DNA of 64,000 bases from Boletus sp. NGJ (Eukaryota > Basidiomycota > Agaricomycetes > Boletales > Boletaceae), in the NCBI GenBank assembly GCA_019096195.1, contig JAGTXK010000134.1, positions 372,001 through 436,000 of the forward strand. Reading direction: 5' to 3'. Below the pieces are notes generated by a model. The model was not told where the DNA came from, did not search any database, and saw only the letters and a list, made by a program, of their open reading frames with translations. Positions within the stretch are counted from its first letter, which is position 1; the number at the start of each line of letters is the position of its first letter. A program made the position numbers and the translations under genes. This document shows, piece after piece, positions 1 through 64,000 of this stretch.

Positions 1-270
1 TGAGGACTTCCCAAGTCCATTTTGGGCCAGCCTTGCCGCCAGGTGTCAGTGTATTCACTGTATTGTTGGCTTTAGGTGGCCGTGTTGCTATCTGAGCTTT
101 CCGGTGGGAGGAACATCTGCAAAAAAGGAAAGTTGCTGTAGTAGTTGACATAATTACATAGCCAACATAGTGCGATGTCACCAATCATCGCATCAAGTCG
201 ACTACATGGATGACTGTAGCCACACATGCTTAGCACATTGCCTATGTAGACAATGTAAAATCTAGTGTAT
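1..270. other. no gene seen
   Basis: No coding stretch with family resemblance is visible. The sequence leads into a tandem duplication. Confidence 0.4.
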
Positions 271-506
271 TATCACTCTACAACCCATACAGCCAGTAGT
301 ATCTAGGGTACTAGGGACCTGTGACCAGCGCTGAAAGTGTCGTCGAAGATGACCTTTGATGCGAGCATGAACACCAATATAAACAATCAATTATCACTCT
401 ATGACCAGTACAACCAGTAGTATCTAGGGTAGGGACCTGTGACCAGCACTGAAAGTGTCGTTGAAGATGACCTTTGATGCGAGCATGAAAACCAATATAA
501 ACAATC
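271..506. repeat. tandem duplication, two ~118-bp units
   Basis: Two adjacent near-identical units, 271-391 and 392-506, each running from TATCACTCTA to AAACAATC with only a few substitutions and a short indel. The reverse strand stays open through both units only because of the duplication. A CCCA run follows near 535-555, and the interval to 654 holds no gene. Confidence 0.85.
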
Positions 507-654
507 GGTGATCTGAAGCAAAGACTTACAGCCCACCCACCCACCCACCCATCCGCCACCTCGCCATGGACAGCACCCTCAGCACTCACTGAAGCAACCT
601 GTACTGTTCAAATGTTCAAAAATCAATATACCTGTTCAAAAAAAAGTGTCCACC

Positions 655-3480
655 ACCTCCATTATATGGCTGGGTGTCCAAAGAGGATTGATCGCTCCAC
701 TAGGGAAGTGAGGGACCAGATGACAAGGCTGCACAATGTTTGTGACTGGGATGATGATTGCATTTGGCACTTGGTTCTGGGTTGAGCGGCTGACTCAAAA
801 CATCCCAATGCTTTTGTCAAAGTACTGAAATGGCTTGAATAAATGGACATATGCAAGTGGGTGTGGATAATTTCCCAGCCGATCTGGAAGCTTGAAGATA
901 ACACAGACCTCAGCCACACGCAGACCTATAGATATGGTTAGAATACTCGCCCCCCCAAAAAAAAGAAAAAGAAAAAAAACCTTGAAAGCCATGTGTTTCC
1001 TCATTGAGCTGGATCAAAACAGTGTCGTACTGTGCTGGTGTTGGTGGCTTACGAGGTCCATTTGACCGTTGAGGATGGCATCGGATCCTCACAGATCCAT
1101 CATCCGACGAGTGTTCAACAGCTTGTAGTGGAAGTACTACATTGCTGAAACTATCGAAATGATCAAATATGTTCAGACAGACGTATCGATGATCCAGGCC
1201 CATACGGACCAAAAAACCTTCCAGCACATCAATGAAGTTGTTGGTGCCATGTTCTTGTGCTAAATATTGCACGGACTTTTTGAGAAAATGAGGCCAGCGA
1301 GAGATGCGATACTGCAAAACTGGTGGAACTTGAAGGGCACCAAGCGTGATGCCAGCGGCGTGGTTGTCAACACCTGAGTAATCACTATTACTGTCAATAG
1401 GTAAGTCCTCTGCTTGATTACCATGACACCATGCAAGAAATGACTTGAACCAAAGAACGGCTTTCTGACACTAAAGCCATTTCGTCATCTGGTTGGTATA
1501 GTCTTTCCAGTTGATTGCAGCATAGGCTTTCTTTGCATAGTCGATATGTAACTGCTCTAAGCTCTCTGTGTTCAGACCATCAAGACTGCCGAGCTTCTTG
1601 ATCATCTCGACATAATGCTGTAATGAATGGAGCTTTGGAAGGTTGAAATGAGTGTGGTGTCCCAGAGTCATGAATATCTCCTTATTTGTGTGAAAATCAT
1701 TGAGCACACACTGGAGTGCAAGCAGTGTCTCATCAGTATGAGATTGATATTGTGCCAAATATATGAAATCGAGCAAGGCCTGACTTGCTTTGAGAACCTC
1801 TTGATGGTGAGTTGTGCCGACTAGAGCACTGACAAATACCCGTTGGAGCTGTTTATGATCAGTACTGTTCCACTATTTAACAACTGAGATTCCTTTCTTC
1901 CAGTGACGAAGCCCAGGGAAAGAGGACATCACCTGAAAATGTTTGTCAAATTTTTTCTTGCCCACAATAGCCAAACACCATTGTTTCAGGTGGTCCTTGA
2001 ATAATCCTTGGTGTAGTTGATGCAAGATGTCAGCGCAGATGCAAACAAAGATGTCGGTGTGGGGAAGGTCAGCCCAGAAGGGTGAAAAGATGGCTCGGAG
2101 GCCATGAGCAATGAATTCAGGGGGGAATTGACCCATTGCTTGTGCATGGAGGATGTATATTGTTTGGGCTTAATTGCGACAAGAGAAATGAATATTTGCC
2201 CTGCTTTGGCCTGCTGGAACAAGGCACTTGGGGCATTGGTTCTCCGCACAGCCGGCCACAAGGCATTGTTCTGGATGGTCACCGATATAGGCTGCAAGCA
2301 GAGGAAAAACCTGCTATATCTGCCTGTCTGCACACACCATCTCAACCCCTTCCCATCCAGCAGCTATGAGGGGCTCAAGTATTCTCTTCATGCAATAATG
2401 GAATAGACGGTATCTGGCAACTGAGTTGTCCTCAAATGAATGGAGCTTTGAGACTAGTATGTAGCCCACCAAGACTGAAGCATGTCGCACAGGTTGACAA
2501 TGAACTTTTTTAGATACATTTCCTATGCTTAGGTATACTGGCCATGCAGACTTGTCATCCTTGAATCAGGATAGCTCTGTTTTGTCTGATGCTATAATCA
2601 TGGGTGCAATTGTTGCTCCATCAGGTAAACGGCGCTGTTATTCATGTCAGGCATAAGTCAATTTCTCATCGCTATCATGCACTCACTTGTATCTCCCACC
2701 ACCAATCCCCAGTCCACATTTCATCATACCGTCAAGTCCTACCCTCCTGGTCAGAGTATATCTTCTCCAGTGCATATGCAATGTCACCATGAAAGTCTGG
2801 ATTGCCAATTATCTCACGAATGCAGGCAACTGGATCCCGCAACCAGAGCTCCAACTCTTCGTTAGTATGAGATGTGTCTCCGTCTCCATCTTGATCTTGA
2901 TTTTGATCCACTTCACCGTGGGCTTGCACAAGCTCACAAGTCCACTCTGGTCCAGTGGGTAGCTGATCAATGAGCTTCAGGAACATATATTTGCTATGAT
3001 AACTTGGTTTAGTCCAAGTGCACGTCTGCATGCAAATGGTAAGTGAGATTATTAATGTAATCACATACTTACGATCAAGAGCTTCAGAAACTCTTCAGTC
3101 ATCCGTTGATTCACATTAGTAATCAACCATTCTGCCAACTCCCATTCATCTCAATCTGCAAAGGGGGAGTACATGCCTTGACCTAAGCCTTCTTGGACTT
3201 CCACCATCCTCTCAAATGATGTTGCGGAAGTGCTGAGCACCTCTGCTGCTGATTTTTCATGGAATTCTTGTGCATATTGAGTGAAGTGCTGACAACCATC
3301 TTCAGCCGCAAACACTTCCACTGCTTATAGTCCAGAATCAAGTCCTTGTTGTCCATTGTAATCAGGTAGGTCTTCTTGATCTTCAAGGATCATGGTGTCA
3401 GGCTGATCAAGGATAGGGTTGTGCTGTGTTGCAATGCCCACTTAACAGCCTTGTGAATGTGCGACATGCCAGTGAACACT
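655..3480 (-). pseudogene. Plavaka-type DNA transposase relic
   Basis: This is a decayed transposase of the Plavaka group, a CACTA-like family abundant in agaricomycetes. Reading the minus strand from about 3480 down, family blocks come in the right order: an N-terminal block with EEWELAEW-like spacing near 3150; TEELELWLRDPVACIRE and IIGNP near 2830; ADILHQLHQGLFKDHL near 2010; FNLPKLHSLQHYVEMI with TESLEQLHIDYAKKAY near 1640-1530; and the C-terminal VAEVCVIFKLP and HPLAYVHLF near 900-840. Several stops and frame changes separate these blocks, so it is not functional. A T-rich interval with GT and AG ends at about 930-985 looks like one intron. Terminal inverted repeats were not identified. 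The family call rests on remembered motifs. Confidence 0.8.
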
Positions 3481-4215
3481 ACTCAAGATATGAAAACCTT
3501 CACCACAGTGGCCACAAACATGAGGAAGCTTTCTACAGAGGCAGCCAACTTGTAACATGGCCGCAGAGAATGATGAGAGATGGGACTAGGTGAGAGAATG
3601 ACAGAGAATGACGACAGGCTGAAACTTGGCACACAGGGTACCAGGTACCTTCTGAGACTGATGCACATGCTGCTGCAGGCTAGCCAGAGGTTTGTCAGTC
3701 TCCATTCTATACTTTACAAGTCTGACAGACAAAATGTGAGGTTTCCCAAGACCATTGCACATGTTGGTATGAGCTAACAGAACTTTTCTTTAGTCACCAT
3801 TCTATATTATAATGTAGACCCTACAGTGATGTTGAATCAAGAATGTTCAACAAGGTCACGCCAGGGCTATACTGACGAAGACTTTACGTTTCGGATGAGA
3901 TAGGTATGTCACGTACATGTTAAATAGCACGACCTTTGCCTACTCGCTCACTCCACGACTATGTCCCCCTTACTCCAGAACTACACCACGTTCACAATAC
4001 CTACATGCCCAAAGTTACAGACAATGTCCCTGCATCTGAGTCTCAACTGACTGAATCCACTGGTATCTGTGGTCACATTCGCTGTCCCAGTGAAAAGGTT
4101 CAGGCACTGCTAGGCTGAGTCTGAGTCCTCATCTTACTACTAGTTTTTTATTCACATTATTGTAGAGGACCACGAGCAGGCAAAAAGAACTTTAGAACAG
4201 CAGACACTTCAAGAA
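3481..4215. other. no recognised gene
   Basis: Short open stretches on both strands show no family resemblance. The last ~260 bases may belong to the 5' side of the following plus-strand gene relic. Confidence 0.3.
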
Positions 4216-5977
4216 GTGAAATGCCAGGAGGTGAAGATGCAGAAACACGAGCAGGCCAAGAAGGCTTCTGAACAAGACCCATTGACATCAGTGGCTTCTC
4301 AGCCAACATCCATGCAGCAAACACTGCCACCAGACCATGCAGTAAGTAGAATTTCCTCTCGTAAATTCCCAACCAAACACACCCAAATTGATCTTGTCAT
4401 ACAGTTTACCTCAAGAATTGTCTTTCTCAATAGTAACTTGAAGAACATTACGCCAGCTCAACCTGCTAGTAAGCTGGTTCCACGGAACGGCATTGTTCCA
4501 CCACTGCCTGTCATAGCCAGCCACACTTTCAATGCAAAGGTATGATTGTACCACTACAGCCTATAATAATAAATGTCCACAGAGTTCTAGACCTGGGAAA
4601 CAAAGACAGCAGTGCCATCAAAGGCTGGGCCAATTTTGAGCCAACATTGCCAGAAGATTTGGATCAGTTGCCCAATAAACGTGTGCAGCGGTACATGGTA
4701 CTTAGTGATGATGATGATGCCCATGAGGGCATCTTGAAAGTGAAGTCTGAGGACTCATTGAACGACCCCTCTGCTCTGAGTCTCAGTACTCTTGCCATAA
4801 GTACATCTAGTTATGGGCACCCCAGAGCATCTGACCATGATGCACGAACATATGATGTTCTAGATACAGCGATTGAGATATACTGTGTGCTGCTGCTCAC
4901 TGAAAATCCTTTTCCAAGCCATGCCAAGGAGCACAAGTGGGCTACAAGTGCATGGGCACTTGCATGTACTCAACACAACACAAGTATTGAGTATGAGCCG
5001 CCGATTGCAAAACTAGTAGGTGAATATATGATGTCAAAGTCATATACTCATATTCAAAGCAGATCACAGCACAAAGTCCCCACTTGCAGTCTCAGTTCAA
5101 GTCAAAGGCCCACCCTGTTGTTGCGACTTCATTTGGATTCCAAAGCAGTACCACAGAGACTGCAAAAGCTGACAATAGAGATCTGGTAGTTGAGCTTAAG
5201 ACGGACAAGGCCTTCACCTTCCGTGTGAGTCCCTTTTGTGTCATCATGCAAAAAAATATGCTGAATGGGATGCCAAGACGCACAGGAGTTTCATTAGTGA
5301 ACACAAGGGAATATACAAGCATCCTTCAATTCAGTTGCTAGTCAACGATGTCCTGTTCAAGCACAAGAATGACATAGCAGTCTGATGGCCAAAATATTTC
5401 AAACCATTCCCACATGTTGCCTTTGCCCTAGCGCTTACAGTGGTAGGCCTGGGTTTCACATAACCTTGAGTTACTAACAGCAATTTTCTCAGATTGAGGA
5501 TGCAATTGATGAGTGGGCTGACAGAAAACCTTCACCAGTCAAGTTCAAGGAAGAATGGTATTCCACCATCTATATGTCCCACTTGGCTTCTCTCAATGAG
5601 TTCGGGAGCATCATGGCAAAGTACAAGCTACTTGACAAGTTACTACAATGTGTCTACAAGGATGGATGGTAGGTGCTATCTTAAATTTCTAACATGTCAT
5701 GTGATCTTTGGCATTTAGTGGACATGCTGGTGTGGATACATCATTGAACGACGGAAATAACAAGATGAAGGCAGCAATTCCAAACACTGCTTTCATAAAT
5801 GTGATTCATAAGCACCTAGATTGATCAGATAACCTGCAAGAAGAGTTGGAGACCATCGAGGAAGAGGTGGGTGATGTTGAAGAGATGTATGAAGAGATTC
5901 TGATTAATCCTCAGGCTGACTATGAGATCAACAAGGATGAAGAGGTTGACGATATAGATGTCAACAAGGAGTACTAG
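4216..5977 (+). pseudogene. DUF6532-like gene relic
   Basis: This looks like a decayed member of the large agaricomycete family carrying the DUF6532 domain, whose function is unknown. An open block at 4542-5189 carries a low-complexity linker with an acidic SDDDDAHE patch. The domain then appears in pieces and different frames: KSKAHPVVATSFGFQSST and NRDLVVELKTDKAFTF near 5100-5220, then HPSIQLLVNDVLF near 5320-5370, and EDAIDEWADRKPSPVKF followed by YMSHLASLNEFGSI near 5500-5620. The last block ends in an in-frame TGA at 5822. Beyond it the same frame continues as an acidic tail to the TAG at 5975-5977. Introns may explain part of the frame shifting, but the in-frame stop argues for decay. 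Two related relics lie on the minus strand near 29-32 kb and 34-37 kb. Confidence 0.6.
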
Positions 5978-6990
5978 TAGATCAGACACTTCAATATGGT
6001 CTTTCATACGTGATTTCTAATGTGATTGGATTGAGTCGCTACTAGCCTACTATGAGTATGGGTTGAGTGGACAATATATTGAGTGTGTACTACACCTATG
6101 CCTTAGTTTATATGTCGGTTACATAGTCATATGCAGGTGGTTTTGTCAACTACATAGCACTTTGTTGAGAAGTGGTTCCACCAAAAATCATTACTACATA
6201 GTACTATAGGGTATGGCACAAGAATCAATTTCATTATGTTCTTAGGGGAAGATGACAGCAAGTACAATTACAATGTCGACTATATAGCACTATATAGAGG
6301 CATCCATTTTTGCAGAAGAAAGCTCCAAATCGGCAGTGTTCTTGGCACATGTCACACATGCAGATGGTATGGCTGTATATTTGGGCTGGTGAGGCTGTTC
6401 TTCAGTGTCGGACATATTGCCTATAATAAGCGAAGAAATGGAATTGGCAGACAAAATAAAAATTTCATATCTGCCTACCTTTTATAGTGATTGGCTCTTG
6501 CTGGTAACAGGAACACGCTATCTTTTGCACAGCTTCAGGACTTCTGGGGCCTGGCTCAGCTCAGCTCATGGCTTCTCTAAATGGTAAGCCAAGCTCCAAG
6601 CCCCACCAAGCCCCTAATGCGGCCTGGCTCAGCCAGGCTTTTTGGGGCTCAGCTTGGTCGGCTCAGAGCTTTTGGGCCAGGCCACAGAATCACTAATTAT
6701 CAGTGCTTATAAGACCTTCTTAAGTACAATAACCAAATAACAATGGTCGGATAACATGAAAAATGCTAGGTCTATATGACAAGGCATTATAAGAAATCCT
6801 GGAGCCTCGTGATGAAAGGGCTGGGTGAATACAGGTGAATTTGGGGTAAATTTGACATTACCAAACCTGTCCAAGTCAAGACTCTTGCCAAAGTAACTTC
6901 CTTCTTAACAATGTTAAAGTAGGGATCCTCAGTGAAAATTTATCATGGGATGGGACTCAGAGGAGTTGAGGGTTAACATTTTCATGCTCA
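5978..6990. other. intergenic, no gene seen
   Basis: Mostly AT-rich sequence without a convincing reading frame. It includes the GGCTC-rich block listed separately. Confidence 0.4.
6535..6685. repeat. GGCTCAGC/AGCCAGGC low-complexity block
   Basis: Short words such as GGCTCAGC, GGCCTGGC and AAGCCCC recur in both orientations, so the block can fold on itself. It is much more GC-rich than its neighbours. Confidence 0.5.
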
Positions 6991-7737
6991 GTGCTCAGCC
7001 CTCCACTCGTTACTCACAGCTCTTGCAAAATGGATCCTACATTGAAGGCAAAGCTAGATACCCTCAAAAATCACTTATCTAATCTACCAGATACTCTACC
7101 TCTCTCTGAGGCTGGGCCTCAATACCGACAACACATCCTTGAGCATGCCTCAAAGTGTGGCTACATTGACGCATGGCTTCGTGAGGCTGCTAAGGGTGAG
7201 TTAAACAAAAAGACAATTGGCCCACCTGCAATAGTTCCTGGGACACAAATAACCACCCCAGCAGCTGCTTCCAATTCCTGTCCTGTTTCTGCATTGGTCA
7301 CTCAGCCTATTGGACCTACCAATGGGAAAAATGTGCTGAAAGGCTTCCAAATGGAGGGGGGAAAAGTCTTGCAGGACAAGGGAGACTATGCTGTAATGAA
7401 ATTTTATGTTTGTTGCAGAATTCTCCCAAGCATTGTGGACATAGACGAATTCAAGGATATGGTGTCCATTCTCAATCCCACCTATTGCCCTCCAAGCTCC
7501 ACCATGCTGGAGGATAAACTAATTGTCAATGAAGCTGCCAAAATTAGCCATGCCATACGTACTCACCTCCCAACATGTTGTAACCTCACAATCACATTTG
7601 ATGGTGGAAAGATCCATAAGCCAACGTTGGTCTATACAATTCATGTCACCATAGCAGACTGCCGTGCATTCTGTATGGAACTGGATGATGCATCATTGCT
7701 GAGTCATTCAGCAGTCTGCATGATATCGCTCACATGA
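6991..7737 (+). pseudogene. hAT transposase, N-terminal fragment
   Basis: An open frame of 248 codons matches the N-terminal part of hAT transposases as found in agaricomycetes. Visible blocks include MDPTLKAKLDTLKNHL (an internal Met that may be the real start, codon 14), then SIVDIDEFKDMVSILNPTY, EDKLIVNEAAKISHAIRTHL and NLTITFDGGKIHKPTLVYT. The last holds the Asp of the expected DGG catalytic-core entry. The homologous text stops around ELDDASLLSH, after which the frame runs into unrelated codons. Typical hAT transposases are about 600-900 residues, so the catalytic core and dimerisation domain are missing. A DIRS-type retroelement begins within about 100 bases on the other strand, so truncation by that insertion is likely. 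Confidence 0.75.
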
Positions 7738-7799
7738 GTGTATGGTGAAAGAAGATGTAATGTCAGTATGTACAAAGCAGTGTTAAGAGAAGGTGAAAT

Positions 7800-10760
7800 G
7801 AGTCCTTGCTATGCAGCGATGTTGTGTGTGGTTGGGCGAAACCGTTAGGTTTCTGACTTGAGGCTGGGCCCTAGCCTGAAGGGAAAAGGTGAGCTGTGAC
7901 CCTCCTATTAGGAGCCTTGGTGACGCGCCCAGCGAGGCTTGGGACCCAAACACTAGGAGCGAAGGCTGCTTACCCTCAACGAACTGGCAGCATTGTGATG
8001 TGCATGAAATTGTTGAGGAGTTGTTGATTGGCTTGCAGGAAAGGGGCAAGGATGAGCGCATGTTCCCTTAGGTATAGGGTGAAAGCTTCTCCGGCCCAGC
8101 AACCGATCACTTTGACTACATCGAAAGGAACCCCTTTTAGCAGGTAGAAGAGGGTGCCCCCTATGCGAAGGCTGTGCCCTTTCAGCTCTGCGAGATTGTT
8201 TCACTCAGTGATGTCTACTAGTTTACTTGTGATTTGCATTTTGGATAGTGGGCGAAGTCCACTTTTCAGATGATTCCATGCGAAAAGGTGGGCCTCTGGT
8301 GGGGCAGGGTTAAGTTGAAGATGGTTTCGGAGTGCAACTTCTGGGTCAGTGATGCATCCTGGTTGGGGTGCACACTGTACATCCTTGCCACTGATCTCAT
8401 ACTTGGTGATTGGAATCCTGAATTTTATGATAGGTAGGTTGTCCTTGTCTTTCAACCAGGATACGTCTCAATGTGTGATGTGCTTTGTGGGTTCAAACTT
8501 TTCACATATATTAGGTACCGTGAATTTGCCTAGCCTGGCCGCACAGTAGAAGGTGACTACTGTGCACACATAAATGGCGGCATCGTAGGGGTTGTTCATG
8601 TTAAGGCTGGCGTAAATGACTTTGAGGTCATTGATGGTGATGGGGGAGCGTTTGGCTCATTTGGAGCTGTGGGGTGCCAGGCAGGTAGCACCTTGTATTG
8701 TGAGACAAAGTTCGTCCTGGCGAATGTTCCAGGATTGACCATGTAGTAGATGCCAGGCCTTGATACCTGCTGAGTGATTTGCCAGGGCTGATCTGGAGAT
8801 GTTTCCAGCACAGCTGGAAAGGAAAGCGAGTAGTAGCATGCCTGAGATTGGACACCACTCCTGCTCTGGTATGGGTCCATTGATGTCATAGTAGACGTGA
8901 AAAACCAGTAGAGCATTGCCATAGAGGATTTTGGTGCTCTCCACCCAGGAGGCACCGATGACTTCTAGAATTCAGTCTAGGGCATCATTGAGCACTGCTG
9001 TGGGGGGGGAATGGCTAGCTGATCTCTCAGAGGGAGTGGAGGGAGTTCATAAGTGCAGCCTATCTTTGGCCAGACAGTGGGGTCGGTAAGGGGAGGGAAA
9101 AGGTCGAAGGTCAGCTGGGTATGGCTATGGCTTTGGTGGCACAGAGTGTGAGCCACCCACATTGGTTTGAGTGGGTAGCAGGGAGTCGAACTGTGCTGGG
9201 CTAGAGTCAATTGTCTTGGAGGATACTGAGGACCAGCTCATCCTCAAGCTGAATCTCTGCTCTGGTTCTCTCAGATGCTTCCTGTTGAAGGCACCTATTG
9301 TTGAAGATTCTGGCAGTGCTAATGGAGTATTGCCCTTCTCTGAGGTCTCTGAGTTCTCGTGCTGAGAGTGGATTGGTGGCATCTGTGAGGAAATCCCTAA
9401 GGTGCTTGGATAGCAGGATGGTTGGGAGTAGGAGGCTCTTTGGTCCATAGATGCCTCTGGAGGGGTTGTCTGCTGGATTGTCTGTGCTGGGGATGTAACA
9501 CATTGCGACACTGCATATGCGAAGGGCTGAGTTGAGGAAAGTGTGGATATGTTTGAAAATGGTGTTGACTGCTCTGTTGTGATGTCTGCCAGTGCACCAT
9601 CCTTCGACAATGCCCATGTTGTCTCTGTATAGGATGACATGGTTCGCATTGGATAAGTGAGTGTCGAGAGTGTGGATAAGGAGCTCAAAGGCAATGGCCT
9701 CTGCCCATCCGATGTCTTTGGGTCCGTATAGGGATTGCCACCCTGCCCGAAGACGCCAGGTGCGCCACTGATTTCCAATGGTGATGCCGACTCCAACACC
9801 AGAACTGGCATCTGAAAAGGCTTTGGGGTCGAGAAAGGTGGGTGGAGGGTAGATCAAGCAGATGATTGTTCTGCTGCATAATTTGTTGATCCACCAGCTT
9901 AGGTCTTTGTCGAGGTTTTTGTCAGGGTGGCGGGAAACGAAAAACCGCTTGGCACCGGTTGCCAGCATGCTTTCTAATCCTAGGAGGTAAGCCCGGCCCT
10001 GAGGCAGGATGGATGCCGTGTGTAGGAGTTTACCATATAGTTCCTGCATGTGTTTGAGAGTGTGTGTTTGTCTCACTTGCCACTCAATGATTTCGTTGGT
10101 GCATTTTTCTGTTTTGGCGGGGCTAAGCGTTACTGTGTACTGATCCAGGTTCCATATGAAACCTATATAGGTGGTGGACAATGCGAAGAGTTGATCTTTG
10201 GATGTTTCCCAAGGGATGCCGAGGTTATGCAAGATCTTGTCTATGTCTGCGATGTTGTATGTAAAGGATGCGTCCATTTTGGAACAGGGGGAACTGCGGG
10301 ATAGGTCTTGGATAGGGAAAGTGCAGCTTTCGTTGAATTCTTCTACAAAGCCGTCTGGATGTTCTGCACCACTATACCATATTCTCAATGTAGTGTGTCT
10401 CAGTCCAGAGTTTGCGATGTCTGATTGCCATTGGTGTCTGGCCACATTGTATTAATAAAGTTGATTGTGGGGGATTCAGAAGAACAGATGATCATCGACC
10501 CATTTGTCAAGTGGGCCGATGCCTTTGGCACACAGTATTTCTGTGCCTGCATTGGCCACTTGCCCGTAAGCGCTGCAAGATGGTGATGCCCCAAAGGCGA
10601 CGCATGTGTCAATGCATGCTGTCATGTCAGATATGTGCACTACTGCCACTGGCCATTGTGATTCATGTAGTGGTATTGTTCTGTATGCTTCTGCTACATT
10701 GCGTGTGGCTGCCTGCGATCCTCGGAGTAGGCACAATATTAGCAGGTATACCATTGAGAA
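7800..10760 (-). mobile_element. DIRS-type tyrosine-recombinase retroelement fossil, 5'-truncated
   Basis: Minus-strand remains of a DIRS-order retroelement. In element order, from the high coordinate down: the C-terminal part of the reverse transcriptase (a block ending KWVDDHLFF near 10,480); the RNase H region (SDASSGVGVGITIG near 9800, DNMGIVEGW near 9620); and a tyrosine recombinase (DPEVALRNHL near 8330, then HSLRIGGTLFYLL and GRWAGEAFTLYL-like sequence near 8190-8060). The front of the element, including gag and the first half of the reverse transcriptase, is absent. It is clearly broken, with several interruptions. Inverted terminal repeats and the internal complementary region were not identified. 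It is old, and poorer in CpG than the flanking gene. Confidence 0.75.
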
Positions 10761-13062
10761 CTTTCCCCAGATGCAAGGCGGCAATATCTCAGCAACCGCT
10801 CTGCAAAGGAGCGTCGGATTCTCGAGGTAAGTATGGTTTATACTCTAGACAAATATATTGTTGATTCTGTCTGAGTTTTTCAAACAACAGTCTGAGTCGT
10901 CAGATGAGTCTGGTACAGACTCTAAGTCAGGCTCCGAGTCAGATTCCGAGTCAGGGAGAAGGAAGAAGAGACCTACTAGCCACCACAGCCAGAAGAAGAC
11001 CAAGCCCGCTGCGAAGACCAAGCCCCGGACCACTAAGAAGACCGAACTTGCTACTAAGAAGACCAAGTCCGCCACTAAGAAGACCAAGCCTGCTGCAGAG
11101 TTGTTCGACAATTCGAGTTCCGAAAACTCAGAGTCAGAGCCGGAGGATACAACTACCAAGAAGCCCGGGCCTATCAAGAATATGAAGAGAAAACGTGTTC
11201 AAGTTCAGACAGACTCAGAGTCCAGCTCTAACACCGAGTCTGCATTGGGCTCTGATTCCGACACGCATTCAACCCGCTCGAAGATTATGCTTCGCATAAG
11301 AAGACCAGGACTGGGTAAGGCACTGACTGCGAGAACTCCAAGTCGCAAAGCAACCCCCTCCAATCACGACTCTGAGTCACTGGCATCCGAATCTGGGGAC
11401 TCGGATCATAACATGAAAGAACTTGAACGTTCTATGAAACAAAGAAGGATTATCAGACGTCAAACATCTGGTTCATCCAAGCATGGCGGAGCAAATCAAA
11501 CAGCCAAGGTACAACGCTCACTTCTACTAGTAGTAGAATGGAAGATCCTGCTGACTCAAATTTTGTGATTATCTAGAAACGCTCCAAGAACTCAAGGCTA
11601 TTTACGAACTTAACGAATACATCACCAACGGGCACTGGAGGCACCACAGCCCAAAAAGTATCTCCATCATGTCTACTACGGTGTATAGTGACCCCAAGAT
11701 TCTAGGTAAATATGCAGCCAGCGCATGCACCCGAGTTGTCCGAACTATCAGACCATGGCATTGCGAGTCGCCACGTCACGCCACACCATGCCGGTCTTCC
11801 CACTTCTACCACTGGCACAGTTGCCGTGCTAGTAGATAGCGAAAGCGGTACGTCGTACAGTGCTAACTAGTACTAGTTTACCGATTGTGTTAATGCCACT
11901 TTTGCAGATAGCCTCGGTCTTTCCGATCTAAGCGAACAAGACGATCAGAGTCTCACTAGCACTGGCAGACTTGGAGCTCGACGCTGTCCAGGCTTATCGT
12001 GCAAGCATGTTCTCCCAAAGTTAACTGCACTCCCGCCCGAGATCAGGAATGCTCTGGAGACCTATGACATTCTTCGCAGAAAGCCAACCACACGCCATGC
12101 TGCATCTCGCATGGGTATTGACATTTGCAACATGTACAAACACGAGGAGAAGAAAGCTGATGCTCTGGCATTGGCAGTAGATCACGGCTGGCCAGTGACA
12201 TCCATTGACTTCACTCAGATTCCAGGGCGTATTGTAGAAATGTTAGATGATCTCGAGCGCCTCATTTTTGATCCCAAATTCAGGAAGGATTCGGACATCT
12301 GGATTGGCTTCGAAGTCTCGCTTGTATCCGATGGATTGTCAGTAGAGGATTTCGCTCGTCTGAGGCCCCAACAGATGGCCTTAACTTCTCACATTACCGA
12401 GAACGCTCGTGTTGGATAGTAAGTACTCAATTAGCTGATCCATGATATATTAGCTATTTACTACATGGGATTTAGTTATGGAATGAAGGGCGCTGCCGTC
12501 ATTGCCCATACCCTCCTCGGCCTCTTCCCTGCTGTCAAAGTCCCAATTGACGTACTCCAACCCCTCCGATCGCATGCCCAACTCCTGACATACGTGTTGG
12601 TTCCCTATTGCGCAGCAAGACTGATCGCTGAGGACCAAGGTCTTCCTTCTATCAAGGAAGGCTACTTTTGTATGCTCGCAAGCAGTGATGTTGGCGAGGT
12701 TGTCAACCCAGAGAGAGACGATGACGAGGAGTTAGACGAGATATACCGTCAGAACATTATGTCGTTCACAAGGCAGGGGAAGCAGAGATCAAGGGCATTC
12801 ACTATCCATGATGGGGCCATTGCGGGATCTGTGTCTGAAGTAGCTGCAGACGCCCTGAATGCTGCCGAAGTATCAATCTCATCGCTCGTTTCTACTATGA
12901 TTATCTCATGCAGTTTGTGAATAGGTCACCTCATCTCGGCCGAAACCACGCGTATACCGCCGCAAACCTAAGAGTTCAGAGCCAAACTCCTCGTCTATAG
13001 GTCAACATCAGATCAGTACCGAGAAGAATATGGGTTTTTTTTTTTTCAAATCGTCTTATTGA
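10758..13062 (+). CDS. RTC4-like domain protein, seven or more exons
   Basis: The C-terminal half resembles the RTC4-like domain (restriction of telomere capping protein 4), a nuclear protein family whose biochemical role is poorly known. Inferred introns are 10,827-10,890, 11,509-11,576, 11,658-11,717, 11,848-11,907, 12,419-12,475 and 12,870-12,924. All have GT-AG ends, are 55-68 nt, and keep frame. The N-terminal region is a linker rich in S/E/D followed by KKTKPA-type repeats resembling histone H1 tails (10,891-11,110). The domain follows: LPPEIRNALETYDILRRKP near 12,040, IGFEVSLVSDG near 12,310, RVGYYGMKGAAVIAHTLL across the fifth intron, and LTYVLVPYCAARLIAEDQ near 12,590. The first exon is open only from 10,758, just after the DIRS relic, and has no obvious start codon, so the 5' end may be lost. 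The 3' end is uncertain: a basic stretch at 13,092-13,283 could be a further exon. Confidence 0.6.
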
Positions 13063-13590
13063 TTGTTGAACGAGCTAATCGAGACATATAGGGTTTGGAC
13101 CGCTCAGTTGACAAGCATGTCCAACAGTGCGCACCGGCCCAAGTTGAAACACAAGTTCATGGTGATCGTGGTCCTGTCCAAGATGGCAAGGGCACGTATC
13201 AGGAGGTGGTATCCATGAAGAAAAGCAGGAAGAGGAAAACAACGGCGAGTGTTTGTGTCCTGGCTCACTATCTCCTCGGCTAAAATGGCTGATCTACTGC
13301 GATTGAGAACATCTAGAACCAGATCAGTGAGCGCTGCACACGGTCTAAGGCTAAGGTGACGACCGCTGGCGCCGGATGAGGAGCCTGTGGCTTGTCAAGT
13401 TGTGCGATATCTTGCCATCGCATTCCCTCACCGTTCTGTGCTGATCTTTACATCTACTCTAGGGACTGAGGCCGATTCCTAAGTTCAATGCTTTGATGAG
13501 TCCGCAACATCCTGAACAGGTCATAAATCATTCATCACTCTATCGCACTCTATCGAACATTCCGTTTTCCTGGTATCGGTATTCACATGG
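13063..13590. other. mostly intergenic; possible basic terminal exon
   Basis: A short open stretch at 13,092-13,283 encodes a lysine/arginine-rich piece (MKKSRKRKTT) and could belong to the preceding gene, but no in-frame splice joins it. Nothing else is recognised. Confidence 0.3.
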
Positions 13591-14040
13591 TCTGCTCTGC
13601 GCGTTATCCTCTGCTGTTTCGTCGCTGTCTGTTCTTGTTCCGCCACCACCCGCCTCCGAGTCTGGCCGACTGCTGTTTTGCTCTATTATCGTCTGTCACC
13701 TGCTTCTGTCTGGGTCGATCGCCACTGTCCATTCTGCGCCGCCCCCGCCATCACAATGCTGTCTAGTTGCTCCCAGTCTCCGTTTCTGTCCCACCATGTC
13801 CATTGTTCCCTGTGGTCTGCTCTGCACGTTATCCTCTGCTGTTTCGTCGCTGTCTGTTCTTGTTCCGCCACCACCCGCCTCCGAGTCTGGCCGACTGCTG
13901 TTTTGCTCTATTATCGTCTGTCACCTGCTTCTGTCTGGGTCGATCGCCACTGTGTGTTCTGCTCCGCCGCCGCCGCCATCACAATGCTGTCTGTTGCTCT
14001 CCCAGTCTTTGTTTCCGCCCCACCGCGGCCCATTGCTCTC
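13591..14040. repeat. two tandem ~225-bp units
   Basis: The block starting TCTGCTCTGC at 13,591 recurs from 13,816. The first ~150 bases are nearly identical between copies, and the remainder is diverged. The frames open across the array read as serine- and valine-rich text and are repeat artefacts. Confidence 0.8.
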
Positions 14041-14250
14041 GTATTACTCCTGTTTGTCCCTGTAACAGCCACACAGTACTCTGTATGTTCGTGATCATGA
14101 AAAATGTTGTATGATGGTGCTTTCATTGGCCAAATGAGAGATATTCATTGCCAAGGCTTTTGTTTACCAGGTCTACTACCTATAAGATTCCGTACCAACA
14201 GCACCACAAATCAGGTCGACTGGCAATGATGGTTACTAGCTAAAATGTCC

Positions 14251-14279
14251 CCATCAGTGTCATGTTTCGACACTGATGG
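14251..14279. other. perfect 11-bp hairpin
   Basis: CCATCAGTGTC (14,251-14,261) and GACACTGATGG (14,269-14,279) are exact inverted repeats around a 7-nt loop. It lies about 370 bases upstream of the eqolisin-like gene. No role is known. Confidence 0.7.
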
Positions 14280-14558
14280 TGACTACCAGGAAATGATGCA
14301 CAATTCCATCGACACGAAGTATCAAGGCTACAGACACCGGATATAACGCCCTCAACTTCCCTCAGTGTCATCTGCGTGACCCATGCATAATCAATACATA
14401 CTTCGGCCGTTTACAGTAATCTAAAACGAAGATGAAGGCACGCGGCGGACAACTCGAACGTGTTTCATCGGTCATGGCACGAAACAGAACGGGTTGGTAC
14501 TCTGGTTCCCAAAGGCGAACACACCTGCCAATGTCGTTTCAAGGACGTGTGCCGAGCG

Positions 14559-14565
14559 TATAAAG
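14559..14565 (+). promoter_or_regulatory. TATA box of the eqolisin-like gene
   Basis: TATAAAG lies 55 bases before the ATG at 14,620, a usual spacing for a fungal core promoter. Confidence 0.6.
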
Positions 14566-14619
14566 GTTGCAGGATGGTCTCTCGTTATATTGAAAATTGA
14601 CAACTCCATCATTCGCGCC

Positions 14620-15562
14620 ATGGTCTCCAAGTTCGCCCTTCTCTTTGTCCTTTTTCTCGCCTTTGCGGCTATGGCCCTTCCCCCGTCTCACCCGGGGGCT
14701 CGCCTTGCTGGTGGCGAAGATATCCAGCCACGTGTACCCTCCGACCGCTCTGCGTCAATTATCCCCAGATATAATTATAACAGCGATTGGGCTGGTGGTC
14801 AGCATAATTCTTGGGATTTTAACCAAGTTAGTATCATCTCCATGCTCCATGCAGATCGAGCTCATTTCTTTGCCAACAGCATGCGATCGATTATGCCACG
14901 GTTACCTTCGTGGTCCCCCAGGTCACGGAAGGGGCGGCGACCAACTGTGACGTCACTTTCGCGCTTGCTATCGGCAATGCTGGATGCAGTAGCAACTACA
15001 TCATGGTCGGTGTCCTGTTCAGAGTCGAAGAAGATCGCGTCCAGCCTTCTCGTGAGAGATGTCGAACTTCCAATCCGAATTAACATTAACATTCATCATT
15101 CGTGATTGAACAGCCGTGTACGCGACCAGCCTTGACAACATCCTGGAATTCACCTCCCCAGCTCCAGCCGAGGCTGGTGACACTATCACCCTCACAATCG
15201 AAGTCAGCAGTCTGTTTGGTGGTGTAGTGTGGATTCAGAATTCCAGCCGCAGCTGGATTCGCATGCAGCATGTCAATTCCGTGGATCATGGCGACGGTTA
15301 CCCTGTTTGCAGCGTTGTTGCTCAGGCGATGGTCATAGCCACTCGGCTTTCAGAACTCCTAGGCGGCGGTCATGTTCCCCTCGCAAACTTTAGAACGGTG
15401 ACCTTCACTCAATTTCGTGTCCATTACAGAGCTAGCAGCCTGGGCGCTGTGCCCCCGGGTTTTCTTACGTACTTCGACATTGAGCACGGCACCAATTTAC
15501 CTCTCACGTACTCTCGTGGTATAGACCGGACCATCATTGTCTCGTACACAAACTTTACATAA
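14620..15562 (+). CDS. secreted eqolisin (peptidase G1/A4)-like protein, probably non-catalytic
   Basis: Three exons are inferred: 14,620-14,826, 14,880-15,051 and 15,114-15,562, with GT-AG introns of 53 and 62 nt that keep frame. The product, about 275 residues, starts with a signal peptide (MVSKFALLFVLFLAFAAMA). A propeptide-like stretch is followed by the eqolisin fold: NSDWAG, YATVTFVVPQVTEG, AGDTITLTIEVSS, VPLANFRTVTFTQF. Family members are acid glutamic endopeptidases using one Gln and one Glu. By hand alignment the catalytic Gln motif (LQTG in scytalidoglutamic peptidase) is replaced near YIMVGVLF, and the Glu of AEWIVEDF aligns with Gln in AQAMVIA. The WYEWYP block is also missing. 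It is therefore probably an inactive relative or a decaying gene, although the frame is intact. It acts outside the cell if expressed. Confidence 0.7.
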
Positions 15563-15719
15563 ACCTGAAGAAGTCACTGTAGTCACTCACGTGAGACTAA
15601 TAGTCAAAATACTGCGAGTTTTTGTAATCTGTGGTTATTTTACCAGCATCTTGTATGATATTCCAACACTTTTCCTCAACACCCGCTAGAATACCCGTTT
15701 CCCGTTCGAATCAAAACAC

Positions 15720-16420
15720 GCGAACCTCTCCCTTCATCCTATACGATGGGCGTCGTTTTACAGCTCTCTTATCCTGTCGCTTCGCTCAGCAGCATTGCCA
15801 TGTACCACGTCCTATCACGACTCAACCGCAGCCCCCATCATACTGGACCTACAGGATACGACTGAAGTAGTTCGGTCGACCAAATCGAGCTCGCTCTTCA
15901 TCGTGCCCGCGTTCTTGGAAGATTTGGTTGCTTCCGCACAAGTCGTCGACGTTCTCAGATCGCTGGAAATGTGGTATGACAATCTCGTTGGAATTTGACA
16001 TGCTCCTTCTTAGGCTTTCGTGGTTGGGCCTCTCACGAGAAAGATGGGCTGGTAGCTGCCGGCGTCAACCTGCGGGACGGAGTTTGGCCTCAAAACGTAT
16101 GCACTCCGGAATCATGCCGAGCAGCACCTTTGGGAGTGAATACGGTTTGGGTCGAATCAGAGCGTACGATGGGCGTGGCAGGGTGGTGAGACATGGGTGC
16201 GTTTTCGTTTGGGAACCAGCGGTCTCACTCAGGATACACTGACTTTTTTTTAAAAAACATCCCGTACGTGTTTCTTTAGACCTGTTCGACGCACCAGCCC
16301 TCTCTCTCGAATCTTCGAGATGGATGTGAGAGGCGCGACCGCGAATATCTTTGTCAAACATCCCACCATCGAAGGGCTCTATAAAAAATGTGTCTCCTAC
16401 GCATGATTTCCAGAGTCGCT
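15720..16420 (+). pseudogene. NRPS-like adenylating enzyme relic
   Basis: Scattered pieces resemble the AMP-binding domain of fungal NRPS-like adenylating reductases, which activate carboxylic acids with ATP. Visible blocks, in different frames, are a SSSLFIVPAFLEDLVAS stretch near 15,880, AAGVNLRDG near 16,060, and ATANIFVKHPTIEGLYK near 16,350, the last matching the family's DLFIKHPTIEGLW region. Only about 700 bases remain where an intact gene would exceed 3 kb, and the thioester and reductase domains are absent. It sits between a secreted protein gene and a dehydrogenase, but nothing shows that they form a biosynthetic cluster. Confidence 0.55.
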
Positions 16421-16838
16421 GCACTCATCTGTCACGCGTGTAGCATTGGAACTCGACGAAGACGGTTCCGGCACCGATGGAAACCATGATCAGCGCGAGT
16501 CTGCTCCTCTCCGGTGTGTGTATGTTGGGACACAGTCGTAACTTATCGCTCACTCCATCACGACTGGTAGACAGCGATGCTTACATGACATTCTGTCAAA
16601 ACACATTCCTGGGCATATACACAAATAACACTATTGGCATGAATGATCACAACTCGCTGGATTTTCTCACAAAAAGCAACCACCGTCGTTACTCTGCGAC
16701 CGTATATGACTGTACAGGAGGTATACATTGATGATCTGTCCAAGATGAGAAACATCGTTGAAAAGACAATGAATACACACTGAATCAAATACACACATTA
16801 TTCTACTGCGCTACTCCCTTGGGTGATACAATATGCAA
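16421..16838. other. no gene seen
   Basis: No recognised coding sequence. It probably includes the 3' flank of the downstream minus-strand dehydrogenase. Confidence 0.4.
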
Positions 16839-18378
16839 TCAATTCTTCGTCACCTTGATGACGACCTTGCCCACATGCTTCTGCGACTCCAAGTACGAGT
16901 ACGCCTCGATGGCTTCCTCGAACGAAAATACCTTGTCCACAACAGGATGGATTTGCCGTGCGATGAAAAGACGGTTCATGTCCTCGAATCTAAAGCGCCG
17001 ACCGGTGGGTAGTGCGTACACCGATCACCGACAAGGAAAGATCACTTACTGCTTGACCGACCCAATGAGAATACCGCGGAAAGTGATGGCTTTGCCGATC
17101 GTCGGAAGGATAGGTATACCGTTCTCACCCTATGTAGATGCAATACGTCTAACGACTCTTACCCCGGACACAACCGATAATGTGAACCTGCCCAGCGTGT
17201 CTGATAGCCTTGATGCACTTTGGAATCGTGTTGGGTCCGCCGACCTGTAAAATTTGTGCTGAGCATAATGTCGAATTATTGGCATCTGTCTACCTCAATG
17301 ATGTGGTTGACACCTCTCCCCTCAGTCTTATAGAGTCAAATTATCTATTCCGACGCGGAATAATACTATAGACCAGACCACTCACGATCTTAAGAACCTC
17401 GTCTTCCCAGTTAGGGTTCGTGTTGTAGTTGATCAGGTGCTGTACACCAAGCTTCTTCACAATCTCAAGCTTCGCGTCAGACGAGGAAGTCGCGATGACC
17501 GTCGCACCGTCAGCGGGAGCAATCTGAGCACCAAAGCTACGGGGTGTCGGTACCAAACTCACAGGAGAATTCGTGGGCTTACACAGAAACACCAGGTACC
17601 AAGAACGAGGACGTAGTCGCCTCCCTTGATGGGAACAGACCCGTGGTACGCATTGTACGCGGTTAATGCGGCACATCTGGCATGGAACGTCTTTCAGCAA
17701 AACCATCACGAGAAAAAAAAGGAGCAACTCACGGTAGAGTGGAACCTTCCTCATATGTCAAATAATCTGGAATTCTGACGAGCGACCATACAACATCGAA
17801 TGGCGTGACCAAAGAGGAACAATACCATGAACCTACATGGGCAGGCACGTTAATATACTCCCTCAATACACCATCTATCTGGCCTCCGAGACCGGTGTTT
17901 TTGATATCTTCAGTGACGTCGCCATGGATATGACCGATGGCAAAATTTGGGCAGACATGGTCACCAATTTTCCAACCTTTGACATCTTCGCCAACTGCTA
18001 CAATCTCGCCAGCGCCGTCGGAGTAGGGAACGACGTTTTTCTTCTGTCTGTGGATAGGCGGAGCAGGACGTAAGAGGTGAACAAAGATATGAATAGACGG
18101 ACCCTGAGTAAGTGCCTCTGGAGACCGCGGTACTAGACAAGACGAGTAAGTGCGGGATGGATTAGGTATTGAATTAAGAGTGGCTTACTTGCAAAGAGAC
18201 TGTGTGAATTTTGATAGTGACTTCACTAGCCCTCGGCTTTGAGAGCGGGACATTCTGAATGATGAAGTCGTGGTGACTAACACCCTGTGTTGAGCGTAGT
18301 CAAAGGAGAGCCGGGAAGGAGACGGCGGGAGACACAAACTCGGCTACGGTACTCGCGGATAGTTGCTGGGATGCCCAT
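16839..18378 (-). CDS. medium-chain dehydrogenase / quinone oxidoreductase-like, with a probable frameshift
   Basis: This is a zinc-type alcohol dehydrogenase superfamily member, expected to be a cytosolic NAD(P)H-dependent reductase. At least six exons read in order on the minus strand: MGIPATIREYRSR (18,378-18,340); GVSHHDFIIQNVPLSKP (from 18,284); VVPYSDGAGEIVAVGEDV; IPDYLTYEEGSTLP joined to CAALTAYNA; FGAQIAPADGATVIATSSSD; VGGPNTIPKCIKAI; GENGIPILPTIGKAITF; and FRFEDMNRLFIARQIHPVVD to the stop at 16,839. The first intron is 18,285-18,339. The cofactor loop near 17,591-17,600 reads VLGT followed by a 2-nt shortfall where GTGGVS is expected. Unless the assembly is wrong, the gene is recently broken at its Rossmann glycine motif. 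All other blocks look well conserved. Confidence 0.75.
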
Positions 18379-18432
18379 ATTGAATCAAGTAGGACGGAAT
18401 CATGTGGAATGGTGTTGTTGCTCCTTGGGGCA

Positions 18433-18440
18433 TATTTATA
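18433..18440 (-). promoter_or_regulatory. TATA box of the dehydrogenase gene
   Basis: On the minus strand TATAAATA lies about 55-60 bases before the ATG at 18,378, the same spacing as for the eqolisin-like gene. Confidence 0.55.
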
Positions 18441-18499
18441 GGGATGGAAATAACGTCGGTGGGAACAAGGAGACCCAGGGTCAGGTCATCATGGGGTCG

Positions 18500-19394
18500 T
18501 CGTGACCGCCCGGATCTAAATTCGCCTTTGCCAGCCATGTACCACGGACACCGTATCAATCGACCCTCGGAAAAGATTTCTTCCTATTAATTATCGACTG
18601 GAGTGGGAGAATTTACCTTTCGTCCAACCACTGGCACTGTTTATCATCTTGTCCAGAGGATCCGTCACATTCACTGAAGCGGAAGCCTGAGTGCTATTGG
18701 CCCGGCCCACACCTGCCTCGACGGAGACAGAGTCTGGGCATGCATCACAGCATGAACCTCTGAAACCGGAGGTACCGGGTGAACGCAAAGTGGAACTTCG
18801 AGTCTGTGACTGAAATGAGCCAGCGAACGCCTGAGTCACAAAAGTACCCGCACAGCACCTTTTCAACCTTTGCGGTTTACGTCTCGTTACCATTCGACCC
18901 TCCCCAGCGCTCAGAAGGTTAGGTTTGATTCCCCCTGTCATTCCGACTCTCTTCTGTAGATCTCGCTTGTGACGGAATCTCATCCCTCGACGAATATTGT
19001 TCTCTCCTCCTCCTCTTCTCGCTGAGCAACCAATTATTCACTCACAAAGCTAACCGATGAGTACTGTCCGTTTGATGAGTCGGTTACTAATTAAATAGAT
19101 TATCTTGCTCACTAATTTATCGGAAGCGGCTCGAGCAGAGACATCTACATGCAAGTCTGAGGCTTTGGTTGAACTTTGAGGTGCCTACTCAGTACGTAGT
19201 ACTGGTAAAGCGACTGAATCCGGGTCAGCGTAATCGCGCCCACAAGTCACGGAAGGCAATTGAGGGATTGAGCTTACCAGTGAAAAGTAGATAATCCTCA
19301 TGAAATAGAAGCTCGGTTTTTCAACGAAAAGTTGATTCCATCTATCGTCATTACATCTAATCGATAGGTATACCACTCCTCACAATCATGGCAG
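18500..19394. other. intergenic; one unrecognised 130-codon open stretch
   Basis: A minus-strand frame at 18,591-18,983 is open but has no family resemblance. The rest probably holds untranslated sequence of the dehydrogenase and QCR2 genes. Confidence 0.3.
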
Positions 19395-20879
19395 TCAAAG
19401 CCCAATCTCGTCAGCATATGGCAGTGCCTTGACATCACCAACAACAACAAACGTCGGTGCAGCCGCGGAGAGCTCAGAGACAGCCTACGAGGTGAAACGA
19501 CACATTCAGCGATCGGAAGCCACAGGTAATTTGGAAAGCACTCGCCTTGGAGACAGCAGCTGCATCAACCTTGTCCAGTGCAGTCAATGTACTTTCAATC
19601 GAGGCATTCGCATTGGAGAAAATCTGAGAGCAAAACACGTCAACCAATCTGTCCCGACAGCAGAATGCGGAATAACTTACTTTACCGCCAATAACCTCCA
19701 CGAGACCTTCTCTACCTTCGACAGCGGTAGCAGCACCAAATTTGGCGCGTACAACAGCGACCTTGAACTCGTCTGTGCTCAAGGGCTTCTTCAACTTTTC
19801 AACAACAGCCTTAGCAGCCTTCGTGACGCTCTTCGCATCAGCGCCATGGACCAGAACACCGGTCAAGACGGCGTCTGAATAAGGAAGGTGGACGGAGGTG
19901 ACAGTTGCAGGTGGGCGCGGTGCAGATGGCCACTTGAGCGACTGGTTCGGTGCAACATGTGCACTGAGGACAGAGAGCACGGGTGACGGCGCGGTGGTAC
20001 CAAAGCCGATGAATACGGTCTGAGGACCCTCGTGTGAGTCGATTCGCGTCGAACCACCAAAGTATTTCGAAGGCGCGGCAGTGACGGGTGAACCAGTCGG
20101 GAGGGCAGCATCTGCGAGAGCCTTGTCGACGAGCTCCGCGAGACGGGCCGAGTCGATGCCGGTACCGACAACAGCGACATTGCTCGAGGTGAAAGCCTCT
20201 TTTGCGAAAGCTTTCACGGATTCGAGGGAGATGGGGGAGTGGGGGCTCGCGAACAGAGATGCACCGAGGCCATTACGGAAGGCAAGAGCGTGTGCAGCCT
20301 CGACAGCGACGGTACCTGGCGATTGAGAGGCAGCAGTAGCCTCATCGCGGACGACAGGGAGCACATATTCCGTGTACTCATGAGGAAGGAATTTAGGGGT
20401 GTTGAGGATGGAAGCTAACACGGAAGTGAAGAAGGACCTAAGGAGTGGGTTAGGACCACACATTCAGCGAGGGATTACACTCACTCGTCACCGCGGAGGA
20501 ACTCGGAGTTGAATGCAATATATTCGCGTGACAGAGTGGCGGAGAGGACACCACCGTAGAGTTCGCTCTCTCGTACAGTTCCGAGCGTCGACCGCTTCGC
20601 CGTGCTCTAAAAGGAAGCATCGAGACGAGTTTTTTGGTGAGCAACTCCATGCTACCGGAGTGAGAAAGTTGTACAAACTTTGAAAGCAAAGTTTTTCAAG
20701 GCATGGGCGACACCTGGACTGGTTTCATACCGACTGCCGGCTTTGACGAGGAACGTGACGGCGGTTGTTGGCTGACCATTGTCGATGGCGGCGACTTTTA
20801 TCCCAGAGGCCTTGGAGTCGACGACGGTGGCGAATGAGCGTGCCAAACGTTTAGCAGTCGACGCCCGAGTTGCTAGCAT
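19395..20879 (-). CDS. QCR2: ubiquinol-cytochrome c reductase core subunit 2
   Basis: Core protein 2 of mitochondrial complex III, an M16-peptidase-like matrix-facing subunit with no protease activity. The start at 20,879 gives an arginine-rich mitochondrial presequence (MLATRASTAKRLARSFATVV). GVKVAAIDN-like text and FLVKAGSRYE follow, then FTSVLASILNTPKFLPHEY after the second intron. The C terminus VVVGDVKALPYADEIGL ends at the TGA at 19,395. Inferred introns are 20,607-20,678, 20,438-20,484, about 19,622-19,683, and 19,485-19,545. The first three are GT-AG. The last reads in frame only with a GC donor. Length (about 410 residues) and domain order fit the family. It is a single-copy housekeeping gene and the best anchor in the window. 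Confidence 0.9.
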
Positions 20880-22349
20880 GGCTCGAGTTGGTTAGTTATA
20901 GAAAGTGCAATGAGTTTTGGAATGAGCGGAGTTAGGCGACTTCCGTGTTCGTCCGAAACAAGCACAACAAGACCAGTCAAGGCAAGTTGCTCATACTTAC
21001 GACCGCAGAAATTATATCATATCAACAGGTTCACTACAACCCGAACGCAAGTCAGGTAACCATCGCAGACTACCGCCCGTGCAGAACTAACCAACTCATT
21101 GTTTCCGCTAGACACCACTGAAGCAGCCCACTTTCTATCTTGTTTGTAACAGTTGCGGGCTCGGTAAATTTCGCAGGACTGTCGTGAGTGCGATGCCATA
21201 CCCGTCTCAGGCTAATCGCGCGAAACTGACCATTTGATACCTTCACAGTGGCGGACAATCAAGTCTTAATGAGTGCTTAAACAAAACGAGGACCATTCTA
21301 GAAGTATGTACCCATATCCGTGTAAATCGAGTTAGCATGGGACAGAGTCTAGACGTGGGTGAAGCGAGGCGTTTCACTCTCCCGTCGCTACCTCAGAATC
21401 GCTCTCAGCTTTTTCTCGCTCGCGTTCACCCACACCCATCTGTTGTAGCTTAGAGCAGCCTCATACCTCTTGACCGGCATTCGCTCGATGCTTACTCTGC
21501 AGTCTTGTCTCACAGTTCACCTTAGGCAACGAGGGGAACAACCAAGCAGTTCGGAGAGGGCAGTCAATCGGGTGTTTTCGGGGTAGGGACGGTCAGTCTG
21601 AATATTCGGTTATCTAGGTGGCCATTCACGGTGTTGAATCTGCCGACGCGCACAGTCAGGCCTGGGTCCGAATCGGTAGAGATTTGCGTCCAGTGACACG
21701 ATGTCGTTTTGGATGCTGGCTTAAGCATTTGGTAATCGCGGCTGCTTTCACTCCAAGGATACTTACTAGCAAGCGATCCTACTATCTAGACTGATTTCGC
21801 CCCGTATGGACGGGACAACTTGAACTTGTCAGAAAACCAAGGCACAAGCGTTGATGATCGCCGTGAGCACATACCTCAAGTTGATCAACTTGTTGCCGTG
21901 GTTTCTGCCTTTCTCAAAAACCACCGCACTCGGACGCGATTTCGACTGGCCGTCCTCGTCCCGTGATCACGTGAACCTTCTGAGCAAGATCTTGGCCCGT
22001 TCAGCCTGACCTTCGTAATGCTACGATATTGTGTAAGGATACAAGAATTAAGATTTACCAGTACCCTCGGTTTCACCTGCCTGTTCCTTCACTCAATCTT
22101 AGACTGAGCAGCGATTCGGGATTCCATGGTCGACGCCTTTGCGACTTGTTACATGGCTCAGCTCAGCCGGCTATGTGTGGGTTAGGACTCTAGATCGATG
22201 ATGCATGCACTAGTAGTACAGTGATTAAGAGGCCCGTAAAAGCTAGGATGCGTAATACATTAATGGCGCAGTGATGGGGCCAACAGTCTGGGACTGGGCA
22301 GGCGCACGATCGTCCGTGTCTTGAAAAGGGTCGTCGTTCGAACCAACTC
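20880..22349. other. intergenic, nothing recognised
   Basis: About 1.5 kb of CpG-rich sequence upstream of QCR2. Short open stretches on the minus strand have no family resemblance. No tRNA fold or element ends were seen. Confidence 0.4.
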
Positions 22350-23060
22350 GATCAACCCCCCACACAGGCTGGCACACCGCTGTGCCCACCCTTCCCTCCA
22401 GAACCTGCTGCCGGGTGCTCCAGATACGATCTTCTGCACTGTTCCAACTCCTCCTCAACAAAGGCGAGGGCTTGAGCCGAAGAAGGGAGGCTCTCTGGCT
22501 CATTTGACCAGGTGGATTGAAGGAAATCCCAGTATCTCACTGGGAGGTTTGATGGGCGTTCATCCAGAGGATCTTTACCCTCGAATTTGAGGATGATCAT
22601 GTGAGTGGACTTGAATATGTGAGAGAATGATATATGGCCCAATAGCACCTTGAATAGGTCGTTGGTCAGCTTCTTATACTCGATGTATTAGTAGTTATAG
22701 GTTATTTACCTGCAGGACGATGAAGCCGAAGGAATAAATGTTGCTACTTGTCATTGGTATGGGTCTTGACCTCTCTACATCAGGGTGAACAAACAGCTCC
22801 GTTGCAGCCTAATGATGAGTGCAGATATTGGAGGGTATCGACTCATCCATGTCAAGAAACATAAAGGACAAATCAAAATCGGAGATGCATATCCGCCCAT
22901 GCATTCTGTGGTAAGCTGGTTGTGATTATGGTGGATGAAATCAGTCAATGTGCCTTCGTCTATCCATGGTGTAATTAGACAAGGGATCTGACCAAATTGA
23001 TAGGTAAGTCCAATTAGAGGTAAGATGTTTTCATGGTTTAATCTGCTCCATATTCTGGAT
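22350..23060 (-). pseudogene. protein kinase C-lobe relic
   Basis: Minus-strand pieces match a fungal serine/threonine kinase domain. Reading down from 23,060: NHENILPLIGLTY-like text, PCLITPWIDEGTL, GRICISDFDLSFMF (in place of the DFG segment), ELFVHPDVERSRPIP and SSNIYSFGFIVLQ (around 22,720-22,790). After a break come VLLGHISFSHI and YWDFLQSTWSNEPES with a RPSA-like end near 22,420. The glycine loop and the catalytic HRD loop are not visible, and the pieces lie in different frames, so it is a truncated or decayed copy. The related agaricomycete kinases occur in large families. Confidence 0.6.
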
Positions 23061-23191
23061 TCTCTCTCAAATATCTACAGGATGTCACATATCAATATCC
23101 TGCACAAGTGTGATATTAACCCAATTCACCTTTTGCAGTGTCTGATTCATGGTAAACACATTTTGGGCATTTGACAATGACCTATGTATGA

Positions 23192-24172
23192 TCATCAGTA
23201 AAAACAGGACTAGCTGTCCAGTACTGTCTAGTACTGGACAGTAACATAGTGCTCATAGTGAGGGTCCAACTGGATAGTGGTTTGATAGTACTATGACAGT
23301 GTCTCATAGTCTGTTCATAGTGTGGCCATAGTCTGTCATAGTATTCTCATAATGTCTCATAGTATTCTCATAGTACTTTCATAGTGGTCATAGTGATGCC
23401 ATAGTATACTGTACATAGTGCTTCCATAGTGGCTTAGCAATCCTAATCCTAATCCCAGTCCCAATCCTAATCCCAATTCCAATTTCAATTTCAATTCCAA
23501 TCCTAATCCTAATAATTTACAAAGCAAAGTGTTGACTTCATGTAATGAGTAGAAAAGGATAAAATTGAGAAACAAGAGGGTGTGGGAAAGTTTTTAAAGT
23601 CTGGCTTGTTTATATAAGAATGGTGGCACAAACATTGGCAAACATTGTCTGCTTTTTTAACACTGAGTATGAGAAAATGGACTTGGATATTTTTTTGAGT
23701 GTAGGTCTACACTTTTGGTACATTTTGTGACTACACTTTTACTACACTTTGGTGCGCATTTTTGGTACATTTTTGGTACACTTTGTTTGCTACACTGTAC
23801 TACACTCTGCTACACTTTTGTTTGCTTTTTTTTACTACACTCTGTTTGCTACACTGTACTACACACTTTTTGTACAACATTTGACTATATCTTTGACTAC
23901 ACTTTTTATATACTTTTAACTTAGGAATAGGAATAGGATTAGGATTGGGATTGGGATTGAGATTAGCTTAAAATTACTACTATGACCATGACTACTATGA
24001 ATGTACTATGAATGCTATGGTACTATGACACTATGATACTATGAACACTATGAATACACTTTCAATACTATGATACTATGAATACTATGAGTTATCTATG
24101 AAACTACTGTAACTACTATGAAACTACTATGGCACTATAAGCACTATGATGAAATTCTGTATTTACTGATGA
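23192..24172. mobile_element. fold-back element with satellite-like arms, copy 1
   Basis: Bounded by TCATCAGTAAA at the left and its reverse complement TTTACTGATGA at the right. From left to right: a perfect 12-bp hairpin (23,214-23,241), a CATAGT-word array, a TAATCC-word array, a ~190-bp unique core (about 23,516-23,705), a TACACTTTTGG-word array, a GGATTGG-word array and an ACTATGA-word array. The last two are reverse complements of the first two, so the whole can fold into one long hairpin. No protein is encoded. Two more copies lie at 42,554-44,698. The architecture is like fold-back transposons of other organisms; the family is not recognised. Confidence 0.75.
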
Positions 24173-24493
24173 CCCTCAGGCTGGCTGTCTGATGTCAACT
24201 TTTCAATCGTGGGCTCCTTCAGTGACAATGGCCCTCAAGACATCCTCAATTTCATGCTAGCATGGGTACAGGCTCATTAATCTAAGAGAAGGGCAAGGTG
24301 GAAACTGACCTTGGGCAATCCCTGGGGGCCAATGGTGCTGGCACAGTTAACTCTCGGGGGTGGACAGGCAACAGGGTTAAATGATAATAATGAATTTGGA
24401 ACAAATGATCTAGCAGAATGGGGGGGCATATCATAGAGTGTGGACACTACAGAGGGAGTACTTTTATATGAACAATAGAGAATGTAGGAGATA
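24173..24493. other. spacer, no gene seen
   Basis: No recognisable coding sequence between the fold-back element and the MITE. Confidence 0.4.
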
Positions 24494-25383
24494 GTGTTGC
24501 TGCAGCTTCAAGCTGAATTTTTTTATCTCATCCATTTCATTATGGACCTTGATATATTAAAGATAAAAATGTGGTTTCTGGTGACAGCTATTAGATAAAA
24601 AAAGAATTATGTAAATTGAACCTGCCAGTCAGAAGTTATTCTCTCTAAGCTATTCTTCAGCTACAGTATAATGAAGCCGATGCTTAACCCCAATGCTCTT
24701 TTGGATTTAATACATCAATGGCTAAATCAATTCATGGACTTCTTTTTCCATCTAATAGATTTGATAGTGTTATAATATGAACATTTTCAAAAATTTTCAT
24801 CACAACCTTAGTCACTCATTTCTTGTCTCATATTACATGATCAATCATGTGACTACATATGACTGTGGGACTAATCACATGACTAAAAGTCTAGACCCAT
24901 CACATGACTACCTCATATACTTAATTACTGTCTCATTCACACCTTATCTATTCTCACAGTAATCTCATCTTAATATTCACACAGACACTTCTCTGATTTA
25001 TCTACTTATAGTATTTTCTCACATGCACAACCTGGTCCATGCACATTCCTGTAATTTATATAAACTAGCACTTGATGATTGAGTTAGCCAGTTGAATCCA
25101 CTTTGTTGTTCTCCAATCCATCATTGCATTGGTCTTAGACTATTGTAGGTGTAAGGAGTACTTTGGATGAGACCCATATATCCTCTATCCTGAGCCAGGA
25201 ATTGTGTATCCTGTGAGACTTCTAAGACTTGTGGACTCTAGTTGTTGAGGATGATTAGGATCATAATAGATAGTAGGCTACATTTTATTCACTAGAAGCA
25301 TCACAATCCATGAAGAAATGGACATGCTAGATAAAAAGCTGATATCAAAGCTGCAAAAGTCAGAAGCTAAGCTGAGGCAACAC
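24494..25383 (+). mobile_element. MITE with TA target sites, copy A (split by a solo LTR)
   Basis: Ends GTGTTGCTGCAGCTTC and, at the right, GCAACAC preceded by a partly inverted version of the same sequence. TA flanks both ends (24,492-24,493 and 25,384-25,385). Without the 24,768-25,273 insertion it is about 384 bp, the same as copies B and C. TA target choice and short terminal inverted repeats suggest mobilisation by a Tc1/mariner or pogo-type transposase, which is inference. Confidence 0.75.
24768..25268 (+). mobile_element. solo LTR, old copy
   Basis: A 501-bp insertion inside MITE copy A, flanked by the 5-bp duplication GATAG (24,763-24,767 and 25,269-25,273). It starts TGTTATAATATG and has a TATATAAAC promoter core near 25,060. 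It is related along its length to the CpG-rich solo LTR at 32,646-33,128, but nearly all CpGs are gone, so it is much older. Confidence 0.7.
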
Positions 25384-26494
25384 TAGCAGGAGAGTGTGAC
25401 TTTGGTATGAGTGGTGAGAAGCAAAAAAAAAAACACATGGGGCTGGCAGAAACTGAGGTTTGCTACTGTTGCAACTGAACCAGACTATAGGGCATGAGGA
25501 TCAAGTGGTTCTAGGGGCAAAGAACTTGAGTGGCCATATGAGACTGCCATTCCTGATGGTGGTGTGTTAATGTTATCCGAGGAAGAGGTGCTGGTGGCAG
25601 TGTTGACAACTCTGACATGGCTGACTTGAACATCATGTGACCTTGCACTTGTGAATTATGTAAGTCCATTGGAGTGATACTCACATGTTTGTGCCTCATA
25701 TCCAGTGAAAACTGGGTATGATGAGAGCTTTTTGGGTGTGTTCAGGAGCATTTTTTGAGACAGTACATATTATGTCAGATGTAAACACATTTCTCTAATA
25801 GAATGAGAATGTTCTGCATGTTCATATGTTACATCAGCAAATCATAACTTAGTTGTGCAGTACTATATTGCTTTGCACAGTGTTATGGTTATGGAAGGGG
25901 GTATACCTTTCTCCCTACCATCACCCCCTCCTAGACTCTGTGATGACCTTCTCTTTGATTCCTCTGATGTGGGATTTCCCATCAATGCCCACACAAGCAT
26001 TGCCATACCCTAGCCCCTTCTAGGCAATGCAACACCACTCCCATGGCTATACCACAGCCTTTCATTTCACCTTGTCCATTTTACCTTTTGATCTGATCAA
26101 TAGACATTGCCTCCTCCTTGGCTGTGTTTTCTCATACACAGCCCAGTATTCCAACTTCCCATTTGTCTGATGCCTCAGATTCCCTTTACGGTAATATTAA
26201 ATCTGTAATCTCATACAGTATTACCATGTACAATAGGAAGCCTGCCCTACATAGGGAAGGTCTATTTATATGAGTGTCTGCCCTTCATGTATTTCCCTAA
26301 CCTTGATCTACACAAATCAACCTGATGTATATCATCTTCACTTCTCCACCAACTTCTGTTCCTAGAAGTTAACACTGGAAGCATTACTTCTCATTGCACT
26401 AGTGATTGCAGTAATCACTAGCTTCTTTGTTTGCTTCACTACCTGTTGAGGTTGAAGGCGAAGTCATACTCCCTGTTATTAGACCAGGGTTATA
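25384..26494. repeat. unclassified repeat unit, copy 1 (about 25,860-26,400)
   Basis: A stretch from GGAAGGGGGTATACC through a long pyrimidine-rich segment is clearly related to 40,510-41,070. The shared text includes the DDLLFDSS-coding words and CTTGGCTRTGTT. No coding function is established. The remainder of the interval shows no gene. Confidence 0.5.
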
Positions 26495-26707
26495 CAGTGG
26501 CTCAAAAAAGTGTCCCAATGTTTGGCTATTTTGCAAAGACTTGACATTTGCAAAAGAACCAAAAGGTATTAGCCCTAACCCTTGCTGGGCCATTGATAGC
26601 CCTAATCCTTGCCCTGAAGATGAGCCCTTAGTCATATAATTTGGTTGTCATGGCACTGAGATATAGCCATATTAAAGTGACATGTCATTGGGACACTGTT
26701 TTTGAGC
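26495..26707. repeat. left inverted repeat of the Tc1 element
   Basis: Begins CAGTGGCTCAAAAAAGTGTC and ends with the same motif inverted, CATTGGGACACTGTTTTTGAG. The arm is therefore bracketed by two facing copies of the presumed transposase site. Confidence 0.85.
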
Positions 26708-26726
26708 AACATTTCTATTCTTCAAT

Positions 26727-27743
26727 TTAGTACTTTGTATGCCCTCCCTTTGCTTTTATCACTGCCTCTAGTCTTCTAGGCATACTCTCTATCAATCCTT
26801 GACACTCCTCAACCTCTATCTTCCCCCACTCCACTTCAATTCTCTCCCAAAGCTCCCATACTCCTTTTGGTGGTGTTGTATAGCTATTGAGTTTTTTTTT
26901 GAGGATTTGCCAGAGATGTTCAATGGGATTAAGGTCTGGAGATTGTGCTGGCCAGTCAAGAAGCTTGATCCCTTGAGATTCCAGCCACTCCTTGGCTCTT
27001 TTAGAGGTGTGCTTGGGGTCATTATCTTGTTGAAAGATAATGCTCTCTTCAGGAATTCCAGAATTTTCCATGGAAGGAAGCAGATTATCCTCCAAAATGG
27101 AGACATACTGCTCAGCATTCATCCTCCCTTCAACCTCTGCAAGAATCCCCACTCCACTCCAACTCATGCATCCCCAAACCATCAAGGAACCTCCTCCAAA
27201 CTTTACTGTTCCCTGAACTTCCTTGTCTTGCAAAGACTTTCCTGCCAATTTCCATATATACTTCCTTCCATCTGACCCAATCCTGTTGATCTTGGTTTCA
27301 TCTGACCATATAACCCTAGTCCAGTCCTCCACAGTCCAATATTGGTGCTTGAGAGCAAAGGCTAGCCTATGTTGCCTATGCTTCACAGACAAGAGTGGCT
27401 TCTTTTTCTTGACTACAGCCTTGAGAGATGCAGACTTGAGAACATTCCTAACAGTTTGAGCAGAGACAGGAGAAGAGAGAGCAGAATTGATGAGATGGGT
27501 AGCCTGGACAGCATTTTCAACTTTGCCAGAGGTAATACTAGAGACAATTCTCCTTTTATCAGTAGGAGAAAGTTTAGAAGGACATCCTAATTTGATGTTT
27601 TCCTTGCCTGGGTGGATCTCCTTGATAACCCTGGCCACAGTAGACTTCCCCAGACCAGTTTGGAATGATATTTGCCTAGTAGAAAGGCCAGATTCAGAGA
27701 GAAAAAGAATATTGGCTCTAGTAGAGGAGGGAGTGGATTTCAT
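26727..27743 (-). CDS. Tc1/mariner transposase, DD34E, intact
   Basis: A 338-residue DNA-cutting and joining enzyme without internal stops. The N-terminal helix-turn-helix spans about residues 10-45 (STRQISFQTGLGKSTVARVI), and a second DNA-binding part follows to about 105. The catalytic triad is Asp148 (IWSDET), Asp240 (FQQDNDPKHTS) and Glu275 (DLNPIEHLW). There are 34 residues between the second Asp and the Glu, the DD34E signature of Tc1-type enzymes. A basic KKKKP stretch near 112-116 may serve nuclear import. Length is normal for the family. The ATG at 27,743 gives the expected N terminus, and the gene has no intron. The transposase also makes this element the only plausible local source for TA-targeting mobility, although the nearby MITEs have different ends. 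Confidence 0.92.
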   Translation of the reverse strand: MKSTPSSTRANILFLSESGLSTRQISFQTGLGKSTVARVIKEIHPGKENIKLGCPSKLSPTDKRRIVSSITSGKVENAVQATHLINSALSSPVSAQTVRNVLKSASLKAVVKKKKPLLSVKHRQHRLAFALKHQYWTVEDWTRVIWSDETKINRIGSDGRKYIWKLAGKSLQDKEVQGTVKFGGGSLMVWGCMSWSGVGILAEVEGRMNAEQYVSILEDNLLPSMENSGIPEESIIFQQDNDPKHTSKRAKEWLESQGIKLLDWPAQSPDLNPIEHLWQILKKKLNSYTTPPKGVWELWERIEVEWGKIEVEECQGLIESMPRRLEAVIKAKGGHTKY

Positions 27744-27881
27744 AATGAAGTAGGGTTGGCTGAATGGTATCTCTGCTCTTTATACCATTTGGAGTTATGT
27801 AAGTGACATAATCAGACAGGGTTGAAGCACAGCATCCATCAGAACCTTATGTTATTTACTAAATGATAGTTGATAATATCA

Positions 27882-28094
27882 GGGTCAAATAAGTGTCCCA
27901 ATGACATATCCTTTTAATATGGCTATAACTCAGTACCATGACAACCAACTCACATGACTAAGGGCTCATCTTCAGGGCAAGGAGTAGGGCTATCAATGGC
28001 CCAGCAAGGGTTAGGGCTAATACCTTTTGGTTCTTTTGCAAATGTCAAGTCTTTGCAAAATAGTCAAACATTGGGACACTTTTTTGAGCCACTG
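27882..28094. repeat. right inverted repeat of the Tc1 element
   Basis: Reverse complement of the left arm with a few differences. The outer end is TTTTTTGAGCCACTG, and the inner end again carries an inverted GTGTCCCAATG motif. Confidence 0.85.
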
Positions 28095-28096
28095 TA

Positions 28097-28640
28097 AAAG
28101 GCATCTATTCTACAAGGGTAGAGTAGGTAGTAGAAACTTCACAGAGCATACATCACAGATGGTTGCTGCTCTGAGATACATTGGGAGCTGGACATCTTTG
28201 TTGCTCATGTATCAGGCTTAGGTGGTTATCCTAATGCCCACAAAGCCTGCTACATTATTCACCACCCAACTGAACCCTTGCCTACCTAGAGGAAGGAAGA
28301 GTAGCAGGTCCTTGTGAAACCCAGATTACCTTCAGTTTACCAGGTCACATGACCCATTGTTATGAGGTCATAACACACAGTGTGACAGAAAGGTCCCCCC
28401 TGTGCAGATTAAGTAATCTGTGTGATCCTGTACAAGTCAAGCTCGGGTGTATGCTCCTGTAGATTTTGTATGGACTATGGATACTGTACATTCTACAATA
28501 CTACAAACAATCTGTGATCAATGAGTATCTGAAATGAACTGTGAGAGATCTGACCAAGCCTGTAGACACTGTCACCCATGTGGTTCTATGAGTAATTGTA
28601 TGAATTGCATCATGTTGTGTTGTGTCAAGAGATATGTACT
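28097..28640. other. no gene seen
   Basis: AT-rich spacer with no recognised coding or element structure. Confidence 0.4.
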
Positions 28641-31600
28641 ACTAGGTGCAGTGCATATTTACTCATCAGCCTCCTCACTACCAGACTCCTTACCATTAGA
28701 CTTCTCACTGCTGGACTATTCATCATCAGACCGTTCAATATCAATTTGCTTGTCACCACCAGCAGACTGCATACTGGCAAAATCATAATGGAACTACTTG
28801 TTATCAGACCACTCACCATCAAATAGTGTTGCCTCAGCTCAGCTTCTGACTTTTGCAGCTTTAATATCAGCTTTTTTTATCTAGCATGTTCATTTCTTCA
28901 TGGACTGTGATGCTTTTAGTAAATGAAATATAGCATACTATCAAATCTATTAGATGGAAAAAAATCCATGAATTGATTTAGCCATTGATGTATTAAGTCC
29001 AAAAGAGCATTAGGGTTAAGCATTGGCTTCATTATACTATAGCTGAAGAATAGCTTAAAGAGAATAACTCCTGATTGGCAGGTTCAATTTATATAATTCT
29101 TTTTTTATCTAATAGCTATCACCAGAAACCACATTTCTATCTCTAATATATCAAGGTCCATAATGAAATGGATGAGATAAAAAAATTCAGCTTGAAGCTG
29201 CAGCAACACTACTGGCATCAAAGATACTGTGATGGGACTGCTCACTACGATTCACTTAACCAGAATCTGACTCTGAGTCTGATATGACCATGCTAAATTT
29301 GCCAAGCATGTCATTGTTGGCATCTCCATTGCCATTTGAATAACCATCTCTGCTCATCATATTAGAAGATCTGCCAATATAGTCAATAGTTACTTACATC
29401 CCATCATATGCCTAATTAGCCAGCATCTTCTTGAGTTGAGGGCCTTTGGAGCAATGCCTTGCAATTGTATAAATGCTCTGTAAAAATCAGTAGTATGCTA
29501 TCTTGAGCTCCTTGGTGTTGAGGCTTGGGTTGGTGTCCTTGCCATGGTTCTTATACACCATTAATATGAAATGGACCTGTAATGCATATAGTGAATGATA
29601 GCATAAGGTAATGACAGATTATTTATGACTGCTGCAACCAGTGCAAGGGCCTTCAGAGGAACAGACTACTGGAACTTGGGGAATGTATGGAGGGACTTTC
29701 ATGAATGTGTATAAATATAGACAAGCAAACTTGCTTCAGGATGACATAATCAAAGTAAAGTTTCTTTCCCTAGAAATATAAAATCAGATGTCTTGGATAT
29801 GACATGAATTGAGATAAATTACGTACATGTCCATCAGACTCTCCTTGCAGATACTCTGAGTCTTGCAAGAGATTGGCAGCTTTGTCTTTGACAGCCACCA
29901 TACAAGCTTCCTGAGAAATTACAGAAGGTGGGGAATAGAGTGCATAGCTACAGTAGAAGGGATGGCCTCCTGGGCAGCCTTCTTGATGATGCTACAAAAC
30001 AACCTTATATTATCATATAGCTTACCACTGTTAATAATTTTACTCTTAAATGCAATATGAGATACGTACCAGTGTGGCCATGTCATGTTTTCTATTGCTG
30101 AAGCCTAAAAAATGTTAGCATGAGAATAGGCAACTAAGCATGACATACCACGTTCGACTGGTATCTGCTCATTCTCATAGTGGGCAATGATGCTCAATAA
30201 GACCTCATAACATTCACTATCTACCACTGTTCATTTATCTGCTAAGAAGGGGTGTTGATGAAAAAGAGAACACTGCATTTCTGCTTTGGCAGTCTCCAAG
30301 AGCTGTCTAGAGAGAAGGATAAAATACAATGTGGCATGGCCTCAATGATACCTTTCAGATTCTTCAAATATTGACTGTAATGACCTTGCACTTATTGTAA
30401 GACATCAGAACCAGATTGCAAATCCTCACCACTTTTGCTAGGAGCTGTGGTATGATTGCCATTGGCTGCATGGTTGTGTTCAGCAACAGAAACACACTCT
30501 TGCTATGCAGTAGAGATCTCAAAGGTGACTGGAGCATTGTCATTCCAGGCTCTTGGGAAAGGGGAAACCACACTATTGCATTGAATAACAGGAACTTAAT
30601 TGACCAAGGAGGCAGCCACATGTACTCACTCTCTAGGGGGGTGATCCCTTCTGGGCTCAGCTTTCATGCCTATCCTGTGGTGTTTTGACACATGACAGTT
30701 ATCAGGATGGATACCAGCTCAAATAGTAAACAGGTAGTCAGGAGCAGGGGATTTGTGACTGCAGTTGCTGAAATAGTGGCAACCAAGTACATTGTAATCA
30801 ACATCAGCCAGTAATACATTGAGTACAACATATCTCATTATGTGGTTACTTGTTCATCACCATGGTGTATGGTGCTCCAGACTTGAGTTCCATCATTATG
30901 ATTACTCTCGCCACCCTGGCTAGAATTGGAATGGGAAATTGGTGGAGAGGGAAGGGCATGTTTCTGGAGTTGCTGCACATTCAAAACATTGTAGCAGGGC
31001 TGGATGGAGTCTCTGACTAAGGAGTGGTGTGATGAATTGAATTGTGGTGGTGGAGCTGGCTGGCCATGAAGGTGTGGTAGCTGAAACTTGGGTATTATCC
31101 TTTGAGGCTAGGTCATTCATGATTTGATCCTCACAATTTTCTAAATGGTAGTCATTACTGTGTGATTGCACTTGATCTTTGTGATAATGATCAATGACTT
31201 GATAACATAAAAAGAATTTAAAGAAAAAAACATTTATCTTGTTCATCAATGTCCATTTGGTGACCATGTGACTTATTATTGTCAACAGCCATCTGATTTC
31301 TCTTGTCATTTGAGTTGATATGTGGCTGCTGAAAACATGTCTTGTGAGCTAGAAAATAGTACTGGAGGATCACAAACTGATTTAATACCACCTTTGTCTA
31401 TACTTGCCAATTGATTATTCTGGTGATGATCACATTGATATTCTTCCAAGATTTGCCTGCCAACAAATATAGGGGCTTGAGGCTGCAAGCCGAATCGACC
31501 CTCTAGATTTGACTGTTCAATTGGCTGGGAGTTGGATTTAAAGGGGTTGGAATTCATATTGTCAATCATTGTCATATCCTGGTCAAAGAGAGTTAATGTA

Positions 31601-31905
31601 TAAACAGGTCACCTGCTACAACTGACCTTAGCTGGCTTCTTCCCAGTCTTTTTCTTTCTGGGATGATGTGGAGTAGGAACTATCTTATTGATAGGTTCCT
31701 CAGTAAGAAGACCACCAAATTGCTTGGATGTGCACTGGGCAGGTTGAGAGTAAGGGCAGTCTTCTCTAGCTGGGCTACATGGCTGCCCTTTTCAGCTGTT
31801 GAGTGAATTGTATGAGTTGTCCAAGAGGGTCCAGAATTAAATGTGTTTGTAGTGGAAGAGCCAAAGTGGCAAGTTGGGGCCATACAACTGCAGGCAGCAT
31901 CTCAG
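28640..31905 (-). pseudogene. DUF6532 family relic A
   Basis: A decayed multi-exon gene on the minus strand. The N-terminal motif AEKGSHVAQLEKTALTL near 31,800 is shared with relic B. The middle is low-complexity. Pieces near 30,420-30,600 and 29,400-29,580 (GKDTNPSLNTKEL, GPQLKKMLAN) match the corresponding parts of relic B and of the DUF6532 domain. A serine/acidic tail (DSESDSG) near 29,270 continues after the MITE at 28,826-29,209 to about 28,640. Stops occur in all frames. CpG is almost absent. The role of the family is unknown. Confidence 0.5.
28826..29209 (-). mobile_element. MITE copy B
   Basis: A 384-bp copy in the opposite orientation to A and C, with ends GTGTTGCC and GCAACAC flanked by TA (28,824-28,825 and 29,210-29,211). 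It lies within the 3' part of DUF6532 relic A. Confidence 0.8.
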
Positions 31906-32310
31906 AGATAAATGGGATGGGAAGTTGAGAAGCATCTCAATGATGCCTCAACAATGCACTACCTTTTTATATTTTCTATCTCATGGCCCAGACTAACTTG
32001 ATTGCCTCTTTAGCCACCTACTGGCATGGTGACCTTCATGAGTTGTGGTGCAATACATCAAAGAGGTTGTGAGAAACAACATATGCATGGTGACTTCCAA
32101 ATATACCTTGTTATGTGTGCATTTCTGCTGTGACTGGTAGTAAAATATTCTGCATGCATGCAATCCTGAAGCACATTCCCATACTACTTCTTTCTATTAT
32201 GTCTGAGTCTGAATTATAAGGATCATAATGGTGTTGCTCATCATGATTGTCTATAAGTGGAATGTAGGCTAACTCAAGTGAGAATACCACATATCATTAG
32301 TATGTCTACC
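31906..32310. other. no gene seen
   Basis: AT-rich sequence without recognised features. Confidence 0.4.
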
Positions 32311-32574
32311 CTAGGCAGTACTGCTTGTGCCAGCAGCTGATGGGTGTTGGTGACTTGAAGTGTGCCACTGACAGGCAACAAGGATGCCTGCAAGCACACC
32401 AAGAATTTCAATCACAGTAATAACACCCACCACAGCACCAATGATGATGCCAGTCTTTGAAGTCAAGTTGCTATTGGTTTGGCTGCTTTGCATTGGGAGC
32501 AACCTGGGTGCCATACAAAAGTTCATATATATACAGCATAGTACAAGCACCAGGACCCTATGGTTCTGTGACAC
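32311..32574 (-). pseudogene. small single-pass membrane protein fragment
   Basis: An open frame of 87 codons with a hydrophobic start (VLVLVLCCIYMNFCMA) and a clear membrane segment, GIIIGAVVGVITVIEILGVL, followed by a short S/H-rich tail. The GAVVGVI-type segment is common in agaricomycete cell-surface proteins. The context is repeat-rich and CpG-poor, so it is probably the end of a decayed gene. The family is not recognised. Confidence 0.35.
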
Positions 32575-32645
32575 ATTTGTTGTCCACTATCACATGTCTG
32601 TTGCATCCTGTCACATATCTGTTGTATCCTATAGTATGTCTGTAT

Positions 32646-33128
32646 TGTAATAATATGGGAAATTTTCAAACTTTTCAAACGATCACTCACTTCTCATTTT
32701 CTTCAAACTTTTTCTACATAAGTCACGTGACTGTGCACGTGACCGTGGGAACACATCACATGATAGGTCTAGAACCTATGACGTCATATGACATCATACC
32801 TCATGTGATCCACGACCTTATAATTTCCGCTCTTCTCACACAGCCCTATTAATCTCCGTCTTACCATACGTAGTAATTTATCACACGCACAGCATGGTCC
32901 GTGCGCATTATCTTCATGTATATAAACTAGTACTTTGACGACTGGAATCCCCAGTCTAATCCACTTGTATCTTCCTCCAACAACTCATTAGCTTCGGTCT
33001 TCAGGCCGTCGTAGGGTTGGGAATATCCAGGACTAAGACTCCCCTCCTGATCCGTTCAGCCAGGACTCGTGTAGCCTGCAACGCACTTCGAGCCTTGTGG
33101 TTTTGTTTTCCGAAAGGGACTCATAACA
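32646..33128 (+). mobile_element. solo LTR, young copy
   Basis: A 483-bp solo LTR, TGTAATAATATG to TCATAACA, flanked by the exact 5-bp duplication TGTAT (32,641-32,645 and 33,129-33,133). The promoter region has a GTATATAAAC core (near 32,918) preceded by the block AGCATGGTCCGTGCGC (32,891-32,906). It is CpG-rich. The right copy of its duplication overlaps the first base of the next LTR, so it inserted after that one. Confidence 0.85.
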
Positions 33129-33132
33129 TGTA

Positions 33133-33719
33133 TGTTAAGAATGGACAACTCCGATGCAACTCCAAAGGACCGGAGTTACTTGAGGGTGTTGGGACTTGGC
33201 TTCACCTTATGTGGTGTGCCCTTGCTCAAGTCCGATGTCCCAGATTTCGAGGACATAGTAAGTTCAGAGGTTTAGACTCAACGTGGTCGAACGTCAAGTC
33301 GAGCAGAGGATCAGAGTGAGTCGTCGAGACTCGGACAGAGAACAGGAGTGGTGTTCAGAGTTGATATTTGAATTAACTTTACAAGAGTAGTAGTGAAGGT
33401 TTATATATGATTGGAAATGAGATTACTAATGGAGTTCATAAGGTGTAATGAGTAAGTAGTAGCTGAGTAATTAGGAACGGAGATGGGACCTCACCAGAGT
33501 GGTGCTCCTAAGTGAGACAGACACTGGATCAGAGACAGCTATGAAGCAGGACTAAGACAGATGAGTAGAACATAGCTTTATGTACAAATGAGGAAGTAGG
33601 AATACTATGTGGGGTGAGTTACAAGTCCAAGGGTATGAGAGTGTACTCTGAGGGGGAACGTGCTGGAGTTATAGACGGAGGTCTGGAGTTGGACTTGTCG
33701 AGTTGCACGGGATATGACA
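33133..33719 (-). mobile_element. solo LTR of a second family
   Basis: A 587-bp solo LTR, forward ends TGTTAAGAATGG and GGATATGACA, with a TATATAAACC core on the minus strand near 33,400. Its right duplication is CTGTA (33,720-33,724). The matching left CTGTA was split off by the later LTR insertion and is now at 32,640-32,644. CpG-rich and relatively young. Confidence 0.8.
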
Positions 33720-33949
33720 CTGTACCTACTTGTAGCTCACCATTGTCACCATACTATCAACTGATGTGAAAATATATATGTATTGTGGAAAACTCTAACA
33801 TATAAATGGTACTAGCTAATCCTCCACCTCAAACACAGAGATAGCTCCTCTGAACTTATCATTATCTTCTTCTTTTTCTGGTTATATCACAAAAACCATC
33901 CCTGTTCAACAGAGCATTGGTGTAGTCATGAATATAGCTGATTTACTTA

Positions 33950-36713
33950 CAATCCACTGGCTTGCCATTCGACCAACATCTCCTTGAACTTGGGACCATG
34001 GTAGTTATGCTTGATAACTTGCTCAATACTCATGAGTAGCTTCTTGTGTATTGTTTCGACTACCTCAGAATTGAGCAGTTGACCATCTGTTCTACTGTAA
34101 GTCTTCCACACCACCAATAAACTATAATATTTAGTAGGAATATAAAGTGAGCATCATGTACTTACATATGTAGCCACCAGTGTGATGGTGGTTTTGGGAA
34201 TTGTGACTTGAAAGTCGGCAAAATTGCAAAGGAACTTGGAAGAATTGTAGTAAAAGGTTACATGACAGATACTTTTGAGAGTGGGGTGTGTGAAATGAGA
34301 CATTCTGCCCTGCAAATGGTTAGTAGTCAAGTAATTGGAGTATATCGTGCTAGCACTGGGTGGATGGTGTACCTGCTTATCATGCTTGCCCTTCAAGTAT
34401 TGTGAGTCTTGCAATAGCCCAGTAACCTTATCCTTGATGAACTGAATATGTGTGGCTTGGTTAGTTACACAGTTGGGCATGGTCAGTTGGTAAGTGATGG
34501 AAATAATTTCCTGGGCATGTTTTTTGATTTCGCTGTGAAACATCTATGTATTGTTGAAAAGCTGGATGCTGTCAGATCTTAGTATTAGTGCTGCAAATGT
34601 ACATTACCAGGTGAGCCATGTCCCTCTTATGTTTCTGGAAATAACCTTCAAAATACTGAGTGGGAGTAAGTGAATGTAACACTGCACATACCTCCCTTGA
34701 CTGGCTTCTCCTCTTGCTCATAGCATACAACAATTTCAAATAGTATTTCTGAACATTGTCCAGGTACAGCCATTTGTGCACACAGAAAGTGGTAGTTTTG
34801 GATCAAAGAAAGCTGCATTTCAGCTTTGGCACACTCAAGCAATTCTGTGCAGAGGGAATGGTAGAAGCTGATGGCACTTGGCTTGGATGGAATAGTCCCT
34901 TTAGGGTTCTTTGAATACTTGCCATGGCAAGGTTAAACATGCCCTGGGATGACAGCATCATTATATCTAATGGTCACACTGGCCCCACAATTCTTTGAAG
35001 TGACTCAGATACCAGTTTCAACACAATTATCTAATAATAGTAGCTCCATGATCTCTTGAAGCAGCCATAGCCTCCTTGTCTACATGCCTGGTGGAGTTGG
35101 GGAATTGCTTCTTTAAACCACCATTACCCCTGTGATGGGTATCATTATGAATGCTAGTAAGATAGGTGGGAGAGGGGGACCATGGGTGGCAATTAGTCAT
35201 ATGGTGGCAGTTGAGTATATCATAATCAGTTCCAGGCTGAAAAAAAAAAAACATTAGTTTGTAGTATTTCATCTTGTAATTGCTTACCAGTTCATCACCT
35301 TGGCATATGGCAATGTGGTGTTGAACCTTGTCATGGTCATTTGTAACTTGAGAAGTGCCATCCACAGGAGTGCCAGAATGAGAATGAAAAGGAGGGGGGA
35401 GGGGAGAAGTTTTTTCCCTTGAATATGCCTCTGGTGTGGCAAAGGCTGCATCTGTAACTACTGAGGAGGAACATTGGATGTGTGCTGCAACTGTCCATGC
35501 AATGGGACAGAATGATGAGGGAGTTGTGAGGAATGGCATTGATCTTGGTCCTCATCCTCATCCTCATTCTTGTCTTTGTCTTTGTCTTCATCTCCATCTC
35601 CATCTCCATTTCTGTCCCTATCCCTGTTCTCATTTTGCTGATGCCTGTCTGTGTACAAGTCATTCTGGTGATATCTGACCTTACCCACTTGGTGATCCTA
35701 CTCCCCAATCTCATCCCTGTCTGAATAGTGATCATCTTGCAGGTCCATGTCTTTGTCCATGCCATGTGGATCATAATAATATACAGTAAGTCTATAAAGT
35801 ACATGGAAATCAGTAATGTCAAGAAATAAGTACTATGAAAAGATGGACTGTTGTCATTGCTGAACCTAAATTAAGCATCCTCATCAACATCCATGTAGAC
35901 CTTCCCATCTCCATGCCTGCCAGCAGAATCACCACTGTCCATCTATTCCTCCTTGTGGTCTTCTGAGTTGATTTGAGACAAAGAACTACTGAAGCAACTT
36001 GCTGGATTTCAAGCCAATGCAAGTCACCAATGAGACTGAGTAGAGTGAGATGACAAATTGTGAAATTAACCAGTAGAATGTGGCTGGATTGACCGTAATG
36101 ACTAGGGAAAAGACTTTGAGGACTGAGGCCATGCACTCATTGCAACAGGTACACTGCCTTTGTCCTTGTGCACTATGAATTTGCTCTTCAGGTGATCCCT
36201 TTCATACTCCTCTACAGGCTGTGACCCAATGTACATAGACTGTGGTGGGGGTGGAGGCTAGAAGCTGAAATGGCCCCTCACACCCGACTAGACAATTGGC
36301 AGTTGGAAATTTGCATAGGGGTGGTCAATCTGCATAGGATTATCTACATTTGTGTCCTATATATTCAACATCAGTGTATGATCCTCAGACTGTCATTGCA
36401 GCATTACCTTTTTTTTTATGTCTGATCTCTTCTTCCTAGGACTGCATGAGGTTGGAGCTATAGGATTGACAAGCTCATCATTAGAAAGTACTGCAGCAGT
36501 CCTACTCATAAGCCATGTGTCAGATGGCCACTGTGGCCTGTCAAGAGCCAGGGCTACTTTCTCCAGCTGTACAATATGGCCCCCTTTGCCAGCCATTGAG
36601 TGTGTTGGACATTTGGGTTGTGAGGTAACCACTTCAGCTGCTGGTGGATTGGGGTTGAATGGACTGGCCTGGCCCTTCCCTTTGGCTGAATTCCCTTTGG
36701 CCATAGGAACCAT
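33950..36713 (-). pseudogene. DUF6532 family relic B
   Basis: Minus-strand decayed gene. The candidate start is Met at 36,713, and the N terminus holds GKGGHIVQLEKVALAL near 36,590 and a basic segment (SPRKKRSDIKKK) near 36,420. The middle carries an acidic repeat encoded by a microsatellite (35,530-35,640). The DUF6532 domain is in pieces: FHSEIKKHAQEI and DKVTGLLQDSQYLKGKHDKQ (34,540-34,390); then, after a probable intron, FTHPTLKSICHVTFYY and DFQVTIPKTTITLVATYV (34,300-34,160); and KKLLMSIEQVIKHN to about 33,960. Some of the breaks could be introns, but stops are frequent and CpG is scarce. The function of the family is unknown. Confidence 0.55.
35530..35640. repeat. microsatellite encoding an acidic run
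   Basis: TCCTCA, TCTTTG and TCTCCA words repeat. On the minus strand they encode GDGDEDKDKDKNEDEDED inside DUF6532 relic B. Confidence 0.7.
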
Positions 36714-37189
36714 AGAAAAAATGGAAATGGGATGGAGGACTAAGAAGCAACTCAGCACCTTGAGGATGAACCCCAAGAGTGTGCCATTTTTGAAGCATTC
36801 AGGCAGCACAAATTATGCAGGTCAGGAGAGTGCTGATTACCTCTTTGACAAGCTCACTGAGTGCTGGAAGGGGATGCATGGTGGTGGGATACATACTACT
36901 ACCATGTAAACTTCAAGTTGCACAGTTTGGTCCTTTGGAGATGTAATTATGAGGCCCACTAGCCAACAATGCTGCATCTAAGACTAGCAGCAAGTCATAT
37001 GTAAAAAGGAACATGGTCATGGTCTCATTATAGGGAAGTGCTGCATAGGGTTATTTACAAGTCACAAATAAGATTGAAAGCAGCAAGAAAAAAAAGAATA
37101 AAGTAATCAAACTGTGGTGACTGAGGAAAAAAGGAGTTGGTCATAATGAATGCAATTGAGAACCATCCACAATGATTCCATACTTTTAT
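36714..37189. other. no gene seen
   Basis: AT-rich spacer. It may include the upstream region of relic B. Confidence 0.35.
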
Positions 37190-39110
37190 GTCCTAATCCT
37201 GTTTCACTTTCCATATTACTGCTGCCATTACAATGCTGACAACTAGCACACCTACAGCTGTTGTTATATTCACATGATACTGCAAGCAATGGGTCATCAG
37301 ATGCAATAGGTGTGAAACTGTGAGATGACCAACAACCCCAGATGTGCACAATGGCATCTCTACCTTTGATTCCACCATGACAACAGGGGGGGGGTTCAGT
37401 GATGGCTGCTCAGGAGAGTCTTTCACTGATGAGGCAGGCATGATTGGATACTGAATGCCCTGTTCAAGCACCTGGCTGCTGCCTCTGGTTCACTTTCCAT
37501 TATTGATGAAGAAGGTGATCACGATCATTGATATTGATCTGAGACATGTTGTGAGCCTGGGTTGGACCCAATATCATGGTCCTCATTGACTGCCCCTTCT
37601 ATTATTCAAATAGATAAGATGGGTGAACTCAATCTTGAATGATTTTGAGAAGAGCTTGACTGACAACATCATGACTTTGTTCAACCAGGACTCAAGGCAA
37701 CACTGACAGGACTTGGTGGTGTCACTACTAATAGGCCACTGCCTCAATTAATCTTGATGTCTCCATTAGGAAACCAATCATATTGTTGCAATGTCACCAG
37801 CAATGCCACCCCAGCATTGATTCTTGCATCCAATCTGAGCTCCAGCATCCACACCTGGCTTTCCCATTCCTCCTTCACCTTGCTAAGTCTCTCTCTTTCT
37901 TGTGACCACTCCTTCTACACCATGCTCCATTGACCTTTGACATTCTCTTTCCATTTGTTGAGCATTGCTGTTGAAGACTCATGTTCAGAATCATGGGCAG
38001 GTTCACAAATGCCCTTGAGAATCTCTGCCTGAGCAGTTTCCTAGGCAGAGTTCTGCTGCTGCTGCAGCAACTGGGTTGCCTACATGAGTTCCTCTAGTGC
38101 TGCAATTTTGGATTGCAACTGTGATATAGTTGTTTGAGTGGTGGTGTGCTGAGTCTGAAGGGAGTTGTTGAACTCCACTACTGTGTCTATTTATCCACTG
38201 AGTGCCAACAATCATTTAGCCAAGCCATCAATCACAGCAGATGCAATGTCATGGATTTGTTATAGAGGTAATGATGATCAATGCTTGCATTTTATGTTTG
38301 GAGAATCCTTGTCATCCTCCACCATACCCATTCCAGTGGGCTCAGGTGTGCATGGATGTCCAAGCTTCTCTCAATCACATTAACATTCTTTGTTGTCCTC
38401 AACTGGTCCTCATTTTCCTCCTCTACTCTTAGGCTCTCCAAACTATGGGGCATGATGGTGTGAATGCTAGTGGCATCACCATTGTCTGCTCAATAACTGC
38501 TGTCCTGTATGTCATCATGGTGTTGAGCATCGTGATGTCCAGATGGAGAACCTGTGGTATGTTGAGACATTTCAAGCTCACACTTCCATTCATACATAAG
38601 TTCATGGAGTGAAGCATGTCCTCAAGGGCATATACCTTGTCAACATGAATTGCCAAGGACACTTGGGTCTCATAAAGTTAGGTGTGGAGCTCAGTCAGCA
38701 CAGTGGCCAGGACAGATCTGAATTCAGTGGGTTGGATGGGCTTATGCACTGATTGCAGTTGTGGAATATAGATAGATGGAAGGTTGGGGGAAAGTGGGTG
38801 GCTGTGGGAGAAGAAGTCATCAACATAATATTGACCTGTTAATGTGGTGAATACTGACTAGTAAGGTGCTGCTTAATGTATTGTGAATATTGTTCATCAT
38901 AGTGGTCGACAAGTGGAGCTCAGTGCCAGTCTCATGGCTTTTCTGGAGCTTGCTTTGGAGATAGGTCAAGATGTGGTCAAAACTAAGTCCACTTGTACTC
39001 AGAGGTCTCATACTACTGCTGCCCATTCCGCTGAGCACTTGGGACTGCATTTTTGGTTGATGTTGAGTGAGTACAGCTTGGCCCTGAGTGAATGAGAATT
39101 GAGAAAAGGC
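37190..39110 (-). pseudogene. coiled-coil protein with C-terminal membrane anchor, relic
   Basis: Minus-strand pieces of an agaricomycete protein of unknown function that I recall only as conserved hypothetical. Near 39,000 to 38,880 it reads FDHILTYLQSKLQKSHETG and TELHLSTTMMNNIHNTL. Near 38,640 comes a HVDKVYALEDML block. A coiled-coil stretch near 38,150-37,800 has LQSKIAALEEL, WSQERERLSKVKEEWESQV and LELRLDARINAG. The end is a membrane segment near 37,270-37,200 (AVGVLVVSIVMAAVIWKV) followed by KQD and a stop. Several stops and frame changes interrupt it. The order is consistent with one original gene. Confidence 0.45.
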
Positions 39111-39704
39111 ACTGGAAGTACTCAGCTGGGAAAGACCTTCAGAGATGCTTGAGGGATGTTGTATTCACTTTACATGGGCAGTGTCCTGGACATCCTCCTC
39201 AATAAATATGCAGAGAACATGAGCAGCAACCTTGTGATGGATGGTAGTTTTGTTGTCCTCATCAATAATATCAATGCCAAATCCCTGAATATGATTCAAT
39301 TGAAGAGAGGAATGAAAAAAGTGAAAAGTGGCATACCACATTTCTCAGTTCAAAAGGCTTGGACTTGACACCTTTAGGACTGAGATGTTCACTATTGATG
39401 AATATGTTATTCAAACTCTTGATGTTTTTAATGGAGATCTTGGAAAAGAACAAAGATGAGGATGGAAAATGATCAAGTGAGAGTACTAGTACCTTGCTGC
39501 CATTCTCCTCCCATACTTCAGCATGCTGCCAGAGAGGACTTTTTGTTAAGCAGAAATAGTAGGTTTGGCGTTAGATAAAGGTAAAAAGTGGGAAAGGGGC
39601 TGGATGTGCAGAGAAGAAAGCAGTGGTGGTGGCATCACTCCTCCAACCTAGAGGACTGGGTGCTTGAGATTGTAAGGTTGGTTGGCATCACATGCAGGGA
39701 TGTA
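39111..39704. other. no recognised gene
   Basis: Probably the upstream side of the coiled-coil gene relic. Nothing further is supported. Confidence 0.3.
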
Positions 39705-40085
39705 GTATTGCTGCAGCTTCAAGCTGAATTTTTTTATCTCATCCATTTCATTATGGACCTTGATATATTAGAGATAGAAATGTGGTTTCTGGTGACAGCT
39801 ATTAGATATAGAAAAAATTATATAAATTGAACCTACCAATCAGAAGTTATTCTCTCTAAGCTATTCTTCAGCTTTAATGAAGCCAATGCTTAACCCTAAT
39901 GCTCTTTTGGACTTAATACATCAATGGCTAAATCAATTCATGGACTTTTTTTTTCCATCTAATAGATTTGATAGTAGGCTACATTTCATTCACTAGAAGC
40001 ATCACAGTCCATGAAGAAATGGGCATACTAGATAAAAAAGCTGATATCAAAGCTGCAAAAGTCAGAAGCTGAGCTAAGGCAATAC
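39705..40085 (+). mobile_element. MITE copy C (uninterrupted)
   Basis: A 381-bp copy with ends GTATTGCTGCAGCTTC and GCAATAC and TA on both sides (39,703-39,704 and 40,086-40,087). It is highly similar to copies A and B and is the best reference for the family. Confidence 0.85.
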
Positions 40086-40394
40086 TACAGGGGTGGGACA
40101 ACTTGGTCATATGTGGGCAGCATTCTGAACTTCATCCTCAGTAAATATGAGTGGCAACTTTGTGCCAAAACACAATAGTCTAAGTCTTATTTTGAGTTAC
40201 AAGAAAGCAAGGATTTGCTGGCTGGTCTTGGTTCATTCAACTGGTGTAGTCTTTCAGCAAAACATGACATATGTATTGACCATGCTTAAAACATAAAAAT
40301 AGCTGTTTTATATGGCTTTAGATACAGCATAGAAAAAGTCTTTGTCAAAATATTTGTTCAAAAAGAATGATTGAGTGGCAAAAATGCTATTTGA

Positions 40395-41080
40395 ATGAGT
40401 CAAACGATTGTCAGCAATAGAGTTAAATTGAGGGACAATGTGAGCATAAGACCTGAGCTGGTCCAATGGAAAAAACATCATCAAGATCCTCACCAGATGC
40501 ATGCTTTGCTCTCTGCAGCTGTTATGGACAATGAAGGGGGTACACCTTTTTCCCTCCCTTTCATACTCCCTCCTTTTCCAGTCATTGATGACTTGTGGGA
40601 AGACCTCTTATTTGACTCCTCAGAAATGACATGGGAGAGCTTCCTCATGGAAGAACATCTAGCACTTGGTACTTCCCTCAATGACACTATCTTCTAGGGT
40701 GGTGAACGGCCATCTGCAAGATCCCAGATCTCTCCAATGGCTATCCTCTCCATTCTATATCTCATTCATTTCCCATTTTACTCTTAAACCTATGCTTCAT
40801 ATCAGACACTGCCTCCTTGGCTATGTTCTCTCGTACATAGCCTGTGTTCCATCACTCCCAGCCTCATTCCCAATTCGGTTCTCCTTCCTATTTATGGTAA
40901 CTCTGCTTATGCCTGCCCTAAAGAAGCAAGCCCTACATATAGTTAGTCGATCCTCCCTGTATCTCCCAATCTTGATCTACACCATATCCCATGTAATTTA
41001 CCCAACTCTTGGTTTCACATTACTTCAGACATCTGTGCCCACTCTGGAAGTAATTACCCTCATGCTTGTGATACTCCTCA
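40395..41080 (+). repeat. unclassified repeat unit, copy 2
   Basis: Related to about 25,860-26,400. A 100-codon frame at 40,395-40,697 (ending ALGTSLNDTIF) lies at the left of the shared region, and the other copy keeps a partial, broken version (DDLLFDSS). It could be the 3' end of an unrecognised element's gene followed by a pyrimidine-rich tail. Confidence 0.4.
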
Positions 41081-41599
41081 CATTCACGTCGCACTTGTGC
41101 AGTATCCTCACTATCCCCTTGCATGCTTAGCCAGTAGCAACACCAATGCAGATAGGTTCTGCACTGATAGGACTGCGCCACTATCATCAAAGCCCAAGAC
41201 TCTGCCATTGATCATAGAGAGACTCCAACCAAGAGAGACTCTATGTAAAGCTAGCTGTCAGTTCCCATACCTAGGGAACTTGGGCCTAGGGAGCCATTTG
41301 CTCAAGTCCAGCTAGTCTGATAATCAACTAGGAGGTTGATTACTTGGGAACGTATCACCAAGTTACTTAGCGTAACAGCAGCATGTGAAGACCTGTAATG
41401 ACTTCTGTTAGACTATCATACTATGGTACAACATCTAGCCTGTGTGTGTAAATGAGAGCACAACTTGCACAAGGGATCCAAGTGCCTCTTGGGGAGGCAG
41501 GGCACATGATTAAGCAAATAAGAACAACAGAATGCCCTGTGTGAAGTCCAGGTCAAGCCAAAATTCTATACGAAAGCAACATACCTTGCAGCCTACTTA
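41081..41599. other. no gene seen
   Basis: Includes a small inverted repeat around CCTAGGGAACTTGGGCCTAGGG (41,270-41,292). No coding sequence is recognised. Confidence 0.35.
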
Positions 41600-42550
41600 T
41601 TGGCCATTGATGTGATTTATCCACCTATAGAATAGTAGTGTCATGCCAACCATATTTCCAGGTTCGATTAGGTGATTGGGCATGAACAGTGAATGTTGAG
41701 AAGGTCTCTTCTGGATAGTAATATGACCTTTGCTGGAGGCAAACTTTGTGCCAGACTTGAAGTTCAGAGAATGGAAGGCAGACATCAGAAGACAACCACT
41801 GTGGACCATCAAAAGTGTGAAAGTGATCAGTGCATGACATGCCTATGTGCTTCACATAGTCATCTAGTGCTGCACAGAGATCTGGGAGCTTGAACAACTC
41901 TGCAACTTCTTTAATAGACTTGTGGTGCCACATAGGGTCAATGTTAAGGTGAATGGCCATCAAGGCAGCAACAATGATGCAGGGTGGTGAGCTGTTTATA
42001 TCAGTAAGAGCACTGGCATTCCTTATAGCAACCTTAAAGAAATTAGTTGTCTTGTGTTTTGCTGACCACAAATCTTCCAATGCATTTCCATCATCATCAG
42101 CCTCAGGCTCCATTTCATTGTCATCAGATTCTACATCAGCCTCAGAGGCTTTTTTGTATGTTCAAAGAAACACTGCAGTCTCAAATAGCTAGAGCTTCTC
42201 ACCATAATCAAGGAAGCAGCAAATTTGGGCATCATAATCCTAATGGTTGGTCATGGAGGCTGGGTTCTTTACAACTTTAATATGAGCATGTTCAGTGGTA
42301 TCAGCAGACCACTGCAGTAACAATCCAACTTGTGCAATACTTGGAATGACATGTTACATCAGCTCCAACTTTGGGATGTGGAAATGGTCCAAAACTGTTT
42401 TCTGACCTTGATGAAGGCCATGGTCCAAGATCACTTGCTTGTGATCATAAAACTTGTCAAGCACTGCCTAGATCCTATTCCAGATTTCTAAAGTGATAGC
42501 TAGGGCCTGGAAGAAATACCTGAACTCCATAAGGGCACAAATTGCAGTGA
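41600..42550 (-). pseudogene. Plavaka transposase C-terminal relic
   Basis: Minus-strand remains of a second Plavaka transposase. From the high coordinate: FHIPKLELM-like text and QWSADTTEHAHIKVVKNPA near 42,390-42,240, then an open block ending LPFSELQVWHKVCLQQRSYY near 41,740. Earlier catalytic parts are missing, because the fold-back element begins at 42,554 exactly where the homology stops. It is a different region of the protein from most of the relic at 655-3480, so the two are not simple duplicates. Confidence 0.7.
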
Positions 42551-42553
42551 TAA

Positions 42554-44698
42554 CATCAGTAAATATAGGATTTCATCATAATGCTTATAGTGCCATGGTA
42601 GTTTCATAGTAGTCATAGTAGTTTCATAGATAACTCATAGTGTTCATAGTCACATCAGTAAAAACAGGACTAACTGTCCAGTGCTGGACAGTACTGGACT
42701 GTAACATAGTGCTCATAGTGAGGGTCCAACTGGATAGTGGTTTGATAGTACTATGACAGTGTCTCATACTCTGTTCATAGTATGGCCATAGTCTGTCATA
42801 GTATTCTCATAGTATCTATCTCATAGTGTCTCATAGTATTCTCATAGTACTTCCATAGTGGTCATAGTGATGCCATAGTATACATAGTGGCTTAGCAATC
42901 CTAATCCTAATCCAATTTCAAGCCAATTCTAATTTCAAATTCAATCAAATATTAATTCTATTCATTCTAATTCTAATTCTAATCCCAGTCCAGTCCCAAT
43001 ACCAATTCTAATTCTAATTCTAATCCTAATCCTAATCCTAATGATTTACAAAGTGAAGTGTTGACTTTATGTAATGAGTAGAGAAGGATAAAATTGAGAA
43101 ACAAGAGGGTGTGGGAAGGTTTTTGAAGTCTGGCTTGTTTACATAAGAATGGTGGCACAAACATTGGCAAACAATGTCCGCTTTTTTCACACTGAGTGTG
43201 GGAAAATGGCCTTGGATATTTTTTGAGTGTAGGTCTACACTTTTGGTACACATTGTGACTACACTTTTACTACACTTTGGTGCGCATTTTTGATACACTT
43301 TTGGTACACTTTGTTTGCTACACTGTACTACACTCTGCTACACTTGTTTGCTTTTTTTTACTACACTCTATTTGCTACACTGTACTACACTCTTTCCTAT
43401 ACTTTTTGTACAACATTTGACTACACATTTGACTACACTTTTTGTGCACTTTTTGACTACACATTCTGTATGCTTTTGATTTAGGATTAGAATTAGGATT
43501 AGCTTAAAATTACTACTATGATTATGACTACTATGAATGTACTATGAATGCTATGAAATGCTATGATACTATGATACTATGATACTATGATACTATGATA
43601 CTATGAACACTATGAATATACTATGGATACTATGAATACACTGTCAATACTATGATACTATAAACACTATGATTTATCTATGAAACTACTATGACTACTA
43701 TGAAACTACTATGGCACTATGAGCACTATGATGAAATCCTGTATTTACTGATGGTATCATAGTATTGAAAGTGTATTCATAGTATTCATAGTATCATAGT
43801 ACCATAGTACCATAGCATTTCATAGCATTCATAGTACATTTATAGTAGTCATAGTCATAGTAGTAATTTTAAGCTAATCCCAATCCCAATCCTAATTCTA
43901 ATTCTAAATCAAAAGTATACAAAATGTGTAGTCAAATGTTGTACAAAAAGTGTAGGAAAGAGTGTAGTACAGTGCAGCAAAAATGCGCATCAAATGTAGC
44001 AAAAGTGTAGCAAACAGAGTGTAGTAAAAAAAAGCAAACAAAAGTGTAGCAGAGTGTAGTACAGTGTAGCAAACAAAGTGTACCAAAAATGTACCAAAAA
44101 TGCGCACCAAAGTGTAGTAAAAGTGTAGTCACAAAATGTACCAAAAGTGTAGACCTACACTCAAAAAAATATCCAAGTCCATTTTCTCAAACTCAGTGTT
44201 AAAAAAGCAGACAATGTTTGCCAATGTTTGTGCCACCATTCTTATATAAACAAGCCAGACTTCAAAAACTTTCCCACACCCTCTTGTTTCTCAATTTTAT
44301 CCTTCTCTACTCATTATATAAAGTCAACACTTCACTTTGTAAATCATTAGAATTAGGATTGGGATTGGGATTGGGATTAGAATTAGAATTAGGATTAATA
44401 TTAATAGAATTAATATTTGATTGAATTTGGAATTAGAATTGGCTGAAAATTAAATTAGAATTAGAATTGCTAAGCCACTATGGATGTATACTATGGCATT
44501 ACTATGACCACTATGAAAGTACTATAAGAATACTATGAGACACTATGAGAATACTATGACAGACTATGGCCACACTATGAATAGACTATGAGACACTGTC
44601 ATAGTTCAAACCACTATTTAGTTGGACCCTCACTATGAGCACTATGTTACTGTCCAGTACTGAACAGCACTGAACAGTTAGTCCTATTTTTACTGATG
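42554..44698 (-). mobile_element. fold-back element copy 3, interrupted by copy 2
   Basis: A reverse-oriented copy whose outer ends are CATCAGTAAATA at 42,554 and TTTTTACTGATG ending at 44,698. It is split after its first 99 bases by copy 2, and the two parts align with the expected continuous order seen in copy 1. Without the insertion it is about 1044 bp. It carries the same core, arrays and ends as copy 1. Confidence 0.75.
42653..43753 (+). mobile_element. fold-back element copy 2, nested in copy 3
   Basis: A 1101-bp forward copy from CATCAGTAAAAACAGG to TTTACTGATG, with the full set of CATAGT, TAATCC, core, TACACTTTT, GATTAG and ACTATG segments. Because it lies in the opposite orientation to its host copy, the two cores face each other and produce a large imperfect palindrome of about 2 kb. 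Confidence 0.75.
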
Positions 44699-44845
44699 CA
44701 AGAATATACCTGTTGGAGCAGGGACCCCGGCCTGTAGGGCTGCTTTGCAGCAGGGGTCTATGCTGGGAAATGCCAGAGTAGCATAGCATAGCTATTTCTA
44801 GGGCATTTGGCCTGTATTCTCTCTCTCACACATACTCTCTGGTCA

Positions 44846-44990
44846 GTTTACTGTCAATGCCTTTTCATGAGAACATCAGAATGTGTGTCAAGTGTGTAAA
44901 GGATGGTCTCTCTGTTTTTCAGGCTTTCATTGTGTTGATTTACAACTCCATCATTCAAACTATGATCTTGAAGTTTTCCCTTCTAATGAA
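44846..44990 (+). pseudogene. relic of an eqolisin-like gene promoter and start
   Basis: About 145 bases align with 14,500-14,645, the promoter, leader and first codons of the eqolisin-like gene. Shared words include GGATGGTCTCTC, CAACTCCATCATTC and the TATA region. Where the intact gene has CpG, this copy mostly has TpG or CpA. Homology fades after about eight codons. It seems to be the remnant of a second copy of the gene. Confidence 0.5.
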
Positions 44991-45321
44991 CCATTCATCA
45001 GTAAAATTACATGCATCTTAATCTGTCTTATGCAGCTTATCAACTTGCACAACATTTCCAAATCTGACACAGATGTTGAAAAGTCATATGCCAGGAATGG
45101 AGTGCAAACAATGTGGAATGGAGCAGCAGATGTTATTCATGATAGTGGACAAAGAAATATAGTACAGTGGGTGGCTACGAGATGGCTACTGTGGTTAGGT
45201 AAGCAGTACTGTAGCAAGTGATTCTACTCCAACAATAGAAACAAATTCTAAGCTTCATTTTGTTGAAAAGTAAAATAGTTTGATTGTAGTTGATGTTTCT
45301 AATGTTTTGGAACACATAACC

Positions 45322-46190
45322 TGTTGGAGCAAGCAATTCAATGAACACTCCATTCTACCATATTTAGACTTTGGCATATCAACCAAACATACTTATATTG
45401 CAAGAATGCTCACTCAAACCTCACTCCATATGACTACAGTGTTGAGAGTGTGAGTATCCATTATTCATTTCATATTTGTATCTTACTCATCCTGTAATGT
45501 AGAGCATGTTCCCACTCTAGGTATGCATTGTCAATATACTCTGTACAACTACAGTGTTGAGAGTAGCATGTTCCCACTCTAGTCTTTATAGGTTATGAGC
45601 CCCGATATGCTGACTTGAAGGACTGTCCTCCCCTCACCCACTAGAGCAACATGCGATCTTTGAGCACACCCTCAACCAAAACTCCCATTTTTGGGGACCC
45701 CGTGACCCAGCGTGCATACATACACCTTGCTGACCCTCTGACCATCCTACCAGCATGGACACAAACATACTAAAAGGGAAAACTAGAGCATCATCAAAGA
45801 ACAGCCAAAATGTGCCAGTTCCATCTACCTTCTAGAACATGCCCACTGTCATCATGAGCTCTTCTGAAGAAGACTCCAATAGCCAAGGGCCTGCCATTTC
45901 TACCACATCGACCCTCAAGGCAATCAAGCTCAGTCTCAGCAACCTAGAGAAAATTGAAACCCTTGACATGGCCAAACACAACTGGCCACATGGTCCAAAG
46001 TGATGAGATGCCATTTCCTCCTTAACTCATGTGGCGGCTACATCCTAGGTCTCAAAGCTTGCCCCAACAACATCCTAGGCGCCAGAATCTGGGAACTCAA
46101 CAACATGTGTGTTATTGCTGCAATTGAAACCAGATGCACCCACAAAAAGACCATGGAAACTCATGTTTCAAGCATTAGTCTGGATTTGGA
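45322..46190 (+). mobile_element. Copia fossil C: 5' LTR and gag start
   Basis: An LTR (45,322 to about 45,588, starting TGTTGGAGC) is followed by a primer-binding-like GGTTATGAGCCC (45,591-45,602) and the first part of a Copia gag (SLSNLEKIETLDMAKHNW near 45,940; NNMCVIAAIETRC near 46,110). The rest is missing. The LTR is the same family as the 3' LTR of fossil A. Broken; moderately old. Confidence 0.65.
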
Positions 46191-46274
46191 GAATCGTTCA
46201 CAGCCACCAAGGAGAGTAGATTTTGGACAGAACAATGCATTAGCCATAGCATCTCCCCATATTCAAGGTGCATC

Positions 46275-46926
46275 ACATGCACCTTGCTCAGTCTCTTCTG
46301 TATCCATTGCACTAGGTCACACTCGCCTTGCTCGATCCTATCGTATGCATCAAGGTAAGTCATGCTTACACTGCTCGGTCCTGTTACATAGATCAGCAAG
46401 TGGCCACCCCCACCCTGCTCAGTCCTGCTATATCCATTGAGGTAAGCTGCTCTCACACTACTTGGTCTGGTCAAATGCAATAAGGTAAGTCACACCCATG
46501 CTTCTCAGTCACACTGTATGCATTGAGGTCAGTCACCCCCATATTGCTCGGTCCTGTCATATACATTAGCACTTGGTCACCTCTGCCCTGCTCAGTCCTA
46601 CCATACACATCAAGGTCTGTCATGCTCACACTGCACGGTGTGGTCATATCCATTGAGGCTGGTCACCCTCACACTGCTTGATGTGGTTGTATCCATCGGT
46701 ACTTGGTCACCCCCACCCTGCTCAGTCCCATTGTACGCATCGAGGTTGGCCATGCTCACACTGCTCAGTGTGGTTGTATACATTGGTACTTGGTCACCTC
46801 CACCCTGCTTGGTGTGGTCATAACCATTGAGGTCAGTCACCCTCACCATATGCGGTGTGGTTGTCTACATTGGTACTTGGTAACCTCTGCCCTACTCAGT
46901 CTCATTGTATCCATTGAGGTCAGTGA
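46275..46926. repeat. 87-bp-period satellite, left part
   Basis: Alternating ~43/44-bp monomers built on CTGCTCGGT, TATACATTG and GGTCACC words, giving a higher-order period of about 87-88 bp. The array continues on the other side of Copia fossil B at 51,782. Frames stay open on both strands because the unit lacks stops; they are not genes. Confidence 0.85.
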
Positions 46927-49900
46927 TATTGAACACAGTAGAACTCAGTCACTGTAGTAGACAGTTACTGAGGTGGTCATTACCTATTGAACACAGTAGG
47001 ACTAAGGTAATGTTAGTAAAAGTGTAGCTAATGAATAGTGTAGCTCACCTCAGTTACTATAGTAGACAGTTACTGAGGTGTGTAGCGTATGAAAAGAGAA
47101 CAACTACAGTCCAACATAATTATGTAATCAGTGTACTACTGTTTGTATCATATAGAAATCCTACACTCCCCCTCAAATGGAAGGGCATAGGCCAAGTTCG
47201 AAGGCAAAATGTTTTGCTTTGACACTTGGAAGTGCCTTAGTAAGAGTATCTGCAATCATGTTATTAGTAGGGCAGTATAGAAAACGAATGTGACCTTGTT
47301 CGACAGTGAAACAAATGAAATGGTATTGTATATCAATATGTTTAGTGTGTGTGTGAAAACTACTGTCCTTTGTCAGTGCAATCGCTGACTGATTGTCACT
47401 GTATAGAATGGTGGGTTGCTGGAGCGGTCCGAAGATCTCGCTGATGAGACAGTGAAGCCAGATGGCTTCCTTGGCTACGTGCGTGGCTGCAACATACTTG
47501 GACTCAGCAGTGGAGAGGGTAATGAGTTCTTGTTTCTTCGAGCCCCACAAAATTGCTCCCCCATCGACAAGGAAGGCAAATCCAGTGATAGCATGTTGGT
47601 GTTCCTGTGAGGCACTGTCTGCATCCACATAGCCAATGAGGCCGTGGGTCTGAGTACCGAATGTGAGTGTCCAGGTTTTTGTACCAAGGAGGTAATGATA
47701 GATTCGCTTGACGGCCTCCCAGTGGGCCAATCTGGGGTTAGCATTGAATTGGCAAACATATGATGTTGCAAACACAATGTCAGGTTGCGTGCCAGCTACT
47801 AGGTAGATTAGTGATCCTATTGCCTGGCAGTATGGGATGTTGCACATTTTGGCAATTTCACTCATTGTCTGAGAACCTTGTGATTCTGATAGGTGAAGGT
47901 TGGGGTTGAGGGGAGTTGTGACTGGCTTTGCATCGACAAAGTTGAACTTCACAAGGATGGCATTGATGTACGGTTCTTGGGAGAGGGAGATGGTTTGCAC
48001 ACGTCAATCTCGTGTGATCTTCATCCCTAGGAGCCAACTGATGGGTCCTAGATCTGTGATACGAAAGCACAAGCCGATTTCGGCTTTGAAGGCTTTGACA
48101 AGTTCCTTCAAGCTTCCTGTGACCATACAGTCATCTACATGAGACGCTAAAATTAAAATGTGCATGCCGATGAGTGCAACGAATATTCCCCAGTTGGCTT
48201 CCATCCGCTTGAACCCTAATTCAGCTAACTCCTTTGATAGTCGTAGATACCATTAAAGAGCACCTTGTTTAGATCTGTAGAGGTCAATGCAGAGCTTGGC
48301 AATGAGGTTGCAGCCATGTTTGTTGAATCCGGATGGTAGTTCCATATAGATTATTTCATCGTCATCTAATTTCCTGTTGAGGAAAGCACTGTGGAAGTCG
48401 AAGACATCGATGTCCCAGTCTTGACGAGCTGCAATCGCGAGGATGAGATGGATAGATGAGAGCCATGCAACAGGTGCGTATGTTTCATTGTAGTTGACAC
48501 TGAGTTGCTGTGTGAAACTGCACACTACTAGGTGTGCCTTGTACTTGTCAACTTCGCTGGCTGCATTCTTCTTTATTTTAAAGACCCATTTGCAGCTGAC
48601 CATGTTTGACTTTGCAGGTCGTTCGACAATGTCCCAGGTGTGCACATCATCAAGGCTCTTCAACTCGGCATTTATTGCTTCATCCCACTTTGCCCAATCC
48701 AGTTTCCTTTGTGCTTCTGCTATCATTGCTGGCTCCAATGCTTCTGTATCAGTGACTCTGGCTACCATGGCGTACACCACTCTATCATTGTCAAATTCCC
48801 ATGCACCTGTGGCTGTGCCATTATCAATGGAGTTATTGGTATCGCTGTTCTCACTGCGGTCATTGCTTGCACCTCCACTCCTTCCTTTCTCACTCCCACT
48901 CTAGACAGCTTGGATACCTCGAGGAAAGGGTGGGCCACCTGTTCATCCATCTTGGGTACCAAGCTGATTGTGCAGTGCTTGTAGGTAGGGTGATTCTGTT
49001 CGCTTTTGGCTCAAACATCTCAGCTTGTTTTGAGGTGCTGGTATCTCAAAGTTGGTGCCTAGGTGGTTGTTGTGTGGTGTGTTTGAGACTGGAGGGATTT
49101 CTGGAGCTTCAGGTATGTTCATTTCCTGTGTGTCTTGAGCAGTTGGCTGATGATTTTTGTTCGCCTGCTCATTCTCCCTTTCGCTCGTGATGCCAACAGG
49201 GCCGGTGGTGGCGTTGTCATGGCGTTGAAACGTCACATTGCGCTCAACTGAGACGGTGTGGCGGTCTGCAAGATAAATGCGATGGACTCCACTGTCAGGA
49301 TCATACCCAACCCAGTGGCCCTCGCATGTCAAGCTTCGAGCCATTCACATCATGTACCCAGCAGTGTCCTCCCCACACAGGTAAGTTTCCTATGTTTGGC
49401 TTCTTGTTATGCAGCATCTCGTATGGTGTTTTGCCGTCGAGTGCTCGTGTTGCTGACCTATTCTTTACCCAGACAGTATGCGAGATAGCCTTGCCCCACA
49501 GCGTTTTAGGCAGTCCGCTAGCATGTAAGACCACACATACCCATTTGATCAAGGTTCGGTTTAGGCGTTCCGCAACACCGTTGTGTTGTGGGGTATTGTG
49601 AGTGGTGAGTTTTCACTCTGTACCCTTGGCTTTCAAATGATGAGTAAACTCGTTACTTAAGTACTCCCCCCCACAATCCGACCTCAACTGTTTAATGTTG
49701 GTGTTGTGCTGGTTTTTTGCCCAAGCCTTGTATTGGTGGTATGCCTCAAACATTTCAGACTTAGCCATTAAAAGGTACAGGTGGGTGTAATGTGTGTGAT
49801 TGTCTGTAAATGAGCAGTAGTAGGTCTTCTTCGACAGCATTTGTGTTGGTGATGGTCCCCACAGGTCGGTGTGTATTTCATCACCGAAGTTATCGCTACA

Positions 49901-51781
49901 TTTTGGGTTATGATCCTTCCCTATAGGTTTCCATGTCACTTTTCCATACTCACATGCTTCGCATTGGCCCATAGAGGTATGGTCCGGGTGTAGTTTCACA
50001 CCAGTAATCATGCCTTTGGCTAGCATTTTGTGAATGGTGGGTGTGCTGATATGGGATAGTTGAATGTGCAATTCCTCCATGGTGAGTATTTTGTCGGTTT
50101 TTACAACACCTGCAAATGGGGTAGAGTATTGATTGTGGGTTCTATAGAGGCCGTTTTCAAGTGGTACTTCACCAAGCATGCACTTTTTCGAGTTGAAGAT
50201 TCGAAGAGACTTATCACAGAACAAGGCAGTGTAGTTTGCACTGGCAAGTCAGCTGATTGAGACAAGGTGACCTTCATAGACGGTGTATATAAGACATTCT
50301 TCAAGAGGATGTGGGACTTCCATTTGCTGTTGGGTAAGTAGATATGAAGGTTCTCTTTTCCAATTGCATTGAATGTGTGATTGTTAGCTGACCATATTGG
50401 TTTGGGTGGGATAGTCTTGAAATTGATGAAGTGATTGTGAGCTGGTGACATGTGCTGTGATGCACCGCTGTCATACAGTTCAGTGACTTCACTCGACAAT
50501 GTGGTGCCATCATGTACAAGCGTTGCATAGCTCAGGGATGGTAAAAATAGTTCATCGTCATGTGTTTCAGACTCAGATATTTCTGCGAGCCATACACCGT
50601 CTGGTTCGGTGGTGTTTGCCTTTGGTGATGACTTCCCCTTGCTGTTCTGTGAATCTTTCGACTTCCTTCCCCATGACTTCCAACTCTTTGGGGCTTGGCC
50701 TTCCTTGCCTCCTCCTTCCTCCCAGTAGTCTTTGTCTCGATGACCTGTCCAACTGCAATTGCCACATTCACCGGTGTAGCGCTTGCGCTTCTTGCCCTTT
50801 CCCTTTTTGGATGAGTTGGCATTGAATGCAGTGTCATCGGATGGTTTCGCTTTCGACTTGCCAGAGTCTTGTAGGGCGAGGCGGTTGTATTCATCAGTGA
50901 TGAGGCCAAGAAGGGTGTCGGACGAGATAGTTATATTATTGAGATTTATGGTTGACAAGATGGAGGATAGGATGGAGTTGTATGAGCGAGGTAAGGATGC
51001 ACAGATGATGCTGAAAAAGGTCTTGTTCTGAGACAGGATTTCCGATGGTAGCAAGTTCTTTGTGCAACACTAGGACTTTGTTTATGTGCGTGCGCACATC
51101 ACTGCCTTCCTTCAGCTTCACCTTGTTGAGTTACCATCTCAGCTCAGTACCTATGACCAGCAACCGCTTTTCAAACATTGCTGCCAAGGCTTCATAGAAC
51201 TCTTGTGTGGTTTTCTTCTGCATGAGATGCATGCAGAGAGTATTAGGGAGTGTGGTCAGGATAATGTGATGGGCTGTAGCATCCTTCTTTCGCCATTCAA
51301 TCATGTCCATCTCGTACTTCTCGGCTTCAAGTTTCTCATCTGCTGTGGTTGGTTTCCACATTTGAGATTTGCTGAGTGACAGATCTGTTGGTAGACTTTT
51401 GGTTCTGTTGAGGTAACCGCTCAGGTCGTGTGTTTGGAGTGCGCAAGTGAGTCAGAATTTCAAAGAGGTCCATTCTTTTCCAGTGGCATCGAGTTTGGGA
51501 AGTTTAAAATCTTCCGGCTTCAACAAGGATGTGGTTTCAGGTCTTCAAGTTGGATTTCTACTTTTGGTCTACTCAGGCTTTCAAGCCAGGGCTCATAACC
51601 TATTGAACACAGTAGGACTAAGATAATGTTAGTAAGAGTGTAGCTAATGAATAGTGTAGCTCACCTCAGTCACTGTAGTAGACAGTTACTGAGGTGTGTA
51701 GCGTACAAAAAGAGAACAACTACAGTCCAACATAATTATGTAATCAATGTACTACTGTTTGTATCGTATAGAAATCCTACA
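46927..51781 (-). mobile_element. Copia fossil B, both LTRs, inserted in satellite
   Basis: A Copia-family LTR retrotransposon on the minus strand with all usual parts: 5' LTR (51,601-51,781), gag with a zinc-knuckle-like segment near 50,730, protease and pre-integrase region (about 50,560-50,150), integrase (about 50,220-49,300), reverse transcriptase and RNase H (about 48,780-47,173), purine tract and 3' LTR (46,985-47,165). The outer side of the 3' LTR carries a partial duplicate of LTR sequence (46,927-46,984). The flanks read AGTGA and AGTGG, a likely 5-bp target duplication. The LTRs differ at about 8 of 180 positions, mostly transitions, so it is fairly recent. The coding region is broken, with several interruptions. 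Confidence 0.85.
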
Positions 51782-52730
51782 AGTGGCACTCACACCGCTT
51801 GGTGTGGTTGTATACATTGGCACTTGGTCACCTCCACCCTGCTCGGTCCCACTGTATACATTGAGGTCAGTCATGCTCACACTGCATGGTGTGGTTGTAT
51901 CCATTGATGTCAGCCACCTTCACCCTGCTCGGTGTGGTTGTATACATTGAGGCCAGTCACCCTTACCCTGCGCAGTGTGGTCATCTACATTGGTACTTGG
52001 TTACCTCTGCCCTGCTCAGTCCCATTGTACACATCAAGGTCGGCCATGCTCACACTGCTTGGTGTGGTCATATACATTGGCACTTGGTCACCTCCGCCCT
52101 GCTCGGTCCCACCATATCCATTGAGGTCGGTCATGCTCACACTGCTCGGTGTGGTCGTTTACATTGGTACTTGGCAACCTCTGCCCTGCTCAGTCTCGTC
52201 GTATCCATCAAGGTCAGCGACACTCACACCACTTGGTGTGGTTGTATGCATTGGCACTTGGTCACCTCTGCCCTGCTCGGTCCTACCATATACATCGAGG
52301 TCTGTCACCTCCACCCTGCTTGGTGTGGTTATAACCATCAAGGTCAGTCACCCTCACCCTGCGCAGTGTGGCCATCTACATCGGTACTTGGTAACCTCTG
52401 CCCTGCTCAGTCTCATCGTATCCATCGAGGTCGTGACACTCACACTGCTTGGTATGGATGTATACATCAGCACTCGGTCACCTCCACCCTACTCAGTCCC
52501 ACCGTATACATTGAGGTCGGTCACCCTCATACTGCTTGGTGTGGTCGTATCCATCAGCCCTCAGTCACTCTCAACATACCTGGTCTCGTTGTATACATCA
52601 AGGTCAGCCATGCTCACACTGCTCAGTCCTGTCATATATATTGGCACTTGGTCACCCCCACCCTGCTCAGTCCCATTGTATGCATTGACCTCAATCTTGC
52701 TCACCCCACCGGGGGCTGTTTCATATCTAT
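51782..52730. repeat. 87-bp-period satellite, right part
   Basis: Continuation of the array at 46,275-46,926. Period measured from the ACTTGG word at 51,996, 52,083, 52,170 and 52,257 is 87 bp. Two overlapping plus-strand frames of more than 330 codons run through it and are artefacts of the period being a multiple of three. Confidence 0.88.
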
Positions 52731-52911
52731 TGATCCTTCATCTAGTTACCCTTTCCAGGCCCTTCCATATCCTATGTATATGCATGTTAGGTGGGCCTGG
52801 CCATGTCTTATGCATCTCATATATCTCGGGCCTATCACAGTATCATCCGTACATGTCAGGTGTTTTGCAAGCAGGCTCACTGTATGCTATGGGCAAATTT
52901 GACTGCATTAT

Positions 52912-55900
52912 GTGCAGAAACATGCTACTCTCAACACCGTAGTTGTATGGAGTATATTGACAATGTGTACCTAGAGCAGGAACATGCTCTACATTACAGG
53001 ATGAGTAAGATATGAATATGAAATGAATAATGGACACTTACACTCTCAATACTGTAGTCATATGGAGTGAGGTGTGAGTGAGCATTCTTGCAATATAAGT
53101 ATGTTTGGTTAATATGCCAAAGTCTAAATATGGTGGGATGAGTGTTTGTTGGATCACTCGCTCCAACACTCCTCCTCGATCCAATGATTGTAAACTGAGG
53201 CAGGGACAAGAAATAGATAAGAAGTAAGATAAGGAAAAGGAAAGAACAGAAAAGCGAAAAATCACTTCAAATTTATACTCTATTCGAAAAGGGAGGGCTC
53301 CTCCTGCAGCACAGGAGTCACCTCTTGGAGGCCTAAAAGAGAACAAAGGCCTATAAAAGCCAGTTGGGGGAGGGCCTTTGTGAAAATGTTGGCCAGATTC
53401 CCTTTTGAGGGGACGTAGTGCAGTTGAATATTCCTGTTGTGGACTTATTCTCTGACATAGTGATATTTGGTGGAGATATAACAGGTATGAGAGTGGAAAG
53501 TTGGGTCCTCGGACAAGGTGATTGTACCTTGGTTATTGCACATCAGCGGCATCATAGTCAGTTGAGGGAATTTGATGTTGCGTAACAGGGATCACAACCA
53601 CATGCACACTTGAGTCACATCGCAGGCTGCAGCGTACTCGGCCTCGCAAGTCAAAAGAGTGACACATTTCTATTGGTGGGTGGCCCAGGTGACAGCCCCA
53701 GAACCAAGGTTGAAGCAGTAGCCACCGAGTGAGCGTCTGGTGTCCAAACATGCAGCAAAGTTGAAGTTGGTGTAACCACAGAGACATGCAGAATTCTCCC
53801 CCCCTAGTGTTAGGCGAATCGTGCAAGTACCTTTGAGGTACTGGACAACCTGCTTTGCGGCCTCCCAATGTATTCATCTATAGCAGTCAGAGAAACGACA
53901 CAATTGTTGCACAGCGTAGCAAATGTCAGGTCTGGATCCTAGTGCAATGTACATGAGGGACCTGACCAATGACCAATAGGGAATGCAGTTAAGCTTGGCT
54001 GTGAGGTCAGCATTCAGGGTGTCTGTTGGTTTGGTCAAATGAATCTGGGGGTCCATGAGGATGTTGCAAGGGAAAGCATTACTCAAGCCAAACTGTGCAA
54101 TAATACAGTCAATGAGTGCTGTTTGAGAAAGGGAGACAGTTTGGGAGGGACAGTCCCGTTCGATGGCGATTCCAACACAGAATCAGGCAGTGCCATCGTC
54201 AGAGAATTTCCATACTGTTCTGAGTTTGTCCTTGAATTCCTTTAAGGCCTCTGGTAGGTTCCCTATCATGAAGAAATCATCAACATGGATGGCCACTATT
54301 ACAGTCTTGTTTTCACGTCGACGGTAGTAGATGCAGTGTTCACATGCTAGGCAGGTAAATCCCCATGTGGTAAGTTGCGAGTTAAGGATCTGATTCCATA
54401 CACGGCCTCCTTGTTTCATACCATAGAGTGCCTTTTGGAGTTCCCAGATCCACCCCTCCTTTCCAGCTTCCTCGAAAGCTTGGGGTTGTTCCATACAGCA
54501 AACCTCTTTGGGGTCTAGTACTCCATTCAGGTAGGCTGTTTTGATGTCGAGTTGTTCCATTTCCCAGTCAAGTGACGCTGCGATATGTGTGAGGATGCAG
54601 AAGGACTCAAGGTGGACAGTTAGTGAGGAGGTTTTTGTGTAGTTCTGGCTGTATACCACAGTGTATCCCCTGCATATGTACTGGGCCTTAAAGCATGTAG
54701 GACGGCCATGTTCATCACATTTAAGTTTGAACATGGGGCACCCTCGCATGATCCTTTGACCTGGGGGTACATGTGAGCGAGGGACAAGTTTGTACACACC
54801 CATGTCTCGAAGGGATGAAAACTCCTCCTTGAGGGTGCAATGCCACTCATTTGCAAAGGGGAACTGTTGAGCCTCCATCCATGAGGAGGGATCATCAGGG
54901 CAATGAGAGTTCAGGTCAATGGGCAAATCATCAAAAGTAACCAGAACCTCCTCGTCAACGTCATCCATATCTTCAGTAACAGTCAGGCCAGGAAGGTCCA
55001 CATTATTGGTGGGAGGCTCTGTCATACCCACAAAAGGCACACTGATGCTCTCATATAAATGTCATAAAGGTATGGGGTGCCAAGATGAGCACCAAGGAGA
55101 GCTGGGTGCTCCATTGACATGGGCAGCACCACCTCCAATCAGGTCAGGCATAGGTTGAGGGCTAATCGGAATGGCTGGCTTGATGCAATGGGATCTGTGA
55201 GTTTGAGAGGATGTTTTGTGAGATTCAATGAAGGAGACATGGAAGGAGTTGAACACCTTCCCACTCTCATAGTGGAATAAATGGTAACCAAGGGAATCCA
55301 GTGGGTATCCGATGAGGACACACTCAATAGACTGGTTATAAACTTTGGGGTTGTGGCTGTTTTGGATAAGAGCAAATGCTCAACAGCCAATTTCATGCAA
55401 ATGTGATAGGTCGGATTTCCGGCCAAACCAGCATTTGAAAGGTGTAAGTCCAGACTGTGATTTTACAGGTGTCCTGTTTGTCAAATAGCAAGCAGTTAAT
55501 AGGAATTCATCCCAACAATTCACAGGTATGTTGTAGGCAGAGCGCATCACACAGGCCTTCCCCATAAGGGTGCAGTGCACTCACTCAATGCAATCATTTT
55601 GAGTGGAAGTGTGTGGTGTAGTAAATTGATAAACAGTACCACAGGAGGCGAACCATTCACAGAGGGCAGTGCATTTAAGCTCTCCATTGTTGGAACATAA
55701 TATTTCAACACAAAGAGCAGCCTCCTATTCACAGGTGCATTCTCAGGCCAGAAATGCATCACATGCATCCAATTTAGCAGCCAGGGAGATGGACCAGCAG
55801 TAGGAGGAGTAGTCGTCAATGATGTTCAAAACATACTTGTTACCATGAGAGGACACATGGTCCAGATGTTCCAAAATGTCTACATGCACAATTCCTAAAC

Positions 55901-57464
55901 GACGGTCTGATCTCAATCCCTAACACACTTTTGGTACACTACAATGCGTCTGTTTTCCTTTGATGCAGTGTTCACAAACCCCAGGGGCAACCTGAAGGTT
56001 GGCATGAATACCTGTAGCACGGTTCTGTTTTAGTAGGTTGTACACAGCACGGAAGTTGGCATGGCCCAACCAGGAGTGCCAAGTCTCCAATGTTGCCCCA
56101 TGTGTCACCAGCAAGGAGTGCTCCACCGAAAGTTCACTGCTGGTAATAGAGTACAGCTAAGACACTGTAAGAACGCCAGATAGGAGCTGAGAGCCAGTGT
56201 GGGAATTGACCCAGCAAGCACCTGTGGAGAAGTGAACAGTACTCTGGGAAGAGGCTGTGAGACAGGAGACAGAGATAAGATGCACAGTCACTGCAGGAAC
56301 ATAAAGGATGTCATGGAGCATCAGATGAAGTCCCTTAGCGACCACAAGACAGATAGTGCCCAAACCAACAGCTTGAATAGATGATCCACCGACACCATTG
56401 ATGTGGCATGGCGTGATAGTGTGTAAGGTATAGAAGTTACTTGCTTGGTTGCTAATGTGGACAGAGGCACCACTGTTGATGTAGAAAGGAGTGAGTGTGG
56501 GGTCGATCGTGGACAGTTGTCACTGTGCAGGCGCATTACAAGCAAGGGCGGAGGGATTGACTGGATGTGAGTGAGTAGACCAGTCCAAAGAGGCGGTAGG
56601 AGGAGTTAAGACCAGCAAGGCACTAAGTTCGAAATCATCACTGTCAGGTAGGGTGGCGATGTTAGCAAAGGGTGGGCTGTTGCTCACAAGCCCTACAAAC
56701 TCAACAGACACGGGGGCTGGGACAGCGCCCCCAGTAAGTGGGGCAGAGTTGTTGGAAGACTGTGCCATGAATATGGCTTCGTGAGTCACACTGTCCAAAA
56801 TGTATGCTCGTCCACTAGTGTCGTAATGAATGCCTGGTTTTGTGACCTTCGCAACAGTACCACCTCCTGGCTTGAGGTCTCGACCAAAGATTCACTTCAC
56901 TCGCTTTTCAGCGATGATGGCATCCCTCTGGCTGGCACGGCCCCCACCCTCATACCAGCATTGATCTGTAGTATGTCCGTGTCCACTGCAGTTCCCGCAA
57001 CAGATGGAATGGCCCAGAGTGGAGCAAGTTGAACACTTCTTTGAGTTCCCTTTGTTGGTCTTTGTGGTGGTTGTGGCCAGGGTGAGAGACTGTTGTTTTC
57101 TTTCACCATCAAGTAGTTGTTGTTCCATTTCAAGGTGACAGAACACATGTATGCTAGTGTAAGATTCATCAGTGGTGCTAGCATTGATACAGTTGGCAAT
57201 GTGGTTGCGCAACAAGGGGAACTCACTAGAGAGTGGATTCATAAGGATGATAAGGCAGAAGTCATCCTCTTTGGGGATGCCAATAGCATATATGCGGGCA
57301 ATCAGGTCTTGAAACTTGGTGGCGACAGTAGTAAGACAGTCAGCTTGTTGAAATTGGACCTCAAAAGCTTCTTGTATAAGGAGGATTTGGGCGACTGGTC
57401 TGAGTTTCTTGTGTCGAGCCTGTAAAGTGTCCCAAGCGATTTTGGCATTCATGAGGCCATGCAA
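52912..57464 (-). mobile_element. Copia fossil A, 5' end missing
   Basis: A second Copia element on the minus strand: gag from its interior (57,464 down) with a zinc knuckle near 57,000, pre-integrase and protease region (about 56,550-56,150), integrase (about 56,100-55,380), reverse transcriptase (about 55,040-54,190), RNase H (about 53,880-53,430) and 3' LTR (about 52,912-53,168). No 5' LTR is present; the element stops at the edge of the dioxygenase relic. The LTR matches that of fossil C. Broken, with several interruptions; older than fossil B by appearance. Confidence 0.8.
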
Positions 57465-57539
57465 GTGGTGCGGAACCTACCACTCTATATATTTTCCTGA
57501 TTCCTGCTTTCCCCGATCCTCTCAGATCTTCCTTTCATC

Positions 57540-58790
57540 ATGAGCCCCCCTGAAATTCCCAACAATTGGGCCATCTCCTATACCAATAAATTGGCTGCCT
57601 ATATGGTTTCTAGATTTCAGAATTCCCTGCCATCTACCAATGACAACAGTCAGCCAAAAATTCCTCCTCTGTGCATTCCCATGCAGACAGTTTGCGAGGC
57701 AAACAGGATGGTCAGCATCATTTCAAAAGCATATCAAAACAAGGGTATGGCTCTCATATTTGATGATGCCCCACTCATTCCCACCCAGTGATGATCAGCA
57801 ATGTTGACATCATTCAGCTTGGTGAATGGATCAAAAGGAGGGGACATTTAATGGTGCCATCGGACACCAATGATCAGGAATATACCACGCTCACCAAACC
57901 CACAGTTGTTACTGATTGTTCAGGCTACGTCTTACTTTGGTACTTACCTGGTGCAATCAGCCACCCTAATCAAGTAAGTATATCCCCGGATTCTGCAACC
58001 TTCTCACTGATAGATCAATCAAGCGATACATCTGGGAACAGCTACCACTGCTGTCTGGGCCTCTTTCCCACAGTGTGACTGGAAATACTCACTGGCACAT
58101 CTCAGAGGCAAACTTCCACCCTATGGCAAAGCTGCAAGGGACGATCAACCTATCCCCTGCTTGGTTTCAACAGGGCCGAAATGTCAGTGTTTATTTGGCT
58201 TTTCCTCTTTTTCATTAACCCGACATCTGTCAACAGGGGGGAAATGGACCACTCGAGGTCTCAGCACTGCTCAAGGCAACCAAAACCGATAGTGGAGCAC
58301 ATGAATGGCTGCTGGCCATGAAAGAGCATTCAGCTCTTTTGGCAGCATCAGTTGCCATCCTGCATCCTGAAATGTATGATTCGGGTCGGGAGGTATTGGT
58401 TCGGCTTGGCAACTGGGTGGCCACACAGGAGGACCTTGACATGAAGGATGTACTTCCTTTGTGGTCATCAGTGTATAATGTTGTTTCTGTCATGGCTAAC
58501 TGAGCTAGCCCATTTCACACCAATATAAACGGAAGGCCCTAGTGGTTGGATCTTCTCATCTCAGTTGGCAACTACACCGGGTTAGATTTTTTAATCCCCA
58601 CCATCAAGCATTGGCTTCGGTATATCCCAGGGACAGTGATCGCATTCTTGGGGCAAATGCTCAAGCATGGAGTTGGTCAAGTTGCAGGGGAGCGGGGGGT
58701 GCTCTCATAGTACATGCGGGACAATGTCCATGAATACATGGATGTTTCCCACTGTAATTACATGAAATATGAGATCTGGGGAGGACGGTA
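57540..58790 (+). pseudogene. TET/JBP-like 2-oxoglutarate/Fe(II) dioxygenase relic
   Basis: Decayed member of a family found in agaricomycetes that I place with the TET/JBP dioxygenases, which oxidise 5-methylcytosine or thymine in DNA. Start ATG at 57,540 with a TATATATTT box near 57,482. Ordered blocks: VVTDCSGYVLLWYLPGAIS (57,910-57,965), then, after a probable intron, HWHISEANFHPMA and GTINLSPAWFQQG (58,095-58,180), and, after a second intron, EVSALLKATKTDSGAHEWL, LHPEMYDSGREVLVRLGNW and LPLWSSVYNVVSVMAN. The catalytic part follows: an HxD-like site now reading HTN (58,516-58,524), YIPGTVIAF and LKHGV near 58,640-58,680, and YMRDNVHEYM near 58,710. In-frame stops occur at 58,501 and 58,537 and just before YMRD. 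It lies tail to tail with a KDZ transposase. Confidence 0.6.
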
Positions 58791-60849
58791 AAGAATAGGT
58801 AGGCAGTCAAAGTTGGACGTAGATTTGTTGCCTTGGTCTGTGCTTGGTTAGTCATATTTGCCCAACTCGGCCAAGATATCGCCAGGTAAAGCTTGAATTA
58901 CAAATTACAACCTTTAACTATGGACAAGGAGTCTGGATCACAGGCCAAGCATGCATCATCAACGCTTCTGAAACAGTTTCCGCAACTGAACCATATCTAC
59001 CCAAGACTCTGTCATTGTCACCTCTGTCTTTGCAAGCTTGGCGATATTTTGCTGAAGCTCAGCCAAAATCCCAGTTACCAGGGCATCCAGCCAAGCATTG
59101 TGAGCATTGTCCAATGGAGACTCATCCATTGGCCAATAGTCCTTGTCATGAATTAGCTGACAACCAAGACCCAAGCAATCCATATATCTGGAAGAAGATT
59201 TCCACCCTTGCAAAGGAATCAGAAATGAAGAATTGAGATGCCTTGAGGTGATAGTCCAGAATGTTGGCCACCCACCATGGATGCTCGAATCCAAAGGTGG
59301 GAGCACCCACACTTGGCTGCCAACCTGGCAAGAGCTCTGGGGTTCACTTCATGCCATTGAGGTTAATTTCGGAGGTGGCACAAATGATGTCCTGTTGGAG
59401 ATCCTCTGGACTGGTGCTGACTTTGATGAATTGGGCACAGGATGGGGTCGGCGGAGGTATGGTGTGCATGGGCGCATATAGGCCTAAGTAAAAGGCCAAG
59501 ATGTTCTGCAAATCAATAATGTCAAAGGGCCAATCTGCGATGTGAAATGGGGAAAACATACCAATTCCATGATCATGTTATCATGCCAAGTTGCTGGCCA
59601 CTGCTTGGCAGGAAGTCATGCAAGATGTGCCACAGCCACTTCAATCCAGCACTTCTGATACCACAGCATCATGTGGAGAGTGGTGACAGGTGTATTGTCA
59701 GAAAATGTTTCCATGGCAGGATGATGAGAAATGGGGAATATTATGAAATGGAGGGTGTGGAGAGACTGTGGTTATATATTCTGCCCATGCAGACCTCAGA
59801 ATATCCCAGATTCATCAACAATGTGTGACAGTTTCAGACAGACTGTGTATTTTTGTTATGATATGACATCTACTTATAAAAAGAGGCTACCATCCAACGT
59901 CTCCATAGAGTGTGTCTCTCGGCAGCTTTTCCACTCCACCCAACACTGCTCCCAAAGTCGAGCATAGATGGCCTGCTGGCGGACAGCATAGCATGTTTTT
60001 CCTTGGCCGTCATTCTGTCAACTGTATGCTGCATGCCCTTTCCATTCCCTTGATTTGTGGTTGAAGTAACCAATGGTCCGTTCAAACTCGGCCATCAGTA
60101 GCTCTGCCTCCTCTCCCTACCGATCCATTGTGGCTTTTGCATGCAACCAATGTACCCAGTAGACTGTAGATATATATAATGTCAGCAGAAAGGTCTCATG
60201 AGAATGTGGAACTTACATTCGGACATCCAGTCGTTCATCTTGGTGTCCCCTAGTATATCCATCGACCAGAACCAGGCCATGTTGTTGGTGCAATGATTGC
60301 AGGAGTTGGGCTTGGTGACCACAGTGCTAACCTTAAGATCCTTGTCCTTCAACACCTGATATCTGGCCAACATGTCATCCTCAGCTGAAAGATTTATCAT
60401 GGCAGATTGGCATTTCTGATATATGGCAACTTGCTGAGCAAGTAAGGCATCCACGGTGTTCATCTTTCCCCAAGCCCTGGTTGTCTTCACATGGCTTGAA
60501 GCATGCCGAACATCAGTGTGGAACAACACTGCCTTGTTTGCTAACATGAGCCAGATTTCATGTAAGGCATCATTTGCTTGGCCTGCACGAAGTTTGAGCT
60601 CCTGTTTAATCAAGTGGTGAGCACCGATCTCCATGCACTTGTCATGACCCAGGTTAGATGGCAATGGCAGCTTTGCCTGATCAGGTCATTTAGCTCCGAG
60701 ATCATTGACCATATCTTCACCTCCAATATTACTGTCTCTGTCAGATATGTCTGATTCCAAATCGTCATCATCCTCCAACCGAAGGAATGTGAAAGGAACT
60801 TGCAATGAATGAAGGAAAGAACCTAAACCCAATATCTGAAGCATTGCTA

Positions 60850-61857
60850 ACTAAAGCAATATGCGACAGAGAGAAAGGCAATTTCAAGGCTAAGCGAGAC
60901 ATGGTACTCTACTGGCTACTTATATACTACCGATAGTGGCGCACGGACCATGCTATGCTATGACGTCGCGAGTACTGGGTATGACATCACAGGAATGAGG
61001 AAATGTTAGTGTCCAATAGCGAAAAGGGAGAAATGATGGAATGAGATGCATATGGTATGCGCATGTAAGTGAAATGTAGTCCGGAGTGCTCTAGGTGTGG
61101 CTACGTGTGATATATCTAAAGGGGAACTAATAGATAGGAATGGAGATGAGAGGCAAAAGGAGGAAATGAAAGGATGATGTGTAAGGCATCGTATGGGGTG
61201 ATCGTTGGATCTGGTATTGAGACGAGATCGTATCGGGTGATAGATCGGGTCTTGTCTATGTCTAGGGGCTAATCTAGCATGGGCTTGATTAGTACTTGGT
61301 AACGGTATTGTGGGATAGTGTTGGGCGTGACCTATGGCGTGAGCCAGGGGTTGGGGATCGAGCGGGGGATTCGGGGATCTGGAGGCAAGCTCCTGATTAG
61401 TACTTGTGTAGTGTACCGAGTGCTGTGTCAGGTACGGTCTACGGGTGATGTGCGTGTAATGCGTGTATATGTGACAAAGGGGTTGTTGTCATTGTACAGG
61501 GTGTTATGGCATGTGATGTGGCTACCGAGCACTGCTTCAGGTAGATCCACAAGGGGAGGCGTAGTTTATAGGCGTGCAGGCCTTGTGTGGATACCGAGCG
61601 CTGCTTTAGGTATGTCCATGGGGTGTGGCAGTTTAGAGGTGTGTGGGCCTATGCTTGTGGCGATGAACACCGGGGTTAGCCGTGAGGCTACTTGGTGCGG
61701 TGTATCGTATGAGGAAGGATATGATGAGTGACTACTCTAGGTGTATGCGGGGTTAGGCTAGGATGGAGGTTGGGTGAGGGTAGGCGAGTGTATCGTCTGT
61801 AGGTGGTATGAAAGTGTAGGTGGGGTTGCTAATAAATAGGTGGTATAATTGGTGATC
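60850..61857 (-). mobile_element. unclassified insertion in the KDZ gene
   Basis: About 1 kb of CpG-rich sequence interrupts the CpG-poor KDZ reading. The reverse strand has a TATATAAG core near 60,930 preceded by AGCATGGTCCGTGCGC (60,939-60,954), the same 16 bases found before the TATA core of the solo LTR at 32,646-33,128. Inside, TACCGAG...CTG...AGGTA motifs recur near 61,415, 61,515 and 61,590. Exact ends and a target duplication could not be fixed. A related LTR or LTR-derived element is likely. Confidence 0.45.
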
Positions 61858-62055
61858 ATTTCAGAATGTGGAAGCTTCAGCAAGGAAGCATGAAATTTCA
61901 GCAGCCAGCCAATCGGCTCAGCAGGCAAGGGCTAGCTGTTGAAGTTCGGTGGCCTTGGAAGCCATCTGTCTCATATCTCTGCAGAGTGATATCTGCACCT
62001 CCTCAATTTTCAAACCATTTGCAAGCCATGTTGCAGCTCCACAGTGGGCTGCCGG

Positions 62056-62688
62056 TGTTACAACTACCCTGGGTAGGGACAGGCGTTAACTTGGACGGTC
62101 GAGTAGCATCAAGCTACCAGGGTCGAGAGGGGTAGCTTCAACGAGCTACGATACGGGAGAACCCTTGGTAGGGTCGAGGCTTTGACGACGAAGGGGAGTC
62201 CTCGTCGTAGGGTCAAGGGTTCGGCGACAAAGGGTCTTCCTAGTCGCGGGGTCAAGGGTTTGACGACAAAGGGTCTTCCTAGTCGTAGTCAAGGGTTCAC
62301 TCAAAGAGTGAAGACAAGATGTAGAAGAAGCGTTCACTCGAAGTGGAACGACGACTTTTTAGAGGTCCGGAGAGGCGATGATGAAAGTTCACCAAGTAGG
62401 TGTAAATTGTGGGATCGACTACAGAGGTAGGGTTTATATACATGCTGAGGCATGGGAAAAGGATGACTAAGCCACAACACCGGAAGGATCCTATGGAGTG
62501 GGAAATAGAAGGGATCCCCCGTGTGGAGTCAGTGTAGAAGTACAAATGATGCACGAGGTGCGAAGGTCGGCCTTGACTACACGGAGTCTCACTGTGTAGT
62601 GAATGGTCCAAAGGGGATCCAAGAGGACGAGGCATGGACGAGGACGATTGAAGAGAAGGAAAAGGAGGAAAAAGTAGGAAACATAACA
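62056..62688 (-). mobile_element. solo LTR inserted in the KDZ gene
   Basis: A 633-bp LTR with forward ends TGTTACAAC and ACATAACA, flanked by the 5-bp duplication GCCGG (62,051-62,055 and 62,689-62,693). A GTATATAAACC core lies on the minus strand near 62,435. On both sides the KDZ text is continuous across the insertion point. CpG-rich and young. Confidence 0.85.
62171..62297. repeat. 39-bp tandem repeat inside the solo LTR
   Basis: Three units beginning GGGTCRAGG at 62,171, 62,210 and 62,249, plus part of a fourth, each containing GACRAAGG and CCTMGTCG words. Confidence 0.85.
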
Positions 62689-64000
62689 GCCGGTGCGTGA
62701 GTTACACTCTCAAGCATTTCCCTCTCAACGGCCTGTATGGTTGGTGCTGTACTCAGCAATGCATAAGCAACAGTCTGAGCTCTGTGGTGATATGCACCAT
62801 GTCCCAACTCACCTTTGTGTAGCTGCACCTTGAATATATCCATTGCCAACGGATCACTGATGTGTCTCTCCAAAGCCCTCTGCTCCTCAACCAGCCACTG
62901 CTGTCTTTGAATGTGGGCAACCCCCCCATTAAGGGCACGGAATGTCACCCTTGCTGATGCAAATGATTTCCACACAGCCTTGAGCTTCCTTGCCAGAGTT
63001 CTGGCTGGTATCAATGAGTACAGGCAGGATAAATGGGTAAACAACCACAGCAGAACATACACATTCTGATCATTTTGATAAAATTGGAATCATTCATTTG
63101 AAAGTCAAGAAGCTCTTGCCGATGGGGGGAGGTCATTCCTTGGGCAGACCTGGACACAATGTTCAAAGTAGACCATAAGGTCTCAATGATCTCACCATCA
63201 ACCCATCCTGCCCCAGGAATGAACAAGGGGGAGTACCGAGCAAAACATGAAGATTGATGTCCATGCACATGCCACACCCCGTGGCCAGATTTGGCAGCAG
63301 CCAAATGAACCTGTTATCACTTAGCCAAGCTTGGAGCTATGCTGGCCCAGATGAATCAACCATGGAGGAAGAAGATTCAGTTTGACAGGATTTGAGGAGC
63401 CCATCCGTCCCCTACAGTGAGTGGTCCAAGAGCAAACAAGAAGCTAGGGACCTTCCTCAGAAAACAGTGTCATTCAAGGTGGGCGCTCCAACACGCAGTA
63501 TGGCATCAAAAGTGCATTTAGGTGCTTCATTTCGCTGATTCAGTGAAAGGATTAACCACAAGAAAACCCCAAATAGAGAGTGGTGGTGACCAAAGGGGCC
63601 AAAGTGAGGTGGATGGGCGACTGAGGCCAATCAATATTCGGACCTCAGTAAATGGTAAGTGGTTAATGCCCTCAGATATCACATTGTTGATGCGGTGGAT
63701 GTGTCCTTGTAGTGGGGCGACCACCAACCAAGAATTCAAAGAATGTGTCTCACCATCTGCAAAAACCATTTCAAAGTTGGACTGCCAAGAAATGCCAAGA
63801 AGGCAGATCAGGTAACTCAGGAGAATCCTGTCAGACATATTGGGCACAGGGATGAGATACTGGTGCACAGAAGGAACATTCGTTGCTAAAACCGACTTTG
63901 AAGAGAACCACCCCAGGCAACGATGATGACCGAGGTATGTGACTTGATTTCTCTCCAGATGGACTCAGCAAATCCATCCGACAATACAGCTTTAGCACCA

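Follow-up and report, generated by a model that had tools for sequence, protein, structure and literature searches.

The 64,000-nucleotide stretch of Boletus sp. NGJ DNA analysed here (contig JAGTXK010000134.1, positions 372,001 to 436,000 of the forward strand; hereafter, the window) very probably contains a dead, Kyakuja-like DNA transposon of the KDZ superfamily, full copies of which measure 16-18 kb and in which a CcTet-like TET dioxygenase, a putative 5mC oxidase, is carried as permanent cargo. The termini, 7-bp target duplications, convergent genes, co-inheritance, three extra genes, arrays and types of damage can be read from comparisons between copies in the genome sequence. TET-type enzymes are thought to remove DNA methylation marks, and reports in PNAS in 2014 are said to have dealt with fungal TET/JBP and KDZ.

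The broken dioxygenase gene occupies 57472..58791 on the plus strand of the window (stop codon at 58789-58791), and its homology to 12 other genome copies begins at 57472-57473, with identities of 87.7-92.2% that are far above chance. A whole-genome profile search with Tet_JBP (PF12851) matched 58282-58713 (+) at an E-value of 2.6e-10, scoring 43.9 bits where the cut-off is 34.9; the match is interrupted by one TGA and two TAG codons, the gene having three stops in its last exon. Genome-wide there were 23 such matches, 18 of them above the curated cut-off. The window fragment 58219-58500 alone gave a best Pfam E-value of 0.24 and no credible PDB match, and exon 1 of a better-preserved copy, L024, also gave no credible match in the PDB; the identity is settled because the stop-tolerant genome search and L024 match Tet_JBP and CcTet. 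Among solved structures L024 matched the fungal TET entries (CcTet) alone (E 6e-17), and 7vpn and 8jkk were the only solved sequences that it matched at E up to 1. The 8jkk entry is deposited under the general TET/JBP name. A search with PF20515 (2OG-FeII_Oxy_6) was uninformative, with no match in this genome and none in the control genomes either. The window gene, which the sequence-only reading had called TET/JBP-like, is therefore TET/JBP by profile, with CcTet nearest among solved structures; by these two comparisons, pieces foreign to the TET/JBP clade, one of the two outcomes that would have counted against the reading, were not seen. Most copies keep the HxD, Asp337 and Gly/Ser331 positions of CcTet from Coprinopsis cinerea (PDB 7vpn), from which the window copy differs by its HTN in place of HxD and its three stops. 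The HxD metal-binding pair is present in 17 of 21 TET copies and missing from L030, L032, L034 and the window copy; the 337 position is Asp in all 21, and position 331 is Gly in 10, Ser in 6 and Arg in 5 (residues 331 and 337 were counted by eye in the alignment of TET copies, with the register taken from the CcTet structure-sequence match).

On the minus strand lies the 3' part of a KDZ transposase gene (58950..63338). Its KDZ domain (PF18758) was matched at 63083-63286 (-) with E-values of 1.3e-14 in the genome search and 2.5e-16 in a single reading frame, while the CxC2 cluster that usually accompanies the domain in fungi (PF18803; E 3.1e-13 in L024, the sole copy scanned for it) has been deleted from the window copy. 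These profile matches agree with the large minus-strand KDZ transposase of the sequence-only reading, and KDZ homology extends as far as 63338; the remainder of the gene as then drawn, 63339-64000, belongs to another gene of the element, lying past a deletion of ~4.06 kb. The two genes do stand tail to tail, as had been proposed, but the distance between the TET stop and the KDZ stop (at about 58950-58961) is about 165 rather than about 100 bases.

This pairing is a property of the family. Sixteen of the 23 Tet_JBP matches in the genome are convergent with a KDZ gene. The two matches are separated by 2.5-3.6 kb in 14 pairs, by 4.4 kb in the window and by 6.4 kb in C42, and for 9 of the 16 pairs one or more shared termini could be identified. 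The layout is common to three subfamilies that differ from each other by 25-35%, and distances between TET genes agree with those between KDZ genes (Mantel r 0.987 for 16 copies and 120 pairs, a value reached in 0 of 2000 permutations). The composite element first suggested from the window is thus upheld by the genome search, and genome copies ending before the dioxygenase, which had been named as evidence that would speak against it, were not seen: the left terminus of L023, for instance, is found about 1.2 kb upstream of its TET gene. It could be argued from the 7 of 23 TET matches with no KDZ partner that the TET fragment and the KDZ element are chance neighbours that landed side by side. 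The convergent pairs, their narrow spacing and their persistence across divergent subfamilies argue to the contrary, and C101, a KDZ copy seemingly devoid of TET, proved to be an internal deletion (the only such copy examined). We consider the idea refuted by the shared layout and the co-inheritance of TET and KDZ, and its residual probability minute.

Both ends were read in six copies of the element, the window copy included. The left terminus starts with CA in five of these and with TA in C97, and the right terminus ends in ...TC in all six, reading ...GGGCTC-3'. Four copies outside the window are flanked by 7-bp target duplications (7/7, 7/7, 6/7 and 6/7 matching positions), and the flanks of the C3 copy match at 4/7 only; for the window copy the left and right duplications match at 4/7 and the right one matches the empty site at 7/7. 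At both ends of the element, ~44-bp repeats, every unit of which has three CpG positions, form inverted arrays, and inner inverted repeats begin at base 22 (90% over 178 bp in C33). Full copies carry three further conserved genes, g3, g4 and g5, for which the pieces scanned gave no Pfam match with E <0.04. For g4, the substitution patterns support constraint to a moderate degree only: dN/dS between C33 and C97 is 0.40 in the true frame against 0.82 and 0.83 off-frame, and between C33 and the window it is 0.57, with one of the two off-frames as low (0.49). For g3, the C97 comparison was left out of the dN/dS estimates as out of register.

The window element lies within the LTR of a copia element, the undisturbed partner LTR of which represents the empty site. 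Because a contiguous copy of this copia exists (L046) and the LTR empty site is preserved, we conclude that the copia was the target into which the element inserted and that both were cut by an inversion of 11.3 kb; the opposite arrangement, with the copia at 53-57 kb inserted into the element, was considered and rejected on the same two observations. The host copia begins with its undisturbed LTR, containing the empty target site, and the start of gag (45322..46149, +), and is cut by the inversion at ~46150. There follow, inverted, the inner half of the left arm with its array of ~44-bp repeats (46153..46926, -), a second Ty1/copia inserted in that array (46927..51782, -; LTR match 46977-47165 / 51593-51781, 189 bp, 95%) and the outer half of the left arm (51783..52914, -), which reads leftwards from the terminus 5'-CACATAATGCAG at 52914. 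The adjoining left copy of the target duplication (52915..52921, -) has decayed to GTTTCTG, against GTTCCCA at the empty site and the right copy, and the remainder of the host copia, comprising gag-pol and the LTR entered by the element, was displaced by the inversion to 52922..57471 (-). Two putative solo LTRs interrupt the KDZ gene stretch, at 60790..61863 (TGAAA...TTTCA, with 5-bp duplication GAATG) and 62056..62688 (TGTTA...TAACA, with GCCGG). At the deletion junction 63338..63339, comparison with C33:22991-27050 shows that the N-terminal part of KDZ has been lost along with most of g5, the 3' part of which remains at 63339..64000 (+). Beyond the window the element continues through g3 (-) and g4 (+) to its right terminus at C133:441005, 5 kb past the window end. 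The stretch 57540-64000, first taken for the element, does not include its start, the left arm being inverted at 46153-52914 and the right end lying outside the window. As to the fossil state of the copy, the early judgement holds: the HTN motif, three stops, ~4-kb deletion, two solo LTRs and 11.3-kb inversion mark it as dead.

Elements of this type, in which KDZ carries TET, are already known, and the present family is a further member. TET+ Kyakuja DNA transposons have been published with the families Kyakuja-1_LB and -2_LB (Kojima 2025; PMC12730594), and, as they are described in the main text of that paper, our elements share with them the combination of a KDZ transposase and a TET gene, probably of AG type, within a single element, a 7-bp target duplication, a 5'-CA start and outermost bases that are unlike at the two ends. 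The Laccaria families, as described there, have a right end in ...TG-3' and lack terminal inverted repeats; because the elements here end in ...GGGCTC-3' and have inner inverted repeats from base 22, in place of 5'-CA..TG-3' termini free of such repeats, we file them as Kyakuja-like KDZ elements rather than as certain Kyakuja. They further differ from Kyakuja in their inverted subterminal arrays and three additional conserved genes, neither of which is mentioned for Kyakuja in the sections of Kojima 2025 (PMC12730594) consulted. Zisupton, of the KDZ superfamily, has a KDZ transposase as well, but is credited in the introduction of the same paper with terminal inverted repeats and with duplications of 8 bp, as opposed to the 7 bp found here.

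Between subfamilies A and B the dN/dS of TET is 0.17-0.22 (four pairs; off-frame control 0.91 and 1.97, one pair only), and between B and C it is 0.16 (one pair, with synonymous sites near saturation), low values that show past selection on TET. They speak against the notion that TET is dead weight, copied along with the element without function for it, which the stops or frameshifts in many TET copies and the higher dN/dS inside subfamilies (0.29-0.58) might otherwise encourage, and which we judge very improbable.

The element's mutations have the pattern of a CpG-methylated target, with transitions at 47% at CpG sites against 2.8-6.9% elsewhere. CpG depletion is common to the element and its surroundings and is not element-specific: observed/expected CpG is 0.14-0.42 in 13 element copies, 0.33-0.47 in two copia elements and 0.13-0.38 in a further three long stretches within the window. 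Of the differences between paired sequences, CpG transitions account for 18-31% in six comparisons of element copies, and for copia the figure is 25% in one gag pair and 9-11% in two LTR pairs; with the shares so similar, there is no sign of lasting protection by TET. The genome contains five DNA-methylase-domain matches above cut-off, on three contigs. In the mechanism that we propose, the KDZ transposase would have mobilized the element. The TET enzyme may have oxidized 5mC on the element, at its promoters and CpG-bearing end arrays, thereby preserving its expression or mobility where the host methylates repeats. Such relief from methylation is plausible because of the CpG-specific decay, the DNA-methylase-domain matches and the past constraint on TET, and, given the identity of the element, we regard it as the probable, though by no means assured, function of TET.

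A lesser but appreciable chance attaches to TET having been carried for a purpose other than relief from 5mC silencing, such as removal of 6mA, use of the oxidized mark as a signal or a role in transposition. Passages in two papers report CcTet to act on both 5mC and 6mA (PMC12730594, PMC13297926), and the residues named for these actions are present here (16 of 21 copies have Gly/Ser at 331 and all have Asp at 337); the CpG decay without lasting protection points the same way, as does a mapping paper in which oxidized 5mC is tied to the regulation and silencing of transposable elements in the portion consulted (PMC8889193). Set against these points are the mutation spectrum, which resembles that of a CpG methylation target, and the CpG-bearing end arrays. 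Unlikely, in our estimate, is a more elaborate form of the methylation-relief proposal, a five-gene, methylation-gated transposon in which methylated end arrays block the transposase, the element's own TET clears the arrays, and g3, g4 and g5 are further parts of the system. It would resemble plant Spm/En, whose subterminal repeats are methylation-sensitive.

For a type of element already known, the window copy and its relatives lay open in detail the ends, the insertion scar, the extra genes and the subsequent damage. The termini, target duplications, empty site and co-inheritance provide clean anatomical support for the view that a TET gene belongs permanently to a KDZ transposon and was under selection in it, and the CpG-bearing arrays at both ends, together with the three unnamed companion genes, offer leads to how a transposon-borne demethylase might target its own DNA.

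The window covers C133:372001-436000 of a 32.8-Mb genome. Profile searches of the whole genome, whose match counts are lower bounds, returned at least 23 Tet_JBP matches (18 above the curated cut-off) and at least 88 KDZ exon matches. In the window they place Tet_JBP at 58282-58713 on the plus strand (E 2.6e-10, three internal stops) and KDZ at 63083-63286 on the minus strand (E 1.3e-14), in agreement with the sequence-only reading of the dioxygenase-like pieces as TET/JBP and of the minus-strand gene as a KDZ transposase. When the listed matches were clustered with gaps of at most 6.5 kb, TET occurred in 23 clusters, 17 of them also containing KDZ; one of these, C73:490860, merges two adjacent elements and was excluded, leaving TET-KDZ pairs in 16 of 23. 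The two genes converge in all 16 and at least one element terminus was detected with nine of them, and the tail-to-tail pair proposed from the window does recur in the genome. The two matches lie 2.5-3.6 kb apart in 14 of the pairs; the exceptions are the window, at 4.4 kb, and C42, at 6.4 kb.

Twenty of the 22 TET loci besides the window were retrieved (those on C44 and C27 were left out), and the resulting 21 copies fall into three subfamilies: A, with 13 copies, the 12 others being 87.7-92.2% identical to the window copy; B, with six, mostly at 70-77%; and C, with two, at 65-71%. Pairwise TET and KDZ distances in 16 copies agree closely (Mantel r 0.987, 120 pairs, a value reached by 0 of 2000 permutations; r 0.84 over 45 pairs inside subfamily A), so the pair has been passed on as a unit. 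The C101 copy, the single one checked as a candidate KDZ copy without TET, was rejected, since an internal deletion runs from the TET start into the 3' part of KDZ. Another 27 clusters are KDZ-only, listed matches to TET, to the companion genes g3, g4 and g5 and to the termini being absent within 6.5 kb; these clusters probably represent other KDZ families. Two TET-KDZ elements at C133:35194-49170 and 56454-70007 (loci L021 and L023) lie in inverted orientation about 7 kb apart and share 95.8% identity over 9.1 kb, a layout that would fit an inverted duplication.

The element is arranged as left array, TET(+), KDZ(-), g5(+), g3(-), g4(+) and right array, an order kept in nine of the ten clusters bearing TET, KDZ, g5 and g3 (a count that omits two clusters merging neighbouring elements); the C17 copy is rearranged at its far end. 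A CxC2 cluster lies upstream of KDZ in copy L024. Genome searches for g3, g4 and g5 gave 40, 48 and 40 matched stretches, respectively; the scanned pieces of these genes had no Pfam match with E <0.04. For g4, six pairs gave dN/dS of 0.40-0.57, and the off-frame controls were mixed.

The left end reads 5'-CACATRATG... and the right end ...CACATGGGCTC-3'; searched for by sequence, the right end was listed at 40 places. The two ends show no alignment over their outermost 21 bases; from base 22 inward they are inverted repeats of each other, at 90% over 178 bp in C33. End-to-end distances are 16.1 kb in C33, 16.2 kb in C97 and 17.6 kb in C68. Some copies, L020, L033 and C101 among them, have a right-type end on the left side too, and either side can bear either terminus type. 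Among the six copies in which both termini and flanks were read, the left and right flanks are CACCATT/CACCATT (C33), CATCAAG/CATCAAG (C97), TTGCTAA/TTGCTGA (C68), GTCCTCC/ATCCTCC (C73) and GTTTCTG/GTTCCCA (window); in the sixth, C3, a target duplication is unsupported (GATCTCA vs AATTTGA). Subfamily-B copies L022 and L026, on different contigs, share the same printed ~40-base flank just upstream of the left terminus, so that the two may occupy copies of a single repeat or a segmentally duplicated region.

The window copy is inserted in an LTR of a copia element, its right flank GTTCCCACTCTAGTCTTTATA being the continuing LTR. Because the intact copia LTR from window 45322 runs uninterrupted through GTTCCCA, it provides the empty site. 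The copia is flanked by TAACC (45317-45321) and, past its right end, by TAATC, with one mismatch in five, and a second copia lies within the left array (46927-51782). An 11.3-kb inversion at about 46150-57471 breaks both the gag of the copia and the element's left arm: a retrieved copia, L046, is unbroken across one break (its bases 1-163 match 45987-46149, and 166-600 match 57471-57037 on the other strand), and subfamily-A copies are contiguous across the other. A deletion at 63338/63339 removed ~4.06 kb, corresponding to C33:22991-27050, and HTN replaces the metal-binding HxD of TET, which has three stops. The window copy is therefore dead, as the sequence-only reading had inferred. Two insertions with TG...CA ends and 5-bp duplications (60790-61863 and 62056-62688) are presumed solo LTRs; their near-normal CpG (0.83 and 0.92 observed/expected) amid the CpG-depleted element means that both are probably much younger than it. 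The inversion must be later than the element's entry into the copia LTR, the one order that the data give. At window 42653-44698, short tandem repeats (TACTATGA, TACACTTT and others) make up an imperfect palindrome of 2 kb with 83% inverted identity, and a section of it is 94% identical over 132 bases to the sequence flanking the C33 element on the right.

When the last TET exon of L024 was compared with the PDB, two entries matched with an E of 1 or less: 7vpn (Coprinopsis cinerea CcTet) and 8jkk (a JBP1/TET oxygenase domain protein by its deposited name), each at E 6-7e-17. Of the 21 copies, 17 retain HxD and all 21 have Asp at the residue corresponding to CcTet position 337; position 331, in the register of the L024-PDB match, is Gly in 10, Ser in six and Arg in five. 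Kojima 2025 (PMC12730594) describes Asp337 and Gly/Ser331 as typical of the AG-type TET borne by Kyakuja elements. Over 15 pairs, TET dN/dS was 0.17-0.22 between A and B (four pairs), 0.16 between B and C (one) and saturated between A and C (one), synonymous distances between subfamilies being near saturation; within subfamilies it was 0.29-0.58 for A (five), 0.31-0.41 for B (three) and 0.51 for C (one). Off-frame controls for one A-B pair gave 0.91 and 1.97.

At sites where the dinucleotide is kept in at least three of the 13 subfamily-A copies, CpG transitions (C-to-T 390/830, G-to-A 383/823; 47%) compare with 2.8-6.9% in the remaining contexts. In these copies the ratio of observed to expected CpG lies at 0.14-0.42, and for the window's two copia elements at 0.33-0.47; it is 0.90 at window 10001-20000, and values of 0.34 (1-10000), 0.38 (20001-32000) and 0.13 (32001-42000) indicate that depletion is not peculiar to the element. 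In small samples, CpG transitions account for 18-31% of the differences within six pairs of elements, for 25% within one copia gag pair and for 9-11% within two LTR pairs. The elements therefore bear the imprint expected from CpG methylation, and carriage of TET gave no visible lasting protection from it. Five DNA-methylase-domain matches above cut-off occur on three contigs.

Each terminus is followed inward by an array whose degenerate units measure 43-44 bp (with periods of 43, 87 and 130), the arrays at the two ends of C33 being mutually inverted (84.5% over 634 bp). In 129 units from nine stretches (five in C33 or the window, four in other copies), three dinucleotide columns read CG, TG or CA in 124, 122 and 120 of the units, and in each column the two decay products are both frequent, whereas five control dinucleotide sets had both products common in none of the printed columns (parent <60%); each unit therefore probably once bore about three CpG sites.

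In the mechanism we propose, the KDZ transposase would mobilise the element and leave a 7-bp duplication, the scars being observed and the role of the transposase drawn from its family, and TET would oxidise the 5mC of the element in an active phase, as its enzyme family, past constraint and the CpG decay suggest. We also propose, at a low probability, that the CpG-bearing end arrays served as its natural cis target. In published maps of Laccaria and Coprinopsis, oxidised 5mC is located at transposable elements and at TET genes (PMC8889193), and Kyakuja elements bearing TET have been published (PMC12730594). KDZ transposons that carry TET are thus a known kind, and the window element joins it.
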